From Citromicrobium sp. JLT1363 (GTDB lineage: Bacteria; Pseudomonadota; Alphaproteobacteria; Sphingomonadales; Sphingomonadaceae), in the NCBI RefSeq assembly GCF_000186705.1, contig NZ_AEUE01000001.1, positions 248,001-312,000 of the forward strand: a DNA stretch of 64,000 bases, written 5' to 3'. Shown here piece after piece: positions 1 to 64,000 of this stretch. Each line of letters begins with the position of its first letter. Position 1 is the first letter of the stretch. A program made the position numbers and the translations under genes. Below the pieces are notes generated by a model that saw nothing but the letters and a program-made list of their open reading frames with translations, did no database searches and was not told where the DNA came from.

Positions 1-444
1 AAGAACCCGTATCTGCAGGAACTGCTGGCTAAAAAGAGCAAGGATTCGACCAATGTGTGGAATTCGATCCTCGAACGCGGCGGCAGCGTTGCGCATCTCG
101 ACTTCCTGACGCCGGAGGAGAAGGCGGTCTACAAGACCAGCTTCGAGATCGACCAGCGCTGGCTGCTCGAATTCGCGGCCGACCGTTCGCCGATGATCGA
201 CCAGGCGCAGAGCCTCAACCTCTTCATCCCCGCCGATGTCGACAAGTGGGACCTGATGATGCTCCACTTCCACGCGTGGGAGAAGAAGATCAAATCGCTC
301 TACTACCTGCGCTCCAAGAGCATCCAGCGCGCGGGCTTCGCGGGCGGCGTGGAGGCGGACAACACCTCCGAAGCTGCGAAGTACGAGCTGGCCGCAGGCA
401 CGGGCGAGCAGACCGACTACGAGGAATGCCTCGCCTGCCAGTAA
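1..444 (+). CDS. nrdA: Ribonucleoside-diphosphate reductase, alpha (large) subunit, C-terminal fragment
   Basis: This is the last 147 codons of the large subunit of class I ribonucleotide reductase, which makes deoxynucleotides from ribonucleoside diphosphates in the cytoplasm. The gene runs in from outside the window, open from base 1 in frame 1. The fragment contains the conserved end of the catalytic barrel (segments such as VAHLDFLTPEEKAVYKTSFE and QRWLLEFAADRSPMIDQAQS) and ends in EECLACQ. That flexible-tail cysteine pair shuttles electrons from thioredoxin or glutaredoxin to the active site in this family. nrdB follows at 1876 after three small genes, so the two subunits are close but not adjacent. 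Identification is firm; only the N-terminal part is missing. Confidence 0.95.
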   Translation, partial: KNPYLQELLAKKSKDSTNVWNSILERGGSVAHLDFLTPEEKAVYKTSFEIDQRWLLEFAADRSPMIDQAQSLNLFIPADVDKWDLMMLHFHAWEKKIKSLYYLRSKSIQRAGFAGGVEADNTSEAAKYELAAGTGEQTDYEECLACQ

Positions 445-492
445 GTCCGGCAGGGGAAGCGCGGATCTGAAGGGCGACGCGAAGGGGCGGCC

Positions 493-660
493 ATGGACAT
501 TCTTCCGGTCGCTACGATCATCGTTGCCGTGCTCGTCATCGCCGTGGCGATCTACACGATCCGGGTGCCGCAGGAGCGACGCTCGAAGATCATGCTGCTG
601 CTTGCAGCGCTGCTCATGCTCATGGCGGTGATGCTGCTGTTCGTCTCCCAGGGCTATTGA
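493..660 (+). CDS. Small two-helix membrane protein
   Basis: An ATG-started frame of 55 residues lies directly after nrdA, with GAAGGGGCGG upstream as a possible ribosome site. The product starts MDILPVATIIVAVL. It has two strongly hydrophobic stretches (about residues 4-22 and 33-51) separated by a short basic turn (VPQERRSK), so it should be an inner-membrane hairpin. A rho-independent terminator follows 12 bases after the stop, which supports a real end of transcript here. I do not recognise a family. It could be co-transcribed with nrdA. Confidence 0.6.
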   Translation: MDILPVATIIVAVLVIAVAIYTIRVPQERRSKIMLLLAALLMLMAVMLLFVSQGY

Positions 661-671
661 CCCCGCATATG

Positions 672-710
672 AAAAACCCCGGCGCGCCGCGATGGCGTGC
701 CGGGGTTTTG
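672..710. terminator. Rho-independent terminator
   Basis: A GC-rich stem (AACCCCGGCGCGCC paired with GGCGTGCCGGGGTT, with one mismatch and loop GCGAT) is flanked by A-rich and T-rich runs. It can therefore work in both directions, ending the nrdA-side transcript and the convergent DUF2171 gene. Confidence 0.85.
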
Positions 711-747
711 TTTCGGAGCCGGTTATCCGGCTCGCCTCTCCAGCTGC

Positions 748-987
748 TTATACAGTGGTTGCCTTGTTGCCGAGGCCGACGGGCAGCGGCGTGCCTTCCT
801 TCAGGACGACGCGGTTGTCTTCCAGCGAATCCACCGCGTCCAGCGCGATGAAGTGGTGCTGATCGTCCATCGCGTCGGACTTGGTCAGCTTGATGCGCTC
901 GTCTTCGACTTCGTCCACCGTGCCGACGTGCTGCTTGGTGGCATCGACGACTTCCATGTGTTCCTTGATACGAATCTTCTCGAACAT
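748..987 (-). CDS. DUF2171 family protein
   Basis: The frame encodes 79 residues starting MFEKIRIKEHMEVVDATKQHVGTV. The pattern of 'I.EHM.VVD..G.HVGTVD.VE...IKLTK.D' followed by 'HH.I....V' is typical of DUF2171, a small single-domain family with a PRC-barrel-like sequence, of unknown function and common in sphingomonads. The ATG at 987 was chosen because GGAG sits about 7 bases upstream and the family motif begins at the next residues; the open frame upstream to 1146 has no family features. It is soluble, charged, and has no signal. Divergent from the membrane protein at 1145. Confidence 0.8.
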   Translation of the reverse strand: MFEKIRIKEHMEVVDATKQHVGTVDEVEDERIKLTKSDAMDDQHHFIALDAVDSLEDNRVVLKEGTPLPVGLGNKATTV

Positions 988-1144
988 AAAATGCTCCAAT
1001 CTTGTCTTTATTTTCAAGGGCCTGCTTGGGCCCGCCTTACATGAACACAATGGATGGAGCGGGGGATTCGTTCCGGCCCGGGGCCAAAGGCGGTAGTCGG
1101 GCCCCGGCTTGCGGAGGTGCGGAGCGTGGGGCATGTTTTGCGCC

Positions 1145-1720
1145 ATGGGGGAAGATGCGGCTTTTCATATAGGCGCAGCGGAGATCACGCAGGGCGATCT
1201 GTGGCTGCTTGCCATTGTCACACTGGTGGTACCTGTCGCCCTGCTGTTCCCGTGGGCGATGTGGCACCTGCGGGGCTGGCGCATCCGCAAGGCGCGCGCG
1301 GGAGGCAAGCACGACATTGCCGACGTGCTCGCGCTCGATCACGATGAGGACGCCCCACCGAAATCGCCGGCAACCCTTGTTCCCCGGGCAGCGCTGATGA
1401 TGATCGGGGCGCCCCTGCTGATCGTCTTTCAGGAAAACCTCATGGACGAGCTGGAGCATATGATGGGCAAGGGCTGGGGCTTCACCGCGATGGCCCTCAC
1501 CAGCGGCTTCTTCCTCGCGTGCGGGTGGATGTGGGCCAAGGTGAAGCGCAATGCGATGTCGCCCGAAGAACTCGCCGCGATCGAGGAAGACGAAGAGCAC
1601 CAGAGCTGGATGCGCGCCTTCTTCAACGAACCGGCCGCGGGTCTCGGCGCGGCGATAGGTATCGGCATCGTGATTGTGGTCGTAGTGCTGTCTTTGTTGA
1701 TCGGCGGATTGCCCGGCTAG
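1145..1720 (+). CDS. Hypothetical membrane protein with four predicted helices
   Basis: 191 residues with four hydrophobic segments at about 18-40, 82-97, 112-131 and 167-187, linked by charged loops (a basic RIRKARAGGKHD loop and an acidic EELAAIEEDEEHQSW loop). It is therefore an inner-membrane protein. The ATG at 1145 is preferred over the upstream in-frame codon at 1109 because the extension (RRCGAWGMFCA) looks non-coding. No family recognised. It lies between nrdA and nrdB, but its start is more than 150 bases from nrdB, so a link to ribonucleotide reduction is not implied. Confidence 0.65.
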   Translation: MGEDAAFHIGAAEITQGDLWLLAIVTLVVPVALLFPWAMWHLRGWRIRKARAGGKHDIADVLALDHDEDAPPKSPATLVPRAALMMIGAPLLIVFQENLMDELEHMMGKGWGFTAMALTSGFFLACGWMWAKVKRNAMSPEELAAIEEDEEHQSWMRAFFNEPAAGLGAAIGIGIVIVVVVLSLLIGGLPG

Positions 1721-1875
1721 GCGTGATCTGGGTCAAAGACCGTAGCACCGCGTACTGCTTATCCCCGATCCATTCGCCCCGCTTGCTATCGAATCACCGC
1801 TGTGATTCCTTATGTTGGTACATCCAGTCAGACCGTAAACACCGAAGAAGGCCCACGCGCCCCGGAGAACCACCA

Positions 1876-2937
1876 ATGTCGCTGCTCGAAGCCCGCAAGA
1901 CCTACAAGCCCTTCGAATATCCCTGGGCGTACGACTTCTGGAAGCGCCAGCAGCAGGTCCACTGGATGCCCGAGGAAGTGCCGCTGGGCGAGGATTGCCG
2001 CGACTGGGCGCAGAAGCTTTCGGATCACGAGCGTAACCTGCTCACCCAGATCTTCCGCTTCTTCACCCAGGCCGATGTCGAGGTGCAGGACTGCTATCAC
2101 GAAAAATACGGCCGGGTCTTCAAGCCGACCGAGATCAAGATGATGCTCGCCTCGTTCTCCAACATGGAGACGATCCACATCGCGGCCTACAGCCACCTGC
2201 TTGACACGATCGGCATGCCCGAAAGCGAATACGGCATGTTCCTCGAATACGAGGAGATGAAGGACAAGCACGACTACCTGCAGCAGTTCGGCGTCGACAC
2301 GGACGAGGATATCGCCCGCACGCTCGCCGCGTTCGGCGGCTTCACCGAAGGCATGCAGCTGTTCGCCAGCTTCGCGATGCTGATGAACTTCCCGCGCTAC
2401 AACAAGATGAAGGGCATGGGGCAGATCGTCAGCTGGTCGGTGCGCGACGAAAGCCTGCACTGCGAAGGCATCATCCGCCTGTTCCACGAATTCGTGCGCG
2501 AGCGGGACTGCTACACCAAGGCGGTGAAGGAAGACATCATCGACATCTGCCAGAAGTCGGTGCGGCTGGAAGACAACTTCATCGACCTCGCCTTCGAGAT
2601 GGGCCCGGTTTCCGGCATGACCGCGAAGGAAATCAAGAAGTACATCCGCTACATCGCGGACTGGCGGCTGGGCCAGCTGGGCCTGCAGCCGATCTACATG
2701 ATCGACGAGCACCCGCTGCCCTGGCTGACCCCGCTGCTGAACGGCGTGGAGCACGCCAACTTCTTCGAACAGCGCGCGACCGAATATTCCAAGGGCGCCA
2801 CCAAGGGCGACTGGAACACGGTGTGGAGCACCTTCGACAAGCGCCAGGGCGCCGGCAAGGCCGCGAACGAGGAAGAGGCCGACGACGGCCCGGGCCTGTT
2901 CGGGGATGATGCTGGGGGCGTGCAAGCGGCGGAGTAG
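1876..2937 (+). CDS. nrdB: Ribonucleoside-diphosphate reductase, beta (small, radical-bearing) subunit
   Basis: 353 residues, normal for alphaproteobacterial class I R2 proteins. The protein houses the di-iron centre and tyrosyl radical used by NrdA. Visible family features are the metal-ligand stretch N-M-E98-T-I-H101, the radical tyrosine seven residues after that glutamate (Y105 in HIAAYSHL), the second glutamate/histidine helix (DESLHCEGI), and the TEGMQLFASFAML core helix. The start ATG at 1876 follows GGAG at 1864-1867. The tail is acidic (EEEADDGPGLFGDD) and ends in AGGVQAAE. The stop is six bases before the start of an AT-rich Doc-like gene, so nrdB is the left border of an accessory patch. 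I could not find a convincing NrdR box in 1721-1875. Confidence 0.95.
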   Translation: MSLLEARKTYKPFEYPWAYDFWKRQQQVHWMPEEVPLGEDCRDWAQKLSDHERNLLTQIFRFFTQADVEVQDCYHEKYGRVFKPTEIKMMLASFSNMETIHIAAYSHLLDTIGMPESEYGMFLEYEEMKDKHDYLQQFGVDTDEDIARTLAAFGGFTEGMQLFASFAMLMNFPRYNKMKGMGQIVSWSVRDESLHCEGIIRLFHEFVRERDCYTKAVKEDIIDICQKSVRLEDNFIDLAFEMGPVSGMTAKEIKKYIRYIADWRLGQLGLQPIYMIDEHPLPWLTPLLNGVEHANFFEQRATEYSKGATKGDWNTVWSTFDKRQGAGKAANEEEADDGPGLFGDDAGGVQAAE

Positions 2938-2943
2938 TGGCGT

Positions 2944-3822
2944 TTGCTTGAGCTAGAAGTTGAGGTCCAAGAACAGTATGACCGAAATTTAACTAAGCTA
3001 GAGCCGATCCAAGAATTTGGTCGGCCTATACTCTCTGTGGGCGACGTGCTGCGATCGCATTTTTTAATTGCTAATCACTTCTATTTAGAAGGTACAGGGA
3101 TTGGTGGTATCGGTGTGAAGTCGCCAAACCTTCTGGAATCAGCTGTATATCGTCAAGTCGCTTCCTTCGGCGGCGAAAAGAAATGGGATACGGTATTTGA
3201 TGCAACCGCGACGCTGATGTTTGGCATAATCAAAAATCATCCATTCTACGACGCCAATAAGCGCACGGCCTTTCTGACATCTTTATATCAGCTTTACGAC
3301 GCCGGATACTGTCCGTCAGTCCATGAAACTAAGTTTGAGGATTTGACGGTTCAAATAGCAGAGAACGCTCTGACGAAGTTTCGCCGGTATAGAGATTTTC
3401 TCAAGCAAGGTGTGGATGATCCTGAGATAAGATTTGTTTCTAAATGGCTCAGAGACAATACTAGAAAGCTAGATTCCCGAACTTATCAAATCACCTATCG
3501 CGAGCTCAAGGGGATACTTTCGGGCTTCGGCGTGGAATTAGAAGATCCCCACGGCAACAGAATTGATGTTGTCCGATACGTTCAAAAGCAAAGAGGTTTT
3601 GGGCTCCTCAAGCCATCAACCCAGCGCGTTCGGCTGGGCACGATAGGTTTTCCTCGTTGGGGCGCTAAGGTTGCTCACGGAGAAGTTAAAAAGGTAAGAG
3701 CGCTTACCGGTCTTTCATATAGCGATGGCGTGGATTCGGCCGCCTTTTTTAAGGGAGTTGATCCGATGCAATCACTCATCGCAACTTACAATGAGCCTCT
3801 AATCAGATTGGCCGATCGTTAA
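2944..3822 (+). CDS. Doc/Fic-family protein with C-terminal extension
   Basis: 292 residues. Residues 99-108 read HPFYDANKRT, which matches the Doc-type Fic motif H-x-F-x-D-A/G-N-K-R. The preceding helix (SPNLLESAVYRQVASF) is also Doc-like. Doc kinases phosphorylate elongation factor Tu, while other Fic proteins transfer AMP or other groups; the target here is unknown. Residues from about 135 onwards form an unassigned C-terminal domain (YRELKGILSGFGVELEDP). The TTG start is supported by GGAG at 2931-2934, inside the end of nrdB. Base composition differs sharply from its neighbours: bases 3061-3120 have 22 G/C of 60, against 36 of 60 in nrdB at 2401-2460. This, with rare codons such as TTA and ATA, points to recent transfer. 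No Phd-like antitoxin gene is visible next to it. Confidence 0.75.
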   Translation: MLELEVEVQEQYDRNLTKLEPIQEFGRPILSVGDVLRSHFLIANHFYLEGTGIGGIGVKSPNLLESAVYRQVASFGGEKKWDTVFDATATLMFGIIKNHPFYDANKRTAFLTSLYQLYDAGYCPSVHETKFEDLTVQIAENALTKFRRYRDFLKQGVDDPEIRFVSKWLRDNTRKLDSRTYQITYRELKGILSGFGVELEDPHGNRIDVVRYVQKQRGFGLLKPSTQRVRLGTIGFPRWGAKVAHGEVKKVRALTGLSYSDGVDSAAFFKGVDPMQSLIATYNEPLIRLADR

Positions 3823-3977
3823 AAAGTTCTCAATTGATACTGGTTCGGCGTACCAGCAACCGCGCAAGGTGATCGGCCTGCGAAATCGCGTCGCGACTCA
3901 TTCCGCCGAACTCGCCGAGAATTGGAGGCGCGCCGAGGCGCTGCTACCTCTGGAGCAGATACCCGGAGCCGATCAGA

Positions 3978-4244
3978 ATGATTAAGCTAACCCACGTCGA
4001 ACGAAGCGGGCCGCGGTGCCTGTCTCTTGCCTTCTCCGACTGCAGCCATGGCGAGTGGTCGGCGAAAGACCTGCTCACCACGCAAACCGTCCTGACCAAA
4101 CCTCTTTCGGACAGAGCGTTCTTCGAACGTGCCTTTATCAGCTTCGGCGCGCTGGGATGCCCCAATGGGCTCGAACTCTCGGCAGAGTCGCTCCATCGGA
4201 AGCTGGTCGACGCAGACAGGCTCTCCTCCGCAGAAGCAACCTGA
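3978..4244 (+). CDS. DUF2442 domain protein
   Basis: 88 residues starting MIKLTHVERSGPRCLSLAFSD. The layout is the DUF2442 signature: a beta-rich N-terminal half ending in a 'FSDG/CSHGEW' turn, a phenylalanine-rich middle (RAFFERAFISFG), and a 'PNGLELSAESLH' end. DUF2442 proteins are small, of unknown function, and often sit beside DUF4160 or toxin-antitoxin-like genes; no DUF4160 gene is visible here. GGAG at 3964-3967 supports the ATG. It is 155 bases after the Doc-like gene and converges on the nuclease gene four bases later. It might be a distant partner of the Doc-like protein, but the spacing and normal GC content argue against one operon. Confidence 0.65.
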   Translation: MIKLTHVERSGPRCLSLAFSDCSHGEWSAKDLLTTQTVLTKPLSDRAFFERAFISFGALGCPNGLELSAESLHRKLVDADRLSSAEAT

Positions 4245-4248
4245 TACC

Positions 4249-4848
4249 TCAACACCACGCCTTCCCGGCGCCGCCCCACCGCGCAGCAACACCCTCCGCC
4301 ACCAGCGCATCCACCGCGCTCGATCCGCCGCGCGCCAGCACGCGTAGCTTGCGGCCGTAGCGGTCTGCGTCGCGCCCGTCGGGGTTGGGGTGCACTTCGA
4401 ATGCGCCTGCGTTGAGCCACACGGTCAGTCGCTCGGTCGCGCGCTGTCCGGCGATCCGCTCTGCCTCGCAGTCGGGATCGAACACCTCGGGCGCATCGAT
4501 ATCGGCGATGCGGATTTTCACATCGTTCAGCCAGATCGTGTCGCCATCGACCACGCAGGTATGGCGTTCGCCGCCGATGCAGGGGCCGAACCGCTTCTCG
4601 ACCCGCTGCACCTCCGCCGCCGCCTGCGAGTTCTGTGGCGTCGCGCTCAGGCTGGGCAAGCCGTCGTGCAGCAGGATGGCGGTGAACACCGCCAGCGGCG
4701 CGGCCACCAGCACCAGGCCCAGCCCGCGTGCGGCGTCCCACCAGGCTGCGCGCTTCGTCTTGCGCGAAGGCGCAGCCGGGCGCGCGCCCGGGTCGCCGTG
4801 TGACGCGGAGCGGAAGGAGGGGCGGCGAAAGGAGACGGGATCGCCCAT
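4249..4848 (-). CDS. Membrane-anchored staphylococcal-nuclease-like (SNase) protein
   Basis: 199 residues. A basic N-terminal tail is followed by one membrane helix at about 42-61 (RGLGLVLVAAPLAVFTAILL) and then an SNase-fold domain from about residue 95. The domain shows the metal/active-site turn VVDGDTIWL (D101, D103), the strand KIRIADIDAPEVF (R113 and E121 match the catalytic Arg and Glu positions) and the DRYGRKLRVL strand carrying further arginines. SNase-like proteins cut DNA or RNA using calcium. The anchor would place the domain on the periplasmic side. The protein ends in GAGKAWC. Convergent with the DUF2442 gene. Confidence 0.8.
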   Translation of the reverse strand: MGDPVSFRRPSFRSASHGDPGARPAAPSRKTKRAAWWDAARGLGLVLVAAPLAVFTAILLHDGLPSLSATPQNSQAAAEVQRVEKRFGPCIGGERHTCVVDGDTIWLNDVKIRIADIDAPEVFDPDCEAERIAGQRATERLTVWLNAGAFEVHPNPDGRDADRYGRKLRVLARGGSSAVDALVAEGVAARWGGAGKAWC

Positions 4849-4932
4849 GCCCCGCTATCGGGGGCAAGGTCTCAAGGGCCGATTAAGCCTGATCCTTAAT
4901 GCGCCCCTACCGGGGTGAAAGGCGTCTAACTC

Positions 4933-5418
4933 TCAGAAAAGCCACGTCTTCGGACGGGGCATGGACCGCCGGTTGGCCGCATTGGCGAGCGAGAGGATGC
5001 TGCGCACGCAGTACCACACGAACATCAGGAAGCCGATGCCGACGCCGCCGAAGATCGCGGCGATAATTCCGGCGGGCGGCTCGTGCGGGGCCGCGTCGAT
5101 CGCCGTCTGGTCGGCAAAGGCGGGCCCGGCGGTGGTCGCCACGGCCAGCGCGATGACCGCGCCGAACACCAGCAGGCACACCCAGAAGCCGATCCAGAAG
5201 GTGCGGATGAGGTAGGTGAAGTGCGTCTCCTCCCACTCGGTCACGTCCGCGTCGTTGCGCCATACGTAGGCGAGGATCAGGCCGATCAGCACGCTGAAGC
5301 CCGTGAACAGGTTGGCGAGGTAGAGGATCGCCACGATGATCGGGCGGTAGAGCGTTACGCCCGTATCGGGCTCCGCCCCGGCCGCACCCTCGCCATTGCC
5401 CGCGTAGTCATCGCTCAT
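4933..5418 (-). CDS. DUF4870-like integral membrane protein
   Basis: 161 residues with an acidic N-terminal tail (MSDDYAGNGEGAAGAEPDTG) and three hydrophobic blocks: VAILYLANLFTGFSVLIGLILAY, FWIGFWVCLLVFGAVIALA and IIAAIFGGVGIGFLMFVWYCV. The stretch 'WEETHFTYLIRTFWIG' between the first two helices is typical of DUF4870/Tic20-like small membrane proteins of proteobacteria. Start at 5418 was preferred over 5457 because the extra 13 residues lack features. Function unknown; inner membrane. Confidence 0.7.
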   Translation of the reverse strand: MSDDYAGNGEGAAGAEPDTGVTLYRPIIVAILYLANLFTGFSVLIGLILAYVWRNDADVTEWEETHFTYLIRTFWIGFWVCLLVFGAVIALAVATTAGPAFADQTAIDAAPHEPPAGIIAAIFGGVGIGFLMFVWYCVRSILSLANAANRRSMPRPKTWLF

Positions 5419-5565
5419 CTGCGCTCTCCCCCCTTCGCCCGGCCTCGTACCGGCCACCGCCGGACCTTATAGCCCAGGCAGGCCCTGCGGGAAACTGCGC
5501 GGCTTGCCATCGCTGCGGCGCGGTGCAAGATTTGCCGCCAGCCTTGTCCTCACAGGAGAATCGCC

Positions 5566-5814
5566 ATGGCCGTTCGTTTCGCCCCTGCCGCACTCACGCT
5601 TACCGCCGCGCTTTGTCTTGCCGCCTGCGGCGAGCCCGAGGAAACCACCTACGAGGTCGACGCCGTCGACAAGAGCGGCGGCGAGCTGATCGTGGCCGAC
5701 GAGGATGCCCAGGGCGTCCCGGTGAATGTGCCCGAAACCGAGATGACCAACGTGCCGCCCGAAGAAATGGCGGAAGACGAAACGGCGCAGGAAAGCGATA
5801 CCACCGAAGAATAG
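5566..5814 (+). CDS. Small acidic lipoprotein
   Basis: 82 residues. The first 20 form a lipoprotein signal (MAVRFAPAALTLTAALCLAA) with the lipobox L-A-A-C; C21 would be lipidated. The mature part is strongly acidic and low complexity (PEETTYEVDAVD, PETEMTNVPPEEMAEDETAQ) and has no recognised domain. AGGAGA lies eight bases before the ATG. Its acidic tail resembles that of the gene at 6161, so both may be envelope or periplasm-facing stress proteins; this is inference only. Confidence 0.75.
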   Translation: MAVRFAPAALTLTAALCLAACGEPEETTYEVDAVDKSGGELIVADEDAQGVPVNVPETEMTNVPPEEMAEDETAQESDTTEE

Positions 5815-6160
5815 GCCGCAGCGCGCGGCGTCTTTCGCCCGTCGCGCCTGCGTGCCCGCCGCCCGCGCCTGCCGTTCTGGCGCTGTCCTACAGGCACCGC
5901 GCTGCGCTATGTCTGCGGCCATGACGGTCGCCCCCCCCGCACGTGCTGCCCCGACGCGCGCCTTCGCGCCGGGAGCGGCGGTTTGCTCCCGGGGCGTTTT
6001 TCGCCTCCTAGACACTGTGTCAGGTGTGTCAGGTGTGTCAGGTGTGTCAGGCGCGCGGCAGGCCGCTCGCCGGGGAGCGCGCGGAACCTCGGCCCGCTGC
6101 CGCTTGTTGGAAGGGCAAGCCGCCTTGCGCGGACATCCCTCAGCAACAGGAGCAAGCACC
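5815..6160. other. Gene-free stretch of about 345 bases with hairpin and short repeats
   Basis: No reading frame here looks like a gene. The first 150 bases are plain GC-rich sequence. The second half holds a hairpin with a T-run (from 5966) followed by tandem 9-base repeats to 6052, and then the leader of the gene at 6161. Confidence 0.6.
5966..6052 (+). repeat. Dispersed intergenic element, copy 1: hairpin, T-run, GACACTGTGTC and four GTGTCAGGT units
   Basis: The element starts with a hairpin (GGGAGC at 5971-5976 pairing with GCTCCC at 5985-5990, extended by CGCC/GGCG-like bases) and a T-run. It continues with the near-palindrome GACACTGTGTC at 6011-6021 and four direct 9-base units GTGTCAGGT at 6017-6052, the last ending in C. 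A second copy with the same order lies at 16074-16134 on the other strand. Both copies are just upstream of a gene, and the hairpin plus T-run could act as a terminator or attenuator. Confidence 0.7.
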
Positions 6161-6472
6161 ATGGCCGACGACGATGTGATCGAGAAGAAGAGTTCGAGCA
6201 AATGGCTCTGGATCGCGGTGATCGCGGTTCTCGCACTGGTGGCGATCATGGTCTTCGTGAACGCCGATGGCGATGATCCGGACCTGCCCGATAGCGCGGT
6301 TACCACGACCGAAGAACGGCTCGACACCGATCTGAGCGACGAATCCGAACTCACCACCGAAGCGATCGACGATGTGAACGGCATCGATCCCGTCGCGACC
6401 GTGGCCCCCGAAGGCGCCGAGGCGGAGGGCGATGCGCCCGAAACCGCGATCGATACCCCGCAGGACGAGTAG
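6161..6472 (+). CDS. Single-pass membrane protein with acidic tail
   Basis: 103 residues: a short charged N-terminus ([14 protein letters not shown]), one membrane helix at about 15-34 ([19 protein letters not shown]), and an acidic, low-complexity C-terminal tail rich in Asp, Glu and Thr. CAACAGGAG ends ten bases before the ATG, which fixes the start; the long open frame upstream (from 5852) crosses the repeat element and is not coding. No family recognised. Confidence 0.65.
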
Positions 6473-6518
6473 GACGGCGAGGCGGGGCGTGTGGTCCCGC
6501 CTTCCCAAACCGCGCGAG

Positions 6519-6536
6519 CCCCGCTAGCGCGCGGGG
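6519..6536 (+). promoter_or_regulatory. Hairpin abutting the argB start codon
   Basis: CCCCGC (6519-6524) can pair with GCGGGG (6531-6536) across a six-base loop, ending one base before the argB ATG. It covers the only G-rich bases that could act as a ribosome site. This is a candidate translational control structure, or simply a terminator remnant of the preceding gene. Confidence 0.4.
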
Positions 6537-6537
6537 C

Positions 6538-7494
6538 ATGAGCGAGAGTCCACCGGTGAACGGCGGGGGCGCGGCCCCCCGCAATGCAGGCCCGAATGCG
6601 GGCCTCGATGCAGGCGCAAAGGCCAGCGTGCTGATAGAGGCGCTGCCCTTCCTGCGCCGCTATGCCGGGCGCACCTTCGTGGTGAAGTACGGCGGGCACG
6701 CAATGGGCGACAACGCCGCTGCGGCCAGCTTCGCGCAGGACATCGTTCTGCTGAAGGCGGTCGGCATCAATCCCGTGGTCGTCCATGGCGGCGGCCCGCA
6801 GATCGGCGCGATGCTGGAACGCGTGGGCGTGGAAAGCCGCTTCGTCGATGGTCTGCGGGTGACCGACGAGGCCACGGTGGAGATCGCCGAAATGGTCCTG
6901 TCCGGCGCGATCAACAAGCAGATCGTCGCCGCAATTCACGCCGCGGGCGGTCGTGCGCTGGGCCTGTCGGGCAAGGACGCAGGGCTGGTGAAGGCGCGCA
7001 AGGTCAGCCGCGATACGCGGGTGGAGGACAGCGCGATCGAACAGCTGGTCGATCTGGGCTTCGTGGGCGAGCCTGCAGAGATCGACCCGCAGGTGATCGA
7101 AATGGCCACCGCCAGCGGCCTCATCCCGGTCATCGCCCCCATCGGTGCGGGCGATAATGGCGAAACCTACAACATCAATGCAGACACGATGGCCGGCGCG
7201 CTCGCCGGGGCGCTGGGCGCGGCGCGGCTGCTGCTGCTGACCGATGTGGCGGGCGTGCTCGACGGCGACGGGCAACTGGTGAGCGAACTGGACGAGGCCA
7301 GCATCGAAAAGCTGCGGGCCGAAGGCGTCATCACCGGCGGCATGATCCCGAAGCTGGAAACATGCCTCGCCGCCACGCGCGAAGGGTGCGAGGCAGCGGT
7401 CATCCTCGATGGGCGGGTGGAACATGCCATGCTGCTGGAGTTCTTCACCGCAAGCGGCGCGGGCACGCTCGTAAGAGCCGTCCAAAACGGCTAG
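6538..7494 (+). CDS. argB: Acetylglutamate kinase
   Basis: 318 residues. It phosphorylates N-acetyl-L-glutamate in arginine biosynthesis in the cytoplasm. Family motifs are clear: [11 protein letters not shown] (ATP-phosphate lysine), [11 protein letters not shown] (substrate loop), [56 protein letters not shown] and the C-terminal [15 protein letters not shown]. The N-terminus carries a Gly/Ala/Pro-rich leader of about 28 residues before the first family helix; an internal start cannot be excluded. First gene of a same-strand string argB-yggT-folD-lipoprotein-marC. Confidence 0.95.
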
Positions 7495-7584
7495 GCCTGC
7501 GGGCGAACCGCACCCTTGCCTTCGCATATTGGCGTATTACTCTTGTAAGACGCTACCGAAAAACGCTCAGGAGACCGGGCCGCC

Positions 7585-7881
7585 ATGCAAGCCCTTTTCG
7601 CCATCTACAACATCGTCGAATTGCTCACGAACGTCTTCGTGATGCTGATCATCGTGCAGTTCGTGATCGGCCTGCTGCTCGCCTTCAACGTGGTCAGCCA
7701 GGGGAACGACTTCGTGGTTGCGATCTACCGTTCGATCAATTCGCTGCTCGATCCGGTGCTCAGGCCGATCCGCAACCTGCTCCCGCAGACCGGCGCGATC
7801 GACTTCTCGCCGCTGGTGCTGATCATCGTGCTGCAGATCTTCCTGATCATCCTCGGTTCGGTGATCGGAGGCCTGGCGTGA
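7585..7881 (+). CDS. YggT family membrane protein
   Basis: 98 residues with two hydrophobic blocks ([26 protein letters not shown] and [19 protein letters not shown]) around a loop with the YggT hallmark '[23 protein letters not shown]'. YggT proteins are inner-membrane proteins linked in other bacteria to osmotic tolerance and, in plants, to haem attachment or nucleoid distribution; the role here is unknown. Its stop overlaps the folD start by four bases (GTGA), so the two are translationally coupled. Confidence 0.9.
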
Positions 7882-8771
7882 GCGCACAGATCATCGACGG
7901 AAAGGCCTTCGCGGCCAGTCTGCGCGAGCGCGTCGGCGCGCATGCGGCCACCTTTGCCGAGAAGGCGGGCCGCAAGCCTGGCCTCGCCGTGGTGCTGGTG
8001 GGAGAAGACCCGGCCAGCCAGGTCTATGTCGGTGCGAAGGGCAAGGCGACGCTGGCCGCCAACATGGAGAGCTTCGAGCACCGCCTGCCTGCCGACACAT
8101 CGCAGGACGATCTGATCGCGCTGGTCGAGCAGCTGAATGCCGATCCGGCGGTCGACGGCATCCTCGTCCAGCTGCCACTGCCGGGCGATCTCGACGAACA
8201 GGCGGTGATCGCGGCGATCGATCCGGGCAAGGATGTCGACGGTTTCCATGTCGAGAGTGCGGGGCGGCTGATGGTCGGGCGCGAAGGGTTCGTGCCGTGT
8301 ACGCCGCTTGGCTGCATCATGCTGCTGCAGGACCGGCTGGGCGATCTTTCGGGCCTGAACGCGGTTGTCATCGGGCGCTCCAACATCGTGGGCAAGCCCA
8401 TGGCGCAGCTGCTGCTGGACGCAAACGCCACCGTCACCATCGCGCATAGCCGAACGAAGGACCTGCCCGAGGTCGTCCGCCGTGCGGATATCGTGGTCGC
8501 CGCGGTGGGTCGTGCCGAGATGGTCAAGGCGGACTGGATCAAGCCCGGAGCCACGGTGATCGATGTCGGCATTAATCGCCTTGCGCCTGCCGAGGGCGAA
8601 AAAAGAGGGCGTCTGGTGGGCGATGTCGAGTTCGCGGGCGTCAAGGATGTGGCGGGCGCGATCACGCCCGTCCCCGGCGGGGTCGGCCCCATGACCATCG
8701 CGGTGCTGCTGCGTAACACGCTTGTCGCGGCGCACGCGCATGAGGGGCTCGAACCGCCGGAGGGCCTGTGA
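7878..8771 (+). CDS. folD: Bifunctional methylenetetrahydrofolate dehydrogenase/methenyltetrahydrofolate cyclohydrolase
   Basis: 297 residues, standard for FolD, which interconverts one-carbon folates in the cytosol. Seen motifs: [20 protein letters not shown] (with the catalytic lysine in the following YVxxK stretch), [29 protein letters not shown], the nucleotide-binding [14 protein letters not shown], and [18 protein letters not shown]. It starts at GTG 7878, inside the yggT stop, and its own stop overlaps the next gene's GTG. This marks a compact operon. Confidence 0.96.
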
Positions 8772-9532
8772 AGCCAGCGCACACTTTCGCCGCGACGATC
8801 CTCGCCGGTTGCATGCTGGCCGCTTGTGCGGGCCCATCGGGTCCGCGCACCCCACGCGACGTAATCGACCGCGCGCTGGGCAGCGCGCCCTATGCAGCCC
8901 AGCCCGGCGAGATCGTCGCGCGCGAAGTGGAATACCAGCTCGCTGCGCGCGAACGGGGCCAGTATACCGCGATGCTGGACTTCGCCGCAGGCGATGCGGT
9001 GGTGCATGGGCGAAACGGGCCCGTGCCTGCGCGCCCGGTCTTCTCCAGCCTCCAGGACCCCGAAACCACCATCGAGTGGAGCCCGCGCACGGTCATCATG
9101 AGCTGCGATGGCAATCTGGCCGTCAGTTCCGGCCGTTACCGGGAGCCCGAAGGCTTCGTCGGCACCTTCGTGACCGTGTGGGAGCGTGACGACAGGAACG
9201 ACGATTACGAGTGGAGCTACGATGTTGCCGGGCGCGACGATCCGCAGCCGCCGCCCGAGGTCATCGACGAGGATGCGATCGTCGTCACCGCGATCGATAC
9301 GATCCGCGGGCTGGTGGCGGACTGTCCGCGCGCGGGAACGACGGTGCCCGCGCCGCCGGTGATCGAACCTGCCGCAGGTGCCAGCCACGGCCAGGAGGTT
9401 TCGCCCGACGGAACCCTGCGCTGGTACTGGGAGCACCGGGCCGATGGAACAAGATACGCCCGCGGCGACTTCTACACGTCCGGCGCGTGGGATACGGTGA
9501 TCGAGCGATCCTTCGCCTCGCCGCCGGAATGA
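8768..9532 (+). CDS. Lipoprotein of unknown function
   Basis: 254 residues. The N-terminus ([20 protein letters not shown]) has a lipobox with C20 as the likely lipidated residue, so the mature protein should be membrane-anchored on the periplasmic side. The body has '[28 protein letters not shown]', a stretch of beta-rich sequence around [22 protein letters not shown], and a [23 protein letters not shown] end. I do not recognise a family. GTG start overlaps folD by four bases, so it belongs to the same operon. Confidence 0.75.
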
Positions 9533-9560
9533 CCGAAGCCGAACCCTAGGCCCGCAGCCC

Positions 9561-10184
9561 ATGCTCGAACTCTTCTTCTCCGCCTTCGTGACCTTCTTCG
9601 TGGTGGTCGACCCGCCCGGTTGCGCGCCGATCTATGCCGGGCTGACGCGCGAGGCGAGCCGGGCGCAGACCGTATCGATGGCAATCCGCGCCACGGTGAT
9701 CTCGGGGCTGATCCTGCTGGTCTTCGGCCTGTTCGGTGAACAACTGCTCGGCGCGCTGGGCATCGAACTGGACAGCTTCCGCATCGCGGGCGGCATCATG
9801 CTGTTCATGATCGCGATCGACATGGTGTTCGAGAAACGCACCGAGCGGCGCGAGGAACGCGCGGAGAAGATCAACGCCAATCCCGAGATAGAGGATGTCT
9901 CCGTCTTCCCCATGGCCATGCCCATGATGGCCGGGCCCGGCGCCATCGCGGCTATCATGCTGCTGATGAACCAGGCGACCGGGATCGAAGAGAGCGTCGT
10001 CGTATTCGCGGCAGCCGGGCTGGTGCTGCTGATCACCATGGCATCGCTGATTGCAGCGCGCCCGTTGATGAACCTTGTCGGCACGCGGATAGAGGCAGCG
10101 ATCACACGGCTGCTGGGCGTCCTGCTGGCCGCACTCGCCTCGCAATTCGTGATCGACGGCCTGCGCGGCACCTTGCTGGCCTGA
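9561..10184 (+). CDS. MarC family integral membrane protein
   Basis: 207 residues with six hydrophobic segments. The N-terminal 'LFFSAFVTFFVVVDPPGCAPIYAGLT', the middle 'FRIAGGIMLFMIAIDMV' and the 'FPMAMPMMAGPGAIAAIMLL' segment are characteristic of MarC/YhcE-type proteins, inner-membrane proteins of unproven transport function. A charged cytoplasmic loop (EKRTERREERAEKINANPEIED) separates the halves. Last gene of the argB string, 28 bases after the lipoprotein. Confidence 0.9.
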   Translation: MLELFFSAFVTFFVVVDPPGCAPIYAGLTREASRAQTVSMAIRATVISGLILLVFGLFGEQLLGALGIELDSFRIAGGIMLFMIAIDMVFEKRTERREERAEKINANPEIEDVSVFPMAMPMMAGPGAIAAIMLLMNQATGIEESVVVFAAAGLVLLITMASLIAARPLMNLVGTRIEAAITRLLGVLLAALASQFVIDGLRGTLLA

Positions 10185-10202
10185 CCGGGCGCGCGGCCCC
10201 GG

Positions 10203-10808
10203 CTACTGCAGGGTAACCCTGTCGTCGGTGCCGTTCTGGCGGCCGAAGAAATACATCAGCTGGATCAGCAGTTCGCACCGCGCGGCAAGGTCCGGCGATT
10301 CGAGCAGGGCCTGCTTGGATGCCGCGTCGAACGGTGCGATCTGGCTGACCCCGTTGATCAGCGACTGGTCGTCGAGCTGGGCGACCGCGTCCCAGTCCAC
10401 CGAATAGCCCTGCGCATCGGCGAAGCGGCGGGCCTCGCGTTCGAACCCGGCGCGCTCGATCCCGCTCAGCACTTCGTCGCCGTCCTCGGCGATAAGTTCG
10501 CCCTCCACCTGACGGAAGGGGGTTGAGACGTCGAGTTCGCGGATCATGCGAAAGCGGCTCTCTCCGTCGAGCACCAGGTTGTAGCGCCCGTCGTCCAGCG
10601 CCTCGACCTCGGCGATCTTGCCCACACAGCCGACTTCGTAGAGGTCCGAGCCCTCGCGCGCCTGCTTGGGCTGGATCATCGCGATTCGCCTGTCCCGCGC
10701 GAGGGCATCGCCCACCAGCGCGCGATAGCGCGGCTCGAACATGTGCAGCGGCAGTTGCAGGCCGGGAAACAGCACGGCACCGGAAAGCGGGAAGATCGAC
10801 AGGCGCAT
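10203..10808 (-). CDS. LON N-terminal (substrate-binding) domain protein
   Basis: 201 residues made almost entirely of the N-terminal domain of Lon protease, without ATPase or protease parts. Clear family features are the start MRLSIFPLSGAVLFPGLQLPLHMFEPRYRAL, then RIAMIQPKQ, VGCVGKI, and the 'DGRYNLVLDGESRFRMI' strand. Such stand-alone LON-domain proteins may bind unfolded protein or act with partner proteases; their role is unproven. Start at 10808 chosen at the family's universal beginning. It is five bases after the thioredoxin-TPR gene, an arrangement common in alphaproteobacteria. Confidence 0.9.
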   Translation of the reverse strand: MRLSIFPLSGAVLFPGLQLPLHMFEPRYRALVGDALARDRRIAMIQPKQAREGSDLYEVGCVGKIAEVEALDDGRYNLVLDGESRFRMIRELDVSTPFRQVEGELIAEDGDEVLSGIERAGFEREARRFADAQGYSVDWDAVAQLDDQSLINGVSQIAPFDAASKQALLESPDLAARCELLIQLMYFFGRQNGTDDRVTLQ

Positions 10809-10813
10809 GGGGG

Positions 10814-11743
10814 CTATCCGAAGAGGATCTTCGACAGGCGCCGACGCGTGGCGACCACCCATGGATCTTCCAGCCCGACGGCTTCGAAAATCTGCAGCAG
10901 CTTGGTGCGCGCCGCGCCCTCGTTCCATTCACGGTCTTCCTCGACCATGGAGAGCAGCTCGTCGGCGGCCGCATCACGCTGGCGCGCCGCAAAGGCCGCT
11001 TCGGCATAGGCATAGCGCGCGTCCATATCGCCGCCTTGGGCCTTTTCGCGCAGGGCGGTCAGTTCGCTGTCGTCCACCTTCTCGCCCGCGAGTTCAAGCT
11101 GCGCACCGGCCTGTGCCACGGCGGGGTCGGCCTTCTGTTCGTCGGTCAGCGCGTCGAAGGTCGCCTGCGCCTGCTCCTGCTGCCCGTTGGCCAGCAACGC
11201 GCGAATCAGGCCGGACTGGATTTCGGGACGGCTTGCGATCTCGGGCGGGGCGGCGCCTGCGATCTCGCTATAGAGCTGAACCGCTTTCTCGTTCTCGCCT
11301 GCCTCCAGCAACTGTTCGCCCATGGCGATCAGCTGTTCGACATCGGGCATGCCGTCGTTCGGTCCGCCTTCGGCACCATCCGCATTCGGATCGAGCGGTA
11401 TCTGGGCAAGAATCTGGTCGAGCGCCTGCTTCAGCTGGCTTTCGCTGCGCGCGCTGGTGAGATCGGCAACGGGGCGGCCCTGGAACATCGCGTAGACCGT
11501 CGGGATCGACTGGACCTGGAACTGGCTGGCGATGAACTGTTCCTCATCGACATTCACCTTCTTCAGGATCACGCCCTTGTCGGCATATTCGGCGGCGACC
11601 TTTTCCAGCATCGGCGCCAGCGCCTTGCACGGCCCGCACCACTCGGCCCAGAAATCGAGCACCACCAGCTTCGACATCGAAGGTTCCACGACCTCCTGCC
11701 GGAAGCGATCGACTGCTTTTTGTTCCTCGATATTGAGCCCCAT
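10814..11743 (-). CDS. Thioredoxin-fold protein with TPR-like C-terminal half (CnoX/YbbN type)
   Basis: 309 residues. Residues about 10-110 are a thioredoxin domain with the active site WAEWCGPCK (C36, C39) and the cis-proline strand SIPTVYAMF. The rest is a helical TPR-like region (QLIAMGEQLLEAGENEKAVQLYSEI and similar). This is the layout of CnoX/YbbN, a holdase and redox helper that hands proteins to chaperones; here the canonical CGPC is kept, so it should be redox-active. Start is ATG 11743; a TTG nine bases upstream has better spacing to GGGGA and could be used instead. Operon with the LON-domain gene. Confidence 0.9.
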   Translation of the reverse strand: MGLNIEEQKAVDRFRQEVVEPSMSKLVVLDFWAEWCGPCKALAPMLEKVAAEYADKGVILKKVNVDEEQFIASQFQVQSIPTVYAMFQGRPVADLTSARSESQLKQALDQILAQIPLDPNADGAEGGPNDGMPDVEQLIAMGEQLLEAGENEKAVQLYSEIAGAAPPEIASRPEIQSGLIRALLANGQQEQAQATFDALTDEQKADPAVAQAGAQLELAGEKVDDSELTALREKAQGGDMDARYAYAEAAFAARQRDAAADELLSMVEEDREWNEGAARTKLLQIFEAVGLEDPWVVATRRRLSKILFG

Positions 11744-11776
11744 GCTGGCCAAGTGCGGTCCCCTTTCTATGCGGTT

Positions 11777-11804
11777 GCGAGAAGCCCCAATGTGGGCTTT
11801 TCGC
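11777..11804. promoter_or_regulatory. Eleven-pair hairpin upstream of the thioredoxin gene
   Basis: GCGAGAAGCCC (11777-11787) pairs with GGGCTTTTCGC (11794-11804) with one wobble. It lies in the leader of the minus-strand thioredoxin gene. It could equally be a transcription stop for plus-strand read-through, but it lacks a long T-run. Confidence 0.4.
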
Positions 11805-11884
11805 CGAAGATGTGAAGGGCGGGAATGCGCGTGCAATTTTGCGCTTGCGATAGCCTCTCCTCATTGCTAGGTGCCCGCTTCCCA

Positions 11885-11915
11885 TTCCGGCGAAGAGCTT
11901 CGCGCCTTGCCGGAA
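11885..11915. other. Nested hairpin just upstream of tRNA-Gly
   Basis: TTCCGGC (11885-11891) pairs with GCCGGAA (11909-11915), and the enclosed GCGAAG-AGCTTCGC can form an inner stem. It sits 11 bases before the tRNA. It may be part of the tRNA precursor leader; no family recognised. Confidence 0.35.
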
Positions 11916-11926
11916 ACGCCATGTGA

Positions 11927-12001
11927 GCGGGCGTAGCTCAGGGGTAGAGCACAACCTTGCCAAGGTTGGGGTCGGGCGTTCGAATCGCCTCGCCCGCTCC
12001 A
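11927..12001 (+). tRNA. tRNA-Gly(GCC)
   Basis: A complete cloverleaf. The acceptor stem GCGGGCG pairs with CGCCCGC, the D arm is GCTCAGGGGTAGAGC, the anticodon arm CAACC-TTGCCAA-GGTTG carries anticodon GCC, and the T arm has TTCGAATC. The 3' CCA is encoded (discriminator T at 11998). It reads GGC/GGT glycine codons. No integrase or duplicated 3' end is visible next to it, so it is not an obvious integration site here. Confidence 0.97.
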
Positions 12002-12061
12002 TTGTCCTTTTTCCGACAAACAGCATTCGCAGGCCGGTCAGCATCGCGACCGGGTCTTGCA

Positions 12062-12097
12062 TGATACTATATCACCCGCTAGCGGAGCGGATGATAT
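12062..12097. promoter_or_regulatory. Overlapping inverted repeats upstream of the ZnuD-like receptor (candidate metal-repressor operator)
   Basis: Two symmetric elements overlap: TGATA-CTA-TATCA at 12062-12074, and a longer pair ATATCACCCGCT (12069-12080) with AGCGGATGATAT (12086-12097), with one mismatch. They end 27 bases before the receptor ATG, in the expected promoter or leader region. The TGATA/TATCA half sites are AT-rich palindromes of the kind bound by Fur-superfamily repressors such as Zur. That assignment is inference from the downstream gene. Confidence 0.5.
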
Positions 12098-12124
12098 AAA
12101 GTCACTCAACTCGGAAGGTCTCCC

Positions 12125-14323
12125 ATGAAAAAGTTCTCCACGAGCGGTCTGCCACTGCTTGCTCTTGCCCTTGGCCTGGTGCCGCGGGTCGCGATGGCGC
12201 AACAGGCAGAGCCTGCGCCGCAGGCCGGAGACGAGGCCGACTTCGACGACGACTTCCACAACCGGAGCAACGAGGCGGGCGAGATCGTCGTCACCGCCAG
12301 CCGCAGCATCCGTGAGCTGGACATCCTGGCGGGCACCTCCGTGGTCGAGGGGCTGGAACTGCAGCGCAGCATGGACGGTCAGGTCGGCGAAATCCTCGAA
12401 GAGCAGCCCGGCGTATCGGGAACGGGCTTCACACCCGGCGCGTCCCGCCCGATCCTGCGCGGTTTCGGTGGCGAGCGGATCCGGGTGCTGACCGACGGCG
12501 TCGGGACGCTCGACGCCTCGAATACGTCGGACGATCATGCGGTCAGCATCAATCCGCTGACCGTGGAGCGGATCGAAGTGCTGCGCGGTCCCGCCGTGCT
12601 GCTTTACGGGAGCCAGGCGATCGGCGGTGCCGTGAACGTGATCGACAAGCGGATCCCGCTCCGCCTCACGGAAGAGCCGATCCACATCGATACTCTGGCG
12701 AGCTACGACACCGTTAATGACGAATATCGGGTCGGCGGATCGGTCGACGTGCCGTTCGCCAACGGTTTCGTCTTTCACCTCGACGGAAGTTATCTCGACG
12801 CGGGCGATCTCGACATTCCCGGCTTTGCGCTGACCGACGATCTGCGCGCGGACCTGCTGGCCGACGCGCTGGAAGAGGAAGGCGAGGGCGAGTTCGACGA
12901 AGCCGCGGAACTGCGCGAGCAGGCCAATGCGCGCGGCACCGTGCCCAATACTTTCGTCGAGACGACATCGGTCAACGGCGGGCTCGCCTTCTTCAGCAAC
13001 GGCAGCTCCTTCGGTTTCGGCGCAGGCTATTACGACTCCACCTATGGTGTGCCCGAGAATCCGGCCGGCGGACATCACCACCACGAGGAAGGTGGCGCCG
13101 GAGGCGGCGAAGAGGAGGAGGAAGGCGTCTCCATCGGGCTGGAACAGTTCCGCGCCGATTTTCGTGCCGACCTCGACCTTGGCTCGGGCTTCCTCGATCG
13201 CATGCTGACGCGCGTGGGCTACAGCGATTACACGCATACCGAATTCGAAGGCTCCGAAGTGGGCACGGTGTTCGACGTCACGGGTTTCGAAGGCCGTGCG
13301 GAATTCGTGCAGAACCCCGTTGGCGATCTGCGCGGTTCCTTCGGCGGACAGTTCTACATCCGCGATTTCGCAGCGGTCGGCGAAGAAGCCTTCGTCGCGC
13401 CCAACCAGACGGAGCAGTACGGCTTCTTCACCCTGCAGGAGCTGAGCCTCGGCAATTTCCAGATCGAAGGCTCCGCCCGGTACGAGACGACCGATGCGCG
13501 ATCCAACGCGCTGGGTGTGGACCGCCACTTCGATGTGCTCTCGGGCGCTCTGGGCCTGTCCTACGATCTGGGCGGCCTGCGGATCGGCGTGAACGGTTCA
13601 CGGGTGGGCCGTGCGCCAGCCGGTGAAGAGCTGTTCGCCGACGGCCCCCACGTGGCGACCGGGCAATACGAGGTCGGCGACGTCAATCTCGATGTCGAGC
13701 GCGCATGGGGCCTCGAAGGCTTCGTTCGCGGCCAGGTCGGCCCGGCCACGGTGAACCTGACCGTGTTCAAGAGCTGGTTCGACGATTACATCTTCCTCGA
13801 CAACACCGGCACCTTCGTCGACGAGGAAGGCACTGCGGTGCCTGCCGACGACGAGGAAGCCATCCCGCTGTTCACCTACCTCCAGCAGGATGCGAACTAC
13901 TTCGGCGTCGAGGCCGAAGTCAGCGTGCCCCTCATCGAGAATGACGGGTTCGCGGTGATCGGCGAAGCCAGTGCCGAATATGTCGAGGCGGAGCTGGACG
14001 ATGGTTCGCCCGTCCCGCGCATCCCGCCGCTGGGCCTTTCGGGCGCGCTGACCGCAACCACGGGCGCATTCGACGTGCGCGGCGAGGTCGAATGGTTCGG
14101 CGAGCAGGACGATGTGCCCGCTTTCGAGAGCACCACCGACAGCTTCACTTTCGTCAACGCTTCGGTCGCCTGGCGCCCGATCCGCGGGGACAAGAACGTC
14201 ACGCTGCTGGCCAAGGTGGAGAACATCTTCGACCAGCAGGGCCGCCGTGCGACCAGCTTCACGCGCGACTATGTGCCGCTGCCGGGCCGCAACTTCTCGC
14301 TGAGCCTGCGGACCAGCTTCTAG
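12125..14323 (+). CDS. TonB-dependent outer-membrane receptor, ZnuD-like, with His/Glu-rich loop
   Basis: 732 residues. The signal peptide is cut after residue 24 (PRVAMA-QQ). The plug domain follows, with EIVVTASRSIRELD, GVSGTGFTPGASRPILRGFGGERIRVLTDGV, VERIEVLRGPAVLLYGSQAIGG and NVIDKR, and then a 22-strand-type barrel ending in aromatic FSLSLRTSF. An extracellular-loop-like segment around residues 319-336 has four consecutive histidines followed by glycines and a run of glutamates. Together with other acidic loops this suits zinc or another divalent metal, as in ZnuD receptors. Energy would come from TonB-ExbBD, not encoded here. An inverted repeat upstream may be the metal-responsive operator. 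The exact ligand is inference. Confidence 0.88.
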   Translation: MKKFSTSGLPLLALALGLVPRVAMAQQAEPAPQAGDEADFDDDFHNRSNEAGEIVVTASRSIRELDILAGTSVVEGLELQRSMDGQVGEILEEQPGVSGTGFTPGASRPILRGFGGERIRVLTDGVGTLDASNTSDDHAVSINPLTVERIEVLRGPAVLLYGSQAIGGAVNVIDKRIPLRLTEEPIHIDTLASYDTVNDEYRVGGSVDVPFANGFVFHLDGSYLDAGDLDIPGFALTDDLRADLLADALEEEGEGEFDEAAELREQANARGTVPNTFVETTSVNGGLAFFSNGSSFGFGAGYYDSTYGVPENPAGGHHHHEEGGAGGGEEEEEGVSIGLEQFRADFRADLDLGSGFLDRMLTRVGYSDYTHTEFEGSEVGTVFDVTGFEGRAEFVQNPVGDLRGSFGGQFYIRDFAAVGEEAFVAPNQTEQYGFFTLQELSLGNFQIEGSARYETTDARSNALGVDRHFDVLSGALGLSYDLGGLRIGVNGSRVGRAPAGEELFADGPHVATGQYEVGDVNLDVERAWGLEGFVRGQVGPATVNLTVFKSWFDDYIFLDNTGTFVDEEGTAVPADDEEAIPLFTYLQQDANYFGVEAEVSVPLIENDGFAVIGEASAEYVEAELDDGSPVPRIPPLGLSGALTATTGAFDVRGEVEWFGEQDDVPAFESTTDSFTFVNASVAWRPIRGDKNVTLLAKVENIFDQQGRRATSFTRDYVPLPGRNFSLSLRTSF

Positions 14324-14324
14324 C

Positions 14325-14804
14325 TCAGACCGCGGTGCCGTCGGGGGCCTTTTGCCGGGCCTCCTCGGCGCCGTTTTCTGTCCCCCCGGCCCGCGCGGCG
14401 CGCAGTTCTGCGCGTCGCGCGCGGTCGCGTTCGCGCCACACGTCGACCGATCCGCGCGCCTGCCCGTAGGCGAAGACCATCAGCAGGCCGCCCGCAATGG
14501 CGAGGTTCTTCAGCGCGACCTGCAACTGCGCATGGTCGGCCAGCGCATTGTGGAAGAAGAAGATGGTCGCCAGCGTGAAGCCGCACAGCAGGATGCTGCT
14601 GACCCGGGTCATGAACCCGATGGCGAGGAACATGCCGAACACCACTTCGAAGATCCCTACCGGCAAGGCGATGCCGGTGGGCAGGGTGGTCGTCTGTTCG
14701 AGGAAGGTCTGCGTCGCACCCAGGTTCACCAGCTTGGTGATCCCGGCGACGATGAAGATCAGGGCCAGGAGTATCCGGCCGAGAACGGAAGCAAGAAACG
14801 CCAT
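14325..14804 (-). CDS. DoxX family membrane protein
   Basis: 159 residues. It begins MAFLASVLGRILLALIFIVAGITKLVN, the standard DoxX opening, with further helices TGIALPVGIFEVVFGMFLAIGF, ILLCGFTLATIFFFHNA and LKNLAIAGGLLMVFAYG. The C-terminus is a charged cytoplasmic tail (VWRERDRARRAELRAARAGG). DoxX-type proteins are small quinone- or redox-associated inner-membrane proteins; the function here is not determined. Its stop is one base past the stop of the convergent TonB receptor. 67 bases downstream of the saccharopine-dehydrogenase-like gene on the same strand. Confidence 0.88.
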   Translation of the reverse strand: MAFLASVLGRILLALIFIVAGITKLVNLGATQTFLEQTTTLPTGIALPVGIFEVVFGMFLAIGFMTRVSSILLCGFTLATIFFFHNALADHAQLQVALKNLAIAGGLLMVFAYGQARGSVDVWRERDRARRAELRAARAGGTENGAEEARQKAPDGTAV

Positions 14805-14871
14805 GTCGTAAGTCTCCCCGTTGCTACCCCAATCCAATGGTCCGGGAGCGCAGAACGCTCCCGGCGCGCAA

Positions 14872-16047
14872 TCATTCCTCCACCTCGAAGGTCAGCGCGG
14901 CATGATCGCGCAACCGCGCGACCAGCGCTTCGCCCAGGATCGATCCCGGGGTGCCGATGCCGCCCGGCGCATCGCTTTCCAGAAGCGCGATACCCGTTTC
15001 GGAAATCATCCGGCTGGTGGAGCCATAGCCCGGATCGTACTTGCCCTTCACTGCGTAGCGCAGCGTTTCGCCATTCGCGGTCTCGCCGATCAGCAGCACG
15101 TCGTAATAGCCGTTCTCGCGCTCTTCGGGCGTGGGGCCTTCGCCCGGCTTGGGCGGCTTCGAGCCGAACGGGTTCTTCATCATCTCGGCGGCCGCATTGG
15201 CCGCTGCCTTGCCCGCTTCGCCGGGGCTGGTCAGCACCATCTCGTCGTAGCGGAAATCCTCGCCCCACGGGTGCCCCAGCAGGAAGTTGGTGCGGTGGAC
15301 GTTCTTGGTGTTGATCGGCGCCATCACGAAGGGCGCGGCCCATTTGCCCAGATCGCTTTCGTACTTCGGGATCATGCCGTTAGGCTGGTCGGGCCCGTCG
15401 AACCCGGGGGTGAGGCCGAAGGGGCTGCGCATGATCTTGATGAGCGAGGGGTCGCGCGCCATCGCCTTCATGCTTTCGGTGAGGCTGGCGGCGGTGCCGC
15501 CGCTGAAGGTGCCCTTCATCGCGCGGACCCGCCCGCGCACGGTCTTGCACGGTGCGCCGAACCGCTCGCGCGCTTCCTTCTGCAGCATCAGCACGCCCAG
15601 ATCGAAGGGGATCGAATCGAACCCGGAGGAAAAGCTGATCCGCGCTCCGCTGGCCTTTGCGTCTTCGTGGTACTTGTCGATCATCTGCCGCATCCACGCA
15701 GGCTCTCCGCAAAGGTCGGCATAATGCGTGCCGCTCTTCGCGCAGGCAGCGAGCAGCGGTTCGCCATAGAGCTGGTACGGGCCGACCGTGGTGATGATGA
15801 CCTTCGCCTGCTCGCACATTTGCTCGAGACTGACTGTGTCGGCGGCGTCGGCAACGATCGTGGGCGTCGAATCGGGTGCGCCGATCTCGCGCTTCACCGC
15901 CGCCAGCTTGTCCGGATCGCGGCCCGCCATCGCCCATGTCGGCGCATCGGGCCGGTCGCCGTATTCGCGCAGGAAATGCTCGGCAACAAGGCGCCCGGTA
16001 TAGCCGGTTGCACCATAGATCACGATGTCGAATTGCCTGTCGGTCAC
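14872..16047 (-). CDS. Saccharopine dehydrogenase-like / trans-acting enoyl reductase family protein
   Basis: 391 residues. The N-terminus DIVIYGATGYTGRLVAEHFLREY is a Rossmann fold with GATGYTG, followed by WAMAGRDPDKL, VIITTVGPYQLYGEPLLAAC and THYADLCGEPAWM. These are diagnostic of the saccharopine-dehydrogenase-like NADP-binding family that includes mycobacterial trans-acting enoyl reductases. True saccharopine dehydrogenases make lysine intermediates, whereas this branch often reduces lipid intermediates; the substrate is unknown. No signal peptide. Upstream lies copy 2 of the dispersed hairpin-repeat element. Confidence 0.85.
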   Translation of the reverse strand: MTDRQFDIVIYGATGYTGRLVAEHFLREYGDRPDAPTWAMAGRDPDKLAAVKREIGAPDSTPTIVADAADTVSLEQMCEQAKVIITTVGPYQLYGEPLLAACAKSGTHYADLCGEPAWMRQMIDKYHEDAKASGARISFSSGFDSIPFDLGVLMLQKEARERFGAPCKTVRGRVRAMKGTFSGGTAASLTESMKAMARDPSLIKIMRSPFGLTPGFDGPDQPNGMIPKYESDLGKWAAPFVMAPINTKNVHRTNFLLGHPWGEDFRYDEMVLTSPGEAGKAAANAAAEMMKNPFGSKPPKPGEGPTPEERENGYYDVLLIGETANGETLRYAVKGKYDPGYGSTSRMISETGIALLESDAPGGIGTPGSILGEALVARLRDHAALTFEVEE

Positions 16048-16073
16048 AAGTCTTCTCCCGGGTTGATCGTTTC

Positions 16074-16134
16074 GCCTGACACACCTGACACAGTGTCCAG
16101 GAGAGAAAAAGCCGCCCCCGTCGAAACCGGCGGC
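16074..16134 (-). repeat. Dispersed intergenic element, copy 2: hairpin, T-run, GACACTGTGTC and two GTGTCAGG units
   Basis: Read on the minus strand, GCCGCC (16134-16129) and GGCGGC (16116-16111) form a stem followed by five T's, then CTCTCCTG, GACACTGTGTC, and two GTGTCAGG-type units ending at 16074. The order matches the copy at 5966-6052, which has four units. Here it lies about 27 bases upstream of the saccharopine-dehydrogenase-like gene. Confidence 0.7.
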
Positions 16135-16309
16135 CGAAGGTGCGCAGGGCAGTACGGATGGCAGGCATGGCGCATGGCCGCACTATCGCAGGTTCTGCCG
16201 CAGTAGGAAAATGCGAGCACAAGCTGCTGGGAACGCGCGGGGGGCTTTGCTAACCGGGGATCGTCCGACTGGCGCCCGTTTCTGCGCAAGATCGGGGGGA
16301 GACGGTAGC

Positions 16310-17134
16310 ATGAAGAGCTGGACGATATTTGCCGCAAGCCTGGCCGCGTGCACGGGCATGGTCTCGCCCGCGCAGGCCCAGCCCGGCGCGCTCGACGGCG
16401 AAGAGCCCGAAATGTTCGAGGATGCCTATACCTTCGTGTGTCCCGATGGCGCGTATCAGGGCGGCTGCACGAGCGAGGATGTGGAACTGGCCGTCATGCT
16501 GGACGATGCGCCGCAGGACATGCTGGCGACGCAGTGCCTTTACCGAACGCGCGCGGAATGCGCCGTTACCGCAAGCGGGCAGATTGCCGCGCAGACACTG
16601 GGCACGACGCTGTACTGGCAGCTTCTGGCGCTGCAGCCGTCGGATGGACCGGCAACCGAAATGATGGTCCTGTTCGAACAGGACGGTGCGGTGCCCAGCC
16701 TGCTCGTCTCGCATCAGACCGAAGGCTGGTTCGATCCGCCCGTGGCAGTGCGCGACGGGGACGGCACGTTCCTGCTGCATGTGCCCGCGCGCAACCGGGG
16801 GCTGGGCAGTGCCGACATCCTTCTGAAGAACAGCGGCGCGGGCTGGAACTGGACCACCGCCGATCGGCTGATGGACGATGCGAACCGCCTGCTGCCTGCC
16901 GGCTTCACCCTTGCCAGCCCGCTGGTTTTCAATCCGAGGGAAAATTCGGCCTTCGCGCTGGTGCGCCGCGAGAGCGACGCGGGCTGTTGTGCCACCGGTG
17001 GCGTAGCGACCGTGGATTTCGATTTTTCGCAGCCCCACACGATGGAGGTCGCCTCCGTCGGCTTCCAGGAGACGACGCCCGGCAAGGCGCACCGCATGTC
17101 GAGCGGCGACAGGGCGACGGAGTCCGGCGACTAG
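16310..17134 (+). CDS. Secreted protein of unknown function
   Basis: 274 residues with a signal peptide (MKSWTIFAASLAACTGMVSPAQA, cut near residue 23). The mature protein has several cysteines (FVCPDGAYQGGC, TQCLYRTRAEC, SDAGCC) that could form periplasmic disulphides. It also has a beta-rich middle (MMVLFEQDGAVPSLLVSHQTEGWFD, DGTFLLHVPARNRG, ADILLKNSGAGWNWT). No family recognised. GATCGGGGGGAGAC precedes the ATG at 16310 as ribosome site. It stands alone, convergent with the TonB receptor at 17180. Confidence 0.65.
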   Translation: MKSWTIFAASLAACTGMVSPAQAQPGALDGEEPEMFEDAYTFVCPDGAYQGGCTSEDVELAVMLDDAPQDMLATQCLYRTRAECAVTASGQIAAQTLGTTLYWQLLALQPSDGPATEMMVLFEQDGAVPSLLVSHQTEGWFDPPVAVRDGDGTFLLHVPARNRGLGSADILLKNSGAGWNWTTADRLMDDANRLLPAGFTLASPLVFNPRENSAFALVRRESDAGCCATGGVATVDFDFSQPHTMEVASVGFQETTPGKAHRMSSGDRATESGD

Positions 17135-17179
17135 GATCGGGAGCGGCGCGCGCAGCGCGTGCCGCCCCCGCCCGTCGCA

Positions 17180-19504
17180 TCAGAAGCTAGCCGTGAGGCG
17201 AAGGTACACGGTGCGCGGCGCACCGAAATAGACCGTGCGGATATTCCCGATCGAGGAGAATTCCTGCCCGTCGGTCTTGTAGAGCTCGTCGAACAGGTTC
17301 TGGCCGTAAACGCCGATCGTGTAGTTCTCGCCCGGGGCGGTCCATTCCACGCGCGCATCGACGAGGCTGTAGCCGTCTTCGAACAGGCCTTCGATGCGGG
17401 TCGTGGAATCGATCAGCGTGTTGTCGACCGACAGCGCATATTCGGACCGGTACTTGTACTGCGCGCCGATCACCAGATCGCTGCCGTCACCGAATTCGAA
17501 CGTGTACTGGCTGCCGACGCGGATGGTCCAGTCCGGCGCGAAGGCAGGCGTCTGGAAGGCCCGGCTGCCATTCGTGCTGGTGAACCGGTCATCCGCGAAC
17601 TCGTCGTACTTGGCGTCGAGATAGCCGATCTGGGCATCCAGCAGGAACGCCCGCGTCGGGGTCCACGCAACCTCCAGCTCTGCGCCGGAGATTTCCAGCT
17701 TGCCCGCGTTGAGCACACCCAGCGTTGGCGTGGGCACGTTGGTGATGGGATCCACCTCGATGCCCGACACGCGTGCCTGGAAATCCTCGTAGTCGTTGTA
17801 GAACACCGCACCGGCGAGCCGGATCTGGCCGTCGATCGAGGCCTTGAAACCGGCTTCGTAGGACAGCACGGTTTCCGGCTCGTACGCGCTCGTCTCGGTC
17901 GCCGAGTTCGCGCGGCCGTTGAAGCCGCCCGACTTGAAGCCCTTGGCGATGCGCAGATAGGCGCTCGCATCCGGGCTGAACTCGTAGCGCAGCGATGCCA
18001 TGGGCGAGACGTCGTCCCACGAATCGCTCGGCGCGAACTCGAACGGGGCCGCGCTGTTGAGGAACGGCGCGGAGGAGAAGGTGGAGGTGGTGCGGAAGTA
18101 GTCCTTCTGCTCGTAGGTATACCGGATGCCCGCCGCGAGGGTGAGCGCATCGGTCAGTTCGACATCGACATTGGCGTAAGCGGCATAGCTGTCGGTCTGG
18201 AGATCGTCGGCGATGGTCCGCAGGAAGGTCGGGAAGTCATCCGGGCCAAGCAGGGCGGGGGGCAGCGCATTCACTGCGCGGAAGCCCCTCAGATCGACCA
18301 GATCGTCGGCAAAGGCCCGCTGGTCGGAGGTGATGTTCTCCTGCAGGTAATACAGGCCGGCCACCGCCTGGAAGCCGACGCCATCGTAGACGAACTGGAA
18401 TTCCTGGCTGAACTGGTTCTGGTCCACCCCGACGAACACGTCGCCCACTTCCAGCTCGGTCGCGTCGATATCGATGTAATCGTCGGTCACGAGTTCGCGG
18501 TAGGCCGTGATCGAACGCAGCTGGATTTCCGGGCCGACATCCCATTCCATGCGCGCAGAGGCGCCCCAGTGGTCGAGCTTGGTCGAATTGGGCAGGCCTG
18601 GGGTCGTGCGGGCGGTGTAATCGTAATCCTCCGGATCGACGGCGAGCGGCAGCAGCTCCAGACCGGTGAAGAGATAGCGCAGTTCGTTGATCGGCGCGCC
18701 CACGTTGAGCGAGGCATCGTCGCGGCTGTAGTCTGCGGAAATGTCGATCCGGAAATCGTCGGACGGGGTCAGCGCAAGGCTGCCGCGCAGCGCGAGCGTA
18801 TCCTTGTCGTTATAGTCGCGGTCCAGCACCCGGTCCTCGACGAAGCCGTCGCGCCGCGAATACATCGCCGCGATCCCGGCCGATACGCCCTCGGCGAGCG
18901 GGCCGGAAACCGAGCCCTTGAGATCGAGCTGGTTGAACGTGCCGTAGTTGAGGCCGAAATTGGCCCGCAGATCGTTACCCGGGCGGCGGCTCACCAGTTT
19001 CAGCGCACCGCCGATGGTGTTCTTGCCGTAGAGCGTGCCCTGCGGCCCGCGCAGCACCTCGACCCGCTCGAGGTCGAGCAGGTCCAGCTGCGTCCCGCGA
19101 ATACGGCTGAGATAGACATCGTCGACATAGACGCCGACCGCCGGATCGAAGGTCTGCAGGGCGTCGGGCTGGCCCACGCCGCGGATGAAGATGTTGGTCG
19201 CGTTGGAAGACCCGCGGCCCTGCACGATGTTGAGGTTCGGCACCGCGCCCTGCAGGCCGGTGGTGTCCTGCGCCTGGATGCGTTCCAGCGCTGCGGTATC
19301 GAAGGCGGAGACGGAGGCGGGGACGTCTTCCAGCGTTTCCTCGGTGCGCCGCGCGGTCACGACGATCGTGTTGGTGACGTCGGGCGTCTCGTCGATCTCG
19401 GTTTCGTCGGGCACCGGCTGGGCCATTGCGGGCACGGCGAGCATCAGCGCACCCAGCGCGGACCCCAGTTTCAGGGCGATGAGCGTAGTCTTGGTCTGGG
19501 CCAT
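17180..19504 (-). CDS. TonB-dependent outer-membrane receptor
   Basis: 774 residues: signal peptide (SALGALMLAVPAMA-QP), TonB box-like NTIVVTARRTEETLEDVP, plug with NLNIVQGRGSSNATNIFIRGVGQPD, VGVYVDDVYLSR, LLDLERVEVLRGPQGTLYGKNTIGGAL, then a beta barrel ending LRLTASF. This is the common sphingomonad type of receptor ('ARRxEExLxDVPxSVSAF') used for large organic substrates. Start ATG 19504 was chosen at MAQTKT. It is 31 bases downstream of the alpha/beta hydrolase on the same strand, so the pair may take up and hydrolyse one substrate. Confidence 0.93.
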   Translation of the reverse strand: MAQTKTTLIALKLGSALGALMLAVPAMAQPVPDETEIDETPDVTNTIVVTARRTEETLEDVPASVSAFDTAALERIQAQDTTGLQGAVPNLNIVQGRGSSNATNIFIRGVGQPDALQTFDPAVGVYVDDVYLSRIRGTQLDLLDLERVEVLRGPQGTLYGKNTIGGALKLVSRRPGNDLRANFGLNYGTFNQLDLKGSVSGPLAEGVSAGIAAMYSRRDGFVEDRVLDRDYNDKDTLALRGSLALTPSDDFRIDISADYSRDDASLNVGAPINELRYLFTGLELLPLAVDPEDYDYTARTTPGLPNSTKLDHWGASARMEWDVGPEIQLRSITAYRELVTDDYIDIDATELEVGDVFVGVDQNQFSQEFQFVYDGVGFQAVAGLYYLQENITSDQRAFADDLVDLRGFRAVNALPPALLGPDDFPTFLRTIADDLQTDSYAAYANVDVELTDALTLAAGIRYTYEQKDYFRTTSTFSSAPFLNSAAPFEFAPSDSWDDVSPMASLRYEFSPDASAYLRIAKGFKSGGFNGRANSATETSAYEPETVLSYEAGFKASIDGQIRLAGAVFYNDYEDFQARVSGIEVDPITNVPTPTLGVLNAGKLEISGAELEVAWTPTRAFLLDAQIGYLDAKYDEFADDRFTSTNGSRAFQTPAFAPDWTIRVGSQYTFEFGDGSDLVIGAQYKYRSEYALSVDNTLIDSTTRIEGLFEDGYSLVDARVEWTAPGENYTIGVYGQNLFDELYKTDGQEFSSIGNIRTVYFGAPRTVYLRLTASF

Positions 19505-19535
19505 AAGTATCCTCCTCCTCACGTTGTTCTATTCG

Positions 19536-20414
19536 TCACGCATGGGCCGGGTGGGCCGACTGCGCATATTTCTTCAGGAAACCTGTGATCGCCCGCGTTG
19601 CGGCGGGCTCGTCCAGCATCGGGGCGTGGCCGCGCCCGGCAATCTCGGCCAGTTCGAACGGGCCGGAATGCTCGGCGCCCATGCGGCGGGCCGTTTCGGC
19701 CGACAATATGTCCGAACTCGCGCCGCGCACCGTCAGGATCGGCAGCGCGTCGAGGGCCGACCAGAGCGGCCAGAGGTCCGGCGCATCGGTGCTTTCGCCA
19801 TTGGCGAGCGGCTTTGCGATGGCTGGATCATAAGCGAAGGCGATGGTGCCGTCGGGCCGCTGGGTGCACAGCCGCTGCGCGAACCGAAGCCATTGCGCGT
19901 CGGAATAATCGGGCAGCGCGACCGCGTTCTGGCGGCGGCAGGCATCCGCCGCTTCGGCCCAGCTGGCGAAGGGGCCGGTCTCGCCGACATAGGAGGAGAT
20001 GCGCGACAGCCCTTCGGCGGAAACTTCCGGGCCCACATCGTTCAGCACCAGCGCCGAGAGCCGTTCGCGCTGCGTCGCCGCCATCAGCATGGCGATGATG
20101 CCGCCCATCGAGGTGCCGATGGCGGCTACCCGGTCGATCTGCAGCGAATCGAGCAGCGCCAGCATGTCCTGCGCGTAGATATCCGGGCGATAGCGCGCCG
20201 GGTCTGCATCCCACTGCGAGCGCCCGCGGCCCCGCTGGTCGGGCACGATCAGGCGGTACTGGCCGCCAAGCGCGCTTGCCAGACCTTCGAAGTCCGCCGA
20301 ATTGCGGGTCAGCCCGTGCATCAGCAGCACGGCAGGCCCGCTCGACGCGTAATCGCGCGCATAAAGCGTCAGCTCGCCATCGCTGCTGCGATAGAAATGA
20401 TCGCCGAACGGCAT
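19536..20414 (-). CDS. Alpha/beta hydrolase
   Basis: 292 residues, no signal peptide, so cytoplasmic. The fold features are the oxyanion loop LLMHGLTRN (H33-G34), the strand LIVPDQRGRGRSQWD, the nucleophile elbow GTSMGG with S102, an acid in the following strand region, and the histidine in GRGHAPML (H263). Such enzymes hydrolyse esters, lactones or C-C bonds; the substrate is unknown. ATG 20414 is used; a TTG four codons upstream is possible. It is divergent from the TetR gene at 20532 and upstream of the TonB receptor, so that regulator probably controls both. Confidence 0.88.
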   Translation of the reverse strand: MPFGDHFYRSSDGELTLYARDYASSGPAVLLMHGLTRNSADFEGLASALGGQYRLIVPDQRGRGRSQWDADPARYRPDIYAQDMLALLDSLQIDRVAAIGTSMGGIIAMLMAATQRERLSALVLNDVGPEVSAEGLSRISSYVGETGPFASWAEAADACRRQNAVALPDYSDAQWLRFAQRLCTQRPDGTIAFAYDPAIAKPLANGESTDAPDLWPLWSALDALPILTVRGASSDILSAETARRMGAEHSGPFELAEIAGRGHAPMLDEPAATRAITGFLKKYAQSAHPAHA

Positions 20415-20469
20415 CGTCTTCCCCAAGTCCCGGGCCTTTGTGGCCCTGTCTTGCGACCGCTATACTGAT

Positions 20470-20489
20470 AGTTGAACCGGATTTCAACT
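20470..20489. promoter_or_regulatory. Inverted repeat between hydrolase and TetR gene (candidate TetR operator)
   Basis: AGTTGAA (20470-20476) and TTCAACT (20483-20489) form a perfect inverted repeat with a six-base spacer in the divergent promoter region. The position and size fit the autoregulatory operator of the TetR protein encoded at 20532. Confidence 0.6.
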
Positions 20490-20531
20490 TGGATCGTTGT
20501 GCAAGCGGCCACGGGCGGTTACGCAAGGGGG

Positions 20532-21221
20532 ATGAGCAGGCTGGACGCGCAATCATCGCAATCGCAGAATTCCGATCCGCACGTTTCGGATTCGCATGTT
20601 TCGGATTCGCACGAGGGGGAAAAGCAGCCCCGGACCGAGCGTGGACGGCGGACCATGCGCAAACTGATCGATGCGGCAGAGGTCGAGTTTGCGGAGAACG
20701 GGTTTCACCAGGCGTCCATCGTGGGCATCACCCGCCGCGCGGGCGTGGCGCTGGGCAGTTTCTACACCTACTTCGACACCAAGGAGGCGATCTTCCGCGC
20801 ACTGGTGCGCGACCTTGGGCAGCAGGTGAAGACGACCGCACGCGAGGCGATCAGCACCGAGACCAAGGCGATGGAAATAGAGCGTGCCGCGCTCGCCGCG
20901 TTCCTGCGCTTCGCCCGCGAGAACAAGGAAATCTATCGCATCATCGATGAATCCGAATTCATCGACCCCGCCATCTATCGCGATCACTACGAAACGACGG
21001 CGAAGCGCATTTTCGAACGGCTGGAACGGGGCATGGCAAGCGGCGAGCTGCGCGACGACCTGTCGGAAGTGCACGCCTGGGCCATCATGGGAATGAACGT
21101 GTTCCTGGGCCTCAAGTTCTCCCTGTGGAGCGAGACCGACCGGAGCGACGAGGTGGCCGCCGCCGCCAACCTGCTGATGCGCGAAGGGATCGCGGGGCCC
21201 GCTTCGAAAGACCCGGAATGA
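20532..21221 (+). CDS. TetR/AcrR family transcriptional regulator
   Basis: 229 residues. A Ser/Asp/His-rich N-terminal tail of about 30 residues, with the repeated unit SDSHV, precedes a TetR DNA-binding domain (TMRKLIDAAEVEFAENGFHQASIVGITRRAGVALGSFYTYFDTKEAIF). A helical ligand-binding domain follows. The short direct repeat in the DNA (15 bases, 20581-20610) produces the tail repeat. Start ATG 20532 follows AAGGGGG. Divergent from the alpha/beta hydrolase-TonB receptor pair, with an inverted repeat in between, so it probably represses that pair. Confidence 0.9.
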   Translation: MSRLDAQSSQSQNSDPHVSDSHVSDSHEGEKQPRTERGRRTMRKLIDAAEVEFAENGFHQASIVGITRRAGVALGSFYTYFDTKEAIFRALVRDLGQQVKTTAREAISTETKAMEIERAALAAFLRFARENKEIYRIIDESEFIDPAIYRDHYETTAKRIFERLERGMASGELRDDLSEVHAWAIMGMNVFLGLKFSLWSETDRSDEVAAAANLLMREGIAGPASKDPE

Positions 21222-21230
21222 TGCGAGCGA

Positions 21231-21260
21231 GGGCCTGACACGCTCCTGCGCGTCAGGCCC
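21231..21260. terminator. Hairpin between convergent genes
   Basis: GGGCCTGAC (21231-21239) pairs perfectly with GTCAGGCCC (21252-21260) between the stops of the TetR gene and the carboxylesterase. There is no long T-run, so termination may be weak or rho-assisted. Confidence 0.6.
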
Positions 21261-21304
21261 GCTCCCCCGGTTCTATCGCGGGCCGCCCGGCAGGTTCGTG
21301 CCTG

Positions 21305-22888
21305 TCAGCCCCGCCAGTACCGGCGGAATTCGCTGCGCGGATCGCTTTCCACCCGCAGATCCTCGTCGAAGATCATCGTCGTGCGCTCGGGCGGGGAGTA
21401 GGGCTTCCACTCGGGCACATGTTCGTTGTTCGGGTCGCCGTTGGCCGCGAAGGCCGCCCAGCTCGATGCGATGGCCTTCGCCAGCCTGTTGGCCGCCGCG
21501 CTCGATCCGTTGAGCGCGCCGCGCGTGTTGTAGAGGCTGGGCGCGACATCGATCCCGTGCACCGCGCCGAAGCGGCCATCGGCTGCCGGGCTGGGTTCGG
21601 TCCACAGATAGGTCCATACGTTGGCGCCCGGCTGCTTCGCCTTGAGTTCGGCCTGCGCGAAGGCACCCTTGCGGAAGGTCTGATCGGAATCGAGCCGTGC
21701 GGCGAGGATGAAGGGCTTCGCGTCCGGGTCTTCCGCGCGATAGGCGGCGACGGCCTCCTCCGCCCTGTCGCCCACCCGCTCGCGCGCGAACTCCACCAGA
21801 CCGGCCTCGTCCATCGAGAAATCGCCCATCCGGTACGACCGCTCGTCGAGGACGGAGGACACGATCATCGGCACGTGGGACGACACATCGGGCGCGTCCG
21901 GCGCCCAGGGGTGGCGGGGCAGGGCGATGCCGTCGACCACGGGGGCGAAGGACCGGGGCGCCTCGCCCCGCGCGCGGTCCGCCGCTTCCAGCTTGGCCTG
22001 CGTCTCGAGCAGCGTGGTCCAGGGCACCTCCTGCAGCTTGCGCACATCGCCCGGCGCGATCTCCAGCGCGTCCATCAGGCGTTTTGCCGTGGCGCTGGCC
22101 ATTTCGGGCGGCATCATGCGCAGGGCCGATCCGCTCATCACGCCCGCGCGGTGGAACAGGCCCTTGCCGCCGGGCATCGCCATCAGCACGCTGGTCTTCG
22201 CGCCGCCGCCCGACTGGCCGTAGACCAGCACCCGGTCCGGATCGCCGCCGAATTGCGCCACATTCTCCCGCACCCAGCCCAGCGCCGCGACGATGTCCTG
22301 CATCCCCACCGTGCCCGATGTGGTGAAGTCTTCCCCGCCGAATTCCGCCAGATGGAGGAAGCCGAACGCGCCCAGCCGATGATTGATCGCAATCACCACG
22401 CTGTCGGAAAAGCGCGCCATCGCCTCGCCATCCATGCCCACCGAATTGCCAGAGCCGGAATAGAACCCGCCGCCGTGGAGCACGACGATCACCGGCTTCT
22501 TCGCGTTGGCGTCCACATCGGGCGACCACAGGTTGAGCGAGAGATTGTCCTCCCCCATCCCCGAAGGATTGCGATCGACCATGATCAGGTCGGCATAGGT
22601 ATGGCGCCGGTCGCCGGGGATCTGCGGGGCCACATCGGTCCAGTGCAGCGCGTCGCGCACGCCCGCCCATGGCTCCACCGGCTGCGGCGGCATGAAGCGA
22701 TTCGCGCCCGAGGTATCCGCCGCGTAGCTGATCCCGCGAAACACCGCGACGCCGCCCGAGTGCAAGCCGCGAAGCTTGCCCTGAGCGGTCTCGACCACCG
22801 GGAACATGGGGGAGGCCAGCGCAGGCCGCGCCATCGCCGCTGCGCCGAGCGCCAGCGCGCCGCCGAGTGTCTGCCGCCGTGTCATCAT
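21305..22888 (-). CDS. Type-B carboxylesterase with twin-arginine signal
   Basis: 527 residues. The N-terminus has TRRQTLGG (R4-R5) and a hydrophobic stretch ending in RPALA, a Tat-type signal, so the enzyme should be exported folded to the periplasm. The catalytic layout follows the carboxylesterase family: FRGISYA, LSLNLWSP, oxyanion loop VIVVLHGGGFYSGSG, nucleophile elbow GQSGGGA (S226, with Q in place of the usual E), and a His region in GAVHGIDVAPSLYN. It hydrolyses carboxylic esters; the substrate is unknown. Divergent from the Tat-type DapA-like gene at 23066, with the shared TGACA-N4-AACCAAT motif in between. Confidence 0.9.
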   Translation of the reverse strand: MMTRRQTLGGALALGAAAMARPALASPMFPVVETAQGKLRGLHSGGVAVFRGISYAADTSGANRFMPPQPVEPWAGVRDALHWTDVAPQIPGDRRHTYADLIMVDRNPSGMGEDNLSLNLWSPDVDANAKKPVIVVLHGGGFYSGSGNSVGMDGEAMARFSDSVVIAINHRLGAFGFLHLAEFGGEDFTTSGTVGMQDIVAALGWVRENVAQFGGDPDRVLVYGQSGGGAKTSVLMAMPGGKGLFHRAGVMSGSALRMMPPEMASATAKRLMDALEIAPGDVRKLQEVPWTTLLETQAKLEAADRARGEAPRSFAPVVDGIALPRHPWAPDAPDVSSHVPMIVSSVLDERSYRMGDFSMDEAGLVEFARERVGDRAEEAVAAYRAEDPDAKPFILAARLDSDQTFRKGAFAQAELKAKQPGANVWTYLWTEPSPAADGRFGAVHGIDVAPSLYNTRGALNGSSAAANRLAKAIASSWAAFAANGDPNNEHVPEWKPYSPPERTTMIFDEDLRVESDPRSEFRRYWRG

Positions 22889-22914
22889 CCCGATTCTCCC
22901 TTGCCTGTTTGCAC

Positions 22915-22930
22915 TGACACTAGAACCAAT
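22915..22930. promoter_or_regulatory. Shared motif TGACA-N4-AACCAAT, copy 1
   Basis: TGACA (22915-22919), four bases, AACCAAT (22924-22930), in the divergent region between the carboxylesterase and the DapA-like gene. The same words with identical spacing recur at 28792 and 31665. Here it extends into CCAATTGG, a perfect 8-base palindrome. Confidence 0.6.
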
Positions 22931-23065
22931 TGGAGTTGCGTGTTAAGTCCTTTTTCGTAAACAGGGTATGCCAGCGACGTCCCGCGTATGTGGGCGAAAG
23001 GTTTTGGTTCAAATGCCGGGTTCACCGCCAGAGTGTCGGCTGGGCCCGTGGGGAGAGGCGGACAT

Positions 23066-24265
23066 TTGCATCCTGTGCGGATCTCGCGGCGGAGCGCGCT
23101 GGCAGGCGCGGCGGCAATGATGGCGGCGCCTGCCGTCCAGGCGCTGGCCGGTCCGGGCGGTCGCCTGGCGCCGGCGGCCAGCTCGCCTCAGCGCCAATGG
23201 GCGGCATCGCACCTGCGCGGTTTGATGAACCTCTTCCTCCCGAGCTTCCGCGAGGATGGCCGCACGCTGGACGAGGAGGCGATCCGCCACGACGTTCGCC
23301 ATGCCATCGCGCAAGGCTTCTCCGGCACGATGCCGATGATCAACTGGACGCTGCCCGGCGATCCGCGCTGGGCGCAGTTCCACCGCATCGTGATCGACGA
23401 GGCGGGCGATGCGCTTCCCGTCCATGGCATCCTGGCGAGCGGCAAGGTCGAAACCGACCTAGCGATGCTACGTGCGCTGGAAGACATGGGCGTGCAGCTG
23501 GTGCTGCTCGCCTCGACCTATCCGGCAGAGAGCAGCGCGGAGCAGTTGCACGACCTGATGGCGGCGCGGATCGCGGCAACATCGCTGCCGGTGATGCTCT
23601 ATGCGGCGACCGGGCGGCGCGCCTTTCCCGCGCTCGGCCCCGCAGGCCAGCCGCTGGACGTGTATGACCGGATCGCAGACATGGACAATGTCGTCGCGGT
23701 CAAGATCTCGCAGCCCGTCTCGCTCACCTCGACCATGCAGCTGTGCCAGGAGCTGGGCGATCGGCTGTCCATGGGCCCGGTCAATCTCGATTTCCTGCCG
23801 CTGCTCTCGCGCCATTTCCGCATCGACTGGAGCGGGCAATGGAATGCCGAGGCGGTACAGACGCCTGCACGGCAGATCGGCAACCGCCTGCTCGCCGCCA
23901 GCGCGGCGGGGGACACCGCGAAGCTCGATGCGCTGGCCCGCGACATAGAGCCGGTGCTGTCGCACTTCTTCGCCGTGCAGGCACCTGTGATCCGCGCGGG
24001 TGCGCACCCGTGGCAGCATAATCGCTATTACCAGTGGCTGGGCGGCGGCAACGGTGGCCTGCTGCCGTGCGACTCGCACGCTCCCGAGGGCGCAATCCCC
24101 GTGCTGGATGCCAAGGCGCGCGCCGCGATGCGCGCGGCCTTCCGTGCTTCGGGGCTGGAGCCGACCGACGCGCCCGAAGAGCAATTCGTGGTGGGCCGCG
24201 CAGCCTGGGCGCGCGGTGTGCGCGCAGGCGACCTGGCCGATCTGCCATATTATTCAGAAGACTAG
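23066..24265 (+). CDS. DapA-family (dihydrodipicolinate synthase-like) protein with twin-arginine signal
   Basis: 399 residues from a TTG start that has GGGGAGAGG eight bases upstream; the open frame continues further upstream without features. The N-terminus HPVRISRRSALAGAAAMMAAPAVQALAG is a Tat signal (R8-R9). The body is a class I aldolase-like barrel with PVMLYAATGRRAF (Y179) and NVVAVKISQPV (K213), matching the Tyr and Schiff-base Lys of DapA/NAL enzymes, while the usual GTTGE loop is replaced by SGTMPMINW. Export of a DapA-type aldolase or lyase is unusual. It is followed 20 bases later by two carboxylesterases on the same strand, probably one operon. Confidence 0.8.
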   Translation: MHPVRISRRSALAGAAAMMAAPAVQALAGPGGRLAPAASSPQRQWAASHLRGLMNLFLPSFREDGRTLDEEAIRHDVRHAIAQGFSGTMPMINWTLPGDPRWAQFHRIVIDEAGDALPVHGILASGKVETDLAMLRALEDMGVQLVLLASTYPAESSAEQLHDLMAARIAATSLPVMLYAATGRRAFPALGPAGQPLDVYDRIADMDNVVAVKISQPVSLTSTMQLCQELGDRLSMGPVNLDFLPLLSRHFRIDWSGQWNAEAVQTPARQIGNRLLAASAAGDTAKLDALARDIEPVLSHFFAVQAPVIRAGAHPWQHNRYYQWLGGGNGGLLPCDSHAPEGAIPVLDAKARAAMRAAFRASGLEPTDAPEEQFVVGRAAWARGVRAGDLADLPYYSED

Positions 24266-24285
24266 AACGAGAGGGACGAGGGAAA

Positions 24286-25911
24286 ATGACCATCCGCACA
24301 TTCTGGGCCGGTCTGGCCACAGCCGCCGCGCTGGGGCTGACCGCTTGCACGACACCCGGGGCGCAGGCGCCGCTGGCGCAGGCCGATGGCGCTCCGGTCC
24401 TCGACACCCGCTACGGCCCCGTGTCCGGGACACGCGAAGGCGAATCGAACTCGGTCAACGTCTTCCGCGGCGTGCGCTATGCCGCCTCGACCGAAGGCCG
24501 CCGGTTCCAGCTGGCAGCCGATCCCCAAAGCTGGACCGAAACGCGCCCCGCGACCGAATTCGGCAGCGAATGTCCGCAGCGGCCCATGGGTGAGGTGCCG
24601 GTCTTCGAATCCTGGGCCAACACGGTCGGCACCAGCGAGGATTGCCTGTTCCTCAACGTCTGGACGCGTGGCCTTGGCGACGGGAAGAAGCGCCCGATCA
24701 TGGTCTGGCTGCACGGCGGCGGCTATGTGACCGGCTCGGGATCGAGCAACGGGTATGACGGTTCGCGGCTGGCGGAACGCGGCGATGTGGTGGTCGTCAC
24801 GCTCAACCACCGACTCAACGCGCTCGGTTATTCCTACCTCGCCGACCTGACCGACGATCCGAAATATGCCGACAGCGGCAACCTGGGCAGTCTCGATATC
24901 GTCAAGGCGCTCGAATGGGTGCGCGACCATGCGGAAGAAATCGGCGGCGATCCCGACAACGTGACCATCTTCGGCGAATCCGGCGGCGCGGCTAAGGTCT
25001 CCACGCTAATGGCGATGGAGGATGCGCGCGGCCTGTTCGACCGCGCCATCGCGCAGTCGGGCTCCATGTCGCTCGCAGGCTTCACCCCACGTGTGGCCAC
25101 CCCGCTGGCGAAGAACCTGTTGGAAACCGCAGGCGTCTCCAGCGTGGAAGAGCTAGCCGCAATGCCGATCGACGATTTCGTCACCGCGATGATGAAATCG
25201 CGCACGAGGGGCGCCTTCTATCGCCCGGTCGTCGATGGCCGGTCGATCACGCGCCAGCCCTACACGCCCGACGCCAACCCGGTTTCCGCCGACATCCCTT
25301 TGCTGGTGGGGACCAACAACAACGAGATGCGGCTGCAGGGCGGGCTGGGGAGCCCGGAGAACTTTTCGCTGACATGGGATCAGCTGCCCGCGAAGCTGAA
25401 GGCGTTCACGGGCGATGCCGATGTGGCAGAAGTGATCGCGGGCATGCGCGCGGCGCATCCGGACTACGACGCCAGCGACGTGTTCTTCCAGGTGGCGACC
25501 TTTCGCAATTATCGCGGCACCGCGCTGCTGCAGGCCGAACGCAAGAGCGCGCAGAGTGCGCCGGTCTACATGTACCGGCTCGACTGGAAGACTCCTGTGG
25601 AGGGCGGTCGGCTGGAAACGCCGCACGCGCTCGATATCGCGTTCGTGTTCGACAATGTGGCCCGCTCGACCAGCTTTACCGGGCCCGAGACGGCGGAGAC
25701 GCAGCGCATGGCCGACCTGATGGCCGATGCCTGGATCGCCTTTGCGCGCAGCGGCAACCCGAACACGCCCGCGCTGCCGCAATGGCCGACCTATGATCCG
25801 CAGAGCCGCGCGACGATGATCTTCGATATCGATCCGCAGGTGGTGAACGATCCCGACGGGGCGGAGCGCGCACTGCTGCAACGCCTGCTGCCCGAGGGCC
25901 GCGGATTGTGA
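24286..25911 (+). CDS. Type-B carboxylesterase lipoprotein
   Basis: 541 residues. Lipoprotein signal with lipobox L-T-A-C (C21), so membrane-anchored at the periplasm. The family motifs are VFRGVRYA, SEDCLFLNVWT, oxyanion loop MVWLHGGGYVTGSGS, and nucleophile elbow GESGGAAK with S232. A histidine sits in ETPHALDIAFVFDN, and the WIAFARSGNPN C-terminal motif is present. GAGGGAAA precedes the ATG. It overlaps the following esterase by four bases (GTGA), so the two are co-translated. Substrate unknown; sequence most like the esterase at 37914. Confidence 0.92.
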   Translation: MTIRTFWAGLATAAALGLTACTTPGAQAPLAQADGAPVLDTRYGPVSGTREGESNSVNVFRGVRYAASTEGRRFQLAADPQSWTETRPATEFGSECPQRPMGEVPVFESWANTVGTSEDCLFLNVWTRGLGDGKKRPIMVWLHGGGYVTGSGSSNGYDGSRLAERGDVVVVTLNHRLNALGYSYLADLTDDPKYADSGNLGSLDIVKALEWVRDHAEEIGGDPDNVTIFGESGGAAKVSTLMAMEDARGLFDRAIAQSGSMSLAGFTPRVATPLAKNLLETAGVSSVEELAAMPIDDFVTAMMKSRTRGAFYRPVVDGRSITRQPYTPDANPVSADIPLLVGTNNNEMRLQGGLGSPENFSLTWDQLPAKLKAFTGDADVAEVIAGMRAAHPDYDASDVFFQVATFRNYRGTALLQAERKSAQSAPVYMYRLDWKTPVEGGRLETPHALDIAFVFDNVARSTSFTGPETAETQRMADLMADAWIAFARSGNPNTPALPQWPTYDPQSRATMIFDIDPQVVNDPDGAERALLQRLLPEGRGL

Positions 25912-27329
25912 GCCTGCGCAAGGGAGGGGGGCTCGCACTCGCCGGGGCGCTTGCGCTCTCCGCTTGCGCGAGCATGCCTGCGCCCGGCTCTTCGGGCCTC
26001 GTCGAAACCACCTCCGGGACCTTGCAGGGTTCGCCGGAAGGCAATGCGATCGTCTTCAGGGGCGTGCCCTACGCTCAGCCTCCGGTTGGCGAGCTGCGCT
26101 GGCGCGCGCCGGAGCCGACCCGTTGGGATGGTGTGAGGGCGGCGGACAGCTTCGGCCCCGCCTGTCTTCAGCCAGTGAACGAGGATGGCTCGCCCAATTT
26201 CGGCGGCTATGCCGGGCCGGTTTCCGAAGACTGCCTGACGCTCAACATCTGGGCTCCGCAAGGTGCGACCAATGCGCCGGTGATGGTCTGGCTGTTCGGC
26301 GGCGGCGGCGTTGTCGGCGCGGGCAGCCTGCCGACCTATCACGGCGATGCCTTTGCGCGCGACGGCGTGATGCTGGTGAGCATCAATTACCGGCTCGGCG
26401 GATTGGGCGGCTGGGCGCACCCCGCGCTCACTGCGGAGAAATCCGGCGGACCGAACGCCAACTATGCGCTGATGGACGCCATCGCGGCGCTACGCTGGGT
26501 GAAGGACAATGCGGCGCGGTTCGGCGGCGATCCCGACAACGTCACGCTGTTCGGCGAAAGTGCGGGGGCGACGATGACCGCCAATCTGGTGACGTCTCCG
26601 CTGGCGGAGGGTCTGTTCGAGAAGGCGATCTTCCAGTCGACCGGATCGCTCCCGACGCCGGGCACCCCGCTGGCGAAAGCCGAAGCGCGGGGCGAGGCTT
26701 CGGCCAGGGCGCTTGGCCTGCCGAACGCGACGGCGCAGCAGCTGCGCGCGCTGCCCGCGGAACGTTTCCTGTCCGACCGCGCTGCGGCTTTCGGCCTGCG
26801 CACCATCATCGATGGGGTCGTGAAGCCGGCCTCCATCATGGAGACCTTCGAGGCGGGGCAGGAGAATGATGTCCTGCTGATGCTCGGCACCAATTCGGAC
26901 GAAGGGCGGCTGGTCGGCACGCAGCGCGTCGCCGATCTGGCAGAAGATGGCGCGCCGGTGTTCCAGTATTTCTTCGACTACGTTCCCGAAGCCCTGCGAG
27001 AGCGCGATCCCAACGGTGCGCCCCATGCGGGCGAGCTGCCCTTCGTGTTCGATACGCTGGGCACCTATCAGCTGCTGCCGCAGGGCCCGACCGGTGAGGA
27101 CCAGCGCGTGGCATCGCTGGTGCATTCATGCTGGGTCGCTTTTGTAAAAGCTGACACCGGCGCCACGACCCTCGATTGCGGCGGCGATTTTACATGGCCC
27201 GCCCGCAGCGAGGCGAACGACCACGCGGTCGCATGGCTTGCGGCAGAACCGCGCATGGTGGCTGCCGAAACGCTACGCTCTCCGCCGAACGGGGCGGAGC
27301 CGGGGCGCACCTGGCGGGACGAAGACTAG
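25908..27329 (+). CDS. Type-B carboxylesterase lipoprotein with altered oxyanion loop
   Basis: 473 residues, shorter than its neighbours. Lipobox L-S-A-C with C20. Motifs: VFRGVPYAQPPVGELRWRAP, SEDCLTLNIWAP, nucleophile elbow GESAGAT (S218), and the GELPFVFDTLG region with no obvious catalytic His in the usual 'H..D..FVF' form. The oxyanion loop reads VMVWLFGGGGVVG: the first residue of the usual HGG(G) is Phe instead of His. The enzyme may be active with altered geometry or specialised. GTG start overlaps the previous esterase stop. Final gene of the DapA-like/esterase operon; a terminator hairpin follows at 27336. Confidence 0.88.
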   Translation: MSLRKGGGLALAGALALSACASMPAPGSSGLVETTSGTLQGSPEGNAIVFRGVPYAQPPVGELRWRAPEPTRWDGVRAADSFGPACLQPVNEDGSPNFGGYAGPVSEDCLTLNIWAPQGATNAPVMVWLFGGGGVVGAGSLPTYHGDAFARDGVMLVSINYRLGGLGGWAHPALTAEKSGGPNANYALMDAIAALRWVKDNAARFGGDPDNVTLFGESAGATMTANLVTSPLAEGLFEKAIFQSTGSLPTPGTPLAKAEARGEASARALGLPNATAQQLRALPAERFLSDRAAAFGLRTIIDGVVKPASIMETFEAGQENDVLLMLGTNSDEGRLVGTQRVADLAEDGAPVFQYFFDYVPEALRERDPNGAPHAGELPFVFDTLGTYQLLPQGPTGEDQRVASLVHSCWVAFVKADTGATTLDCGGDFTWPARSEANDHAVAWLAAEPRMVAAETLRSPPNGAEPGRTWRDED

Positions 27330-27335
27330 GGCGGG

Positions 27336-27362
27336 GCGCCGCTAGGCTGCGGCGCTTCTTTC
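27336..27362. terminator. Hairpin with T-rich tail after the esterase operon
   Basis: GCGCCGC (27336-27342) pairs with GCGGCGC (27349-27355), followed by TTCTTTC. It overlaps the stop of the convergent VOC gene. Confidence 0.6.
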
Positions 27363-27743
27363 GCCCATCTGCATGATTTCGATTTCGTGCCCTTCGGGCG
27401 TGTGCACGAAGGCGATCCGCGCCGGTCCGAATTGCACGGTCTCGCCATTCTGCTTCGCCCCCGCCACCAGCGCGCGGGCAAGATCGGCGTCGAGATCGCG
27501 CGAGATCATGCCCACCGGGCCGTAGCCATTTCCGGTCTCGATCGTGCGGCCGTCCTTCCAGTGGAACAGCACGATCGTCGTCGATCCCTTGCTGCCGGTC
27601 ATCATGTGTTCGCGGAAAGTCGGCGTGTCGACCGTATCGGCATGGGTCAGGCCGAAGCCTTTTTCGAAGAAGGTGGTGGCCGCGTCGATATCCGCGACGG
27701 TCAGTTTGACGAAGGTGAACAGGGCTGGGGTCGTCTCGTTCAT
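27342..27743 (-). CDS. VOC superfamily (glyoxalase/dioxygenase-like) protein
   Basis: 133 residues. The single-domain layout 'FTFVKLTVADIDAATTFFEKGFGL...' to 'ARIAFVHTPEGHEIEIMQ' is that of the vicinal-oxygen-chelate fold. The C-terminal HTPEGHEIEI carries the metal-ligand-type glutamate. Substrate class cannot be told; relatives include glyoxalase I, ring-cleavage dioxygenases and isomerases. No signal peptide. It lies 52 bases downstream of the TesB-like gene on the same strand and is probably in its operon. Confidence 0.85.
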   Translation of the reverse strand: MNETTPALFTFVKLTVADIDAATTFFEKGFGLTHADTVDTPTFREHMMTGSKGSTTIVLFHWKDGRTIETGNGYGPVGMISRDLDADLARALVAGAKQNGETVQFGPARIAFVHTPEGHEIEIMQMGERSAAA

Positions 27744-27795
27744 GCTATGTCCTTTCGGGCGGCCGGACGGCTCGCGCTGTGATGTATGCGGGCCG

Positions 27796-28680
27796 TCACG
27801 AAGCCTTGTCCTGCAACAGTCTGTCCCGCGCCTCGCCTCGGGGACGCATCAGGCTCTCCTGTGCGACGCTGGCGACCATCCGGCCCTGCAGATCGTAGAA
27901 GTGGCCGCGATTGAGGCCGCGGGCATGGCCCGCCCAGGGGCTCTCGGTAGCGTAGAGATGCCAGGCATCGAAATCGGGCGTTTCGTGAAACCAGATGGCG
28001 TGGTCCAGCGATGCGGCCTGCACCTGGCTGCTCCCCGGCCGGACGCCATGCGGAAGCAGGGCATTGCGCAGGAACATCATGTCGGATGCGTAGGCGAGCA
28101 GCGCGCGCTGCATCAGCGGGTCCGCACCCGACGGCTCGCGCATCCGCATCCAGACCGCGGTCTGCGGCTTGCTGGCCCCCGCGCCGAACAGCGAATCGGG
28201 TTCCAGCGGCACGATTTCTATCGGGCGCTTCTGCAGGCGATCGACAAGCGGGGCGTCGTTCGCCCGCGCACTTTTCGATCGCCAGTCTTCCAGCGCCGAT
28301 AGCGCCGCATCAATGTCCAGATCGAACGGGGATGGGGTCGCATGCTCGTGGCCTGCTTCCTCGATATGGAAGGATGCCGTCATCGAGAAGATCAGCGTGT
28401 CGCCCTGCATGCCGTCGATCCGGCGGACCGCGAAGCTGCGGCCTTCGGAAAGCGTCGTCACGGTGTAGCGCACCCGATCCGTACTGGCCCCGGCTTTCAG
28501 GAAATGCGCATGCAGCGAATTGGGCAGGCGGCCGCCGTCTTCCGCCGCGCAGCCTGCCATCAGCGCCTGCGCGATGGCCTGTCCGCCGAACAGGCGCGGG
28601 CCCATCGCCGGGCCGGCGGGGCCTTCGAAAACATGCTCCCCCATCGCTTCGACCGCGAGAATTTCCGGTAGCTGGACGAT
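27796..28680 (-). CDS. Acyl-CoA thioesterase II (TesB-like)
   Basis: About 294 residues of double hot-dog fold. The family features are EGPAGPAMGPRLFGGQAIAQALMAG, LPNSLHAHFLKAG, EGRSFAVRRIDGMQG, IFSMTASFH, ASLDHAIWFHE and WHLYATESPWAGHARGLNRGHFYDLQGRMVASVAQE, ending the second domain. It hydrolyses acyl-CoA esters in the cytoplasm. The start is uncertain. The best ribosome site (GGGGGAGAG) is placed for an ATC codon at 28680; in-frame normal codons are only a TTG at 28806, a GTG at 28797, or an internal ATG at 28644 that would remove about 12 family residues. Divergent from the amidohydrolase at 28847. Confidence 0.88.
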   Translation of the reverse strand: MVQLPEILAVEAMGEHVFEGPAGPAMGPRLFGGQAIAQALMAGCAAEDGGRLPNSLHAHFLKAGASTDRVRYTVTTLSEGRSFAVRRIDGMQGDTLIFSMTASFHIEEAGHEHATPSPFDLDIDAALSALEDWRSKSARANDAPLVDRLQKRPIEIVPLEPDSLFGAGASKPQTAVWMRMREPSGADPLMQRALLAYASDMMFLRNALLPHGVRPGSSQVQAASLDHAIWFHETPDFDAWHLYATESPWAGHARGLNRGHFYDLQGRMVASVAQESLMRPRGEARDRLLQDKAS

Positions 28681-28790
28681 GTTCTCTCTCCCCCGTTTCC
28701 ATACCCGATATTCAGCGTGAGCGAGCCTGACAAGCTCTCCGGTGTGGATTGCATCGCAATTTCCGCGAGAAAATGCGGATTTGTTTCGTA

Positions 28791-28819
28791 TTGACACCCT
28801 AACCAATAGCGTGAGATAA
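28791..28819 (+). promoter_or_regulatory. Sigma-70-type promoter for the amidohydrolase, containing motif copy 2
   Basis: TTGACA at 28791-28796, a 17-base spacer, and AGATAA at 28814-28819, about 28 bases before the amidohydrolase ATG. The -35 box and spacer contain TGACA-N4-AACCAAT (28792-28807), the motif shared with 22915 and 31665. A regulator bound there would block or guide RNA polymerase. Confidence 0.65.
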
Positions 28820-28846
28820 AGCAGGGCGATAATTCAGGAGATGCCG

Positions 28847-30025
28847 ATGACTTATACGAAGGGCCGGATCGTCAACGACGCCGATTCGCACACGATGGAA
28901 ACGCAGGACTGGCTCGCCCCCTATCTGGAGGGCGAGTACAAGGAGATGTATTCGCAGGTATATTCCAAGCGCGACGGCGGCGACCGGATCGTGAAGATGA
29001 TCGATGCCGCGAAGGCGCGTAAGAGCGATCCCGAAGCGCGCGCCAAGGCGCTGGAAAACCCCATCGAGGGGGCCAAGGGCTGGCTGGGCTACGGCGGGTT
29101 CGACAAGGACGAGCGGGTCGAGGCGCTCGACTGGCTGGGCTTCGAGCGGCAGCTGGTGTTCCCGACCTTCGGTCTGGGGGCGATCACCAAGGCGGAAAGC
29201 GATGACCAGCGCTATGCCGCCGCGACTGCGCTCAACAAGGCGCAGCAGGATTTCTGCGATGCTGACGGCCGCATGGACTGCGTGGCATTCACTCCGCTGG
29301 ACGATCCCGAGCGCGGCCTGGCCGAGGCGAAGCGCGCCGTCGAAGCGGGCGCGAAGGCGGTGATGTTCAGCGCGGGCCCGGCAGGCGACAAGAGCCCCGG
29401 CCACCCCGATCTCGATCCGTTCTGGCAGTATCTGGAGGACAACAAGATCCCCTTCATGCTGCATATCGGCCCGGGCACGAAGACGCAGCCCGCCAAGTTC
29501 AAGAACAACGGGCGCGAGCGCGCGGCGGACCTGCACGGTGGCGGCGAGAACCTGCGGTTCCCCGACTTCCTGTGCCTGTGGTTCGCCCCCCAGGAATTCC
29601 TCACCGCGATGGTCTATGATGGCGTGTTCCAGCGCTTTCCCGATCTGCGCGGCGGCGTGATCGAAAGCGGGGCGGGCTGGGTTCCCGAATTCCTGCGCAT
29701 GCTCGACCATGGCTGGTATTCGTTCAACAAGACCGACCAGTACCTGAAAGACATGGACAAGCTGCCGTCCGAATACATCAGGCGGGCGGTGCGCTTCACG
29801 CCGTTCCCGAACGAGGATGTGGGCCGCATGATCCGCGATTCCGCGCCGGAGCTGTACCTCTTCTCGAGCGATTATCCGCACCCCGAAGGGACCAAGGATC
29901 CCTACGGCAAGTTCGAGGCTTCGCTGGAAGGCTTCGACGAGGAGGTGAAGGACATGTTCTACCGCACCAACTACGATCACATGATGTACCGCAAAAGCGA
30001 AGCAATGGCCGAAGCGGCCGAGTAA
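28847..30025 (+). CDS. Amidohydrolase_2 family metal-dependent hydrolase/decarboxylase
   Basis: 392 residues from the second of two close ATGs; the first ATG (28841) directly abuts the AGGAG site, while 28847 has proper spacing. The N-terminal IVNDADSHTMET matches the D-x-H metal motif of the amidohydrolase_2 family. PFMLHIGPG supplies a histidine and YLFSSDYPHPEGT the C-terminal aspartate. The family includes decarboxylases and hydrolases of ring compounds. RIVKMIDAAKARKSDPEARAKALENP forms a long helical insert. Likely cytoplasmic. It carries its own promoter with the shared motif and is followed by a strong terminator, so it is a single-gene unit. Confidence 0.88.
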   Translation: MTYTKGRIVNDADSHTMETQDWLAPYLEGEYKEMYSQVYSKRDGGDRIVKMIDAAKARKSDPEARAKALENPIEGAKGWLGYGGFDKDERVEALDWLGFERQLVFPTFGLGAITKAESDDQRYAAATALNKAQQDFCDADGRMDCVAFTPLDDPERGLAEAKRAVEAGAKAVMFSAGPAGDKSPGHPDLDPFWQYLEDNKIPFMLHIGPGTKTQPAKFKNNGRERAADLHGGGENLRFPDFLCLWFAPQEFLTAMVYDGVFQRFPDLRGGVIESGAGWVPEFLRMLDHGWYSFNKTDQYLKDMDKLPSEYIRRAVRFTPFPNEDVGRMIRDSAPELYLFSSDYPHPEGTKDPYGKFEASLEGFDEEVKDMFYRTNYDHMMYRKSEAMAEAAE

Positions 30026-30044
30026 CGCTCCTCTCGAGCAGACT

Positions 30045-30080
30045 GGGGGAGGCATCCGTTGGGTGCCTCCCCCTTTTTTT
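30045..30080. terminator. Strong rho-independent terminator
   Basis: A perfect 13-pair stem, GGGGGAGGCATCC (30045-30057) with the complementary arm at 30061-30073, loop GTT, then seven T's. It ends the amidohydrolase transcript. Confidence 0.93.
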
Positions 30081-30089
30081 CCTCTAAGG

Positions 30090-31619
30090 TCAGGCGTTTT
30101 CGAAACGCATCAGCGCCACGATCGGATCGACACTGCCCGCATCGTCCAGATCGTCGCACAGCGCGATCAGGCGGTTCGCCGCCGCAACCCCGAGTACGGG
30201 CTCGATCAGTTCGTGCGCCTTTTCCTCCACCTCGGCCTTCGCCAGCGGGTGCGTGGGATAGCCCGGCACATAGGGCACGTAGCGTTCTTCCTGCGTGCCG
30301 TCCTTGCGGGTGAGCGTGACGCGCGCGCTTTCGGTGCGGTCCTCGCCTTCGCCCATTTCCTGCGCCTCGTCCCGCACCACGGTGACCTTGCGCGCGAAGT
30401 CGCGGGCAGCCGCGTCGTTCTCCTGCCGGTCGAGCGATTGCGCGTCGACGAAGTCGAGCCTTCCGTCGAGCATGATGATCGCGGCCAGATAGGGGATGTT
30501 GAGCGCGGGCATGTTCGCCCGTTCGAAAGTGGCCGCCTCGCCCGGCATGGCGACCACGATCTTCGCCACCTCTTGAGGCGACACGGTTCTACGCAGGTCC
30601 AGCAGGGCGCGCACGGCCGGCTGCGTCGGGCCACCCACCGGGTAGCGCTTCATCGCTGCCAGCGAGAGTTCGTACTCTTCGTTCAGTCCTTCGACGAGCG
30701 AGGCGTGGTTGGCCCCTTCGCCCTGGAAGGCGCGCCAGCGGAACCAGCCATTCTCATTGTCGAAGCTGGCCGGAACGCCGGTGAAGCCGATCTTCGCCAT
30801 GCGTGCCGCCTGCATTCCGTTGCGCGCGCCCATGCCACCGAAGACGAACGCCTTCTCCACGTGCCGCACGTCGAGCAGCCACTGCCACGATCCCGAGGCC
30901 TGCTGCGCGCAATAGGCCAGCATGTGATCGACCTCATCCGTCGTCAGGTCCATCAACGGCGCTGCCGCTGCCGCTGCTCCGAAAGTGGGAGCAATGCCGT
31001 GATTGGCGAGGCCGGCGAGGTAGAGATTGCGCGTGCCGATCGCCTTGGGGAGCCTGCCAGCGATTTCGTACCCTGCAACCACCGCGCCCACGAGGTCCGC
31101 CCCGCTGCGCTGGTTCAGGCGCGCAGTCTCGATGGCGGTGGGAACGATGGCAGGGCCGGGCTGGACATAGGCCGACGGGATGAAATCGTTGATCTCGGCT
31201 GCGTGCGCCGTCATCCCCGAGGCGAAGACCGCATCCACCGGCGAGGCTGTCTGCCGCGAACCCAGGATCGGGCTGGTGCCCTGCGGCGACATGGCCTGCG
31301 CATAGCGGCGGCCCAGCTGCGACGCCTCGAGCGAGTGGCACGCGACGATGGAGGCCAGCGTGTCGAGAATGTGGAGACGCGCGCGTTCCCTGATCTGCGC
31401 CGGTATGCCGTGGTCGCACGCGCCCGCAATATAGCCCGTCAATGCAGGCGTAATCTCGCGCCAGCCCGCTCCGTCTGCCGCAGATTCCGGACCCTGAGAA
31501 GCTTGTCTTGCAGCCAGCGCGGGGGCCGTGACCGCCAGCGCGCTCGCGACCGATCCCGCCTTGATAAGCCCGCGCCGTGTCATGCCTCCGCCAGAACTCC
31601 TGCCAATCCCATTGCTCAC
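30090..31619 (-). CDS. MmgE/PrpD family protein with twin-arginine signal
   Basis: 509 residues from a GTG with AAGGAG seven bases upstream; ATG 31583 is the alternative. The N-terminus has TRRGLIKAGSVASALAVTAPALA, a textbook Tat signal (R15-R16). The body is MmgE/PrpD-like: ALTGYIAG, RARLHILDTLASIVACHS, the AHAAEINDF stretch, VPTAIETA, GYEIAGRLPKAIG, a HGIAPTFGAAAAAA helix and the YPVGGPTQPAVRALLDLR segment. PrpD acts on 2-methylcitrate in the cytosol; an exported paralogue implies a different, periplasmic substrate. Divergent from a TetR gene, with the shared motif between them. Confidence 0.85.
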   Translation of the reverse strand: MSNGIGRSSGGGMTRRGLIKAGSVASALAVTAPALAARQASQGPESAADGAGWREITPALTGYIAGACDHGIPAQIRERARLHILDTLASIVACHSLEASQLGRRYAQAMSPQGTSPILGSRQTASPVDAVFASGMTAHAAEINDFIPSAYVQPGPAIVPTAIETARLNQRSGADLVGAVVAGYEIAGRLPKAIGTRNLYLAGLANHGIAPTFGAAAAAAPLMDLTTDEVDHMLAYCAQQASGSWQWLLDVRHVEKAFVFGGMGARNGMQAARMAKIGFTGVPASFDNENGWFRWRAFQGEGANHASLVEGLNEEYELSLAAMKRYPVGGPTQPAVRALLDLRRTVSPQEVAKIVVAMPGEAATFERANMPALNIPYLAAIIMLDGRLDFVDAQSLDRQENDAAARDFARKVTVVRDEAQEMGEGEDRTESARVTLTRKDGTQEERYVPYVPGYPTHPLAKAEVEEKAHELIEPVLGVAAANRLIALCDDLDDAGSVDPIVALMRFENA

Positions 31620-31664
31620 CCACACTCTCCTTCTTTTCGCGTGGAAAGGTGCCGGGCTGCCTCC

Positions 31665-31680
31665 TGACAGTCAAACCAAT
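31665..31680. promoter_or_regulatory. Shared motif TGACA-N4-AACCAAT, copy 3
   Basis: TGACA (31665-31669), four bases, AACCAAT (31674-31680) followed by AG as in copy 2. It lies in the divergent region between the MmgE/PrpD-like gene and the TetR gene at 31750. The TetR protein is a natural candidate for the binding protein. Confidence 0.6.
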
Positions 31681-31749
31681 AGTTATAAAAGGGTGCGGAC
31701 CCAGGCGTACCACCTTGCCAATGCACCGGGGTGGCTGCACAGCGGGAGG

Positions 31750-32340
31750 ATGGAAGCCGTGGCGGCAGAAGGAGATCGCGAGCAGGAAGTGCTCGCAGCA
31801 GCGGAAGCGCTGATCCGGGAAGGCCGGACGCTGAATCTCTCGCTCGGAGATATTGCCGAGAGGGTCGGTGTCAGCCGAAGCCTCCTCTACGTCTATTTCG
31901 ACGGCATCCCGGCGATGATCGATGCATTGTTCAACCGGCACCTGGACCGGATGGAACGGACCGTCCTTCCCGATCCGGCTGAGGGGTCATCAGACTTCCA
32001 CGACCGCGCGCTGGAGGCGTTCGATGCCTATCTCGATTACCTGATCGACAATGGCCCGATCCTGCAGCTGATCCTGCGAGAGCGGCATCAGGACAGCCCG
32101 CTCGGTCCGGCAAGCCGCCAGCGGTTTCGCAGCCTGCTCCGGCGCATCGCGCGCGAAACCTGCCAGGCACTGGACCTCGCGCCGCGCGAGGCATTCGTCC
32201 TGCTGGAACTGATTGCGGGCATCCCCGAATCGCTCGCGCCCCTCGTGCGTCTCGATCAGATCGACCGGGCAACTGCCCACGCAACCTGCCGCCGCCTTGT
32301 CGCGGCCGCGCTGAATGCGTTCAAGGTGAGGGCTGGCTAG
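31750..32340 (+). CDS. TetR/AcrR family transcriptional regulator
   Basis: 196 residues with N-terminal helix-turn-helix (QEVLAAAEALIREGRTLNLSLGDIAERVGVSRSLLYVYFDGIPAMIDALF) and a helical C-terminal sensor domain. GGGAGG directly abuts the ATG at 31750; the in-frame GTG at 31759 has better spacing and may be the true start. The gene is divergent from the MmgE/PrpD-like gene, and its last four bases overlap the stop of the convergent regulator at 32337. It is a candidate regulator of the TGACA-N4-AACCAAT set. Confidence 0.88.
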   Translation: MEAVAAEGDREQEVLAAAEALIREGRTLNLSLGDIAERVGVSRSLLYVYFDGIPAMIDALFNRHLDRMERTVLPDPAEGSSDFHDRALEAFDAYLDYLIDNGPILQLILRERHQDSPLGPASRQRFRSLLRRIARETCQALDLAPREAFVLLELIAGIPESLAPLVRLDQIDRATAHATCRRLVAAALNAFKVRAG

Positions 32341-33188
32341 TCTGCGTTTCCTGCGGCGACGCTTTCGTCGCTGAACGCTCCGGCCATTACCACGCCAAGG
32401 CAGATTTCCTCGACCATCGGGAAGGGCGCGCGCCTGCTTGCCGCGATGCCCCCGGCCTTCAGCGCCACTGCCGTGAGCGCCGCGGTCGAGGCGCGCGCGC
32501 TCTGCAGATCCATCCTTCCCTGGTCGACCAGTCTCTGAAGGATCGGTTCGCGAGCAGCATCTCTCAACGCTGCAAGTTCGGGCTTCAGGGCATCGCGCAC
32601 TTCGGGCGTACGGAGCAGCATCTGCAGCAGCGGGCCGCGCTGTGCTGCCTCGTGCAAATAGCCGATGGTCGAAAGCATCACGCGCGTCTGCCGATTGGTA
32701 CCACGCGCGATCCGCCTGCGGCGCTGCGATTCCTGGGTCGCGATCTCGCGGCGGGCGAGGGCCAGCAGCAGTTCCGTGCGGCCGCCGAAGCAATTGTGGA
32801 CCTGCGTTTCGCTGATGCCGGCCTGGCGCGCCACTTCGCGCATGGTCACGGCAGACAGGCCATCCGAAATCGCGATTGCGGTGGCGGTGTCCATCAGGTG
32901 CCGCCGCCTCTCCTCCGCCGACATGCGCGTGCGCGATCCGGGCGACTGGCGGGCCTGGCGCCGCCCCAGCGCGAAGGTTTCGCTCAGGCCAAGGGGGGCG
33001 GGCGGAAGCTCGGGCTGCGGTGTGCGGCTGGCCGGATTGCGCGTCCAGTGCGATCGGGACGGACGGGGAATCGCCAGCCGGTCGCAGATCTTGGCGAGGC
33101 CATTGCCCGTCAGGCCATACCGTGCCGCGACGGTGCCCATCGGTTCGGACCAGATATGGTCGAAGAGTTCTGCCCGGGTCAGCTGCAT
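32337..33188 (-). CDS. Two-module regulator: extra N-terminal helix-turn-helix domain plus TetR domain
   Basis: 283 residues. Residues about 1-50 (LTRAELFDHIWSEPMGTVAARYGLTGNGLAKICDRLAIPRPSRSHW) match a small DNA-binding-like module often seen alone or at the start of longer proteins ('L.R.EL...VWSEP...A..YG.S...LAK.C....IP.P..G.W'). A linker and basic region follow. From about 88 comes a TetR domain (SAEERRRHLMDTATAIAISDGLSAVTMREVARQAGISETQVHNCFGGRTELLLAL) with a sensor domain. Combining both modules is uncommon. Target unknown; divergent from the esterase gene at 33350. Confidence 0.82.
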   Translation of the reverse strand: MQLTRAELFDHIWSEPMGTVAARYGLTGNGLAKICDRLAIPRPSRSHWTRNPASRTPQPELPPAPLGLSETFALGRRQARQSPGSRTRMSAEERRRHLMDTATAIAISDGLSAVTMREVARQAGISETQVHNCFGGRTELLLALARREIATQESQRRRRIARGTNRQTRVMLSTIGYLHEAAQRGPLLQMLLRTPEVRDALKPELAALRDAAREPILQRLVDQGRMDLQSARASTAALTAVALKAGGIAASRRAPFPMVEEICLGVVMAGAFSDESVAAGNAD

Positions 33189-33349
33189 CGCGCCAAGCTA
33201 TTCAAAAGCGCCCGTTCCTGTCCAGCACATTGCCAAGAGAGGCGCTGTAATTAATCCGTCTCGAAATCGTACCCGATATTCGAATGTCTATGTTGTTAGA
33301 TCGTAAACGGTGCGCTATGACAGCAGGTCAGAGGGGTTGGGAGAGAGGA

Positions 33350-34765
33350 ATGAGGCAGCTTATTCTGTCGTTGATGGCCGCATCGGCGGGTTTGATCGCC
33401 CAGCCTTGCATGGCGCAGATGCCCGATCCGATCGACGGGGTCGAGGTTCAGACGCAGGCCGGAACACTTCTGGGATCGCGTGAAGACGGCGTACTGGTTT
33501 TTCGAGGCGTTCCCTATGCCGCTCCGCCGGTGGGCGACAATCGCTGGCGCCCTCCGCAGCCGGTCGAACCGTGGAAAGGCGTCCGCGCCGCGACCGCGCA
33601 CGAGGCCCCGTGCACGCAGCCGGTCGATACCGACACGATGGTGGCCAATTTCGGCGGCGTGAACGGCGCGCAATCGGAAGATTGCCTCTATCTCACGATC
33701 ACCGCGCCCGATAATGCGCAGGGCGCGCCGGTGCTGGTCTGGTTTCATGGAGGCGCGTTCTTCCTGGGGGCGGGCAGCCTCGGCTCCTACGATGGCACCG
33801 CCAACGCGAAGCGGGGCGTCGTCACGGTCAGCGTCAATTACCGCCTCGGCGCATTGGCCAACTTCGTCCATCCCGCGCTCGATGCGCAAAACCCGCAGGA
33901 ACCCAAGGGCAATTACGCGCTGCAGGACAGTGTCGCCGTGCTCGAATGGGTGCGCGACAATATCGCCGCCTTCGGGGGCGATCCCGAACAGGTGACCATT
34001 GCAGGACAATCGGCAGGCGGTGGCATCGTCACCAACCTGCTTGCGATCCCGTCCGCGAAGGGCCTGTTCGACAAGGCGATCGTCCAGTCCGGCAGCCTGC
34101 TGCTGCCCGATCGCCCCAGGGCACAGGCGCAGGGCATGGCGATAGAGGCGCTGGAGACCATCGGCATCGGGGCGGACGCGACGGCAGACGACCTGCGCGG
34201 CATCTCCGCGCAGACCTTCGCTGCGTCCGAGCCGCTGCGCGCCGGCTTCTTCTTCACGCCGGACGACAGCTTCAAGCCGACCTCCACGATTGCGGCACTG
34301 CGGGCAGGCGAAGAGATCGACGTGCCGCTGCTGGTCGGCTCCAATCAGGGCGAGGGCGGCTTTCGCGGCGCACGCACTTTCGCAAGTCTTGCCGGAGACG
34401 AGGGCGCCCCGGCGTTCCTCTACCGCTTCGATCACACGCCCGCCTTCCGGGAGGGCGAGTGGACCAAGGGGCCGATCCACTCGGCGGAACTGATGTTCAC
34501 CTTCGATTCGATCGACCAATCGAGCTGGGGCGGCGAGCGTGCCGACGCGGCGGATCGCGCTCTGGCGAGCACGGTCAACGAATGCTGGGTCGCCTTCGTG
34601 AAGATGGCGCCCGGGGCCCGCAGTTTCGAATGCGGCGCAGGGTTCGAATGGCAGCCCTATCGAGAGGGCGGCGATGTCGCGCTGATCGAGACAGGCGGGC
34701 TGCGAATGGCACCGGCCGACGGATTGCCGGACGGCCCCGAACAGGAGGAGGCCGCAAGCCCCTAG
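33350..34765 (+). CDS. Type-B carboxylesterase, secreted
   Basis: 471 residues. A Sec signal peptide (MRQLILSLMAASAGLIAQPCMA) is cut near residue 22. Motifs: VFRGVPYAAPPVGDNRWRPP, SEDCLYLTITAP, oxyanion loop VLVWFHGGAFFLGAGS, nucleophile elbow GQSAGGG (S221), and a HSAELMFTFDS histidine region, then NECWVAFVK. It should act in the periplasm on ester substrates. GAGAGAGG precedes the ATG. Only 53 bases separate it from the large TonB receptor, which suggests co-transcription and coupling of uptake with ester cleavage. Divergent from the two-module regulator. Confidence 0.9.
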   Translation: MRQLILSLMAASAGLIAQPCMAQMPDPIDGVEVQTQAGTLLGSREDGVLVFRGVPYAAPPVGDNRWRPPQPVEPWKGVRAATAHEAPCTQPVDTDTMVANFGGVNGAQSEDCLYLTITAPDNAQGAPVLVWFHGGAFFLGAGSLGSYDGTANAKRGVVTVSVNYRLGALANFVHPALDAQNPQEPKGNYALQDSVAVLEWVRDNIAAFGGDPEQVTIAGQSAGGGIVTNLLAIPSAKGLFDKAIVQSGSLLLPDRPRAQAQGMAIEALETIGIGADATADDLRGISAQTFAASEPLRAGFFFTPDDSFKPTSTIAALRAGEEIDVPLLVGSNQGEGGFRGARTFASLAGDEGAPAFLYRFDHTPAFREGEWTKGPIHSAELMFTFDSIDQSSWGGERADAADRALASTVNECWVAFVKMAPGARSFECGAGFEWQPYREGGDVALIETGGLRMAPADGLPDGPEQEEAASP

Positions 34766-34818
34766 ATTTAGAGCAACGACCATAAAAAGCCGGAAAATCG
34801 GCGATGAGGGAGAGAGAC

Positions 34819-37800
34819 ATGATTGGTAAACCGCAACTGCTTGCAGGCGCTGCATGCGCCGCATTCCTTGCCCCGGCGGCGATGGCGCAAAGTGCGCCTG
34901 CCTCCGAAGAGCCGCGAGACCCCGTGCTCGCCGAGCAAATCGAGTCCGACCCGGATACGACCATCGTCGTCACCGGCTCCTACATTCGCGGCCAGCGTGA
35001 AGACGGGGCGCAGCCGGTCGATGTCTTCGGCCAGGCAGAGCTGGATGCGCGCGGCATCGACAGTCCGCTGGAATTCATCAAGAGCCTGCCGTCCGTCGGC
35101 CCTGTGCTCGGCGATTCCAACCAGTACGGCGCCGGCGGCAGCCAGGGCGTGGGTTCGATCAACCTGCGCAGCCTTGGCCGCGAGCGCACGCTGGTGCTGT
35201 TCAACGGCCGCCGTTTCGCGACCGAACCGGGCGACGGCGCGGCGGACACCAACCTGATCCCGCTTTTCGCGCTCGACCGGATCGAAGTGCTCAAGGACGG
35301 CGCGGCATCGACCTACGGGTCCGACGCCATCGCGGGGGTTGCCAACTTCGTGACGCGGCGCAATTTCGACGGGATCGAAGTGGCCGGCGACTGGGAATTC
35401 GTCGACGGGTCGGACGACAATTACCGCGTCAGCGCGCTCGCCGGGTTCGATATCGGTACCGCCAACCTCATGATCGGTGCAGGGTGGCAGCATCGTTCCG
35501 AACTGCCGACCACCGCGCGCGATTTCACGCAGGTCCCCTATGCCGAAAACCCGACCGGCTGGTCCTTCCTGTCGAACCCCGGCCTCTACGCGCCGCTCGC
35601 CGTCGTTCCGGGCGCTGGCGTCACGACTGTCGGCCTGGGCGTGGATGGCAACCAGGTTGGTGCCTGTACGGCACTGGGCGGCGTCAGCGGCGTGTTCCCG
35701 CGCCCCGGCGCCTCACCGCTGCCGGTTTGCCGCTACAGCTACATCCCCTTCGTGAACCTGATCGAGGAGGAAGATCGCTACCAGGTCTATGGCCAGTTCA
35801 CCGCCGATCTTTCGGACAAGGTCAGCTTCATGGCGGAGGCGCTCTATTCCCATACGGAGCTGCTCGAACTTGGCTATTCGCCTAGCTATCCCATCACCCA
35901 GGGCCCCAACGGCCCGGGTAGCGCGAGCGCCTTCACCGTGCCGGCCAGCAACCCCGGCTACGCCGCTTACCTGCAGCAGACCTTCGCGCCGGGTACGCCG
36001 CCGCGCCTGTTTACCCCGGTGCTCTCGTCCATCGTGCTGTTCCGGCCCTTCGCGCTGGGCGGCAATCCGCTCGACCCGCGCGGGGCAGGCCAGGGGCAGG
36101 CGATCAACGATGCTTGGCGCGTTTCGGGCAGCTTCGACATCGAGCTGTCGGACGCCCTGACGCTGCAAACCTCGGGCACGTACATCAACAGTTCGCGCAC
36201 GGCGTTCTCCAACGATATCGTCAGCGATCGCCTTCAGCGCGCGCTGAACGGCTTCGGTGGGGAGAACTGCACGGGCACCACCCCGGGGGCCAATGGCTGC
36301 CTGTATTTCAACCCGTTCATCAATTCCGCGCCCGGCAATCCGGCGCTGGGCCTGACGAACCCGGCCTATGTTCCGGGTAACGAGAACTCGCTGGAAGTCA
36401 TCAACTACATCACCCGGCGCAGCGGGACCGAAGCGACCGAAGAACAGTACATCTTCGATGCGGTCTTCGCCGGCGAGGCAGGTCTGTTCGGGCGGACGCT
36501 GGGCTATGCCTTCGGTGCGCAATACCGCAAGACCGACTTCGCGACCGATCCGATCAACCGCTTCAGCGATCCGGCCGCGTACCCTTGCGCCATCGACGGC
36601 GACACGACGTGCCTCGACGATCCGAACGACACGAACTTCCCGGTGGGCGCGTTCACCTTCCTCGGCCAGTATCCGCGCGCGCGCCTGTCCCAGGATGTCT
36701 ACGCCATCTTCGCCGAAGCCCAGATGCAAGTGTTCGACGGTTTCGAGCTGACCGGTGCGATCCGTTACGAGGATTACGGCGGGCTGGTCGGTTCCACCCT
36801 CAATCCGAAGCTGTCCGCGCGCTGGCAGGTGACCGATTTCCTCGCCCTGCGCGGTTCGGTGGGTGACACGTTCCGCGGTCCGCTGCCCGCCGACCTGGGC
36901 ACTGCCGGTGTCAGCGCCGTGGCCGGGATCGACGTGCTGGGCGGCGCCTACAAGGCGACCGACACCGTCGGCAATCCGGCGTTGGCGCCCGAAACGGCCC
37001 TCACCTACAATATCGGGGCCATCGTCGAATTCGGGGGCTTCAACTTCAGCGTCGATTACTGGACCTATGAATTCGAAGGGCGCTTCACCGTGCTGCCGGT
37101 CCAGGCGATCGCGGAGAACGTGGCGCCGGGCGGGCTCGACGGCACGCAGCTGGTGGATTGCTCCAGCCCCTTCGTGGCGTATGTGGTGTTTGCGGGCGGT
37201 ACCTGCACGCAGGGCACGACGATCGGCAACGATATCAGCCGTATTCGCACGCAGGCCGTCAACGGCCCGGATGTGACCACGAGCGGGCTCGACTTCAGCG
37301 TCAACTACCGCACCCATCTGGGTCCGGTGAGGGTCAGCGTGGGCGGCAACGCGACCTACACGCTGGAATACAAGTTCAGCGATTTCACCTTCAACGGCCT
37401 GCTCTTCAGCCCCGGCTACGATGCCGCCGGCTTTTCCAACTACGATCGCGCCCCAGGCACGGTTTCGGAGTGGCGGGCGAGCGGTTACGCCAACTTCCAG
37501 ATCGATCCTGTCAGCCTGACCTGGTCGAGCAACTTCATCGGCGGCGTGGACGACAACCGTTGTATCGGTCAGCAGTTCTGCGCGACGACCCCGGAATTCG
37601 GCGGCACGAATTTCGGGCGCCAGGTGGACGACTTCTTCGTCCACGACATCTTCGCCACGATAGACCTGCGCCTCGCGGGCGTCACGGCGGAGCTGCAGGC
37701 GGGGGTCGAGAACGTGTTCGATACCGATCCGCCCGAGGCGCGGCTGGAATACAGCTACGATCCGTTCATCGGTACCGCCAAGGGACGCACCTTCAAGATC

Positions 37801-37821
37801 GGCACGAAGGTCCGCTTCTGA
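34819..37821 (+). CDS. Large TonB-dependent outer-membrane receptor
   Basis: 1000 residues. The signal peptide ends PAAMA-QS; the ATG at 34819 was preferred over 34804 because the GAGGGAGAGAG ribosome site lies between them. The plug domain has TIVVTGSYIRGQREDGAQPV, GVGSINLRSLGRERTLVLFNGRR, ADTNLIPLFALDRIEVLKDGAASTYGSDAIAGV and NFVTRRNFDG. This is the subtype whose barrel has long loops and is usually linked to large organic or carbohydrate substrates. The C-terminus is an aromatic-ended beta strand (FKIGTKVRF). Sits between two carboxylesterases on the same strand. Confidence 0.94.
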   Translation: MIGKPQLLAGAACAAFLAPAAMAQSAPASEEPRDPVLAEQIESDPDTTIVVTGSYIRGQREDGAQPVDVFGQAELDARGIDSPLEFIKSLPSVGPVLGDSNQYGAGGSQGVGSINLRSLGRERTLVLFNGRRFATEPGDGAADTNLIPLFALDRIEVLKDGAASTYGSDAIAGVANFVTRRNFDGIEVAGDWEFVDGSDDNYRVSALAGFDIGTANLMIGAGWQHRSELPTTARDFTQVPYAENPTGWSFLSNPGLYAPLAVVPGAGVTTVGLGVDGNQVGACTALGGVSGVFPRPGASPLPVCRYSYIPFVNLIEEEDRYQVYGQFTADLSDKVSFMAEALYSHTELLELGYSPSYPITQGPNGPGSASAFTVPASNPGYAAYLQQTFAPGTPPRLFTPVLSSIVLFRPFALGGNPLDPRGAGQGQAINDAWRVSGSFDIELSDALTLQTSGTYINSSRTAFSNDIVSDRLQRALNGFGGENCTGTTPGANGCLYFNPFINSAPGNPALGLTNPAYVPGNENSLEVINYITRRSGTEATEEQYIFDAVFAGEAGLFGRTLGYAFGAQYRKTDFATDPINRFSDPAAYPCAIDGDTTCLDDPNDTNFPVGAFTFLGQYPRARLSQDVYAIFAEAQMQVFDGFELTGAIRYEDYGGLVGSTLNPKLSARWQVTDFLALRGSVGDTFRGPLPADLGTAGVSAVAGIDVLGGAYKATDTVGNPALAPETALTYNIGAIVEFGGFNFSVDYWTYEFEGRFTVLPVQAIAENVAPGGLDGTQLVDCSSPFVAYVVFAGGTCTQGTTIGNDISRIRTQAVNGPDVTTSGLDFSVNYRTHLGPVRVSVGGNATYTLEYKFSDFTFNGLLFSPGYDAAGFSNYDRAPGTVSEWRASGYANFQIDPVSLTWSSNFIGGVDDNRCIGQQFCATTPEFGGTNFGRQVDDFFVHDIFATIDLRLAGVTAELQAGVENVFDTDPPEARLEYSYDPFIGTAKGRTFKIGTKVRF

Positions 37822-37845
37822 GCGGCTTCGGCTGAACTACCAGCG

Positions 37846-37880
37846 AGGGGGCGGGAGTCTGGCACGGGCTTCCGCCCCTT
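37846..37880. terminator. Hairpin after the TonB receptor
   Basis: AGGGGGCGGGAG (37846-37857) pairs imperfectly with CTTCCGCCCCTT (37869-37880) in the 92-base gap before the next esterase. The T-run is short, so read-through into that esterase is possible. Confidence 0.55.
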
Positions 37881-37913
37881 CGTGTCGCAGACACATCGAA
37901 CGGAGAGACCTTC

Positions 37914-39530
37914 ATGCAACGTCATTTATTCGCTCCCCTCGTCTCGCTTGCCGCGCTGGCCATCGGCGGCGCGGCGAGCGCGCAGGAGCCGACCCTTGCC
38001 GACGCTACCCCCGTCGTGGAAACCGAAGCGGGACCGGTCCAGGGGCTGGAGCAGGGGGGCATCGATGCCTTCCTCGGCGTGCGCTATGCCGCGCCGCCGC
38101 TGGGCGATCTTCGCTTCCAGCCACCCGCCAAGCCCGAAGCCTGGGAAGGGATTGCCGACGCCACCGGCTACGGCGCGCCGTGCATGCAGCTCTATTCGGC
38201 GAGCGGGCCCAACGAGTCCGAAATGACCCGCCGCATACAGGCGATCTTCCCGACCTCGACCGAGGCGAAGATGGACAATGAGGATTGCCTGTTCCTCAAC
38301 GTGTGGACCCCGGAGGCGGGCGATGGTGGCAAGCGGCCGGTGATGGTCTGGTTCCACGGCGGTGGCTACGCCTACGGATCGGGCAACTGGCCTGCCTATA
38401 ACGGGCGCAATCTGGCCGAAAAGGGCGATGTTGTCGTCGTCACCGTCAACCACCGGCTCAACGCCTTCGGCTATCTCAACCTGGCGGAAAAGTTCGGCGA
38501 GGATTTCGCCGCCTCGGGCAATGTCGGCAATCTGGACCTCGTCCGCTCGCTTGAATGGGTCCGCGACAATATCGCGGCCTTCGGCGGCGATCCGGAGAAT
38601 GTCACGATCATGGGCGAATCCGGCGGCGGATCGAAGGTCAGCCACCTGATGGCGATGCCTGCGGCGGACGGGTTGTTCGACAAGGCGGTGATCCAGTCGG
38701 GTCCCGGCGTGTTCAGCGGCAAGCCTGCCGAGGCGGCGGACTATGCGGCGAAGATTCTGAAGGCGGCGGGCGTCGAAACGCTCGACGACCTGCGCAACGT
38801 GCGCAGCGACGAGATCGTCGAGGCGGTGCGCAAGGCCACGCCTTCGGGCGCGATGGGCAGCGGACCGCAGTTCGGCCCGATTGCCGATGGCACGATCATC
38901 CCGCGCGATCCCTTCCTGCCCGCAGCGCCCGAGCAGTCTAGCGATATCCCGGTGCTGATCGGCTACAACAAGGACGAGATGACTTTGTTCGTCGCTGCGC
39001 AGCCGTGGTTCGGTCGGCTGACCGAGGGCACGCTCAATGCGATGACCGGGGCGATGGGCGAACAGGCGGTTGCGGCCGTCGCGGCCTATCGCAAGCGCTA
39101 CCCCGACTATTCGCCCACCCACCTTGCCGCCATCGCGATGGGCACCCGTTTCGTGCGCGGCACCTATCTGCTGGCGGACCAGCAGGCGAAGACCGCGAGC
39201 GCGCCGGTCTATGTCTATCGCCTGACCTGGGAGACGCCCATAGGCGGCGGAATGCTGCGCACGCCGCACACGCTCGACATCCCGCTGATGTTCGACAACG
39301 CCGTGGAAAGCGCGGCCCTCGTAGGCACGGGCGAGGACGCGCAGACAATGGCCGACATGATGAGCGATGCGTGGATCGCCTTTGCCAAGACCGGCACCCC
39401 GTCGAGCGAACTGCTGCCCGAGTGGAAGGCCTACACGCCCGCCAATCGCAACGTGATGGAACTGAACGTCGAGCCGCAGCTGGTCGACGATCCCGAGAAG
39501 GACATCCGCGAACTGCCAAGCGAACTCTGA
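37914..39530 (+). CDS. Type-B carboxylesterase, secreted
   Basis: 538 residues with a Sec signal peptide (ALAIGGAASA-QE). Motifs: FLGVRYAAPPLGDLRFQPP, NEDCLFLNVWTP, oxyanion loop MVWFHGGGYAYGSGN, nucleophile elbow GESGGGSK (S236), and a His region in RTPHTLDIPLMFDN, then WIAFAKTGTPS. It closely parallels the lipoprotein esterase at 24286 in length and motifs, suggesting paralogues. ACGGAGAGACC lies before the ATG. Ends the esterase-receptor-esterase unit; a strong terminator follows. Confidence 0.92.
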   Translation: MQRHLFAPLVSLAALAIGGAASAQEPTLADATPVVETEAGPVQGLEQGGIDAFLGVRYAAPPLGDLRFQPPAKPEAWEGIADATGYGAPCMQLYSASGPNESEMTRRIQAIFPTSTEAKMDNEDCLFLNVWTPEAGDGGKRPVMVWFHGGGYAYGSGNWPAYNGRNLAEKGDVVVVTVNHRLNAFGYLNLAEKFGEDFAASGNVGNLDLVRSLEWVRDNIAAFGGDPENVTIMGESGGGSKVSHLMAMPAADGLFDKAVIQSGPGVFSGKPAEAADYAAKILKAAGVETLDDLRNVRSDEIVEAVRKATPSGAMGSGPQFGPIADGTIIPRDPFLPAAPEQSSDIPVLIGYNKDEMTLFVAAQPWFGRLTEGTLNAMTGAMGEQAVAAVAAYRKRYPDYSPTHLAAIAMGTRFVRGTYLLADQQAKTASAPVYVYRLTWETPIGGGMLRTPHTLDIPLMFDNAVESAALVGTGEDAQTMADMMSDAWIAFAKTGTPSSELLPEWKAYTPANRNVMELNVEPQLVDDPEKDIRELPSEL

Positions 39531-39542
39531 TCGTGAACACAA

Positions 39543-39578
39543 AAAAGGCCGGCGTCCCGCGTGGGGCGCCGGCCTTTT
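39543..39578. terminator. Bidirectional rho-independent terminator
   Basis: AAAAGGCCGGCG (39543-39554) pairs perfectly with CGCCGGCCTTTT (39567-39578), flanked by A's and T's. It separates the convergent esterase and FadB-like gene. Confidence 0.93.
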
Positions 39579-39599
39579 CGTGTCCGGGCGAGGGAGAGC

Positions 39600-41636
39600 C
39601 TAGTTGAAGCTCTCGCCCGCCTCGGCTTTCTTGCGCAGGTAATCGCTCACCGGCAGGCCGTGCTTTTCGAGGCCCGCAACCACGGTATCCAGGCCGATCG
39701 TGTCGGCCCAGAACATCGGGCCGCCGGTGTAGAGCGGCCAGCCGTAGCCGTTGATCCACACCACATCGATGTCGCTGGCGCGCTGCGCCATGCCTTCATC
39801 GAGGATCTTCGCGCCTTCGTTGACCATCGGGTAGAGCAGCCGTTCGCGGATCTCGTCCTTCGAGATGTCGCGCTGTTCGTTGCCTTCCTTCTCCGCGAAG
39901 TCGGCGATAATCTGCTTCACCTCGTCCGACGGGGTGCGCTGGCGCGCTTCGTCGTAGTCGTAGAAGCCCTTGCCCGCCTTCTGGCCGAAGCGGCCCACCG
40001 CGCACAGCGCCTCGCGAATGGTCGTCACCTTGCTCGGGTCGCGGTGCCAGCCGATGTCGATCCCGGCGAGGTCGCCCATCTGGAACGGCCCCATGGGGAA
40101 GCCGAAGTCGAGCAGCACATCGTCGACGTCCCAGTAGTTCGCGCCTTCGAGGATCAGCTGGTTCGCCTGTTCCTGCCGCTTGGAGAGCATGCGGTTGCCG
40201 ATGAAGCCCGGGCACACGCCCGAAACCGCCGCGACCTTGCCGATCTTCTTCGACAGCTTCATCGCGGTCGCCAGCACATCGTCGCGCGTTTTCTCGCCGC
40301 GAACGACTTCGAGCAGCTTCATCACGTTGGCGGGGCTGAAGAAGTGCAGGCCCAGCACGTAGCCGGGGCGCTTGGTCGCGGTCGCGATCTCGTTGATGTC
40401 GAGATAGCTGGTGTTGGAGGCGAGGATCGCGCCGTCCTTCACCACCTCGTCGAGCTTGCCGAAGACGTCCTTCTTCACGTCCATGCTCTCGTACACCGCC
40501 TCGATCACGAGATCGCAATCGGCGAGGTCGCTGTATTCGAGCGTGGGGGTGAGAAGGCCCATTGCCTGTTCGACCTGCTCGGCGGTCATGCGGCCTTTCT
40601 TCGCGGTCGCTTCGTAGTTCTTGCGCATCGTGGCGGTGCCGCGGTCGAGCGCTTCCTGCTTCATCTCGAGGATGGTGACCGGGATGCCAGCGGACAGGAA
40701 GTTCATCGCGATCCCGCCGCCCATCGTGCCCGCGCCGATGATGCCGACTTTCTTGATATCGATCAGCGGGGTGTCGGCGGGAATGTCGTCGACCTTGTTC
40801 GCGGCGCGTTCGGCGAAGAAATAGTGCCGCATTGCCTTGGACTGGGTGCCGGTCATCAGCTTGCCGAACAGCTCGCGTTCCTTCTTCACGCCTTCGGCGT
40901 AAGACAGCTCGCCTGCGGCCTTCACCGCCTCGATGGCGGCGTTGGGCGCATCGAAACCGCGCATCTTGCGACCGTTTTTCGCGCGGAATTCGTCGAAGAT
41001 ATCGGGGTTCTTGATGCCGTCCTGGTTGGCGTCGCCCTCGCTGGAGCGCGGGACGGGCTGGCCGATCTTCGACTTGGCGAAGGCGATAGCATCGGCGGCA
41101 AGACTGTCCTCGCCCACCAGCTCATCCAGCAGGCCGATCTCCTTGGCCTTCTTGGCCGAAATCGGGTTGCCGATCGCGACGAGGGGCAGGGCGGCTTCGG
41201 CGCCGACCAGACGCGGCAGGCGCTGCGTGCCAGCGGCGCCGGGGATCAGGCCCAGCTTAACTTCGGGCAGGCCCATCTTCGCGCTCGGCACCGCGACGCG
41301 GTAGTGGCACGCCAGCGCGACTTCGCAGCCGCCGCCCAGCGCGGTGCCGTGGATCGCTGCCACCACCGGCTTGTCGCTCTCTTCCAGCTTGTCGAGCGCT
41401 TCGGGCAGGCTCGGCCCCTGCGGCGGCTTGCCGAACTCGGTGATGTCGGCGCCTGCAAAGAAGGTCCGCCCGTCGCAGCGGATCACCACCGCCTCGACGC
41501 TATCGTCGGACAGCGCTTCGCTGATGCCGTCGACCAGCCCGGCGCGGACCGCCTGGCCCAGTGCGTTGACGGGGGGATTGTCGGAAATGATCACCAGCAC
41601 ATTGTCGTGGCGTTCGGTTCTAATGGGTGAGGTCAT
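39600..41636 (-). CDS. Bifunctional enoyl-CoA hydratase/3-hydroxyacyl-CoA dehydrogenase (FadB/FadJ-like)
   Basis: 678 residues, in two fused enzymes of beta-oxidation. The N-terminal crotonase domain (about 1-190) has [25 protein letters not shown] (E105) and [21 protein letters not shown] (E125), the two catalytic glutamates. The dehydrogenase part begins [20 protein letters not shown] (GAGTMGGG at 301-308), with [28 protein letters not shown] and FIGNRML, and a duplicated C-terminal domain. It converts trans-enoyl-CoA to 3-ketoacyl-CoA in the cytoplasm, feeding the thiolase at 43074. Same strand as the serine hydrolase at 41652, 15 bases downstream. Confidence 0.95.
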
Positions 41637-41651
41637 CGGTTCGATACTCCT

Positions 41652-42884
41652 TCAGGCGTTCGAGTGGGTAAGGGCCGAATAGATCAGCGTCTTGAGCTGT
41701 CGGCGGATCGGGTAGGTGGAAGATGGGTAGAGCTGGGTCATGAAAACCATCGTGATCCGCTCCACCGGGTCGACGAAGAAGGCGGTCGAATAGGCGCCGC
41801 CCCAGTAATACTCGCCCCTGCTTGCGGGCATGAGCGTACGTGCCGGGTCGGTTACCACGGCGAAGCCGAGCCCGAAACCGGTGCCCGCATTGCTCGCCTC
41901 GCTGAACATGCTCTCGCTCATCTGCGTCAGGTCGGCCCCGCCCGGCAGGTGGTTGGCGGTCATCAGGTCGAGCGTCTTGGGGGCGACGATCTGCCCGCCC
42001 TCATAGGCCCCCCGGTTGACCAGCATGGTGCAGAAGCGGTCGTAATCCGCAAGGGTCGAGATCAGGCCGCCGCCGCCCGAATGGAAGGTCGCGGTCTCCA
42101 TCAGGCGCGATTCGGCGGCCTTGTCGGTCAGCCGCGGGGGCTTGCCTGGCCGATAGAGATAGGCGTCGGCCAGCCGATCCTGCTTTGCCGGGTCGATATC
42201 GAACCCGGTGTCCTCCATTCCCAGCGGAGCGAAGATGTTCTCGCGGAAATAATCGCCCAGCGCCATGCCGCTGATCCGCTCCACGCACACGCCCAGCACA
42301 TCGGTTGCGACCGAGTAGTTCCAGCGCGTGCCCGGCTCGAACTCGAGCGGGATCTTTGCAAGCGTGGCGACATATTCGTCCGAGGTGATCGCCGCGCGGG
42401 ACAGGTCGAGCCGGGCCTTGCGGTAGGCGGCGTCGACGCTGGTGCGGCTCTGGAACCCATAGGTCAGGCCGGACATGTGGGTCATCAGGTCGACGAAGCG
42501 CATCGGGCGGCCCGGCCTGGTCGGCGCGAAGGGCAGATCGCCGCCGCCGCCCGCATAGGCGCCGAGCCCTTCGAACTCGGGCAAGACGCGCGCCACCGGA
42601 TCGTCCAGCGCCACCTTGCACTGCTCCACCAGCTGCATGAACGCGATCGAGGTAATGGGCTTGGTCATGCTGGCGATGCGGAACAGCGCATCCTCGCGCA
42701 TGGGCGTGCCGTCGTCGCGCAGCGTGCCGCCGTGCCAGTAATGCACCGGCTGCCCGTCGCGCGAGACTAGCAACTGCATGGTCTTGAGGCGCCCGGTGTC
42801 GAGGTAGGATTCTGTCAGGAAGCGGTCGATCCGCTGTAATCTCTCGCCGTCGAACCCCCGGTCTTCCGGGCTGGCCAGTTCCAT
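41652..42884 (-). CDS. Serine hydrolase of the beta-lactamase/esterase-EstB family
   Basis: 410 residues. Nucleophile motif S72-M-T-K75 (SxxK) and TRWNYSVATDVLG with Y190 (the Y-x-N/V position) mark a class C beta-lactamase-like fold. FHSGGGGLISTLADYDRF and YYWGGAYSTAFFVDP are also family features. Without a signal peptide it is likely a cytoplasmic esterase or amide hydrolase, not an antibiotic-resistance enzyme. Start at 42884 because GGAGAG lies between the two possible ATGs. In an operon ahead of the FadB-like gene, divergent from the thiolase. Confidence 0.9.
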   Translation of the reverse strand: MELASPEDRGFDGERLQRIDRFLTESYLDTGRLKTMQLLVSRDGQPVHYWHGGTLRDDGTPMREDALFRIASMTKPITSIAFMQLVEQCKVALDDPVARVLPEFEGLGAYAGGGGDLPFAPTRPGRPMRFVDLMTHMSGLTYGFQSRTSVDAAYRKARLDLSRAAITSDEYVATLAKIPLEFEPGTRWNYSVATDVLGVCVERISGMALGDYFRENIFAPLGMEDTGFDIDPAKQDRLADAYLYRPGKPPRLTDKAAESRLMETATFHSGGGGLISTLADYDRFCTMLVNRGAYEGGQIVAPKTLDLMTANHLPGGADLTQMSESMFSEASNAGTGFGLGFAVVTDPARTLMPASRGEYYWGGAYSTAFFVDPVERITMVFMTQLYPSSTYPIRRQLKTLIYSALTHSNA

Positions 42885-42932
42885 TGCTCTCTCCATCGCT
42901 ATGGGCGCTCTCTCGCAGCGTACCTTATCTTT

Positions 42933-42953
42933 ATCCGTGCCGGGGTAACGGAT
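42933..42953. promoter_or_regulatory. Inverted repeat in the divergent hydrolase/thiolase region
   Basis: ATCCGT (42933-42938) and ACGGAT (42948-42953) are separated by nine bases, midway between the two divergent starts. Candidate operator, possibly for the tandem TetR protein at 46080; weak evidence. Confidence 0.4.
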
Positions 42954-43073
42954 TTTGCGCGGATGTGAAGGCTCATACCCCTCTTTCAGAAAAATTCACA
43001 CGGCGCTTGCCTGTCGGCTCCCGCGAAGGCTAGATTGGTGGCCAAGCCGCACGAGTCGGCACGAGGGAAAGGA

Positions 43074-44264
43074 ATGTCTGAAACCATGCGCGACGCAGTC
43101 ATCGTGTCCACCGCCCGTACCCCGCTTGCGAAATCGATCCGCGGGGCGTTCAACGCAACCCATCCGGTGCAACTGGGAGCCTGGTCGGTCGAGGCTGCCG
43201 TCCAGCGCGCCGGGCTCGACGGGTCAGAGATAGAAGACGTCGTCTTCGGTGCCGCCAGCCAGGGCGGGGCGCAGGGGTTCAATATCGGCCGTCAGATCGC
43301 CTTGCGCGCAGGTCTCCCCGTGGATGTCGCAGGCATGACGATCGATCGCCAGTGCTCCAGCGGACTGATGGCCATCGCCACCGCGGCCAAGCAGATCATC
43401 GTCGACCGGATGGACATCTGCGTCGCGGGCGGGGTGGAATCGATCACCGCCATTCGCAACAATACGGGCAAGCCGCAGCGCGACGAAGAGCTGCTGAAGA
43501 TGCATCCCGATATCTTCATGCCGATGATCGGCACGGCGGAGGTCGTCGCCAAGCGCTACGGCATCAGCCGGGAAGATCAGGACGCCTACTCGCTCCAGTC
43601 GCAGCAGCGCACCGCCGCCGCACAGGAGAGCGGCAAGCTGGCGGACGAGATCATCGAAGTCAGCACCGTGATGGATGTGAAGGACCGCGAGAGCGGTGAG
43701 GTCTCGAAGAAAGACGTCACCATCTCCATGGACGACTGCAACCGGCCGAACACCACGCTCGAAGGGCTGGCGAAGCTCGATCCCGTGATGGGCGAGGGTC
43801 ACACGATCACCGCCGGCAATGCGAGCCAGCTGGCCGATGGGTCGGCGGCGAGCGTGCTGATGGAAGCCGAGGTCGCCAGGGCGCGCGGCCTCACGCCGAT
43901 GGGCCGCTATGTCGGCATGGCAGTCGCAGGCACCAAGCCCGACGAGATGGGCATCGGGCCTGTGTTTGCGATTCCCAAGCTGCTCGAGCGGTTCGACCTC
44001 AAGATCGACGATATCGGGTTGTGGGAGCTGAACGAGGCGTTCGCGGTGCAGGTGCTCTACTGCCGCGACAGGCTGGGCATCCCGGATGACCGCCTCAACG
44101 TCAACGGCGGCTCGATTTCCATCGGGCACCCCTTCGGGATGACCGGCGCGCGCTGCGTCGGCCATGCGCTGATCGAAGGCAAGCGGCGCGGCGTCAAATA
44201 TGTCGTCGTGACCATGTGCGTGGGCGGCGGCATGGGCGCCGCCGGCCTGTTCGAGGTGCTGTGA
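43074..44264 (+). CDS. Acetyl-CoA C-acyltransferase (thiolase)
   Basis: 396 residues. The three catalytic residues are in place: C94 in [11 protein letters not shown]352 in [11 protein letters not shown], and C382 in [12 protein letters not shown]. The N-terminal [16 protein letters not shown] and the [13 protein letters not shown] motif are standard. It cleaves 3-ketoacyl-CoA to acetyl-CoA and a shortened acyl-CoA. GGGAAAGGA precedes the ATG. Its stop shares one base with the start of the acyl-CoA synthetase (TGATG), so the two are co-translated. Pathway partner of the FadB-like enzyme. Confidence 0.95.
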
Positions 44265-46015
44265 TGGCGAGCACCGCGAAATCCAAAGACCTTGCCTCCG
44301 CGATCGGCTGGACCCCGCCGGAGAACTGGCCTGCGCGCAGCCGTGCCGAATGCAAGGCGATCCTGACCGCGCCGGGCATGCGGTTCGAAATGGAGGAAGT
44401 CGACATTCGCGGCGTAAAGACCCGCGTGTGGAAGAACGCGCCGCCCAACCTTCGCGCCATCGCGCTGCTCGGCCAGTCGCACGGGGATCGCGATTTCGTG
44501 ATCTACCAGGGCGAGCGGATGACCTACGATGCGTGGTTCCGCGCGGTCGCGACGCTCGCGCACGAATTCCAGTCGCGCGGCATCGGCAAGGGCGACCGCG
44601 TGGCGCTCGCCATGCGCAACCTGCCCGAATGGCCGGTGGTGTTCTTCGCCACCGTCACCATCGGCGCGATCTGCGTCCCGCTCAATGCCTGGTGGACGGG
44701 GCCGGAGCTTGCCTATGGCCTCTCGGATTCGGGCACCAAGCTGGTGGTGTGCGACGAGGAGCGGTGGGAGCGCATCGCGGAGCATCGCGGCGAGATTCCC
44801 GAGCTCGAGCATGTGCTGGTGACGCGGCAGGAGGGCGAGCTGAAAGGCGCATCGCGCCTCGAAGACATTCTCGGCACGCCCGATACCTACAAGGACCTGC
44901 CTGCCCGCACGCTGCCCGAGGTGGACATCGCCCCGGAAGACGACGCGACGATCTTCTATACCAGCGGCACCACCGGCAAGCCCAAGGGCGCGCTGGGCAC
45001 GCATCGCAACCTGTGCACCAACATCCTGTCGAGCGGTTTCGGCGCAGCCTGCGCGGTGCTTCGCCGGGGGGAGGAAATCCCCGCGCCGCAGCCCAAGACC
45101 ACGCTCACCGTCATTCCGCTGTTCCATGTCACCGCCTGTTCGGCCGGGCTGATGGGGGCGATCGCGGCGGGCAACACGCTTGTTTTCATGTACAAGTGGG
45201 ACCCGGTCGAGGCCTTCCAGATCATCGAGCGCGAGAAGGTGAATTCCACCGGCGGCGTGCCGACGATCGCCTGGCAATTGCTCGAACATCCCGAGCGCAA
45301 GAACTACGATCTCTCCAGCATAGAGGCGATTGCGTACGGAGGCGCGCCCGCCGCGCCCGAACTGGTACGCAAGATCCGCGAGGAGTTCGGCGCGCTGCCC
45401 GGCAATGGCTGGGGCATGACGGAGACGATGGCGACCGTCACCGGCCATTCGTCCGAGGATTATCTCAACCGGCCCGACAGCTGCGGTCCGCCCGTGGCGG
45501 TGGCCGACCTCAAGATCATGAGCGAGGATGGCACGCGCGAACTGCCGACCGGCGAGATCGGCGAATTGTGGGCGCGCGGCCCGATGGTGGTGAAGGGCTA
45601 CTGGAACAATCCAGAAGCAACCGCCGAGACCTTCATCGACGGCTGGATCCGCACCGGCGACCTCGCCCGGCTGGACGAGGAAGGCTGGTGCTACATCGCC
45701 GACCGCGCGAAGGACATGATCATCCGCGGGGGCGAGAACATCTATTCGTCCGAGGTCGAGAACGTGCTCTACGACCATCCGGCAGTGACCGATGCGGCGC
45801 TGGTCGGCATCGGTCACCAGCAGCTGGGCGAAGAGCCTGCCGCGGTCGTCCACCTGGCGCCCGGCATGCATGCTACCGAGGCAGAGCTGCAGGAATGGGT
45901 TGCGGAGAGGCTGGCGAAGTTCAAGGTGCCTGTGAAGATTGCCTTTTCGAAGGAGACCTTGCCGCGCAATGCCAATGGCAAGATCCTGAAGAAGGAGCTT
46001 TCGAGCTTCTTCTGA
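44264..46015 (+). CDS. Acyl-CoA synthetase (AMP-forming, class I adenylate-forming enzyme)
   Basis: 583 residues. The ATP-binding loop TSGTTGKPKG is at 233-242. NGWGMTETMA, TGEIGELWARGPMVVKGYWN, GWIRTGDLARLDEEG and RAKDMIIRGGENIYSSEVE carry the adenylate and hinge motifs, and the C-terminal PRNANGKILKKEL has the catalytic lysine. It activates a carboxylic acid to its CoA thioester, entry step to beta-oxidation. The extended N-terminus (about 60 residues) before the domain is unassigned. Coupled to the thiolase upstream and followed by its likely regulator. Confidence 0.95.
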   Translation: MASTAKSKDLASAIGWTPPENWPARSRAECKAILTAPGMRFEMEEVDIRGVKTRVWKNAPPNLRAIALLGQSHGDRDFVIYQGERMTYDAWFRAVATLAHEFQSRGIGKGDRVALAMRNLPEWPVVFFATVTIGAICVPLNAWWTGPELAYGLSDSGTKLVVCDEERWERIAEHRGEIPELEHVLVTRQEGELKGASRLEDILGTPDTYKDLPARTLPEVDIAPEDDATIFYTSGTTGKPKGALGTHRNLCTNILSSGFGAACAVLRRGEEIPAPQPKTTLTVIPLFHVTACSAGLMGAIAAGNTLVFMYKWDPVEAFQIIEREKVNSTGGVPTIAWQLLEHPERKNYDLSSIEAIAYGGAPAAPELVRKIREEFGALPGNGWGMTETMATVTGHSSEDYLNRPDSCGPPVAVADLKIMSEDGTRELPTGEIGELWARGPMVVKGYWNNPEATAETFIDGWIRTGDLARLDEEGWCYIADRAKDMIIRGGENIYSSEVENVLYDHPAVTDAALVGIGHQQLGEEPAAVVHLAPGMHATEAELQEWVAERLAKFKVPVKIAFSKETLPRNANGKILKKELSSFF

Positions 46016-46079
46016 AGCCTCTACCGCACGCCGGATCGATCGGGTGCGCGGATGGCGGATAACGATGCTGGGGGAGCGG

Positions 46080-47312
46080 ATGGCGAAGAAGCCCGACGTC
46101 ACGAAGAAGTTCGGCGAGAAGCGCAGCGCCATCGTCCACGCCGCGTCCGTGCTGATCAACGATACGGGCGTGCAGGCCACTACGCTAACCAAGGTCGCCC
46201 GCGCGATCGGGCTGAACGCGACCAGCGTCACCTATTACTTCCCCCGCAAGGACCAGCTGATCGTCTCGGTCTATGCCGAAACCATCGCGCTGCTGAAGTC
46301 GATGGCGCAGGAAGCGCTGGCGGAGGACACCCTCGAGAAGCGTATCGCCAAATACGTGCATCTGCATGTGACGCTGCGCGAACGCATCCGCCGGGGGGAG
46401 CGCGGGCTGATGACCGCGCTGTCCGAAATCCGCTCGCTCGACCAGGATCAGCAGGACGAACTGCTGTTTGCCTATCGCGAGATGGTGAACGAGGTGCGTG
46501 CCTTCTTCGGCGAACCCGCAGATGAAACGCAGCGCGCGCTTTTTTCCGCGCGCGCGCATATCCTGATCGAGGCGATGCTGTGGTGGCCGGTCTGGTCGCG
46601 GCGCTACTCGGTGCTCGATTTTGCCCGGGTCGAAACCAAGATCGTCGACATCCTGTGCTTCGGCATTCCCGTAACGCGCGGCGAATGGAAGCCCCTGCCG
46701 CTGGAAGATGGCGGCTGGCGCACGCACGAAGAGGTCCAGCCCCAGCAGAACGACGAGTTCCTGCGCGCGGCCACGGTCATGATCAACGAACGCGGCTATC
46801 GCGGTGCGTCGGTCAACCGGATTGCCGAAGCGCTCAATGTGACCAAGGGCAGCTTCTACCACCATCACGACGCCAAGGACGATCTGGTGCTGGAGTGCTT
46901 CCAGCGCAGTTATGATCGCCTGTCCAAGGTGCAGATGGCCGGGCGCGACGTAGAGGGATCGTACTGGACGCGCCTGTCGAGCATCCTCAACGAGCTGCTC
47001 GAGCTGCAGTTCTTCGATCCCATGCCACTGCTGCGCACCACCGCGCTGCAGGCGCTCGACAGCGAGCACAAGACGGACGTGGTCATGCGGTCCAACCGCC
47101 TTGCGCGGCGTTTCGCGGGTTTCCTCATCGACGGGTGGGGCGACGGATCGGTGCGCGCGGTCGATCCGCTGGTGGCCAGCCAGATCATCATGTCGACGCT
47201 GAACGGCGCGTACGAGGCGCGCCGCTGGGCCGCCCGGTTCGACGATCCGGAGCGGGCGGTAGAAACCTACCTGTCTGTTCTCAGCGAAGGAATGCTCGCC
47301 GAACGTAGCTGA
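46080..47312 (+). CDS. Tandem TetR regulator (two TetR modules in one protein)
   Basis: 410 residues holding two complete TetR DNA-binding domains. The first is near residues 10-60 (KRSAIVHAASVLINDTGVQATTLTKVARAIGLNATSVTYYFPRKDQL). The second is near 222-270 (NDEFLRAATVMINERGYRGASVNRIAEALNVTKGSFYHHHDAKDDL). Each has its own helical sensor region. A single chain would mimic a TetR dimer with non-identical halves. GGGGGAGCGG places the start at ATG 46080. Downstream of the thiolase/synthetase pair by 64 bases, so it likely regulates fatty-acid-type catabolism genes. Confidence 0.88.
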   Translation: MAKKPDVTKKFGEKRSAIVHAASVLINDTGVQATTLTKVARAIGLNATSVTYYFPRKDQLIVSVYAETIALLKSMAQEALAEDTLEKRIAKYVHLHVTLRERIRRGERGLMTALSEIRSLDQDQQDELLFAYREMVNEVRAFFGEPADETQRALFSARAHILIEAMLWWPVWSRRYSVLDFARVETKIVDILCFGIPVTRGEWKPLPLEDGGWRTHEEVQPQQNDEFLRAATVMINERGYRGASVNRIAEALNVTKGSFYHHHDAKDDLVLECFQRSYDRLSKVQMAGRDVEGSYWTRLSSILNELLELQFFDPMPLLRTTALQALDSEHKTDVVMRSNRLARRFAGFLIDGWGDGSVRAVDPLVASQIIMSTLNGAYEARRWAARFDDPERAVETYLSVLSEGMLAERS

Positions 47313-47330
47313 CTTGGGCTCGGCCCAGCG

Positions 47331-48644
47331 TCAGAACAGCGCGGCGCGGTGGCGCGGCTCGCGCACCTTCACGACCAGCAGCGCCAGCGCCGCAACCTGC
47401 GCGGCGAGCACGATGACGAACAGCGGTACGAACCCGCTGAACGCTACCAGCACGCCAGCCAGCACCGGGCCGCTCGCGGCGATGGCGCCTTCCAGCGTGG
47501 TGACGAAGGCGAGCCGCATTGGCGTATCCTGCGGCTCGCCGAATTCCAGCACCATCGTGGTCGAAGCGAGCATCCAGCCCGATCCGCCCACCCCGAGCAA
47601 TACGAAAGCGGCGTAGATCGGCACCGCGGTGCTGCCGAGGATCAGCAGCGCGACGCCGCATACCGAACTGCACAGCGCAAGCACGTAGATGATCTTGAAG
47701 CCGAAGCGGTCGCCAAGGGGTCCCCACAGCACGTTGGACACCGTGTCCGAGCCGAGGAAGACGAAGCTGAGGCCTCCGATCAGCGCACCATCCAGCCCCA
47801 GCTGCGTGCCCGCGTAGATCGTCCAGAACGGCGCACCGACGCGGGCCATGGTCGAAAAGCACTGAACACCAAGGAACCACGCGAAGTCGCGGTCTTCCAG
47901 CAGCTCGGGAAACTGGCGGATGCGCTGCATGATCGGCATCTGCGGGCGGGAAATCGGCGCCGCAGGCTCCCGGATCATGGTCTTGAGCACCACCAGCCCG
48001 GCGCTGGTCAGCAGGAAGGCGAACAGGAAGGTGGTGGCGTATCCGTTGCCAAGCCACTCGTCCGCGATCAGGTAATTGCCCGCCACCCATGCAAGCACCG
48101 CGGCGATGAGCCCTCCGGCGAAATTCCGGTAGCCCTGCAGGCGGCCCCTTTTCCTGATGGGGATCAGCTTGCTCATCAGCATCTGGAACGCGACGCGCTG
48201 TGCGCCGGTGAAGAAGCCGAGCAGCAGGAAGCAGGCGAAGGTCGCGATCAGCAGGACGTTGCCGGTGAGGAAATAACCCGTCAGCGAAAGGCCGAGGATC
48301 ATCAGCCGCATCAGCGATCCGACGCGGATGGCGTAGGGCAGGATATGGCTGCGATGCTCGATCCGCGATCCGCTGGCGATGGGGCTGATCGTCGCGCCCA
48401 GTTGCAGCAGCGCTGCGCCCAGCCCCACGGCGGCCGTGCTGCCGGTCAGCAGCAGCAGGTAGGCGGGGATGATGGTGGGCGCGTAGATCAGCCGGAAGCC
48501 GGTCATCCCCAGCACGCCATGGATGAAGTTGGCGGTGTAATTGCGCTTCAGGTTCGCATCGACGAAGCGCGCGTGTTCGGCCAGCGCGCGTCGCTGCGCG
48601 CCGGCCTTGTCGTCCAGTCCTTCGGGATCCTCCAGCGGATCCAA
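47331..48644 (-). CDS. MFS transporter
   Basis: 437 residues with about 12 hydrophobic segments (for example LIYAPTIIPAYLLLLTGSTAAVGLGAALLQLG and VPLFVIVLAAQVAALALLVVKV). It lacks an obvious GPH signature; the segment KLIPIRKRGRLQGYRN resembles the MFS loop between helices. An N-terminal cytoplasmic tail (DPLEDPEGLDDKAGAQRRALAEHARFVD) is present. TTG start at 48644, GAGG two bases upstream; no ATG is available before the first helix. Four bases downstream of the acyl-CoA dehydrogenase. Substrate unknown; last gene of the long minus-strand block. Confidence 0.85.
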   Translation of the reverse strand: MDPLEDPEGLDDKAGAQRRALAEHARFVDANLKRNYTANFIHGVLGMTGFRLIYAPTIIPAYLLLLTGSTAAVGLGAALLQLGATISPIASGSRIEHRSHILPYAIRVGSLMRLMILGLSLTGYFLTGNVLLIATFACFLLLGFFTGAQRVAFQMLMSKLIPIRKRGRLQGYRNFAGGLIAAVLAWVAGNYLIADEWLGNGYATTFLFAFLLTSAGLVVLKTMIREPAAPISRPQMPIMQRIRQFPELLEDRDFAWFLGVQCFSTMARVGAPFWTIYAGTQLGLDGALIGGLSFVFLGSDTVSNVLWGPLGDRFGFKIIYVLALCSSVCGVALLILGSTAVPIYAAFVLLGVGGSGWMLASTTMVLEFGEPQDTPMRLAFVTTLEGAIAASGPVLAGVLVAFSGFVPLFVIVLAAQVAALALLVVKVREPRHRAALF

Positions 48645-48648
48645 GGCC

Positions 48649-49719
48649 TCAATAGCCGCCCAGGGTTGCGAAGCGGTTCTTGAGGTAGCTTCTGGTGCCC
48701 CATGCGGCCTCCAGCACGCGCGCGCGCTTGAGATAGAGGCCGATGTCGTATTCGTCGGTCATCCCGATCCCGCCGTGCAGCTGGATGCCTTCGTTGCTCA
48801 TGGTGTGGAGCACGCGATTGGCTTCCGCCTTGGCAACGATGGCTGCGCGCTCGGCCCCTGCGCCGCTGTCGATCGCCTGCAGGCCCGCCTCGACCGCAGA
48901 GCGCATCTGCGCGAGGTCGGCGAACAGGTCCGCCATGCGGTGCTGCAGTGCCTGGAAGGAACTGAGCACCTGATTGAACTGCACGCGTTGCTTGAGATAG
49001 GCGAGCGTCGTGTCGAACACGATCTGCGCCATGCCGAGCATCTCGGCCGCAGTCAGCACCCGCGCACGGTCCAGCACCTTGTCGAGCAGGTCGTCGCCGC
49101 CATTGGCCAGCTTGTCCGCCGCAGCGCCATCGAACGCGATGTCGGCATGGCTGCGCTGGTCGGTCAGGCGGCGGGTGGTCAGCGTGACGCCGTCCCCCTT
49201 CTCGACCAGATAGAGCCCGTCCTTCGCGGCAACCACGAACAGGTCCGCACCGTGCGCCTCGGCGACGAAGGCCTTGGTGCCGGTCAGCTTGCCGCCCGAG
49301 ACGCTCGCCTCGATCGCTTGCGGATCGTGGTGCGGACCTTCGTCGATGGCGAGCGTGGCGATGGCTTCACCGCTCGCGAGCTTGGGCAGCCACTTGGCCT
49401 TCTGATCCTCGCTGCCGCCAAGGATGATCGCGCTCGCGGCGAGGGTGGTGGCGATCAGCGGGCTGGCGGTCAGCGTCTTGCCGAGTTCCTCGACCACGAG
49501 GCCGACCGACATGAAGCCGAAATCCGATCCGCCGTGGTCTTCGGGAATGATGATCCCGGCCCAGCCCATTTCCGCCATCGTGGCGTAGGCCGCCCGGTCG
49601 AACGCCTCGGGCTCGCCGCTCGCGCGGACCTTGCGGAACTCGGTCACCGGGCTTTCGTTGGTCGCCCATTCGCGCGCCATGTCGCGCAGCATTTCCTGCT
49701 CTTCGTTGAGAACTGCCAT
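48649..49719 (-). CDS. Acyl-CoA dehydrogenase, small-type partner subunit
   Basis: 356 residues. Recognisable parts: MGWAGIIIPEDHGGSDFGFMSVGLVVEELGKTL, a degenerate middle beta domain, and the C-terminal helices with YLKQRVQFNQVLSSFQALQHRMADLFADL and IQLHGGIGMTDEYDIGLYLKRA. The flavin and substrate motifs of the middle domain (usual 'YxxTEPxAGSD') are reduced to IDEGPHHDP. It immediately follows another acyl-CoA dehydrogenase (17-base gap). Such adjacent pairs often form alpha2-beta2 enzymes acting on bulky acyl-CoAs, as in steroid and terpenoid side-chain oxidation. Confidence 0.88.
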   Translation of the reverse strand: MAVLNEEQEMLRDMAREWATNESPVTEFRKVRASGEPEAFDRAAYATMAEMGWAGIIIPEDHGGSDFGFMSVGLVVEELGKTLTASPLIATTLAASAIILGGSEDQKAKWLPKLASGEAIATLAIDEGPHHDPQAIEASVSGGKLTGTKAFVAEAHGADLFVVAAKDGLYLVEKGDGVTLTTRRLTDQRSHADIAFDGAAADKLANGGDDLLDKVLDRARVLTAAEMLGMAQIVFDTTLAYLKQRVQFNQVLSSFQALQHRMADLFADLAQMRSAVEAGLQAIDSGAGAERAAIVAKAEANRVLHTMSNEGIQLHGGIGMTDEYDIGLYLKRARVLEAAWGTRSYLKNRFATLGGY

Positions 49720-49736
49720 GTCGTAATTTCCGCTTC

Positions 49737-50945
49737 TTACTGGTGGTCGAGCATGCCGAGCACGCGCTTGGCGATGACGTTGTTCTGGATTTCGGTCGAG
49801 CCGCCGTAGATCGTGGTCGCCTTGCCGTAGAGCCAGGCGCGCACGCCCTGCAGTTCGACCGGGCTGAAGTTGTCGCCTTCCCAGCCGAGGCCCTGCAGCC
49901 CCATGATCTCGATGGTCAATTCGGCGCGTTCTTGGCCCAGCTTGGTGCCGAGCTTCTTGAGCGCGGAGCTGATTTCGGAGACGCCGCCCTGTGCCTTGCT
50001 TTCCTCCACCGCACGCCGCGCGGTGTGGAGGAAGCTGGTCCAGCGGATTTCGAAATCGGCGATCCGGTCGCGCAGGACGGGATCGGCCAGAGTGCCATCC
50101 TTGTTGGTCCGGCCGTACTTCTTCGCAATGTCCGCCAGGCTCGCGCCCGCGCGGCCGCCCGGCGCTGCACCCGAAAGATTGGTGCGCTCATGCTGCAGCA
50201 GGCGCTTGCCGATGGTCCAGCCCTGACCTTCCTCGCCCACGAGGTTTTCCTTGGGCACCTTCACATCGGTGAAGAAGGTTTCGCAGAACGGGCTGGTGCC
50301 GCTGATCATGGTGATCGGGCGCACTTCGACGCCCGGCGAATCCATGTCGATCAGCAGGAAGGAAATGCCCTTGTGCTTGTCGCTGCGGTCGGTGCGCACG
50401 ATGGCGAAGCACTTGTCCGCCCACTGGCCGCCGCTGGTCCAGGTTTTCTGTCCGTTGACGAGGTAGTGGTCGCCCTTGTCCTCAGCCATGGTCTGCAGGT
50501 TGGCAAGGTCGGAGCCGGCATTGGGTTCGGAATAGCCCTGACACCAGCGGATTTCGCCGCGGCAGATCGGCGGGATATGCTCGTGCTTCTGCTCTTCGCT
50601 GCCATATTCGAGCAGGGTGGGGCCGAACATCATCACGCCCATCCCACCGATCGGGTTGTAGGCGCCCGCGCGTGACAGTTCTTCGTTCAGGATCGCCGCC
50701 TGCTTGCGGTTCAGGCCACCGCCGCCGTATTCCTTGGGCCATGTGGGCGTGCCCCAGCCGCGCTCGCCCATCGCTTCACGCCACGCTTTCTGTGCTTCGG
50801 TTTCCTTGATCGGACCTTCGGTCGCGCTGAGCGAGACGCTCTTGCCCTTGAGCTCTTCGGGAAACTTGTCGGCGATGAATTGCCGTACTTCCTCGCGGAA
50901 GACGTCGGCGCTGTCGCGCGCCTCGGGTTCTAGCTGGGTGGCCAT
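49737..50945 (-). CDS. Acyl-CoA dehydrogenase, partner subunit of the pair
   Basis: 402 residues. Motifs: GWGTPTWPKEYGGGGLNRKQAAIL, CQGYSEPNAGSDLANLQTMAE (substrate/FAD loop), VNGQKTWTSGGQWADKCFAI, TSPFCETFFTDVKVPKENLVGEEGQGW, and the C-terminal YGGSTEIQNNVIAKRVLGML. This is the classic bacterial FadE27-like type. It oxidises acyl-CoA to enoyl-CoA, passing electrons to ETF. Together with the shorter neighbour at 48649 it may form a heterotetramer. 45 bases downstream of the GPH transporter at 50991. Confidence 0.92.
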   Translation of the reverse strand: MATQLEPEARDSADVFREEVRQFIADKFPEELKGKSVSLSATEGPIKETEAQKAWREAMGERGWGTPTWPKEYGGGGLNRKQAAILNEELSRAGAYNPIGGMGVMMFGPTLLEYGSEEQKHEHIPPICRGEIRWCQGYSEPNAGSDLANLQTMAEDKGDHYLVNGQKTWTSGGQWADKCFAIVRTDRSDKHKGISFLLIDMDSPGVEVRPITMISGTSPFCETFFTDVKVPKENLVGEEGQGWTIGKRLLQHERTNLSGAAPGGRAGASLADIAKKYGRTNKDGTLADPVLRDRIADFEIRWTSFLHTARRAVEESKAQGGVSEISSALKKLGTKLGQERAELTIEIMGLQGLGWEGDNFSPVELQGVRAWLYGKATTIYGGSTEIQNNVIAKRVLGMLDHQ

Positions 50946-50990
50946 GTCTTGCTCCTTGGTCGGTCTGTTTCTTCTGAAGGGTGGGCGCTG

Positions 50991-52466
50991 CTACTGCGCG
51001 GGATCGGGAATTTCGTCTGCGTTGACCGAACTCGCGCGGTCGCGCCGGGCGAGCTCTTCCACGTTCGCTTCGTGGCTGGTGCGGTCGATGCGATAGGCGA
51101 ACAGGAAGCCTGCGCCGCCAATGTAGAGAACGATCAGCGTGGGCACGTAGACCAGCGCCAGCATGCGCGGGATTTCGGGGTCGATCGTGCGCGGGTCCGA
51201 ACCGGGCACGATGCCGACGATCGCAACCAGCATCCCGGCGGCGAAGACGCCGAGGCCGGAGGTCGATTTCTGCATCAGCGTGTTCGCCGCGTAGAACAGC
51301 CCTTCGGACCGGCGACCGGTGCGCAGCTGGCTCTCCTCCACGATGTCGCCGATCATCGCGTGGGTCAGCACCGCCGAGGAGACACCGCACAGCTGGAACA
51401 GCATAGAGAATACGAACACGCTGGCGACAAGGCCCGGCTCGCCGTTCTCGGGCATCAGCCCGGCGAAGCGCAGAATGTAAGGCGCGCTTGCGAACATCAC
51501 CGCGAAGATCGCGAGATAGAAGGCGGCATTACGCTTGCCCAGCCGCTTCGAGACGATCGGGGCGAGGAACAGCGCAAGGAACGCGCCCGCCAGCGAATCC
51601 ACCGTCAAAATCGCGAGCTGCGCCGAATTGAAGCCCCAGAAATAGGTGCCGAAATAGATGTTCAGCGCCGAGGTCATCCCGACCGAGGTGTATTTGAGAA
51701 CCCCGAAGGCGAGGATCGCGAGGAAGCCCTTGTTCGAGAATGTCTTGCCCATCTGGCCGAGCGTCTTGACCGGGCCGATCTTCTCACGCTCGGGCGGCAT
51801 CTTGAAATACTTGACCCGGTGCAGCGTGCCGAAGCTCGACAGCAGGATCGCGCCGAACATGAGTGCGGCACCGACAATCGCGAAGGTCTCGTAACCCGCG
51901 GGGTTAAGCTGGCCGACGGGATATTCCTCGGTCGGGGCGAGGAACACGAGCAGGGTCAGGAAGGCCATGCCGACACCGCCGAGATAGGCGAAGAAATAGC
52001 GGTAGCTGGCGATCGAGGTCCGCTCGTCGTAGTCGCTCGTCATCTCGGGCGCGAGCGCGGAACTGGGAATCTCGTAGAAGGTGATGAAGGTGCGCACGCA
52101 GCAGCCGACCACCAGAATGTACCAGAAGGTCTGCGTGTCGCTCATGCCCCCGGGCGGGAAGAACAGCAGCAACAGGCTGGCGGAGGCGGGCAGGGCGGAT
52201 GCGATCATCAGCGGATGGCGCCTTCCCAGGCGGGTGCGGATCGTGTCCGACCACTGGCCCACCAGCGGGTCCGATATGGCATCCGCCACCAGCGCCACCA
52301 GGATCGCGAAGGAAACCAGTTCCGCGCGCACGCCGACGACCTGGTTGTAGTAGAGCAGCAGGAAGGACCGGAAGGCGACGTCCTTGATGCCGTAGCCGAT
52401 CGAGCCCGTGCCGTAGAGGAACTTGGTGAGCAGGCCGAGCTTCGGCGCGCTGGGATCCGTGACCAT
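50991..52466 (-). CDS. GPH-family (MelB-type) sugar/cation symporter
   Basis: 491 residues with 12 predicted helices. The first has LLTKFLYGTGSIGYGIKDVAFRSFLLLYYNQVVGV. The GPH signature DAISDPLVGQWSDTIRTRLGRRHPLM (D-P..G..SD...T..GRR.P) follows, then TSDYDERTSIASYRYFFAYLG. GPH proteins import glycosides or related compounds with H+ or Na+; some carry non-sugar substrates. Paralogue of the adjacent gene at 52477 (10-base gap), with nearly the same length. Likely inner membrane import for the block's substrate. Confidence 0.92.
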   Translation of the reverse strand: MVTDPSAPKLGLLTKFLYGTGSIGYGIKDVAFRSFLLLYYNQVVGVRAELVSFAILVALVADAISDPLVGQWSDTIRTRLGRRHPLMIASALPASASLLLLFFPPGGMSDTQTFWYILVVGCCVRTFITFYEIPSSALAPEMTSDYDERTSIASYRYFFAYLGGVGMAFLTLLVFLAPTEEYPVGQLNPAGYETFAIVGAALMFGAILLSSFGTLHRVKYFKMPPEREKIGPVKTLGQMGKTFSNKGFLAILAFGVLKYTSVGMTSALNIYFGTYFWGFNSAQLAILTVDSLAGAFLALFLAPIVSKRLGKRNAAFYLAIFAVMFASAPYILRFAGLMPENGEPGLVASVFVFSMLFQLCGVSSAVLTHAMIGDIVEESQLRTGRRSEGLFYAANTLMQKSTSGLGVFAAGMLVAIVGIVPGSDPRTIDPEIPRMLALVYVPTLIVLYIGGAGFLFAYRIDRTSHEANVEELARRDRASSVNADEIPDPAQ

Positions 52467-52476
52467 AGCTGGGAAC

Positions 52477-53970
52477 CTATCTTGCCGGGGAGCCGAAGGC
52501 GCCGTCGCGGATCGTCTGTTCGCGCGCCTGTGCCTCGCGCGCCTTCAGCCGCTCCACGTTCTCGCGGTGCTGATCTTCGGTGATGGGATAGAAGAGGAGG
52601 AACAGCGCGCCGACGATCCACAGGCCGAGCGAGGCCGGAATGTAGTGCATGATGAGGCTGTCCTCCATTGCGGGAGTGATCTGCGAAACCTCTGCCTTGG
52701 TCGGGAAATCCGACAGTTCGAGCACGATGCCCGCCATCATGATCCCGAACCCGGCGGAGCATTGCTGCATGAAGCTGGAAGCCGAGAAGAAGACGCCTGC
52801 GGTGTGCTGGCCGGTGTTCACCGCGTGGTCTTCCACCACGTCCGCCAGCATGGAGGACGTGTTGATCAGCGAGATCGCGATCATCGCGCCGTAGATCGCG
52901 CCGATCACGAACAGGGTGGGCAGCAGCATGGGATCGCCCGGTTTGAAGAAGGCGTCGATCAGTGTGAGGAACAGCGGCGAGATGCCCAGCGTGATGCCGA
53001 TGATCGCCATGAACATCGATGTGTTGCGCTTGCCCAGCCAGCGCGAGAAGCGCGGGGCGAGCGGCGCGGCAAGCGTGGCCGCGATCAGGCTGTCGAAGGT
53101 GAGCAGCGCCAGCTCGTCCGCGCCCAGCTTGAACACATAGGTACTGAAATAGACGGTGGTCGCCGCGTACAGGCCGATGGCGGTGTACTTGAAGACCCCG
53201 AAGCCGAAGATTGCCAGAAAGCCGCGATTGCGGAAGGCGGTGAACATCTCTTTCAGATGCGAGGCGGGGGTTGCGCCCTCGCCGGGTTCGTCGCGCTGGC
53301 GCAGGTGCGGCACGCGGCTCAGCGTGCCGAAGCCGCAGACAAGGATTGCAGCGAGGATCAGCGCACCGCCCAGCCACGCGAACTTGACGTAGCCTTCGGG
53401 GTTGAGCTGGCCGCGCTCGAATTCGGGCGTCGCGACGAAGAACACCGCGAGCGAGAAGGCGGTGAAGCCGAACGTGCCGAGATAGCCGAAGAAATAGCGC
53501 AGGCCGAACAGCCTGGTGCGCTCCGCATAATCGTCGGTCAGTTCGGGCGCCATCGCGCTGGTGGTGATCTCGAACGCGCTGATCGACATGCGGGTGAGCG
53601 AGGCGAGCGCGAAGATCCAGAACCCCATCTGCATGTCGCTGAGGCCAGCGGGTGGGAACCACGACAGGACGAAGAAGCCAGCCGTGGGCAGGGCCGAGCC
53701 GAAGATGAACGGATGGCGCCGCCCGATGCGCGAGCGCGTCACGTCGGACCAGCGGCCGATGAAAGGATCGGCGAAAGCGTCCACCAGCAAGGTCAGCGCA
53801 ATCGCGCCCGAAACGATGGCGGCGGGCACGCCAAGGACCTGATTGTAGAACAGCAGCAGGTAGGTGGAGAACGCGGCGTTCTTGACGCCGTTGGCGATCG
53901 CACCGGACCCGTAGGTCAGGCGATGCATCCGCGTCATCGGCGGGGCGGGAGCGGGCGCGGTGGTGGCCAT
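52477..53970 (-). CDS. GPH-family sugar/cation symporter
   Basis: 497 residues. HRLTYGSGAIANGVKNAAFSTYLLLFYNQVLGV and DAFADPFIGRWSDVTRSRIGRRHPFI carry the family signature, with ELTDDYAERTRLFGLRYFFGYLG as the second conserved stretch. Both features line up with the transporter at 50991, so the two arose by duplication but have diverged widely in the middle. The MFS-type helices extend to the C-terminal charged tail (EDQHRENVERLKAREAQ). Four bases separate it from the acyl-CoA dehydrogenase upstream. Confidence 0.92.
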   Translation of the reverse strand: MATTAPAPAPPMTRMHRLTYGSGAIANGVKNAAFSTYLLLFYNQVLGVPAAIVSGAIALTLLVDAFADPFIGRWSDVTRSRIGRRHPFIFGSALPTAGFFVLSWFPPAGLSDMQMGFWIFALASLTRMSISAFEITTSAMAPELTDDYAERTRLFGLRYFFGYLGTFGFTAFSLAVFFVATPEFERGQLNPEGYVKFAWLGGALILAAILVCGFGTLSRVPHLRQRDEPGEGATPASHLKEMFTAFRNRGFLAIFGFGVFKYTAIGLYAATTVYFSTYVFKLGADELALLTFDSLIAATLAAPLAPRFSRWLGKRNTSMFMAIIGITLGISPLFLTLIDAFFKPGDPMLLPTLFVIGAIYGAMIAISLINTSSMLADVVEDHAVNTGQHTAGVFFSASSFMQQCSAGFGIMMAGIVLELSDFPTKAEVSQITPAMEDSLIMHYIPASLGLWIVGALFLLFYPITEDQHRENVERLKAREAQAREQTIRDGAFGSPAR

Positions 53971-53974
53971 CGCG

Positions 53975-55282
53975 CTACTCCGCCGCCTCGACGATTTCCT
54001 CGACCGGATCGTACATCTCGTGCGCGCGGGCGCGCCGTTCGATCAGCGAATAGTCGGGGAACATCGGGTCCGCGACATCGCGGTAGGCGCGCAGGTGCTG
54101 CTTCGCCACGGTGACCTTGTGGACCTCGGTCGGCCCGTCGGCGATGCCCATCACCATCGACCCGATCAGGTTGCCGACGAAGGGCATCTCGTTCGACACG
54201 CCGAGCGATCCGTGGATGTGGATGCAGCGCTGCGCGATGTCGTGATAGACCTTCGGCATCAGCGCCTTGATCGCCGCAATGTCCTTGCGCACCTTGCGGT
54301 AATCCTGGTGCTTGTCGATCATCCAGGCGGTCTTCAGCACGAACAGCTTGAACTGCTCCAGCTCGATATAGCTGTCCGCGATCTGCATCTGGACGCTCTG
54401 GTAGTCGGCGATGGTGCCGGTGCGCGTCTTGCGGCTGACCGCGCGGCGGCTCATCGCATCGAGCAGCCGCTTGCAACTGCCCACGGTGCGCATCGCATGG
54501 TGGACGCGCCCGCCGCCCAGCCGGGTCTGCGAGATCGCGAAGGCTCCGCCGCGTTCGCCCAGCAGGTGATCGGCCGGCACCTGCACGTCGGTATAGCGGA
54601 TGTAACTCTCGGAGCCGCTTTCCTGCCCGTAAACGCCCACATTGCGCACGATCTCCACCCCCGGCGTATCGACCGGCACGATGAACATGCTCATCCGCTG
54701 GTGGCGCGGTGCATCGGGATCGGTGACCGCCATCACGATCAGGAAGTCGGCCCACTTGCCGTTGGTGGAGAACCACTTCTCGCCATTGATCTTCCAGCCG
54801 CCATTCTCGCCATCGCCGTCGGGCTCGGCGCGGGTGATGAAACTGGTCGGGTCCGATCCGCCCTGCGGTTCGGTCATCGAAAAGGCCGAAACGATCTCGT
54901 TCTGCAACAGCGGTTCCAGATACCGCGTTTTCTGTTCCGGCGTGCCGTAATGGGCGATGATCTCTGCATTGCCGGTGTCGGGCGCCTGACAGCCGAACAC
55001 GATCGGAGCGAAGCTGGCGCCTCCGAGAATCTCGTTCATCAGGCCCAGCTTGACCTGACCGTATCCCTGTCCGCCCAGCTCCGGCCCAAGGTGGCAGGCC
55101 CACAGGCCCTGGCGCTTCACCTCGTCCTGCAGCGGACGAACAAGCTCGTTTCTGCGTGGATTTTTGACATCGTAGGGATGGATGCCGAGCAGGCCGAGCG
55201 GTTCGACCTTTTCGCGCACGAAGCTTTCCATCCAGTCCAGCTTTTCCTGAAAGCCGGGCTCGGTCTCGAAATCCCAAGCCAT
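53975..55282 (-). CDS. Acyl-CoA dehydrogenase
   Basis: 435 residues. Motifs: LWACHLGPELGGQGYGQVKLGLMNEILG, FSMTEPQGGSDPTSFITRAE (flavin/substrate loop), KINGEKWFSTNGKWADFLIVM, YTDVQVPADHLLGERGGAFAI, GGGRVHHAMRTVG, and IHGSLGVSNEMPFVGNLIGSMVMGIADGPTEVHKVTVA. The layout is like the ACAD10/11-type branch. FAD-linked desaturation of an acyl-CoA in the cytoplasm. GGGAGAG precedes the ATG, with a hairpin upstream. Leads the set of transporters and partner dehydrogenases downstream. Confidence 0.92.
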   Translation of the reverse strand: MAWDFETEPGFQEKLDWMESFVREKVEPLGLLGIHPYDVKNPRRNELVRPLQDEVKRQGLWACHLGPELGGQGYGQVKLGLMNEILGGASFAPIVFGCQAPDTGNAEIIAHYGTPEQKTRYLEPLLQNEIVSAFSMTEPQGGSDPTSFITRAEPDGDGENGGWKINGEKWFSTNGKWADFLIVMAVTDPDAPRHQRMSMFIVPVDTPGVEIVRNVGVYGQESGSESYIRYTDVQVPADHLLGERGGAFAISQTRLGGGRVHHAMRTVGSCKRLLDAMSRRAVSRKTRTGTIADYQSVQMQIADSYIELEQFKLFVLKTAWMIDKHQDYRKVRKDIAAIKALMPKVYHDIAQRCIHIHGSLGVSNEMPFVGNLIGSMVMGIADGPTEVHKVTVAKQHLRAYRDVADPMFPDYSLIERRARAHEMYDPVEEIVEAAE

Positions 55283-55298
55283 CTCGAATCTCTCCCAT

Positions 55299-55321
55299 GC
55301 GACGCACTTCGGTGCGTTCGC
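55299..55321 (-). promoter_or_regulatory. Hairpin in the leader of the acyl-CoA dehydrogenase gene
   Basis: On the plus strand CGCAC (55303-55307), TTCG loop, GTGCG (55312-55316) forms a tight stem extended by GCGA/TCGC with one bulged base. It lies just upstream of the ribosome site in the 161-base gap after the SDR gene, a likely promoter or leader region. Confidence 0.35.
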
Positions 55322-55443
55322 AGGAGAGCATACCTAGTTTTCGAAAAGGAACAAGGGATCGTCTGGCGCAGGCGCGAGGTTTCGTGCCGCGCCATGCGCA
55401 AGGCGTGGGCGGTGCGGTGTATCGGGGAGGCCGGGGCGGGCGC

Positions 55444-56256
55444 TCAGCTGCGGCCGATAATGCTCCAGTAGCGTGTCGGCAGCAGGCGCTGGATCTTTTC
55501 CGCCAGCCGCGCATCCTTGCCCACCAGCACTCTGGAATGGCGCCCGTCGATGGCCGCGACGATGCGCTCCGCCGCATCGCGCGGTTCCATGGTCAGCTTG
55601 CGCTCCATCGCCGCGACCTGCTGTTCGCGCGCCTCGGCATTTGCGCCTTCCGGCGCGCGGGCGTTGCGCGCGATCCCGGTCTTCACCCCGCCCGGGAATA
55701 CCGTGGTGACGCCGATTGTCTCCCGCCCGGCAAGCTCGTGCGTCAGCGCCTCGCTGAAGCCGCGCAGCGCGAACTTGCTGGCCGAGTATGCGGTTTGCCG
55801 GGGCGGGGCGACGATGCCGAAAATGCTGGACACGTTCACGATCCACCCGCCCGCGCCTGACTCCAGCGCGGGAAGCAAGCCACGCACCAGCTGTACCGCT
55901 GCGCCGAAGTTGATCTGCATGCAGGAATCGAAGTCGGCCGCGTCCACCGCCTCGAACCCGCCGCCCAGCGCGATGCCGGCATTGTTGACCAGCAGCGCCA
56001 GATCATCGCCGTAGGCGGAGCACAGCGAGTCCGCCAAATCGCGGACCGCCTGCGGCAGTGCGAGATCGACCACGTATGTCGCGACCGCGGACCCGTATCG
56101 TTCGCGCAGCGCATCGGCGTGGGCGTTCAGCCCGGCTGCATCGATATCCACCAGCGCCAGGCGATAGCCGCGCGCGGCGAGGATCGAGGCAAGCTCGCGG
56201 CCGATTCCGCTGGCAGCACCGGTGACGACGGCGACCGTTCCGCAGCGGGCCGTCAC
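55444..56256 (-). CDS. Short-chain dehydrogenase/reductase (SDR)
   Basis: 270 residues from GTG 56256, which has GGAGG seven bases upstream and overlaps the monooxygenase stop by four bases; a TTG further up is less likely. SDR motifs are present: TGAASGIG (12-19), NNAG (91-94), a serine in NVSS (144) and YSASK (Y157, K161), so the active site looks complete. VDID at 37-40 at the end of strand two points to NAD preference. It would oxidise or reduce an alcohol/ketone. Pairing with the Baeyer-Villiger-type enzyme suggests it makes the ketone that the monooxygenase uses. Confidence 0.92.
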   Translation of the reverse strand: MTARCGTVAVVTGAASGIGRELASILAARGYRLALVDIDAAGLNAHADALRERYGSAVATYVVDLALPQAVRDLADSLCSAYGDDLALLVNNAGIALGGGFEAVDAADFDSCMQINFGAAVQLVRGLLPALESGAGGWIVNVSSIFGIVAPPRQTAYSASKFALRGFSEALTHELAGRETIGVTTVFPGGVKTGIARNARAPEGANAEAREQQVAAMERKLTMEPRDAAERIVAAIDGRHSRVLVGKDARLAEKIQRLLPTRYWSIIGRS

Positions 56257-57749
56257 CGCGAGGCCTCCACCTTGGCACCGGCGCAATCGCGGAACTCGAC
56301 TTCGCTCTTCTCGATCGGGCTGAAGTGATAATCCATCGTGTCGCGCGCCACATTGGTGCGCACCTGCCAGCCGCCATGCGATCCCTGCATCGGCAGAATG
56401 TCCGCTGCGCGCTTCACATAGCCCGCGTCGAGCGCGATCATCGGCTTGCGGTGTCCGTGGGGTGCGCCCTGCGGGACGAGGAAAGCGGCGTCGTTCCGCC
56501 GCGCCGATTCATTCAGCAGGCGGCAGAAATTGCGCGCGGTCAGGTCGCACTTGAGGGTCCAAGAGGCATTCACGTAGCCGAAGGCCAGCGCCATGTTCGG
56601 CAGACCGGAGATCAGCATGCCGCGATAGAGAGTGCGCTGCGTCATATCGAATGGCCGCCCGTCGACCGTCAGCCGTGCGCCGCCGAACAGTTCCATCTTC
56701 AGGCCGGTCGCGGTCACGGCAATGTCGCATTCGATCAGACGGCCCGAGCGAAGGCGGATGCCGTTCGATTCGAACCTGTCGATCTTGCCGGTGACGACTT
56801 GCGCGCTCCCTCTCTCGATCGCGTCGAAAAGATCGCCGTCGGGGACCAGGCAGATACGCTGATCCCACGGGTCGTAATCGGGGGTGAAGTGCCGCTCCAC
56901 CAAGCGCGCGTCGGATATGCGTTCGCCCACGCCTTTCAGGATGGCCTGCCTGACCTTCTCGGGCCGTTTGCGCGCGAGGCCGTAGGTCGCCATGCCGTAA
57001 GCGACGTTCTTCCACCGGACCAACCGGTCGGCCACCGGGCCGGGCAGTAAACGGTGGAGCCGGTTGGCGATCCTGTCCTTTGGATCGCGCGAGACGACAT
57101 AGGTCGGGCTGCGCTGCAGCATGACCACCCTGGCACCGCGCGCGGCGAGCGCGGGCACCAGCGTGATCGCGGTCGCGCCGCTGCCGATCACGACGATGGT
57201 CTTCCCCTCGACCTGCTGGTCCTCCGGCCAGAACTGCGGATGAATGATCTGCCCGGCAAAGTCCTCCACGCCCGCCAGCTGCGGCGCGTGCGCTTCGCTG
57301 TAGCTGTAGTAGCCGCTCCCCCAATAGAGATAGCGCGCGCGAATCGTACTCTCTTCGCCCGCCGCGTCGACCGTCACGATCCAGCGGCATGCCGCGCCGT
57401 CCCAGTCGGCGGAGACGACGCGCAGGCCGAAACGGATATGCCTGTCGATCCCGAATTCGCGTGCGGTGTCTTCCAGATAATCGCGGATCGCCGGGCCATC
57501 CACGATCGCGTTCTCGCCCCGCCATGGCCGGAACGGCAGGCCGAGCGTGTGCATGTCGCTGTCCGAGCGGATGCCGGGATAGCGGAACAGGTCCCACGTA
57601 CCACCGATCCGCTCGCGCGCTTCCGCGATGATGAAGCTGCGGTCGGGGCACCGCTTCTTGAGATGATAGGCGACGTCGATGCCGGAAATGCCGGCGCCGA
57701 CCACCAGCACGTCGACTTCCTGATCGTCCGAGGGCGTAGTGCTGCGCAT
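56253..57749 (-). CDS. Flavin-dependent monooxygenase, Baeyer-Villiger type
   Basis: 498 residues. Two dinucleotide-binding motifs, GAGISG (18-23) and GSGATA (189-194), flank the type I Baeyer-Villiger fingerprint FxGxxxHxxxWP at 164-175 (FAGQIIHPQFWP). The enzyme uses FAD, NADPH and O2 to insert oxygen next to a ketone, giving an ester or lactone, in the cytoplasm. The ATG at 57749 shares one base with the stop of the carboxylesterase upstream (TGATG), so both are co-translated. The long upstream extension of the frame (to 58001) is inside that esterase and is not coding. Confidence 0.93.
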   Translation of the reverse strand: MRSTTPSDDQEVDVLVVGAGISGIDVAYHLKKRCPDRSFIIAEARERIGGTWDLFRYPGIRSDSDMHTLGLPFRPWRGENAIVDGPAIRDYLEDTAREFGIDRHIRFGLRVVSADWDGAACRWIVTVDAAGEESTIRARYLYWGSGYYSYSEAHAPQLAGVEDFAGQIIHPQFWPEDQQVEGKTIVVIGSGATAITLVPALAARGARVVMLQRSPTYVVSRDPKDRIANRLHRLLPGPVADRLVRWKNVAYGMATYGLARKRPEKVRQAILKGVGERISDARLVERHFTPDYDPWDQRICLVPDGDLFDAIERGSAQVVTGKIDRFESNGIRLRSGRLIECDIAVTATGLKMELFGGARLTVDGRPFDMTQRTLYRGMLISGLPNMALAFGYVNASWTLKCDLTARNFCRLLNESARRNDAAFLVPQGAPHGHRKPMIALDAGYVKRAADILPMQGSHGGWQVRTNVARDTMDYHFSPIEKSEVEFRDCAGAKVEASR

Positions 57750-59560
57750 CAGGAAGGCTCCTGCGATTTCTGGCAATATCTGTTTGCGAGGGCCCGCCAC
57801 GGGCCGGGGCTGACCCCGGTGGAAATGGCGGTATCTGCGGCGAGTTCGGCAGACTTGCAGCGGTCGACATCGTTGCGGAAGCGGTCGTCGGCGGCGAACC
57901 TTTCGACGAGCGCCTCCATCGATCCGGTGTAGCGCATCATGCGCGTGCCGCTGGTCTCGTCGGTGTCGAACACCATCGTCCGGCGCTTTTCTGCGGTCCA
58001 CGGTCGCCAGGCAAGCGAGGTTCTGGCGGGGCCTTTGGAAGGGTTGCCCGTGTGGGCGAAGTTGCCCCAGTAGGCCATCATCCGTTCGGACAGCTTGAGG
58101 CGCTGCTCTTCGTTCTTATCGGTGAAGAAGAAACCGAAGGGGTCGGTGTAAGGGCTTTCGAAGTCGCCCAGTACGAAGCCGATTTCCATCGCGTGCGAAG
58201 CGCCGATCAGCGTGGCGAGATCGCTGACGATGGCATCGCCTTCCTCGTCCCAGTCGAAGCGGTAGGCGAAGACCGGGGCCGATCCGGCTTTCGCGCGCAG
58301 GGTGGCAGGGCCTGCCACCGCGCGTTCGAACCAAGTCGCGCTGGGGTATTCGCCCTGTGCCAGATAGGCGTCTGTATCCTTGGCGAAGAACGCCACCCCG
58401 CCGATGGAGCGGGTGAAGTGATCGTCGAACATGCCCGCCGCGCGCGTCTCGTCCCGGTTGGTCCCGAAGATCACCGGAACATCGTGCAGCCCGGCCCTGC
58501 TGACGAGCAAGGCGGGCAGACCTTCCTCGGGCAGAACGATCCCGTCGGCGGTAATGTCGATGGGGTCGATACTGTCGCCTAGCCCGCCTTCGTCGGGGCG
58601 CAGATCCTGATACGCCTGGAACAGGTCCTGTGCGGGGATGGCGCGCATTGTTGCAGGCGTTTGCTCGGCGTCCGAAATGCCCAGCTGGACCAGCGCTTCA
58701 CGCGAGGCGACCCCGCGTCTGGCGCCTTCTGTATCGGGCCCGAACTCCGCCTCCTGCATCGTGTGCGTGGCGAAGCCGCCGCTCTGCATGATCGCACCAT
58801 CGAAGAGGTCTTCGCTCAATGGCGATGCCAGCAAGGCGCCCACGTTGAACGCGCCCGCCGATTCGCCGAAGATCGTCACCCGGTCGGGATCGCCGCCGAA
58901 CGCCGCGATGTTGTCCTGCGTCCAGCGCAGTGCCGCGATCAGATCGAGCAGACCGAAATTGGCCGAGCCATCTTCGGGCTTCTCAGCGCTGTCGCGCAGC
59001 GCCGAATGCGCGAACCAGCCCATCGGGCCGAGCCGGTAATTGGGCGCCACCACGATCACGTTCTGCGACAGCGCCAGCCGCGAAGGGTCGAGCTGCCCTC
59101 CGAAACCCCAGACATTCGCGCCGCCATGAATCCAGACCATCACCGGCAGATCGTCGACAGGCCCGGGCGGTGCCCACACGTTGAGGAACAGGCAGTCTTC
59201 CGATCCCGCCAGTTCGCCCCCTTCGAAACCCGGCTCGATCTCGGATGCGTATTGCAGGCAGCGCCGCGTGCCATCCAGCGCCTCGTAACGGTCGCTCCAG
59301 CGTGCAGGTTCGCGCGGTGCCCGCCAGCGCAGGTCGCCGATCGGTGCGTCCGCGTAGGGAATGCCCAGCCAGGCGTGCGCGCCTTGCGGCGTCGTGCTGC
59401 CGATCAGCTCGCCCTGTGAAATCTCTCTGACCGTGGCCCCATCGGCCACGGGCTGGACGGGTCCTTCCTCTTTCGAACAGGCAGGCAGCGCCAGCCCGAG
59501 GGCGAGGATCAGCGCGCCCCCGGAGGTGCGAAACAGAGCGGTTCTCATGCTGTCGATCAT
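57749..59560 (-). CDS. Type-B carboxylesterase lipoprotein
   Basis: 603 residues from ATG 59560; ATG 59548 is also possible, as the lipoprotein signal (MRTALFRTSGGALILALGLALPAC) starts there. Lipidated Cys is C28 counting from the first ATG. Motifs: WLGIPYADAPIGDLRWRAP, SEDCLFLNVWAPP, oxyanion loop MVWIHGGANVWGFGG, nucleophile elbow GESAGAF (S234), SHAMEIGFVLGDFESP (His region), and WGNFAHTGNPSKGP. It is membrane-anchored in the periplasm. The longest of the esterases here. It lies in the same operon as the monooxygenase and SDR. Confidence 0.9.
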   Translation of the reverse strand: MIDSMRTALFRTSGGALILALGLALPACSKEEGPVQPVADGATVREISQGELIGSTTPQGAHAWLGIPYADAPIGDLRWRAPREPARWSDRYEALDGTRRCLQYASEIEPGFEGGELAGSEDCLFLNVWAPPGPVDDLPVMVWIHGGANVWGFGGQLDPSRLALSQNVIVVAPNYRLGPMGWFAHSALRDSAEKPEDGSANFGLLDLIAALRWTQDNIAAFGGDPDRVTIFGESAGAFNVGALLASPLSEDLFDGAIMQSGGFATHTMQEAEFGPDTEGARRGVASREALVQLGISDAEQTPATMRAIPAQDLFQAYQDLRPDEGGLGDSIDPIDITADGIVLPEEGLPALLVSRAGLHDVPVIFGTNRDETRAAGMFDDHFTRSIGGVAFFAKDTDAYLAQGEYPSATWFERAVAGPATLRAKAGSAPVFAYRFDWDEEGDAIVSDLATLIGASHAMEIGFVLGDFESPYTDPFGFFFTDKNEEQRLKLSERMMAYWGNFAHTGNPSKGPARTSLAWRPWTAEKRRTMVFDTDETSGTRMMRYTGSMEALVERFAADDRFRNDVDRCKSAELAADTAISTGVSPGPWRALANRYCQKSQEPS

Positions 59561-59566
59561 AAAATC

Positions 59567-59578
59567 ATCCACATGGAT
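59567..59578. promoter_or_regulatory. Inverted repeat ATCCA-N2-TGGAT (candidate operator)
   Basis: A perfect 12-base inverted repeat lies just upstream of the carboxylesterase start. A near match (ATCCA-N2-TGGAA) lies at 63981-63992, at the other end of the TetR-containing gene string, so both could bind the TetR protein encoded at 59632. Confidence 0.45.
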
Positions 59579-59631
59579 TGTTTTTGACAGGACGCAGGAA
59601 TTTGCCGCAGCAGGATGTCGCACCGCTGCGA

Positions 59632-60330
59632 TCAGTTTTCGGGTACGAAGATCTTCAGGACCGCGTCGATATGCTCGTCGATCACGGCCTCGTCGGTCAT
59701 GTCGACGCCGTAGAGCACCTTCATCTGCTGCGAGAGCACGAAGGGCATCTGACAGACCGATACGATGATGTAGAGCAGCGCGACCGGGGAAATGTCCGGC
59801 AGCAGCCCGGCTTCCATATATTTCCTGAGATGTGCCAGCGCCATTTCATGCCGCGGACGGATGAAGGTCTCGCTCATCCATTCCAGCCGCTCGCCGCCGG
59901 TGACCGATTCCGAAATCGTGATCAGGGCGTGGTTGACGTTGGCGGCGCTGTAGCGGGCGTAGCTGCGCAGATAGCGGCGCAGAAGTTCGGTCGGAGACTT
60001 GCCGTCCGTATCCTCGACAAGCGTCAGCTCCGCCTCTTCCGCGACCTCGTCGTACATCCGGCGAACGACTTCGCGCCACAGCTCTTCCTTGGTGCCGAAG
60101 TGGTAGCGGATGGCCGCGTGCGTGGTGTCCGCCGTCGCCGCGATGGCACGCGTATTGGCGCCTTCGAAGCCCTGCTTGGCGAACGCCTCGTAGGCTGCGT
60201 CGAGGATGCGCTCGCGCGTTTCCTCGGCCCGCGTCTGGACCAGTTCGCGCTTGCCCGCCGGTTTCTTCGCACCAGGTTTCGGCAATTCTTCATCCTCATG
60301 GATGGTCGCAGGATCGATTTCGGCCATCAT
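59632..60330 (-). CDS. TetR/AcrR family transcriptional regulator
   Basis: 232 residues. A charged N-terminal tail (about 35 residues, rich in Glu, Lys and Pro) precedes the helix-turn-helix (RERILDAAYEAFAKQGFEGANTRAIAATADTTHAAIRYHFGTKEELWREV) and a helical sensor domain. ATG 60330 overlaps the stop of the GH3 gene by four bases, so the regulator is made with the enzymes it probably controls (the transporter, glycosidase and downstream esterase). Confidence 0.9.
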   Translation of the reverse strand: MMAEIDPATIHEDEELPKPGAKKPAGKRELVQTRAEETRERILDAAYEAFAKQGFEGANTRAIAATADTTHAAIRYHFGTKEELWREVVRRMYDEVAEEAELTLVEDTDGKSPTELLRRYLRSYARYSAANVNHALITISESVTGGERLEWMSETFIRPRHEMALAHLRKYMEAGLLPDISPVALLYIIVSVCQMPFVLSQQMKVLYGVDMTDEAVIDEHIDAVLKIFVPEN

Positions 60331-62438
60331 GCTGGAAACGACAGGTCCGGCCAGTGCGCCGGGGTGTCAAGAAAGGCTGCCCTGTCCTCGTCGGTCCGGC
60401 TGCTCCCGGCGACATAAAAGGCGTGCCGGATGTTTTCAATCCGCCAGCTTTTCGATGCCACGTCGTAGTAGGCGAAGTCACGCGGGGTCAGCGTGAACGA
60501 CACTGTCGCGCTGGCGCCGGGATCGAGCGTGATCCTCTCGAACCCGCGCAGCAGCTTGACCGGGCGACCGACTTCGGAGCCGGGAAAGCCGACATAGCAT
60601 TGCGCGATCTCGTCCGCGCGAAGCGATCCGGTGTTGGTGACCTGAGCGCGCACGATAATCTCGTCGTCTGCCAGTTCGGCCTCGGCCGCGCCGTATTCGA
60701 ACTGCGTGTAGCTGAGCCCGAAACCGAACGGGTAGGCCGCCTCGATCCCCTCGGCATCCAGCTTGGTATAGCCATGCAGGGGGCCATACTCGATCGCCAG
60801 CGCAGCCGGATCGAAGAAGGGCAGGTGATCCGCATCCCTGGGGACGGTGAAGGGCAGTTTGCCGCTGGGCACGCGTTCGCCGAAAAGCACGCGGGCGATG
60901 GCAGTGCCGCCTTCCATGCCCGAATACCAGGTCATCGCGATGGCGCCGACTTCCATGTGCCAGGCGTTCTTCATGATTGCGCTGCCGCCGACGAGCGCGA
61001 CCGCAACCTTCGGATGCCGCGCGCCGATCCTGGCGATCAGCGTTTCGTCCTGGGGCTTGAGGCGCAGGTGATGGCGGTCGCCGCCGCTGGTCGAGAGCGC
61101 GTTGGGATCGTCATCCTCAAGCGCCTCGTCGCCGGGGATGAACTCCCCTTCCTCTCGCCAGGTGAAACCTTTTACGCACAACACCGCATCGGCATTTTCG
61201 GCGACTGCCACGGCGCGGTCGTGGTCCGACCCATCGTCGAACAGGATGTCGACATGCTCGCCCACCAGCCTGCGCAGACCTTCGAGGATCGTCACCGAAT
61301 AGGGCGGCGTCACCCGGCTCGATCCCTTGTCGCCCAGGTTTTCGACATCGGCGAGCTGGCCGATGACCGCGAGCGATGAAAGGCTCTCCCTATCGAAAGG
61401 CAGGACGCCTTCGTTCTTGAGCAGGACGATGCTCTTCTCCGCCGCTTCGAGCGCGAGCGCGACGTGCTCTTCGCAGGCCAGGTGGTCGACCGAGTATTCC
61501 TGCGGATCGGGCTCGCGGGCGAAGCGCAACTGCGTGCGCAGGATGCGGCGCACTGAGTCGTCCACGCTCGCTTCGGACACTTCGCCCTCGTTGACCGCCG
61601 CGACCAGCCGCTTGCCGAACTTCACGCCCTCCGGGTTCTCGATATCGAGCCCGGCTTCGACCGCGTCGGGCCCGTGCACGCCCAGGACCCAGTCCGAATG
61701 GACGAAGCCCTTGAAGCCCCAGTCGTTCTTCAGAATGTCGGTCAGCAATTGCCGGTTATGCGCGCAGTAGTCGCCGTTGACCTTGTTGTACGCGCTCATC
61801 ACCGAACCGCAGCCGGCATCCAGCGTGCGCTTGAAATGGGGGAGGTAGACTTCGCGCAGGGTCCGCTCGTCGATTGACACGTCGATCTTGAAGCGCGTGT
61901 TCTCCACGCTGTTGACCGCGAAGTGCTTCACCGTGGCGATTACGTTGTGGGTCTGGACGCCGCGGCACAGGGCCGCGCCGAATTCGCCCAGCTGGAACGG
62001 GTCCTCGCCATAGGTTTCCTGCGCGCGGCCCCAGCCGGGATGGCGCAGCAGGTTGATGCAGATATTGCCCGAGAGCGTGACGCCCAGCGCACGTGCCTCC
62101 ACGCCCATCGCCCGGCCGATCCGTTCTTCCAGATCGAGGTCGAAGGTCGCCGCGCGGGCCATCGGCACGGGGAAGCAGGTGGTCGCTTCCTTGTGGCGCA
62201 CGCCGCGCGGCCCGTCCGAGAAATAGAGCGGCTCGATCTCCAGCCGCTCGCACCCGCTGCCCGCCGCATAGGCACGCTGGCCGAACTGCCGGTTGTCGAC
62301 CTGCGTGAAGTAGTAATGAAATCCGTGGCCGGACATCATGCGGACCTTCTCTTCGAGGGTCAGCTCCTCCAGCAGGCCGTCGATCTCGGCCTCGATCGCC
62401 GGATCGGGCTGCGCGGTATTGAAGTCTTCGAAAGGCAT
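60327..62438 (-). CDS. Beta-glycosidase, glycoside hydrolase family 3
   Basis: 703 residues, no signal peptide, so cytoplasmic. GH3 features: LTLEEKVRMMSG, LYFSDGPRGVR, LGVTLSGNICINLLRHPGWGRAQETYGEDP, TVKHFAVNS, FVHSDWVLGVHG with nucleophile D249, a (beta/alpha)6 sandwich domain from about 330 (SIVLLKNEGVLPF, VGGSAIM, WYSGMEGG, GKLPFTVP), and a C-terminal fibronectin-like domain (PFGFGLSYTQFEYG, CYVGFPGS). It removes a terminal beta-linked sugar from a glycoside. Six bases downstream of the GPH transporter, so imported glycosides are its likely substrates. Confidence 0.94.
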   Translation of the reverse strand: MPFEDFNTAQPDPAIEAEIDGLLEELTLEEKVRMMSGHGFHYYFTQVDNRQFGQRAYAAGSGCERLEIEPLYFSDGPRGVRHKEATTCFPVPMARAATFDLDLEERIGRAMGVEARALGVTLSGNICINLLRHPGWGRAQETYGEDPFQLGEFGAALCRGVQTHNVIATVKHFAVNSVENTRFKIDVSIDERTLREVYLPHFKRTLDAGCGSVMSAYNKVNGDYCAHNRQLLTDILKNDWGFKGFVHSDWVLGVHGPDAVEAGLDIENPEGVKFGKRLVAAVNEGEVSEASVDDSVRRILRTQLRFAREPDPQEYSVDHLACEEHVALALEAAEKSIVLLKNEGVLPFDRESLSSLAVIGQLADVENLGDKGSSRVTPPYSVTILEGLRRLVGEHVDILFDDGSDHDRAVAVAENADAVLCVKGFTWREEGEFIPGDEALEDDDPNALSTSGGDRHHLRLKPQDETLIARIGARHPKVAVALVGGSAIMKNAWHMEVGAIAMTWYSGMEGGTAIARVLFGERVPSGKLPFTVPRDADHLPFFDPAALAIEYGPLHGYTKLDAEGIEAAYPFGFGLSYTQFEYGAAEAELADDEIIVRAQVTNTGSLRADEIAQCYVGFPGSEVGRPVKLLRGFERITLDPGASATVSFTLTPRDFAYYDVASKSWRIENIRHAFYVAGSSRTDEDRAAFLDTPAHWPDLSFPA

Positions 62439-62444
62439 TCGGTA

Positions 62445-63833
62445 TCAGGTCCCTTGATTGCGTGGCTGGCGGTCCGCGATGTCGCGCACGATCTGGCCGT
62501 GCAGGACGCGATCCAGCGGGAATTTGATGACGAGGGGCAGGCAGATCAGCCCGGTGGCGAGCGGCACGAGCGAGACGAGCGCCTTGATCCCGAACAGCGC
62601 AGTGGCCGTCTGCGGCTGGTTGGCAATGTAACCGAAGGCGTCGAGCAGCAGACCCGCCATCAGCGTTGCGAAGCCGAGCGACAGCTTTTGCGCGAAGGAC
62701 ACAGCGCCGAAGATGATCGCGTCTATCCTGACGCCGGTTTTCCATTCGCCGAATTCGACCGTGTCGGGGATGATCGCCCAGATGCTGAAATAGTGGGCCG
62801 CCCCGCCGATCGCGCCAAGCACGAAGAGCGGCGTCACCACCCCGACCTGCTGCACCGGATTGATGAACAGCAGGAATGTGCTGCAGATCGAGATGACGGT
62901 GCCGGCCAGCCAGACCCGGCGCTTGCCGAACCTCTGCGCAAGCACACCCCAAAGCGGCACGAAGATCATCAGCGAGACCGCCACGCTGACCAGCACCAGA
63001 CCGGTCATATCCTCCGCATCGAGGTTGTACTTGAGGTAATAGAGGACACCCTTGTTGGCGACCGTCATGCCCGACATGCCGACGACGATGATCGCAAAGG
63101 CATAGAGGAAAGCAGAATTGCCGCGCAGGCCCGCAAACGTCTGCTTCAGCGAGGGGTGGCGGGGCGCCTCGAGCGGTCGGGCGGGTTCTCGGACCACCGT
63201 GCCGCACAGCAGGATCGCCACCAGCCCGAGCCCGGCGTAGATCATCGCGATCCGCTCGAACCCGAGCGCGAGATCGCCTGCCCCCAGCGCATCGGCACCG
63301 GCCCGGGTGAGTCCGGCAACCACCACGCCCGCGGCGGTGGCGAAGACCATCCGGTGCACCGCCAGCCTGCTGCGTTCGTCCGCATCGCTGGTCATGCTGG
63401 CGGAGAGCGAGCTGTAGGGAACGCTAACCACGGTGTAGCAGGTGCGAAACAGCAGCTGCGATCCGAAGGCGTAAGCCACCATCGCGCCCACGCCCGCTTC
63501 CGGAATGCTGAACATCAGCCAGAAGGAAATGCCCAGCGGCAGCGCGCCGAGCAGCAGGTAGGGCCGGAATTTCCCGAGCCTGCTGTTGGTCCGGCCGATC
63601 AGATACCCCGCCACCGGATCGGTCACCGCATCCCACAGCATCGCGCCGAAGATGATCGTGCCGGAAGCGATATTCGATAGCCCGATAACATCGGTATAAA
63701 AGAACATGGCGAACAGGTTCGTCGTGTTCCAGAATATATTGATCCCGAAATCGCCGACGCCAAATCCCAGTCGCCTGAAAAATCCGAGCCGTGAAGACGC
63801 CTCGTCCCTGGCGGCATATAATGCCTGATCCAT
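62445..63833 (-). CDS. GPH-family sugar/cation symporter
   Basis: 462 residues with 12 helices. FFRRLGFGVGDFGINIFWNTTNLFAMFFYTDVIGL and DAVTDPVAGYLIGRTNSRLGKFRPYLLL carry the GPH signature; TSDADERSRLAVHRMVFA is the second conserved loop. GGGAGAGAT sits just before the ATG at 63833, and the upstream open frame lacks features. As the first gene of the block it sits beside the GH3 glycosidase and probably imports its glycoside substrate using a cation gradient. Confidence 0.93.
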   Translation of the reverse strand: MDQALYAARDEASSRLGFFRRLGFGVGDFGINIFWNTTNLFAMFFYTDVIGLSNIASGTIIFGAMLWDAVTDPVAGYLIGRTNSRLGKFRPYLLLGALPLGISFWLMFSIPEAGVGAMVAYAFGSQLLFRTCYTVVSVPYSSLSASMTSDADERSRLAVHRMVFATAAGVVVAGLTRAGADALGAGDLALGFERIAMIYAGLGLVAILLCGTVVREPARPLEAPRHPSLKQTFAGLRGNSAFLYAFAIIVVGMSGMTVANKGVLYYLKYNLDAEDMTGLVLVSVAVSLMIFVPLWGVLAQRFGKRRVWLAGTVISICSTFLLFINPVQQVGVVTPLFVLGAIGGAAHYFSIWAIIPDTVEFGEWKTGVRIDAIIFGAVSFAQKLSLGFATLMAGLLLDAFGYIANQPQTATALFGIKALVSLVPLATGLICLPLVIKFPLDRVLHGQIVRDIADRQPRNQGT

Positions 63834-64000
63834 ATCTCTCCCTTCGGGCGTCTCCAGACTCCATTTAAGAGCCCGGCGCTCCGACAATTCATGGGAAGAG
63901 GGCCGCAACGCCGTCTCCCTGAAAATTTTTTCACATGACGACTGGCGCGCCAAGGTGGCCGGAGCTATAGGTTCAAAACCATCCAGTTGGAAGGAAAAAA
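63834..64000 (-). promoter_or_regulatory. Promoter region of the minus-strand block
   Basis: 167 bases without a gene up to the window end. It contains ATCCAGTTGGAA at 63981-63992, a near match to the inverted repeat at 59567, and an A-rich end (GGAAGGAAAAAA), which would suit the ribosome site of a divergent gene starting beyond base 64000. Confidence 0.4.

Follow-up and report, generated by a model that had tools for sequence, protein, structure and literature searches.

A short DNA motif, YTGACA-N4-AACMAATWG (motif A), occupies three divergent promoter regions of one conserved gene cluster and probably acts as an operator through which the TetR-family regulator TetRa would repress a small local regulon. 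Judging from the sequence, the regulon most likely comprises about six genes, and TetRa most likely also controls its own gene. Since motif A has only three copies in the genome and is kept in the relatives that have the cluster, it very probably serves as the docking site for the regulator of the cluster.

The initial annotation of the window, a 64,000-nucleotide stretch of the genome, reported exact copies of TGACA-N4-AACCAAT at 22915-22930, 28792-28807, and 31665-31680. All three were confirmed, and all lie on the + strand and are intergenic if orthologues are used to place the gene starts; some of the longest mechanical open reading frames (ORFs), with GTG/TTG starts, overrun the sites. 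The conserved unit exceeds this first description, covering about 19 bp, and its two words have centers 10 bp apart. Site 1 (CTGACACTAGAACCAATTG; 22914-22932, + strand) is located between the leftward carboxylesterase gene COE1 (21305-22888, − strand; PF00135), a putative target whose start codon is about 25 bp downstream of the site, and the rightward gene for a DapA-like protein of the DHDPS family (23117-24265, + strand; PF00701, found on 22988-24265), a possible target. COE1 is putatively of the Tat type, from its MMTRRQTL start; the DapA-like ORF opens at 22988, and its N-terminal part is doubtful. Site 2 (TTGACACCCTAACCAATAG; 28791-28809, + strand) separates the leftward gene for a TesB-type acyl-CoA thioesterase (27796-28680, − strand; PF02551, with TIGR00189 below the cutoff), a possible target with an apparent ATC start codon, from the rightward gene for an amidohydrolase-superfamily protein (28841-30025, + strand; PF04909). 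The latter, a putative target, has its conserved start probably at 28847, and PtmU3 is its nearest solved sequence. Site 3 (CTGACAGTCAAACCAATAG; 31664-31682, + strand) lies between the leftward gene for an MmgE/PrpD-family protein (30090-31625, − strand; PF03972 and PF19305), also a putative target, and the rightward TetRa gene. The initial annotation saw in this a regulon joining scattered genes; the regulon is supported, but the genes are neighbors in one conserved cluster, to which the exact motif is confined in this genome, and may serve one pathway.

Across the whole genome (3,117,324 bases in 26 contigs), TGACA-N4-AACCAAT occurs exactly three times, always at these sites and never inside a gene, and the reversed control pattern has no match. 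Base composition predicts 0.0013 copies of the exact motif in the window and about 0.06 in the genome. A scan of the window allowing up to two mismatches found no fourth match. With the 18-base form TGACANNNNAACCAATNG and the same tolerance, the genome has 18 matches, namely, the three sites and 15 dispersed matches that all carry two mismatches (control pattern, 6). The exact TGACANNNNAACCAATNG sequence was also present in 10 other genomes of the family (G202, G061, G180, G074, G278, G355, G143, G325, G388, and G170), in regions without the cluster and with spacers unlike those of the three sites; with five control matches in the sample, these ten are treated as chance. The claim that the recurrence is unlikely by chance thus holds by genome count and conservation, but recurrence in the window alone is not decisive, because 141 to 241 five-gap-seven words per gap length occur there at least three times (both strands). 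In a shuffle test of the window, 14 of 100 shuffles gave at least three matches; since two-mismatch matches were counted, this is no test of three exact copies.

The motif was compared across 17 loci, from this genome and 16 relatives including eight named genera. Relaxed motif A (up to two mismatches) had 48 matches in 357 kb, and every one of them fell at one of the three orthologous promoters, with the orientation unchanged. In the same loci, 100 shuffled versions of the consensus matched 1.8 times on average (maximum, 12). Conservation at the orthologous promoters of related genera, proposed earlier as a check, was therefore borne out, with the reservation that several of the loci come from close relatives, so that the 48 sites cannot all be counted as independent. 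Site 2 was kept in all 17 loci, site 1 in 15 (this genome included), and site 3 in 16. The exceptions were G131, which has no COE1 match in the 20 kb fetched, and G322, in which the COE1 relative is rearranged and lacks site 1 and no motif precedes TetRa. Only site 2 is thus kept in G322, which speaks against TetRa as the binder. As in a local regulon, the same site precedes several transcription units of one cluster, and conservation across orthologous promoters is higher in motif A than around it. The fixed columns of motif A averaged 1.82 to 1.89 bits, compared with 0.40 to 0.56 in the far flanks, the fixed-column values being biased upwards because sites were picked as best matches with up to two mismatches. 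The N4 columns, which like the flanks are free of this bias, reached 2.00 bits at site 1, 1.83 at site 3, and 0.80 at site 2.

These data bear on two readings in which motif A would not be an operator. Many spaced words recur at least three times in a GC-rich 64-kb window, and three functionless copies could have come from one duplicated promoter; yet the genome count, the sharp edges of conservation, and the localization of 48 of 48 matches leave coincidence or such relics next to no probability, and conservation already contradicts them. It is also very unlikely that motif A is a core promoter element, either a −35 box with a special spacer or the site of an alternative sigma factor. The motif does begin with YTGACA, and the TTGACA of site 2 (28791-28796), which could be the −35 box of the amidohydrolase-superfamily gene, is perfect. 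The good −35 box and spacer claimed at 28792 therefore stand as to the −35 box, but the −10 box, GATAAA (28815-28820), is weak. Nor does every site have a sigma-70 −35/−10 pair at 16 to 18 bp on the motif strand; one is possible at site 2, whereas none was seen at sites 1 and 3, there being no normally spaced −10 box on the motif's own strand at site 1 and the nearest −10-like word being 14 bp off at site 3. At site 1 the motif instead covers the proposed −10 box and spacer of the COE1 promoter on the other strand. There, TTAACA (22941-22946, − strand), in conserved columns, is the proposed −35 box, and an 18-bp spacer would place the −10 box (TAGTGT, 22917-22922) inside motif A; at this site, motif positions 25 to 33 have column values of 1.6 to 2.0 bits. 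Three copies per genome are also few for a core promoter element. A consensus promoter scan listed nothing in 22800-33400.

The initial annotation suggested that the TetR protein at 31750 binds the sites, and this protein, TetRa (31750-32340, + strand; PF00440, found on the longer ORF 31528-32340), is the best candidate binder on sequence grounds. Its predicted structure has the TetR fold (mean pLDDT, 86.8), so that a regulator with a TetR_N domain and a TetR fold adjoins one of the sites, site 3. Convergent with it is a second TetR-family gene, TetRb (32337-33188, − strand; PF00440), an alternative or partner candidate, which adjoins TetRa in all 17 loci. In the TetRb model (mean pLDDT, 84.4), helices 5-14, 17-23, and 28-37 precede the TetR part, and this strongly conserved extra N-terminal segment appears to resemble a helix-turn-helix. 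Of the regulator genes in the window, TetRa and TetRb alone are present throughout the conserved core. Among 397 genomes of the family, 13 encode TetRa at 44% identity or more, and all 13 have motif A at the cluster. Within the genus, the 7 of 10 genomes with TetRa at 63% or more are the same 7 that have the exact motifs; the other 3 have remote TetR matches only and no exact motif. In a survey of 30 MmgE loci in named genomes, 11 had both TetRa and TetRb at 44% or more and motif A at all three sites. The 19 loci without a close TetRa, some of them cut by contig ends, had no match within two mismatches at the corresponding promoters. Site and candidate regulator gene are thus present or absent together, as in a local regulon, a co-occurrence that cannot separate TetRa from TetRb because they are nearly always together.

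According to the reading with TetRa as the binder, the protein would bind YTGACA-N4-AACMAATWG in the COE1/DapA-like, TesB/amidohydrolase-superfamily, and MmgE/TetRa divergent regions. Motif A would overlap the spacer and proposed −10 box at COE1 and the −35 box and spacer at the amidohydrolase-superfamily gene, and bound TetRa would block RNA polymerase. Release would follow when TetRa binds an intermediate of the pathway, an acyl-CoA or an ester-derived acid being plausible candidates. Site 3 would provide autoregulation of TetRa.

Of 10 distant loci with TetRa or TetRb, 7 carry a variant of the motif, TTGACANNNACWCNAATAR, within two mismatches, the consensus being partly derived from the same loci on which it was scored. 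There were eight matches in the 10 loci: four precede an amidohydrolase-superfamily gene (G184, G302, G283, and G036), two in G209 are near a TonB-type gene and the TetRa gene, and one in L120 is 1.1 kb from TetRa. The Phenylobacterium locus L125, which has TetRb and no TetRa match in 21 kb, carries a two-mismatch variant in the opposite orientation 50 bp from an amidohydrolase-superfamily gene, which counts against TetRa as the binder. The remaining three loci (G099, G126, and G321) had no variant within two mismatches. In the 397 genomes, the variant was weakly enriched (35 matches versus 22 for the reversed control), and 4 of the 35 were at TetRa loci (G036, G184, and two in G209); the distant variant is therefore argued for by location and not by genome-wide enrichment.

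TetR homodimers normally bind palindromes, and motif A has no dyad symmetry beyond chance: the palindrome CACTA-N7-TAGTG seen in it by eye was dropped, as its best score was reached by 46% of 500 column shuffles. A TetR homodimer would not ordinarily recognize such a site, and motif A may instead be read by TetRb, by TetRa paired with TetRb, or by another factor, possibly encoded elsewhere. Rather unlikely, in our view, but deserving of weight is that motif A is the cluster operator and is bound by TetRb or by a TetRa-TetRb heterodimer with two DNA-reading heads. Besides the asymmetric motif with its two spaced words, this reading draws on the presence of TetRb beside TetRa in all 17 loci, on its extra N-terminal segment, and on locus L125. 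Against it, site 3 is at the TetRa promoter, and the TetRb/COE4 region has a different conserved motif, motif B (TACCCGATATTCGAA; 33270-33284, + strand), upstream of the carboxylesterase gene COE4. In addition, G302 has TetRa and the variant but no TetRb match, its contig extending 1.4 kb beyond TetRa. Motif B matched TACCNNNTATTCNAA with up to two mismatches in all 17 loci, and a variant of it on the TesB side of site 2 (TACCCGATATTCAGC; 28702-28716, + strand) was present within two mismatches in 16 loci and with three in the remaining one. A palindrome seen by eye in motif B was likewise dropped (44% of 500 shuffles reached the best score). TetR heterodimers are rare, and the heterodimer itself, with one head on TGACA and the other, a helical turn further along, on AACMAAT, is unlikely. 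If real, it would correspond to the fused double-TetR repressor Mce3R, but built from two genes and serving accessory catabolic clusters of sphingomonads.

Two other TetR genes were set aside. TetRd (46044-47312) has two TetR-type stretches, is of the Mce3R type, known for non-palindromic DNA, and is present in each of the 13 genomes of the family that encode TetRa at 44% or more; it nevertheless has very little chance of being the binder. It occurs in 86 of the 397 genomes, mostly without the exact motif, and neither motif A nor the variant (up to two mismatches) was near any of 30 TetRd loci scanned (the gene and 1.5 kb on each side). A double-TetR gene of the Mce3R type should track the motif, and TetRd was rejected on its distribution and the absence of the motif near it. 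TetRc (20472-21221) is beside the cluster in 1 of 11 named loci (L105, from the same genome as L053), some loci ending earlier, and was treated as not being a candidate for a conserved site.

The stretch of genes for esterase, thioesterase, MmgE/PrpD, and amidohydrolase-superfamily proteins thereby becomes a defined candidate regulon, with putative operators placed exactly in eight named genera. The putative operators would be a ready reporter toward the inducer and hence the substrate, and the reading of asymmetric DNA by TetR proteins could be studied on a non-palindromic motif that lies beside a conserved TetR pair. Searches of the literature for the cluster genes and for TetR regulons did not find a description of the cluster or motif, which is not to claim absence from print. 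A literal-string search had neither 16-base site among the matches listed, and a search for TetR proteins with asymmetric operators returned no match.

In local TetR catabolic regulons of the KstR, BkaR, Bacillus FadR, and FasR type, the TetR gene is in or beside a lipid or acyl-CoA cluster, and the operator is found in several promoters, including the regulator's own. Among the 50 structures listed as matches to the TetRa model are FasR, BkaR, and B. subtilis FadR, and TetRb matches KstR in sequence; yet TetRa identity is 14 to 22% among those 50 fold matches, and motif A, unlike the operators of these regulons, is not palindromic. We know of no operator from known TetR regulons with the sequence of motif A. 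A likeness in symmetry is Mce3R of Mycobacterium tuberculosis, which binds asymmetric 25-bp operators found via orthologous intergenic regions and has a lipid-related regulon (PMC11667970). In Mce3R a single chain holds both TetR parts, whereas the best candidates here are encoded separately by two genes, and TetRd, which does resemble Mce3R, does not track motif A. A study of the LiuQ, FadP, PsrA, and RutR regulons of Proteobacteria, whose targets as described there are pathways of fatty acids, amino acids, and pyrimidines, describes the same kind of evidence for the same regulator family (PMC5343134). The present cluster differs in being lineage-limited and accessory. Compared with these systems, motif A and its genes would be a new instance of a familiar type of local regulon, with a putative regulator, ligand, and substrate.

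The spaced motif TGACA-N4-AACCAAT (motif A) occurs at exactly the three positions reported in the initial annotation: 22915-22930, 28792-28807, and 31665-31680 (sites 1, 2, and 3; forward strand). When the 3.12-Mb genome was scanned, these were the only copies, all intergenic and none outside the cluster, and the reversed control pattern had no match. Since only 0.06 copies are expected from base composition alone, three intergenic copies on one strand within 9 kb exclude chance, in agreement with the earlier view that the recurrence was unlikely to be accidental. An 18-base form allowing up to 2 mismatches gave 15 additional dispersed matches in the genome, versus 6 for the control.

Each site separates a leftward gene from a rightward one: the carboxylesterase gene COE1 (21305-22888) from a DapA-like gene at site 1, a TesB thioesterase gene (27796-28680) from an amidohydrolase-superfamily gene (28841-30025) at site 2, and an MmgE/PrpD gene (30090-31625) from the TetR-family regulator gene TetRa (31750-32340) at site 3. 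Other genes nearby encode more carboxylesterases, a TonB-dependent receptor, and TetRb, another TetR-family regulator (32337-33188, reverse strand); beta-oxidation genes (3-hydroxyacyl-coenzyme A [CoA] dehydrogenase/enoyl-CoA hydratase, thiolase, an AMP-binding enzyme, and acyl-CoA dehydrogenases) lie farther along. Among solved structures, PtmU3 is closest in sequence to the amidohydrolase-superfamily protein (E value, 1.7e-19), with weaker matches to DitZ and AibH1H2-type proteins. PtmU3 is reported to be a non-heme diiron hydroxylase accepting CoA-ligated diterpenoid substrates (PMC7782822), so the product of 28841-30025 may be an oxygenase instead of a hydrolase. The conserved N terminus of TesB opens at ATC, ATT, or ATA in all 16 loci examined (28678-28720 and orthologues in 15 related loci), a codon at which the query had been trimmed beforehand, so that the match position is not independent evidence. 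A Shine-Dalgarno-like GGGAG or GGAGG precedes this codon in 16/16 loci. No in-frame ATG, GTG, or TTG lies upstream of it in four loci (L105, L107, L112, and L133); elsewhere one does, for example, by 4 codons (L113), 7 codons (L108), or 9 codons (G322), and a downstream ATG is found at codon 25 in 13 of the 16.

A protein scan with MmgE of named genomes returned 30 loci, 11 of which encode TetRa and TetRb at at least 44% identity (two Citromicrobium, three Erythrobacter, and one each from Alteriqipengyuania, Actirhodobacter, Qipengyuania, Blastomonas, Novosphingobium, and Parerythrobacter). All 11 carry motif A (up to 2 mismatches here and below) at all three promoters, giving 33 sites. The other 19 have no motif A at any corresponding promoter; five of them have one weak match each away from these promoters. 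Five of the 19 (L114, L115, L117, L118, and L128) retain MmgE and a COE1 relative (at least 66%) with no match to TetRa, TetRb, or the amidohydrolase-superfamily protein, and there the MmgE and COE1-relative genes lack motif A. Conservation at orthologous promoters, a point raised in the initial annotation, was also evident when 17 loci (our genome and 16 relatives, some of them close) were pooled: 48 matches were found in 356,594 bases, every one at the three sites and in one orientation, whereas 100 shuffled consensus strings averaged 1.8 matches and never exceeded 12. Site 2 is kept in 17/17 loci, site 3 in 16 (absent from G322), and site 1 in 15 (the exceptions being G131, whose examined DNA had no COE1 match, and G322, where COE1 is rearranged and lacks the site). 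In ungapped profiles, the fixed columns averaged 1.82 to 1.89 bits versus 0.40 to 0.56 bits for the far flanks, and the conserved form is YTGACA-N4-AACMAATWG. Among 397 family genomes, exact TGACANNNNAACCAATNG gave 31 matches in 20 genomes; 10 of these have the cluster and account for 21 matches, and the remaining 10 have a single match each in regions without it (control, 5 matches in the whole sample). Motif A is a real, conserved, cluster-confined predicted operator defining a small regulon.

At site 2, the motif had been described as part of a good -35 box and spacer. TTGACA within it is indeed a plausible -35 element for the amidohydrolase-superfamily gene, but a consensus promoter scan found no sigma-70 promoter in the cluster region, and for that reason the promoter assignments at the sites are putative. 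At site 1, a conserved TTAACA (22941-22946, reverse strand) and TAGTGT inside the motif form a plausible leftward COE1 promoter, so that motif A would overlie the -10 element and spacer. No -10 element was seen at normal spacing from the motif at site 3. A core promoter element is considered very unlikely; one sequence occupying different putative promoter positions speaks for a protein binding site.

TetRa, whose gene adjoins site 3 itself, is probably the regulator of motif A, acting as an autoregulated repressor. Seven of the 10 genomes of the genus encode TetRa at at least 63% identity, and exact motif A is present in these 7; the other 3 have remote TetR matches only and no exact copy, one of them (G283) carrying a 31% homologue and a two-mismatch match to the distant variant described below. 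Across the family sample, motif A is found at the cluster in all 13 genomes whose TetRa reaches at least 44% identity. That TetRb, or a TetRa-TetRb heterodimer, is the binder seems unlikely; TetRb stays a candidate because it adjoins TetRa in 17/17 loci. Another gene, TetRd (46044-47312), was rejected as the regulator: it is more widespread (86/397 genomes), and a scan of 30 TetRd loci showed no motif A within 1.5 kb of the gene. TetRd is a double-TetR protein with the layout of Mce3R; 13 of the 86 genomes have the TetRa cluster, and exact motif A is absent from most others.

When up to 2 mismatches are allowed, a second conserved motif, motif B (TACCCGATATTCGAA), lies upstream of the carboxylesterase gene COE4 beside TetRb in 17/17 loci (33270-33284) and on the TesB-facing side of site 2 in 16/17 (28702-28716; the other locus has 3 mismatches). 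A weaker relative is present at site 1 (22954-22968, reverse strand) in part of the loci. The simplest reading assigns TetRa to motif A and perhaps TetRb to motif B. At COE4, motif B is followed by a conserved TTGTTAGATCGTAAA; in the stretch 33284-33320, the listed open reading frame start (33284) falls within motif B, and the conserved block suggests a true start farther downstream, near 33317.

Ten distant loci with TetRa or TetRb homologues (24 to 51% identity) were scanned for a variant of motif A, TTGACANNNACWCNAATAR. Eight matches with up to 2 mismatches were found in seven loci (G184, 0; G209, 0 and 1; G036 and G302, 1; G283, L120, and L125, 2), and four of them lie in front of the amidohydrolase-superfamily gene. 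G126 and G099 had 3 mismatches at best, and G321 had no match. Because the genome-wide enrichment was weak (35 matches versus 22 for the control), this sequence evidence is suggestive.

TetR proteins normally bind DNA as symmetric dimers. Neither motif A nor motif B showed palindromy beyond chance. TetRb has an additional conserved N-terminal segment (TRAELFDHIWSEPMGTVAARYGLTGNGLAKICDRLAIPRP), modeled as three helices before the TetR part and without a Pfam match. The boldest reading, that a TetRa-TetRb pair reads motif A, draws on this segment, the asymmetry of the motif, and the Mce3R precedent, and we regard it as quite improbable. Mce3R, a single chain containing two TetR parts, is described as reading an asymmetric operator and so provides a precedent for asymmetric TetR operators (PMC11667970). 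The system described here adds a new case to a well-known class; its asymmetric site is unusual.
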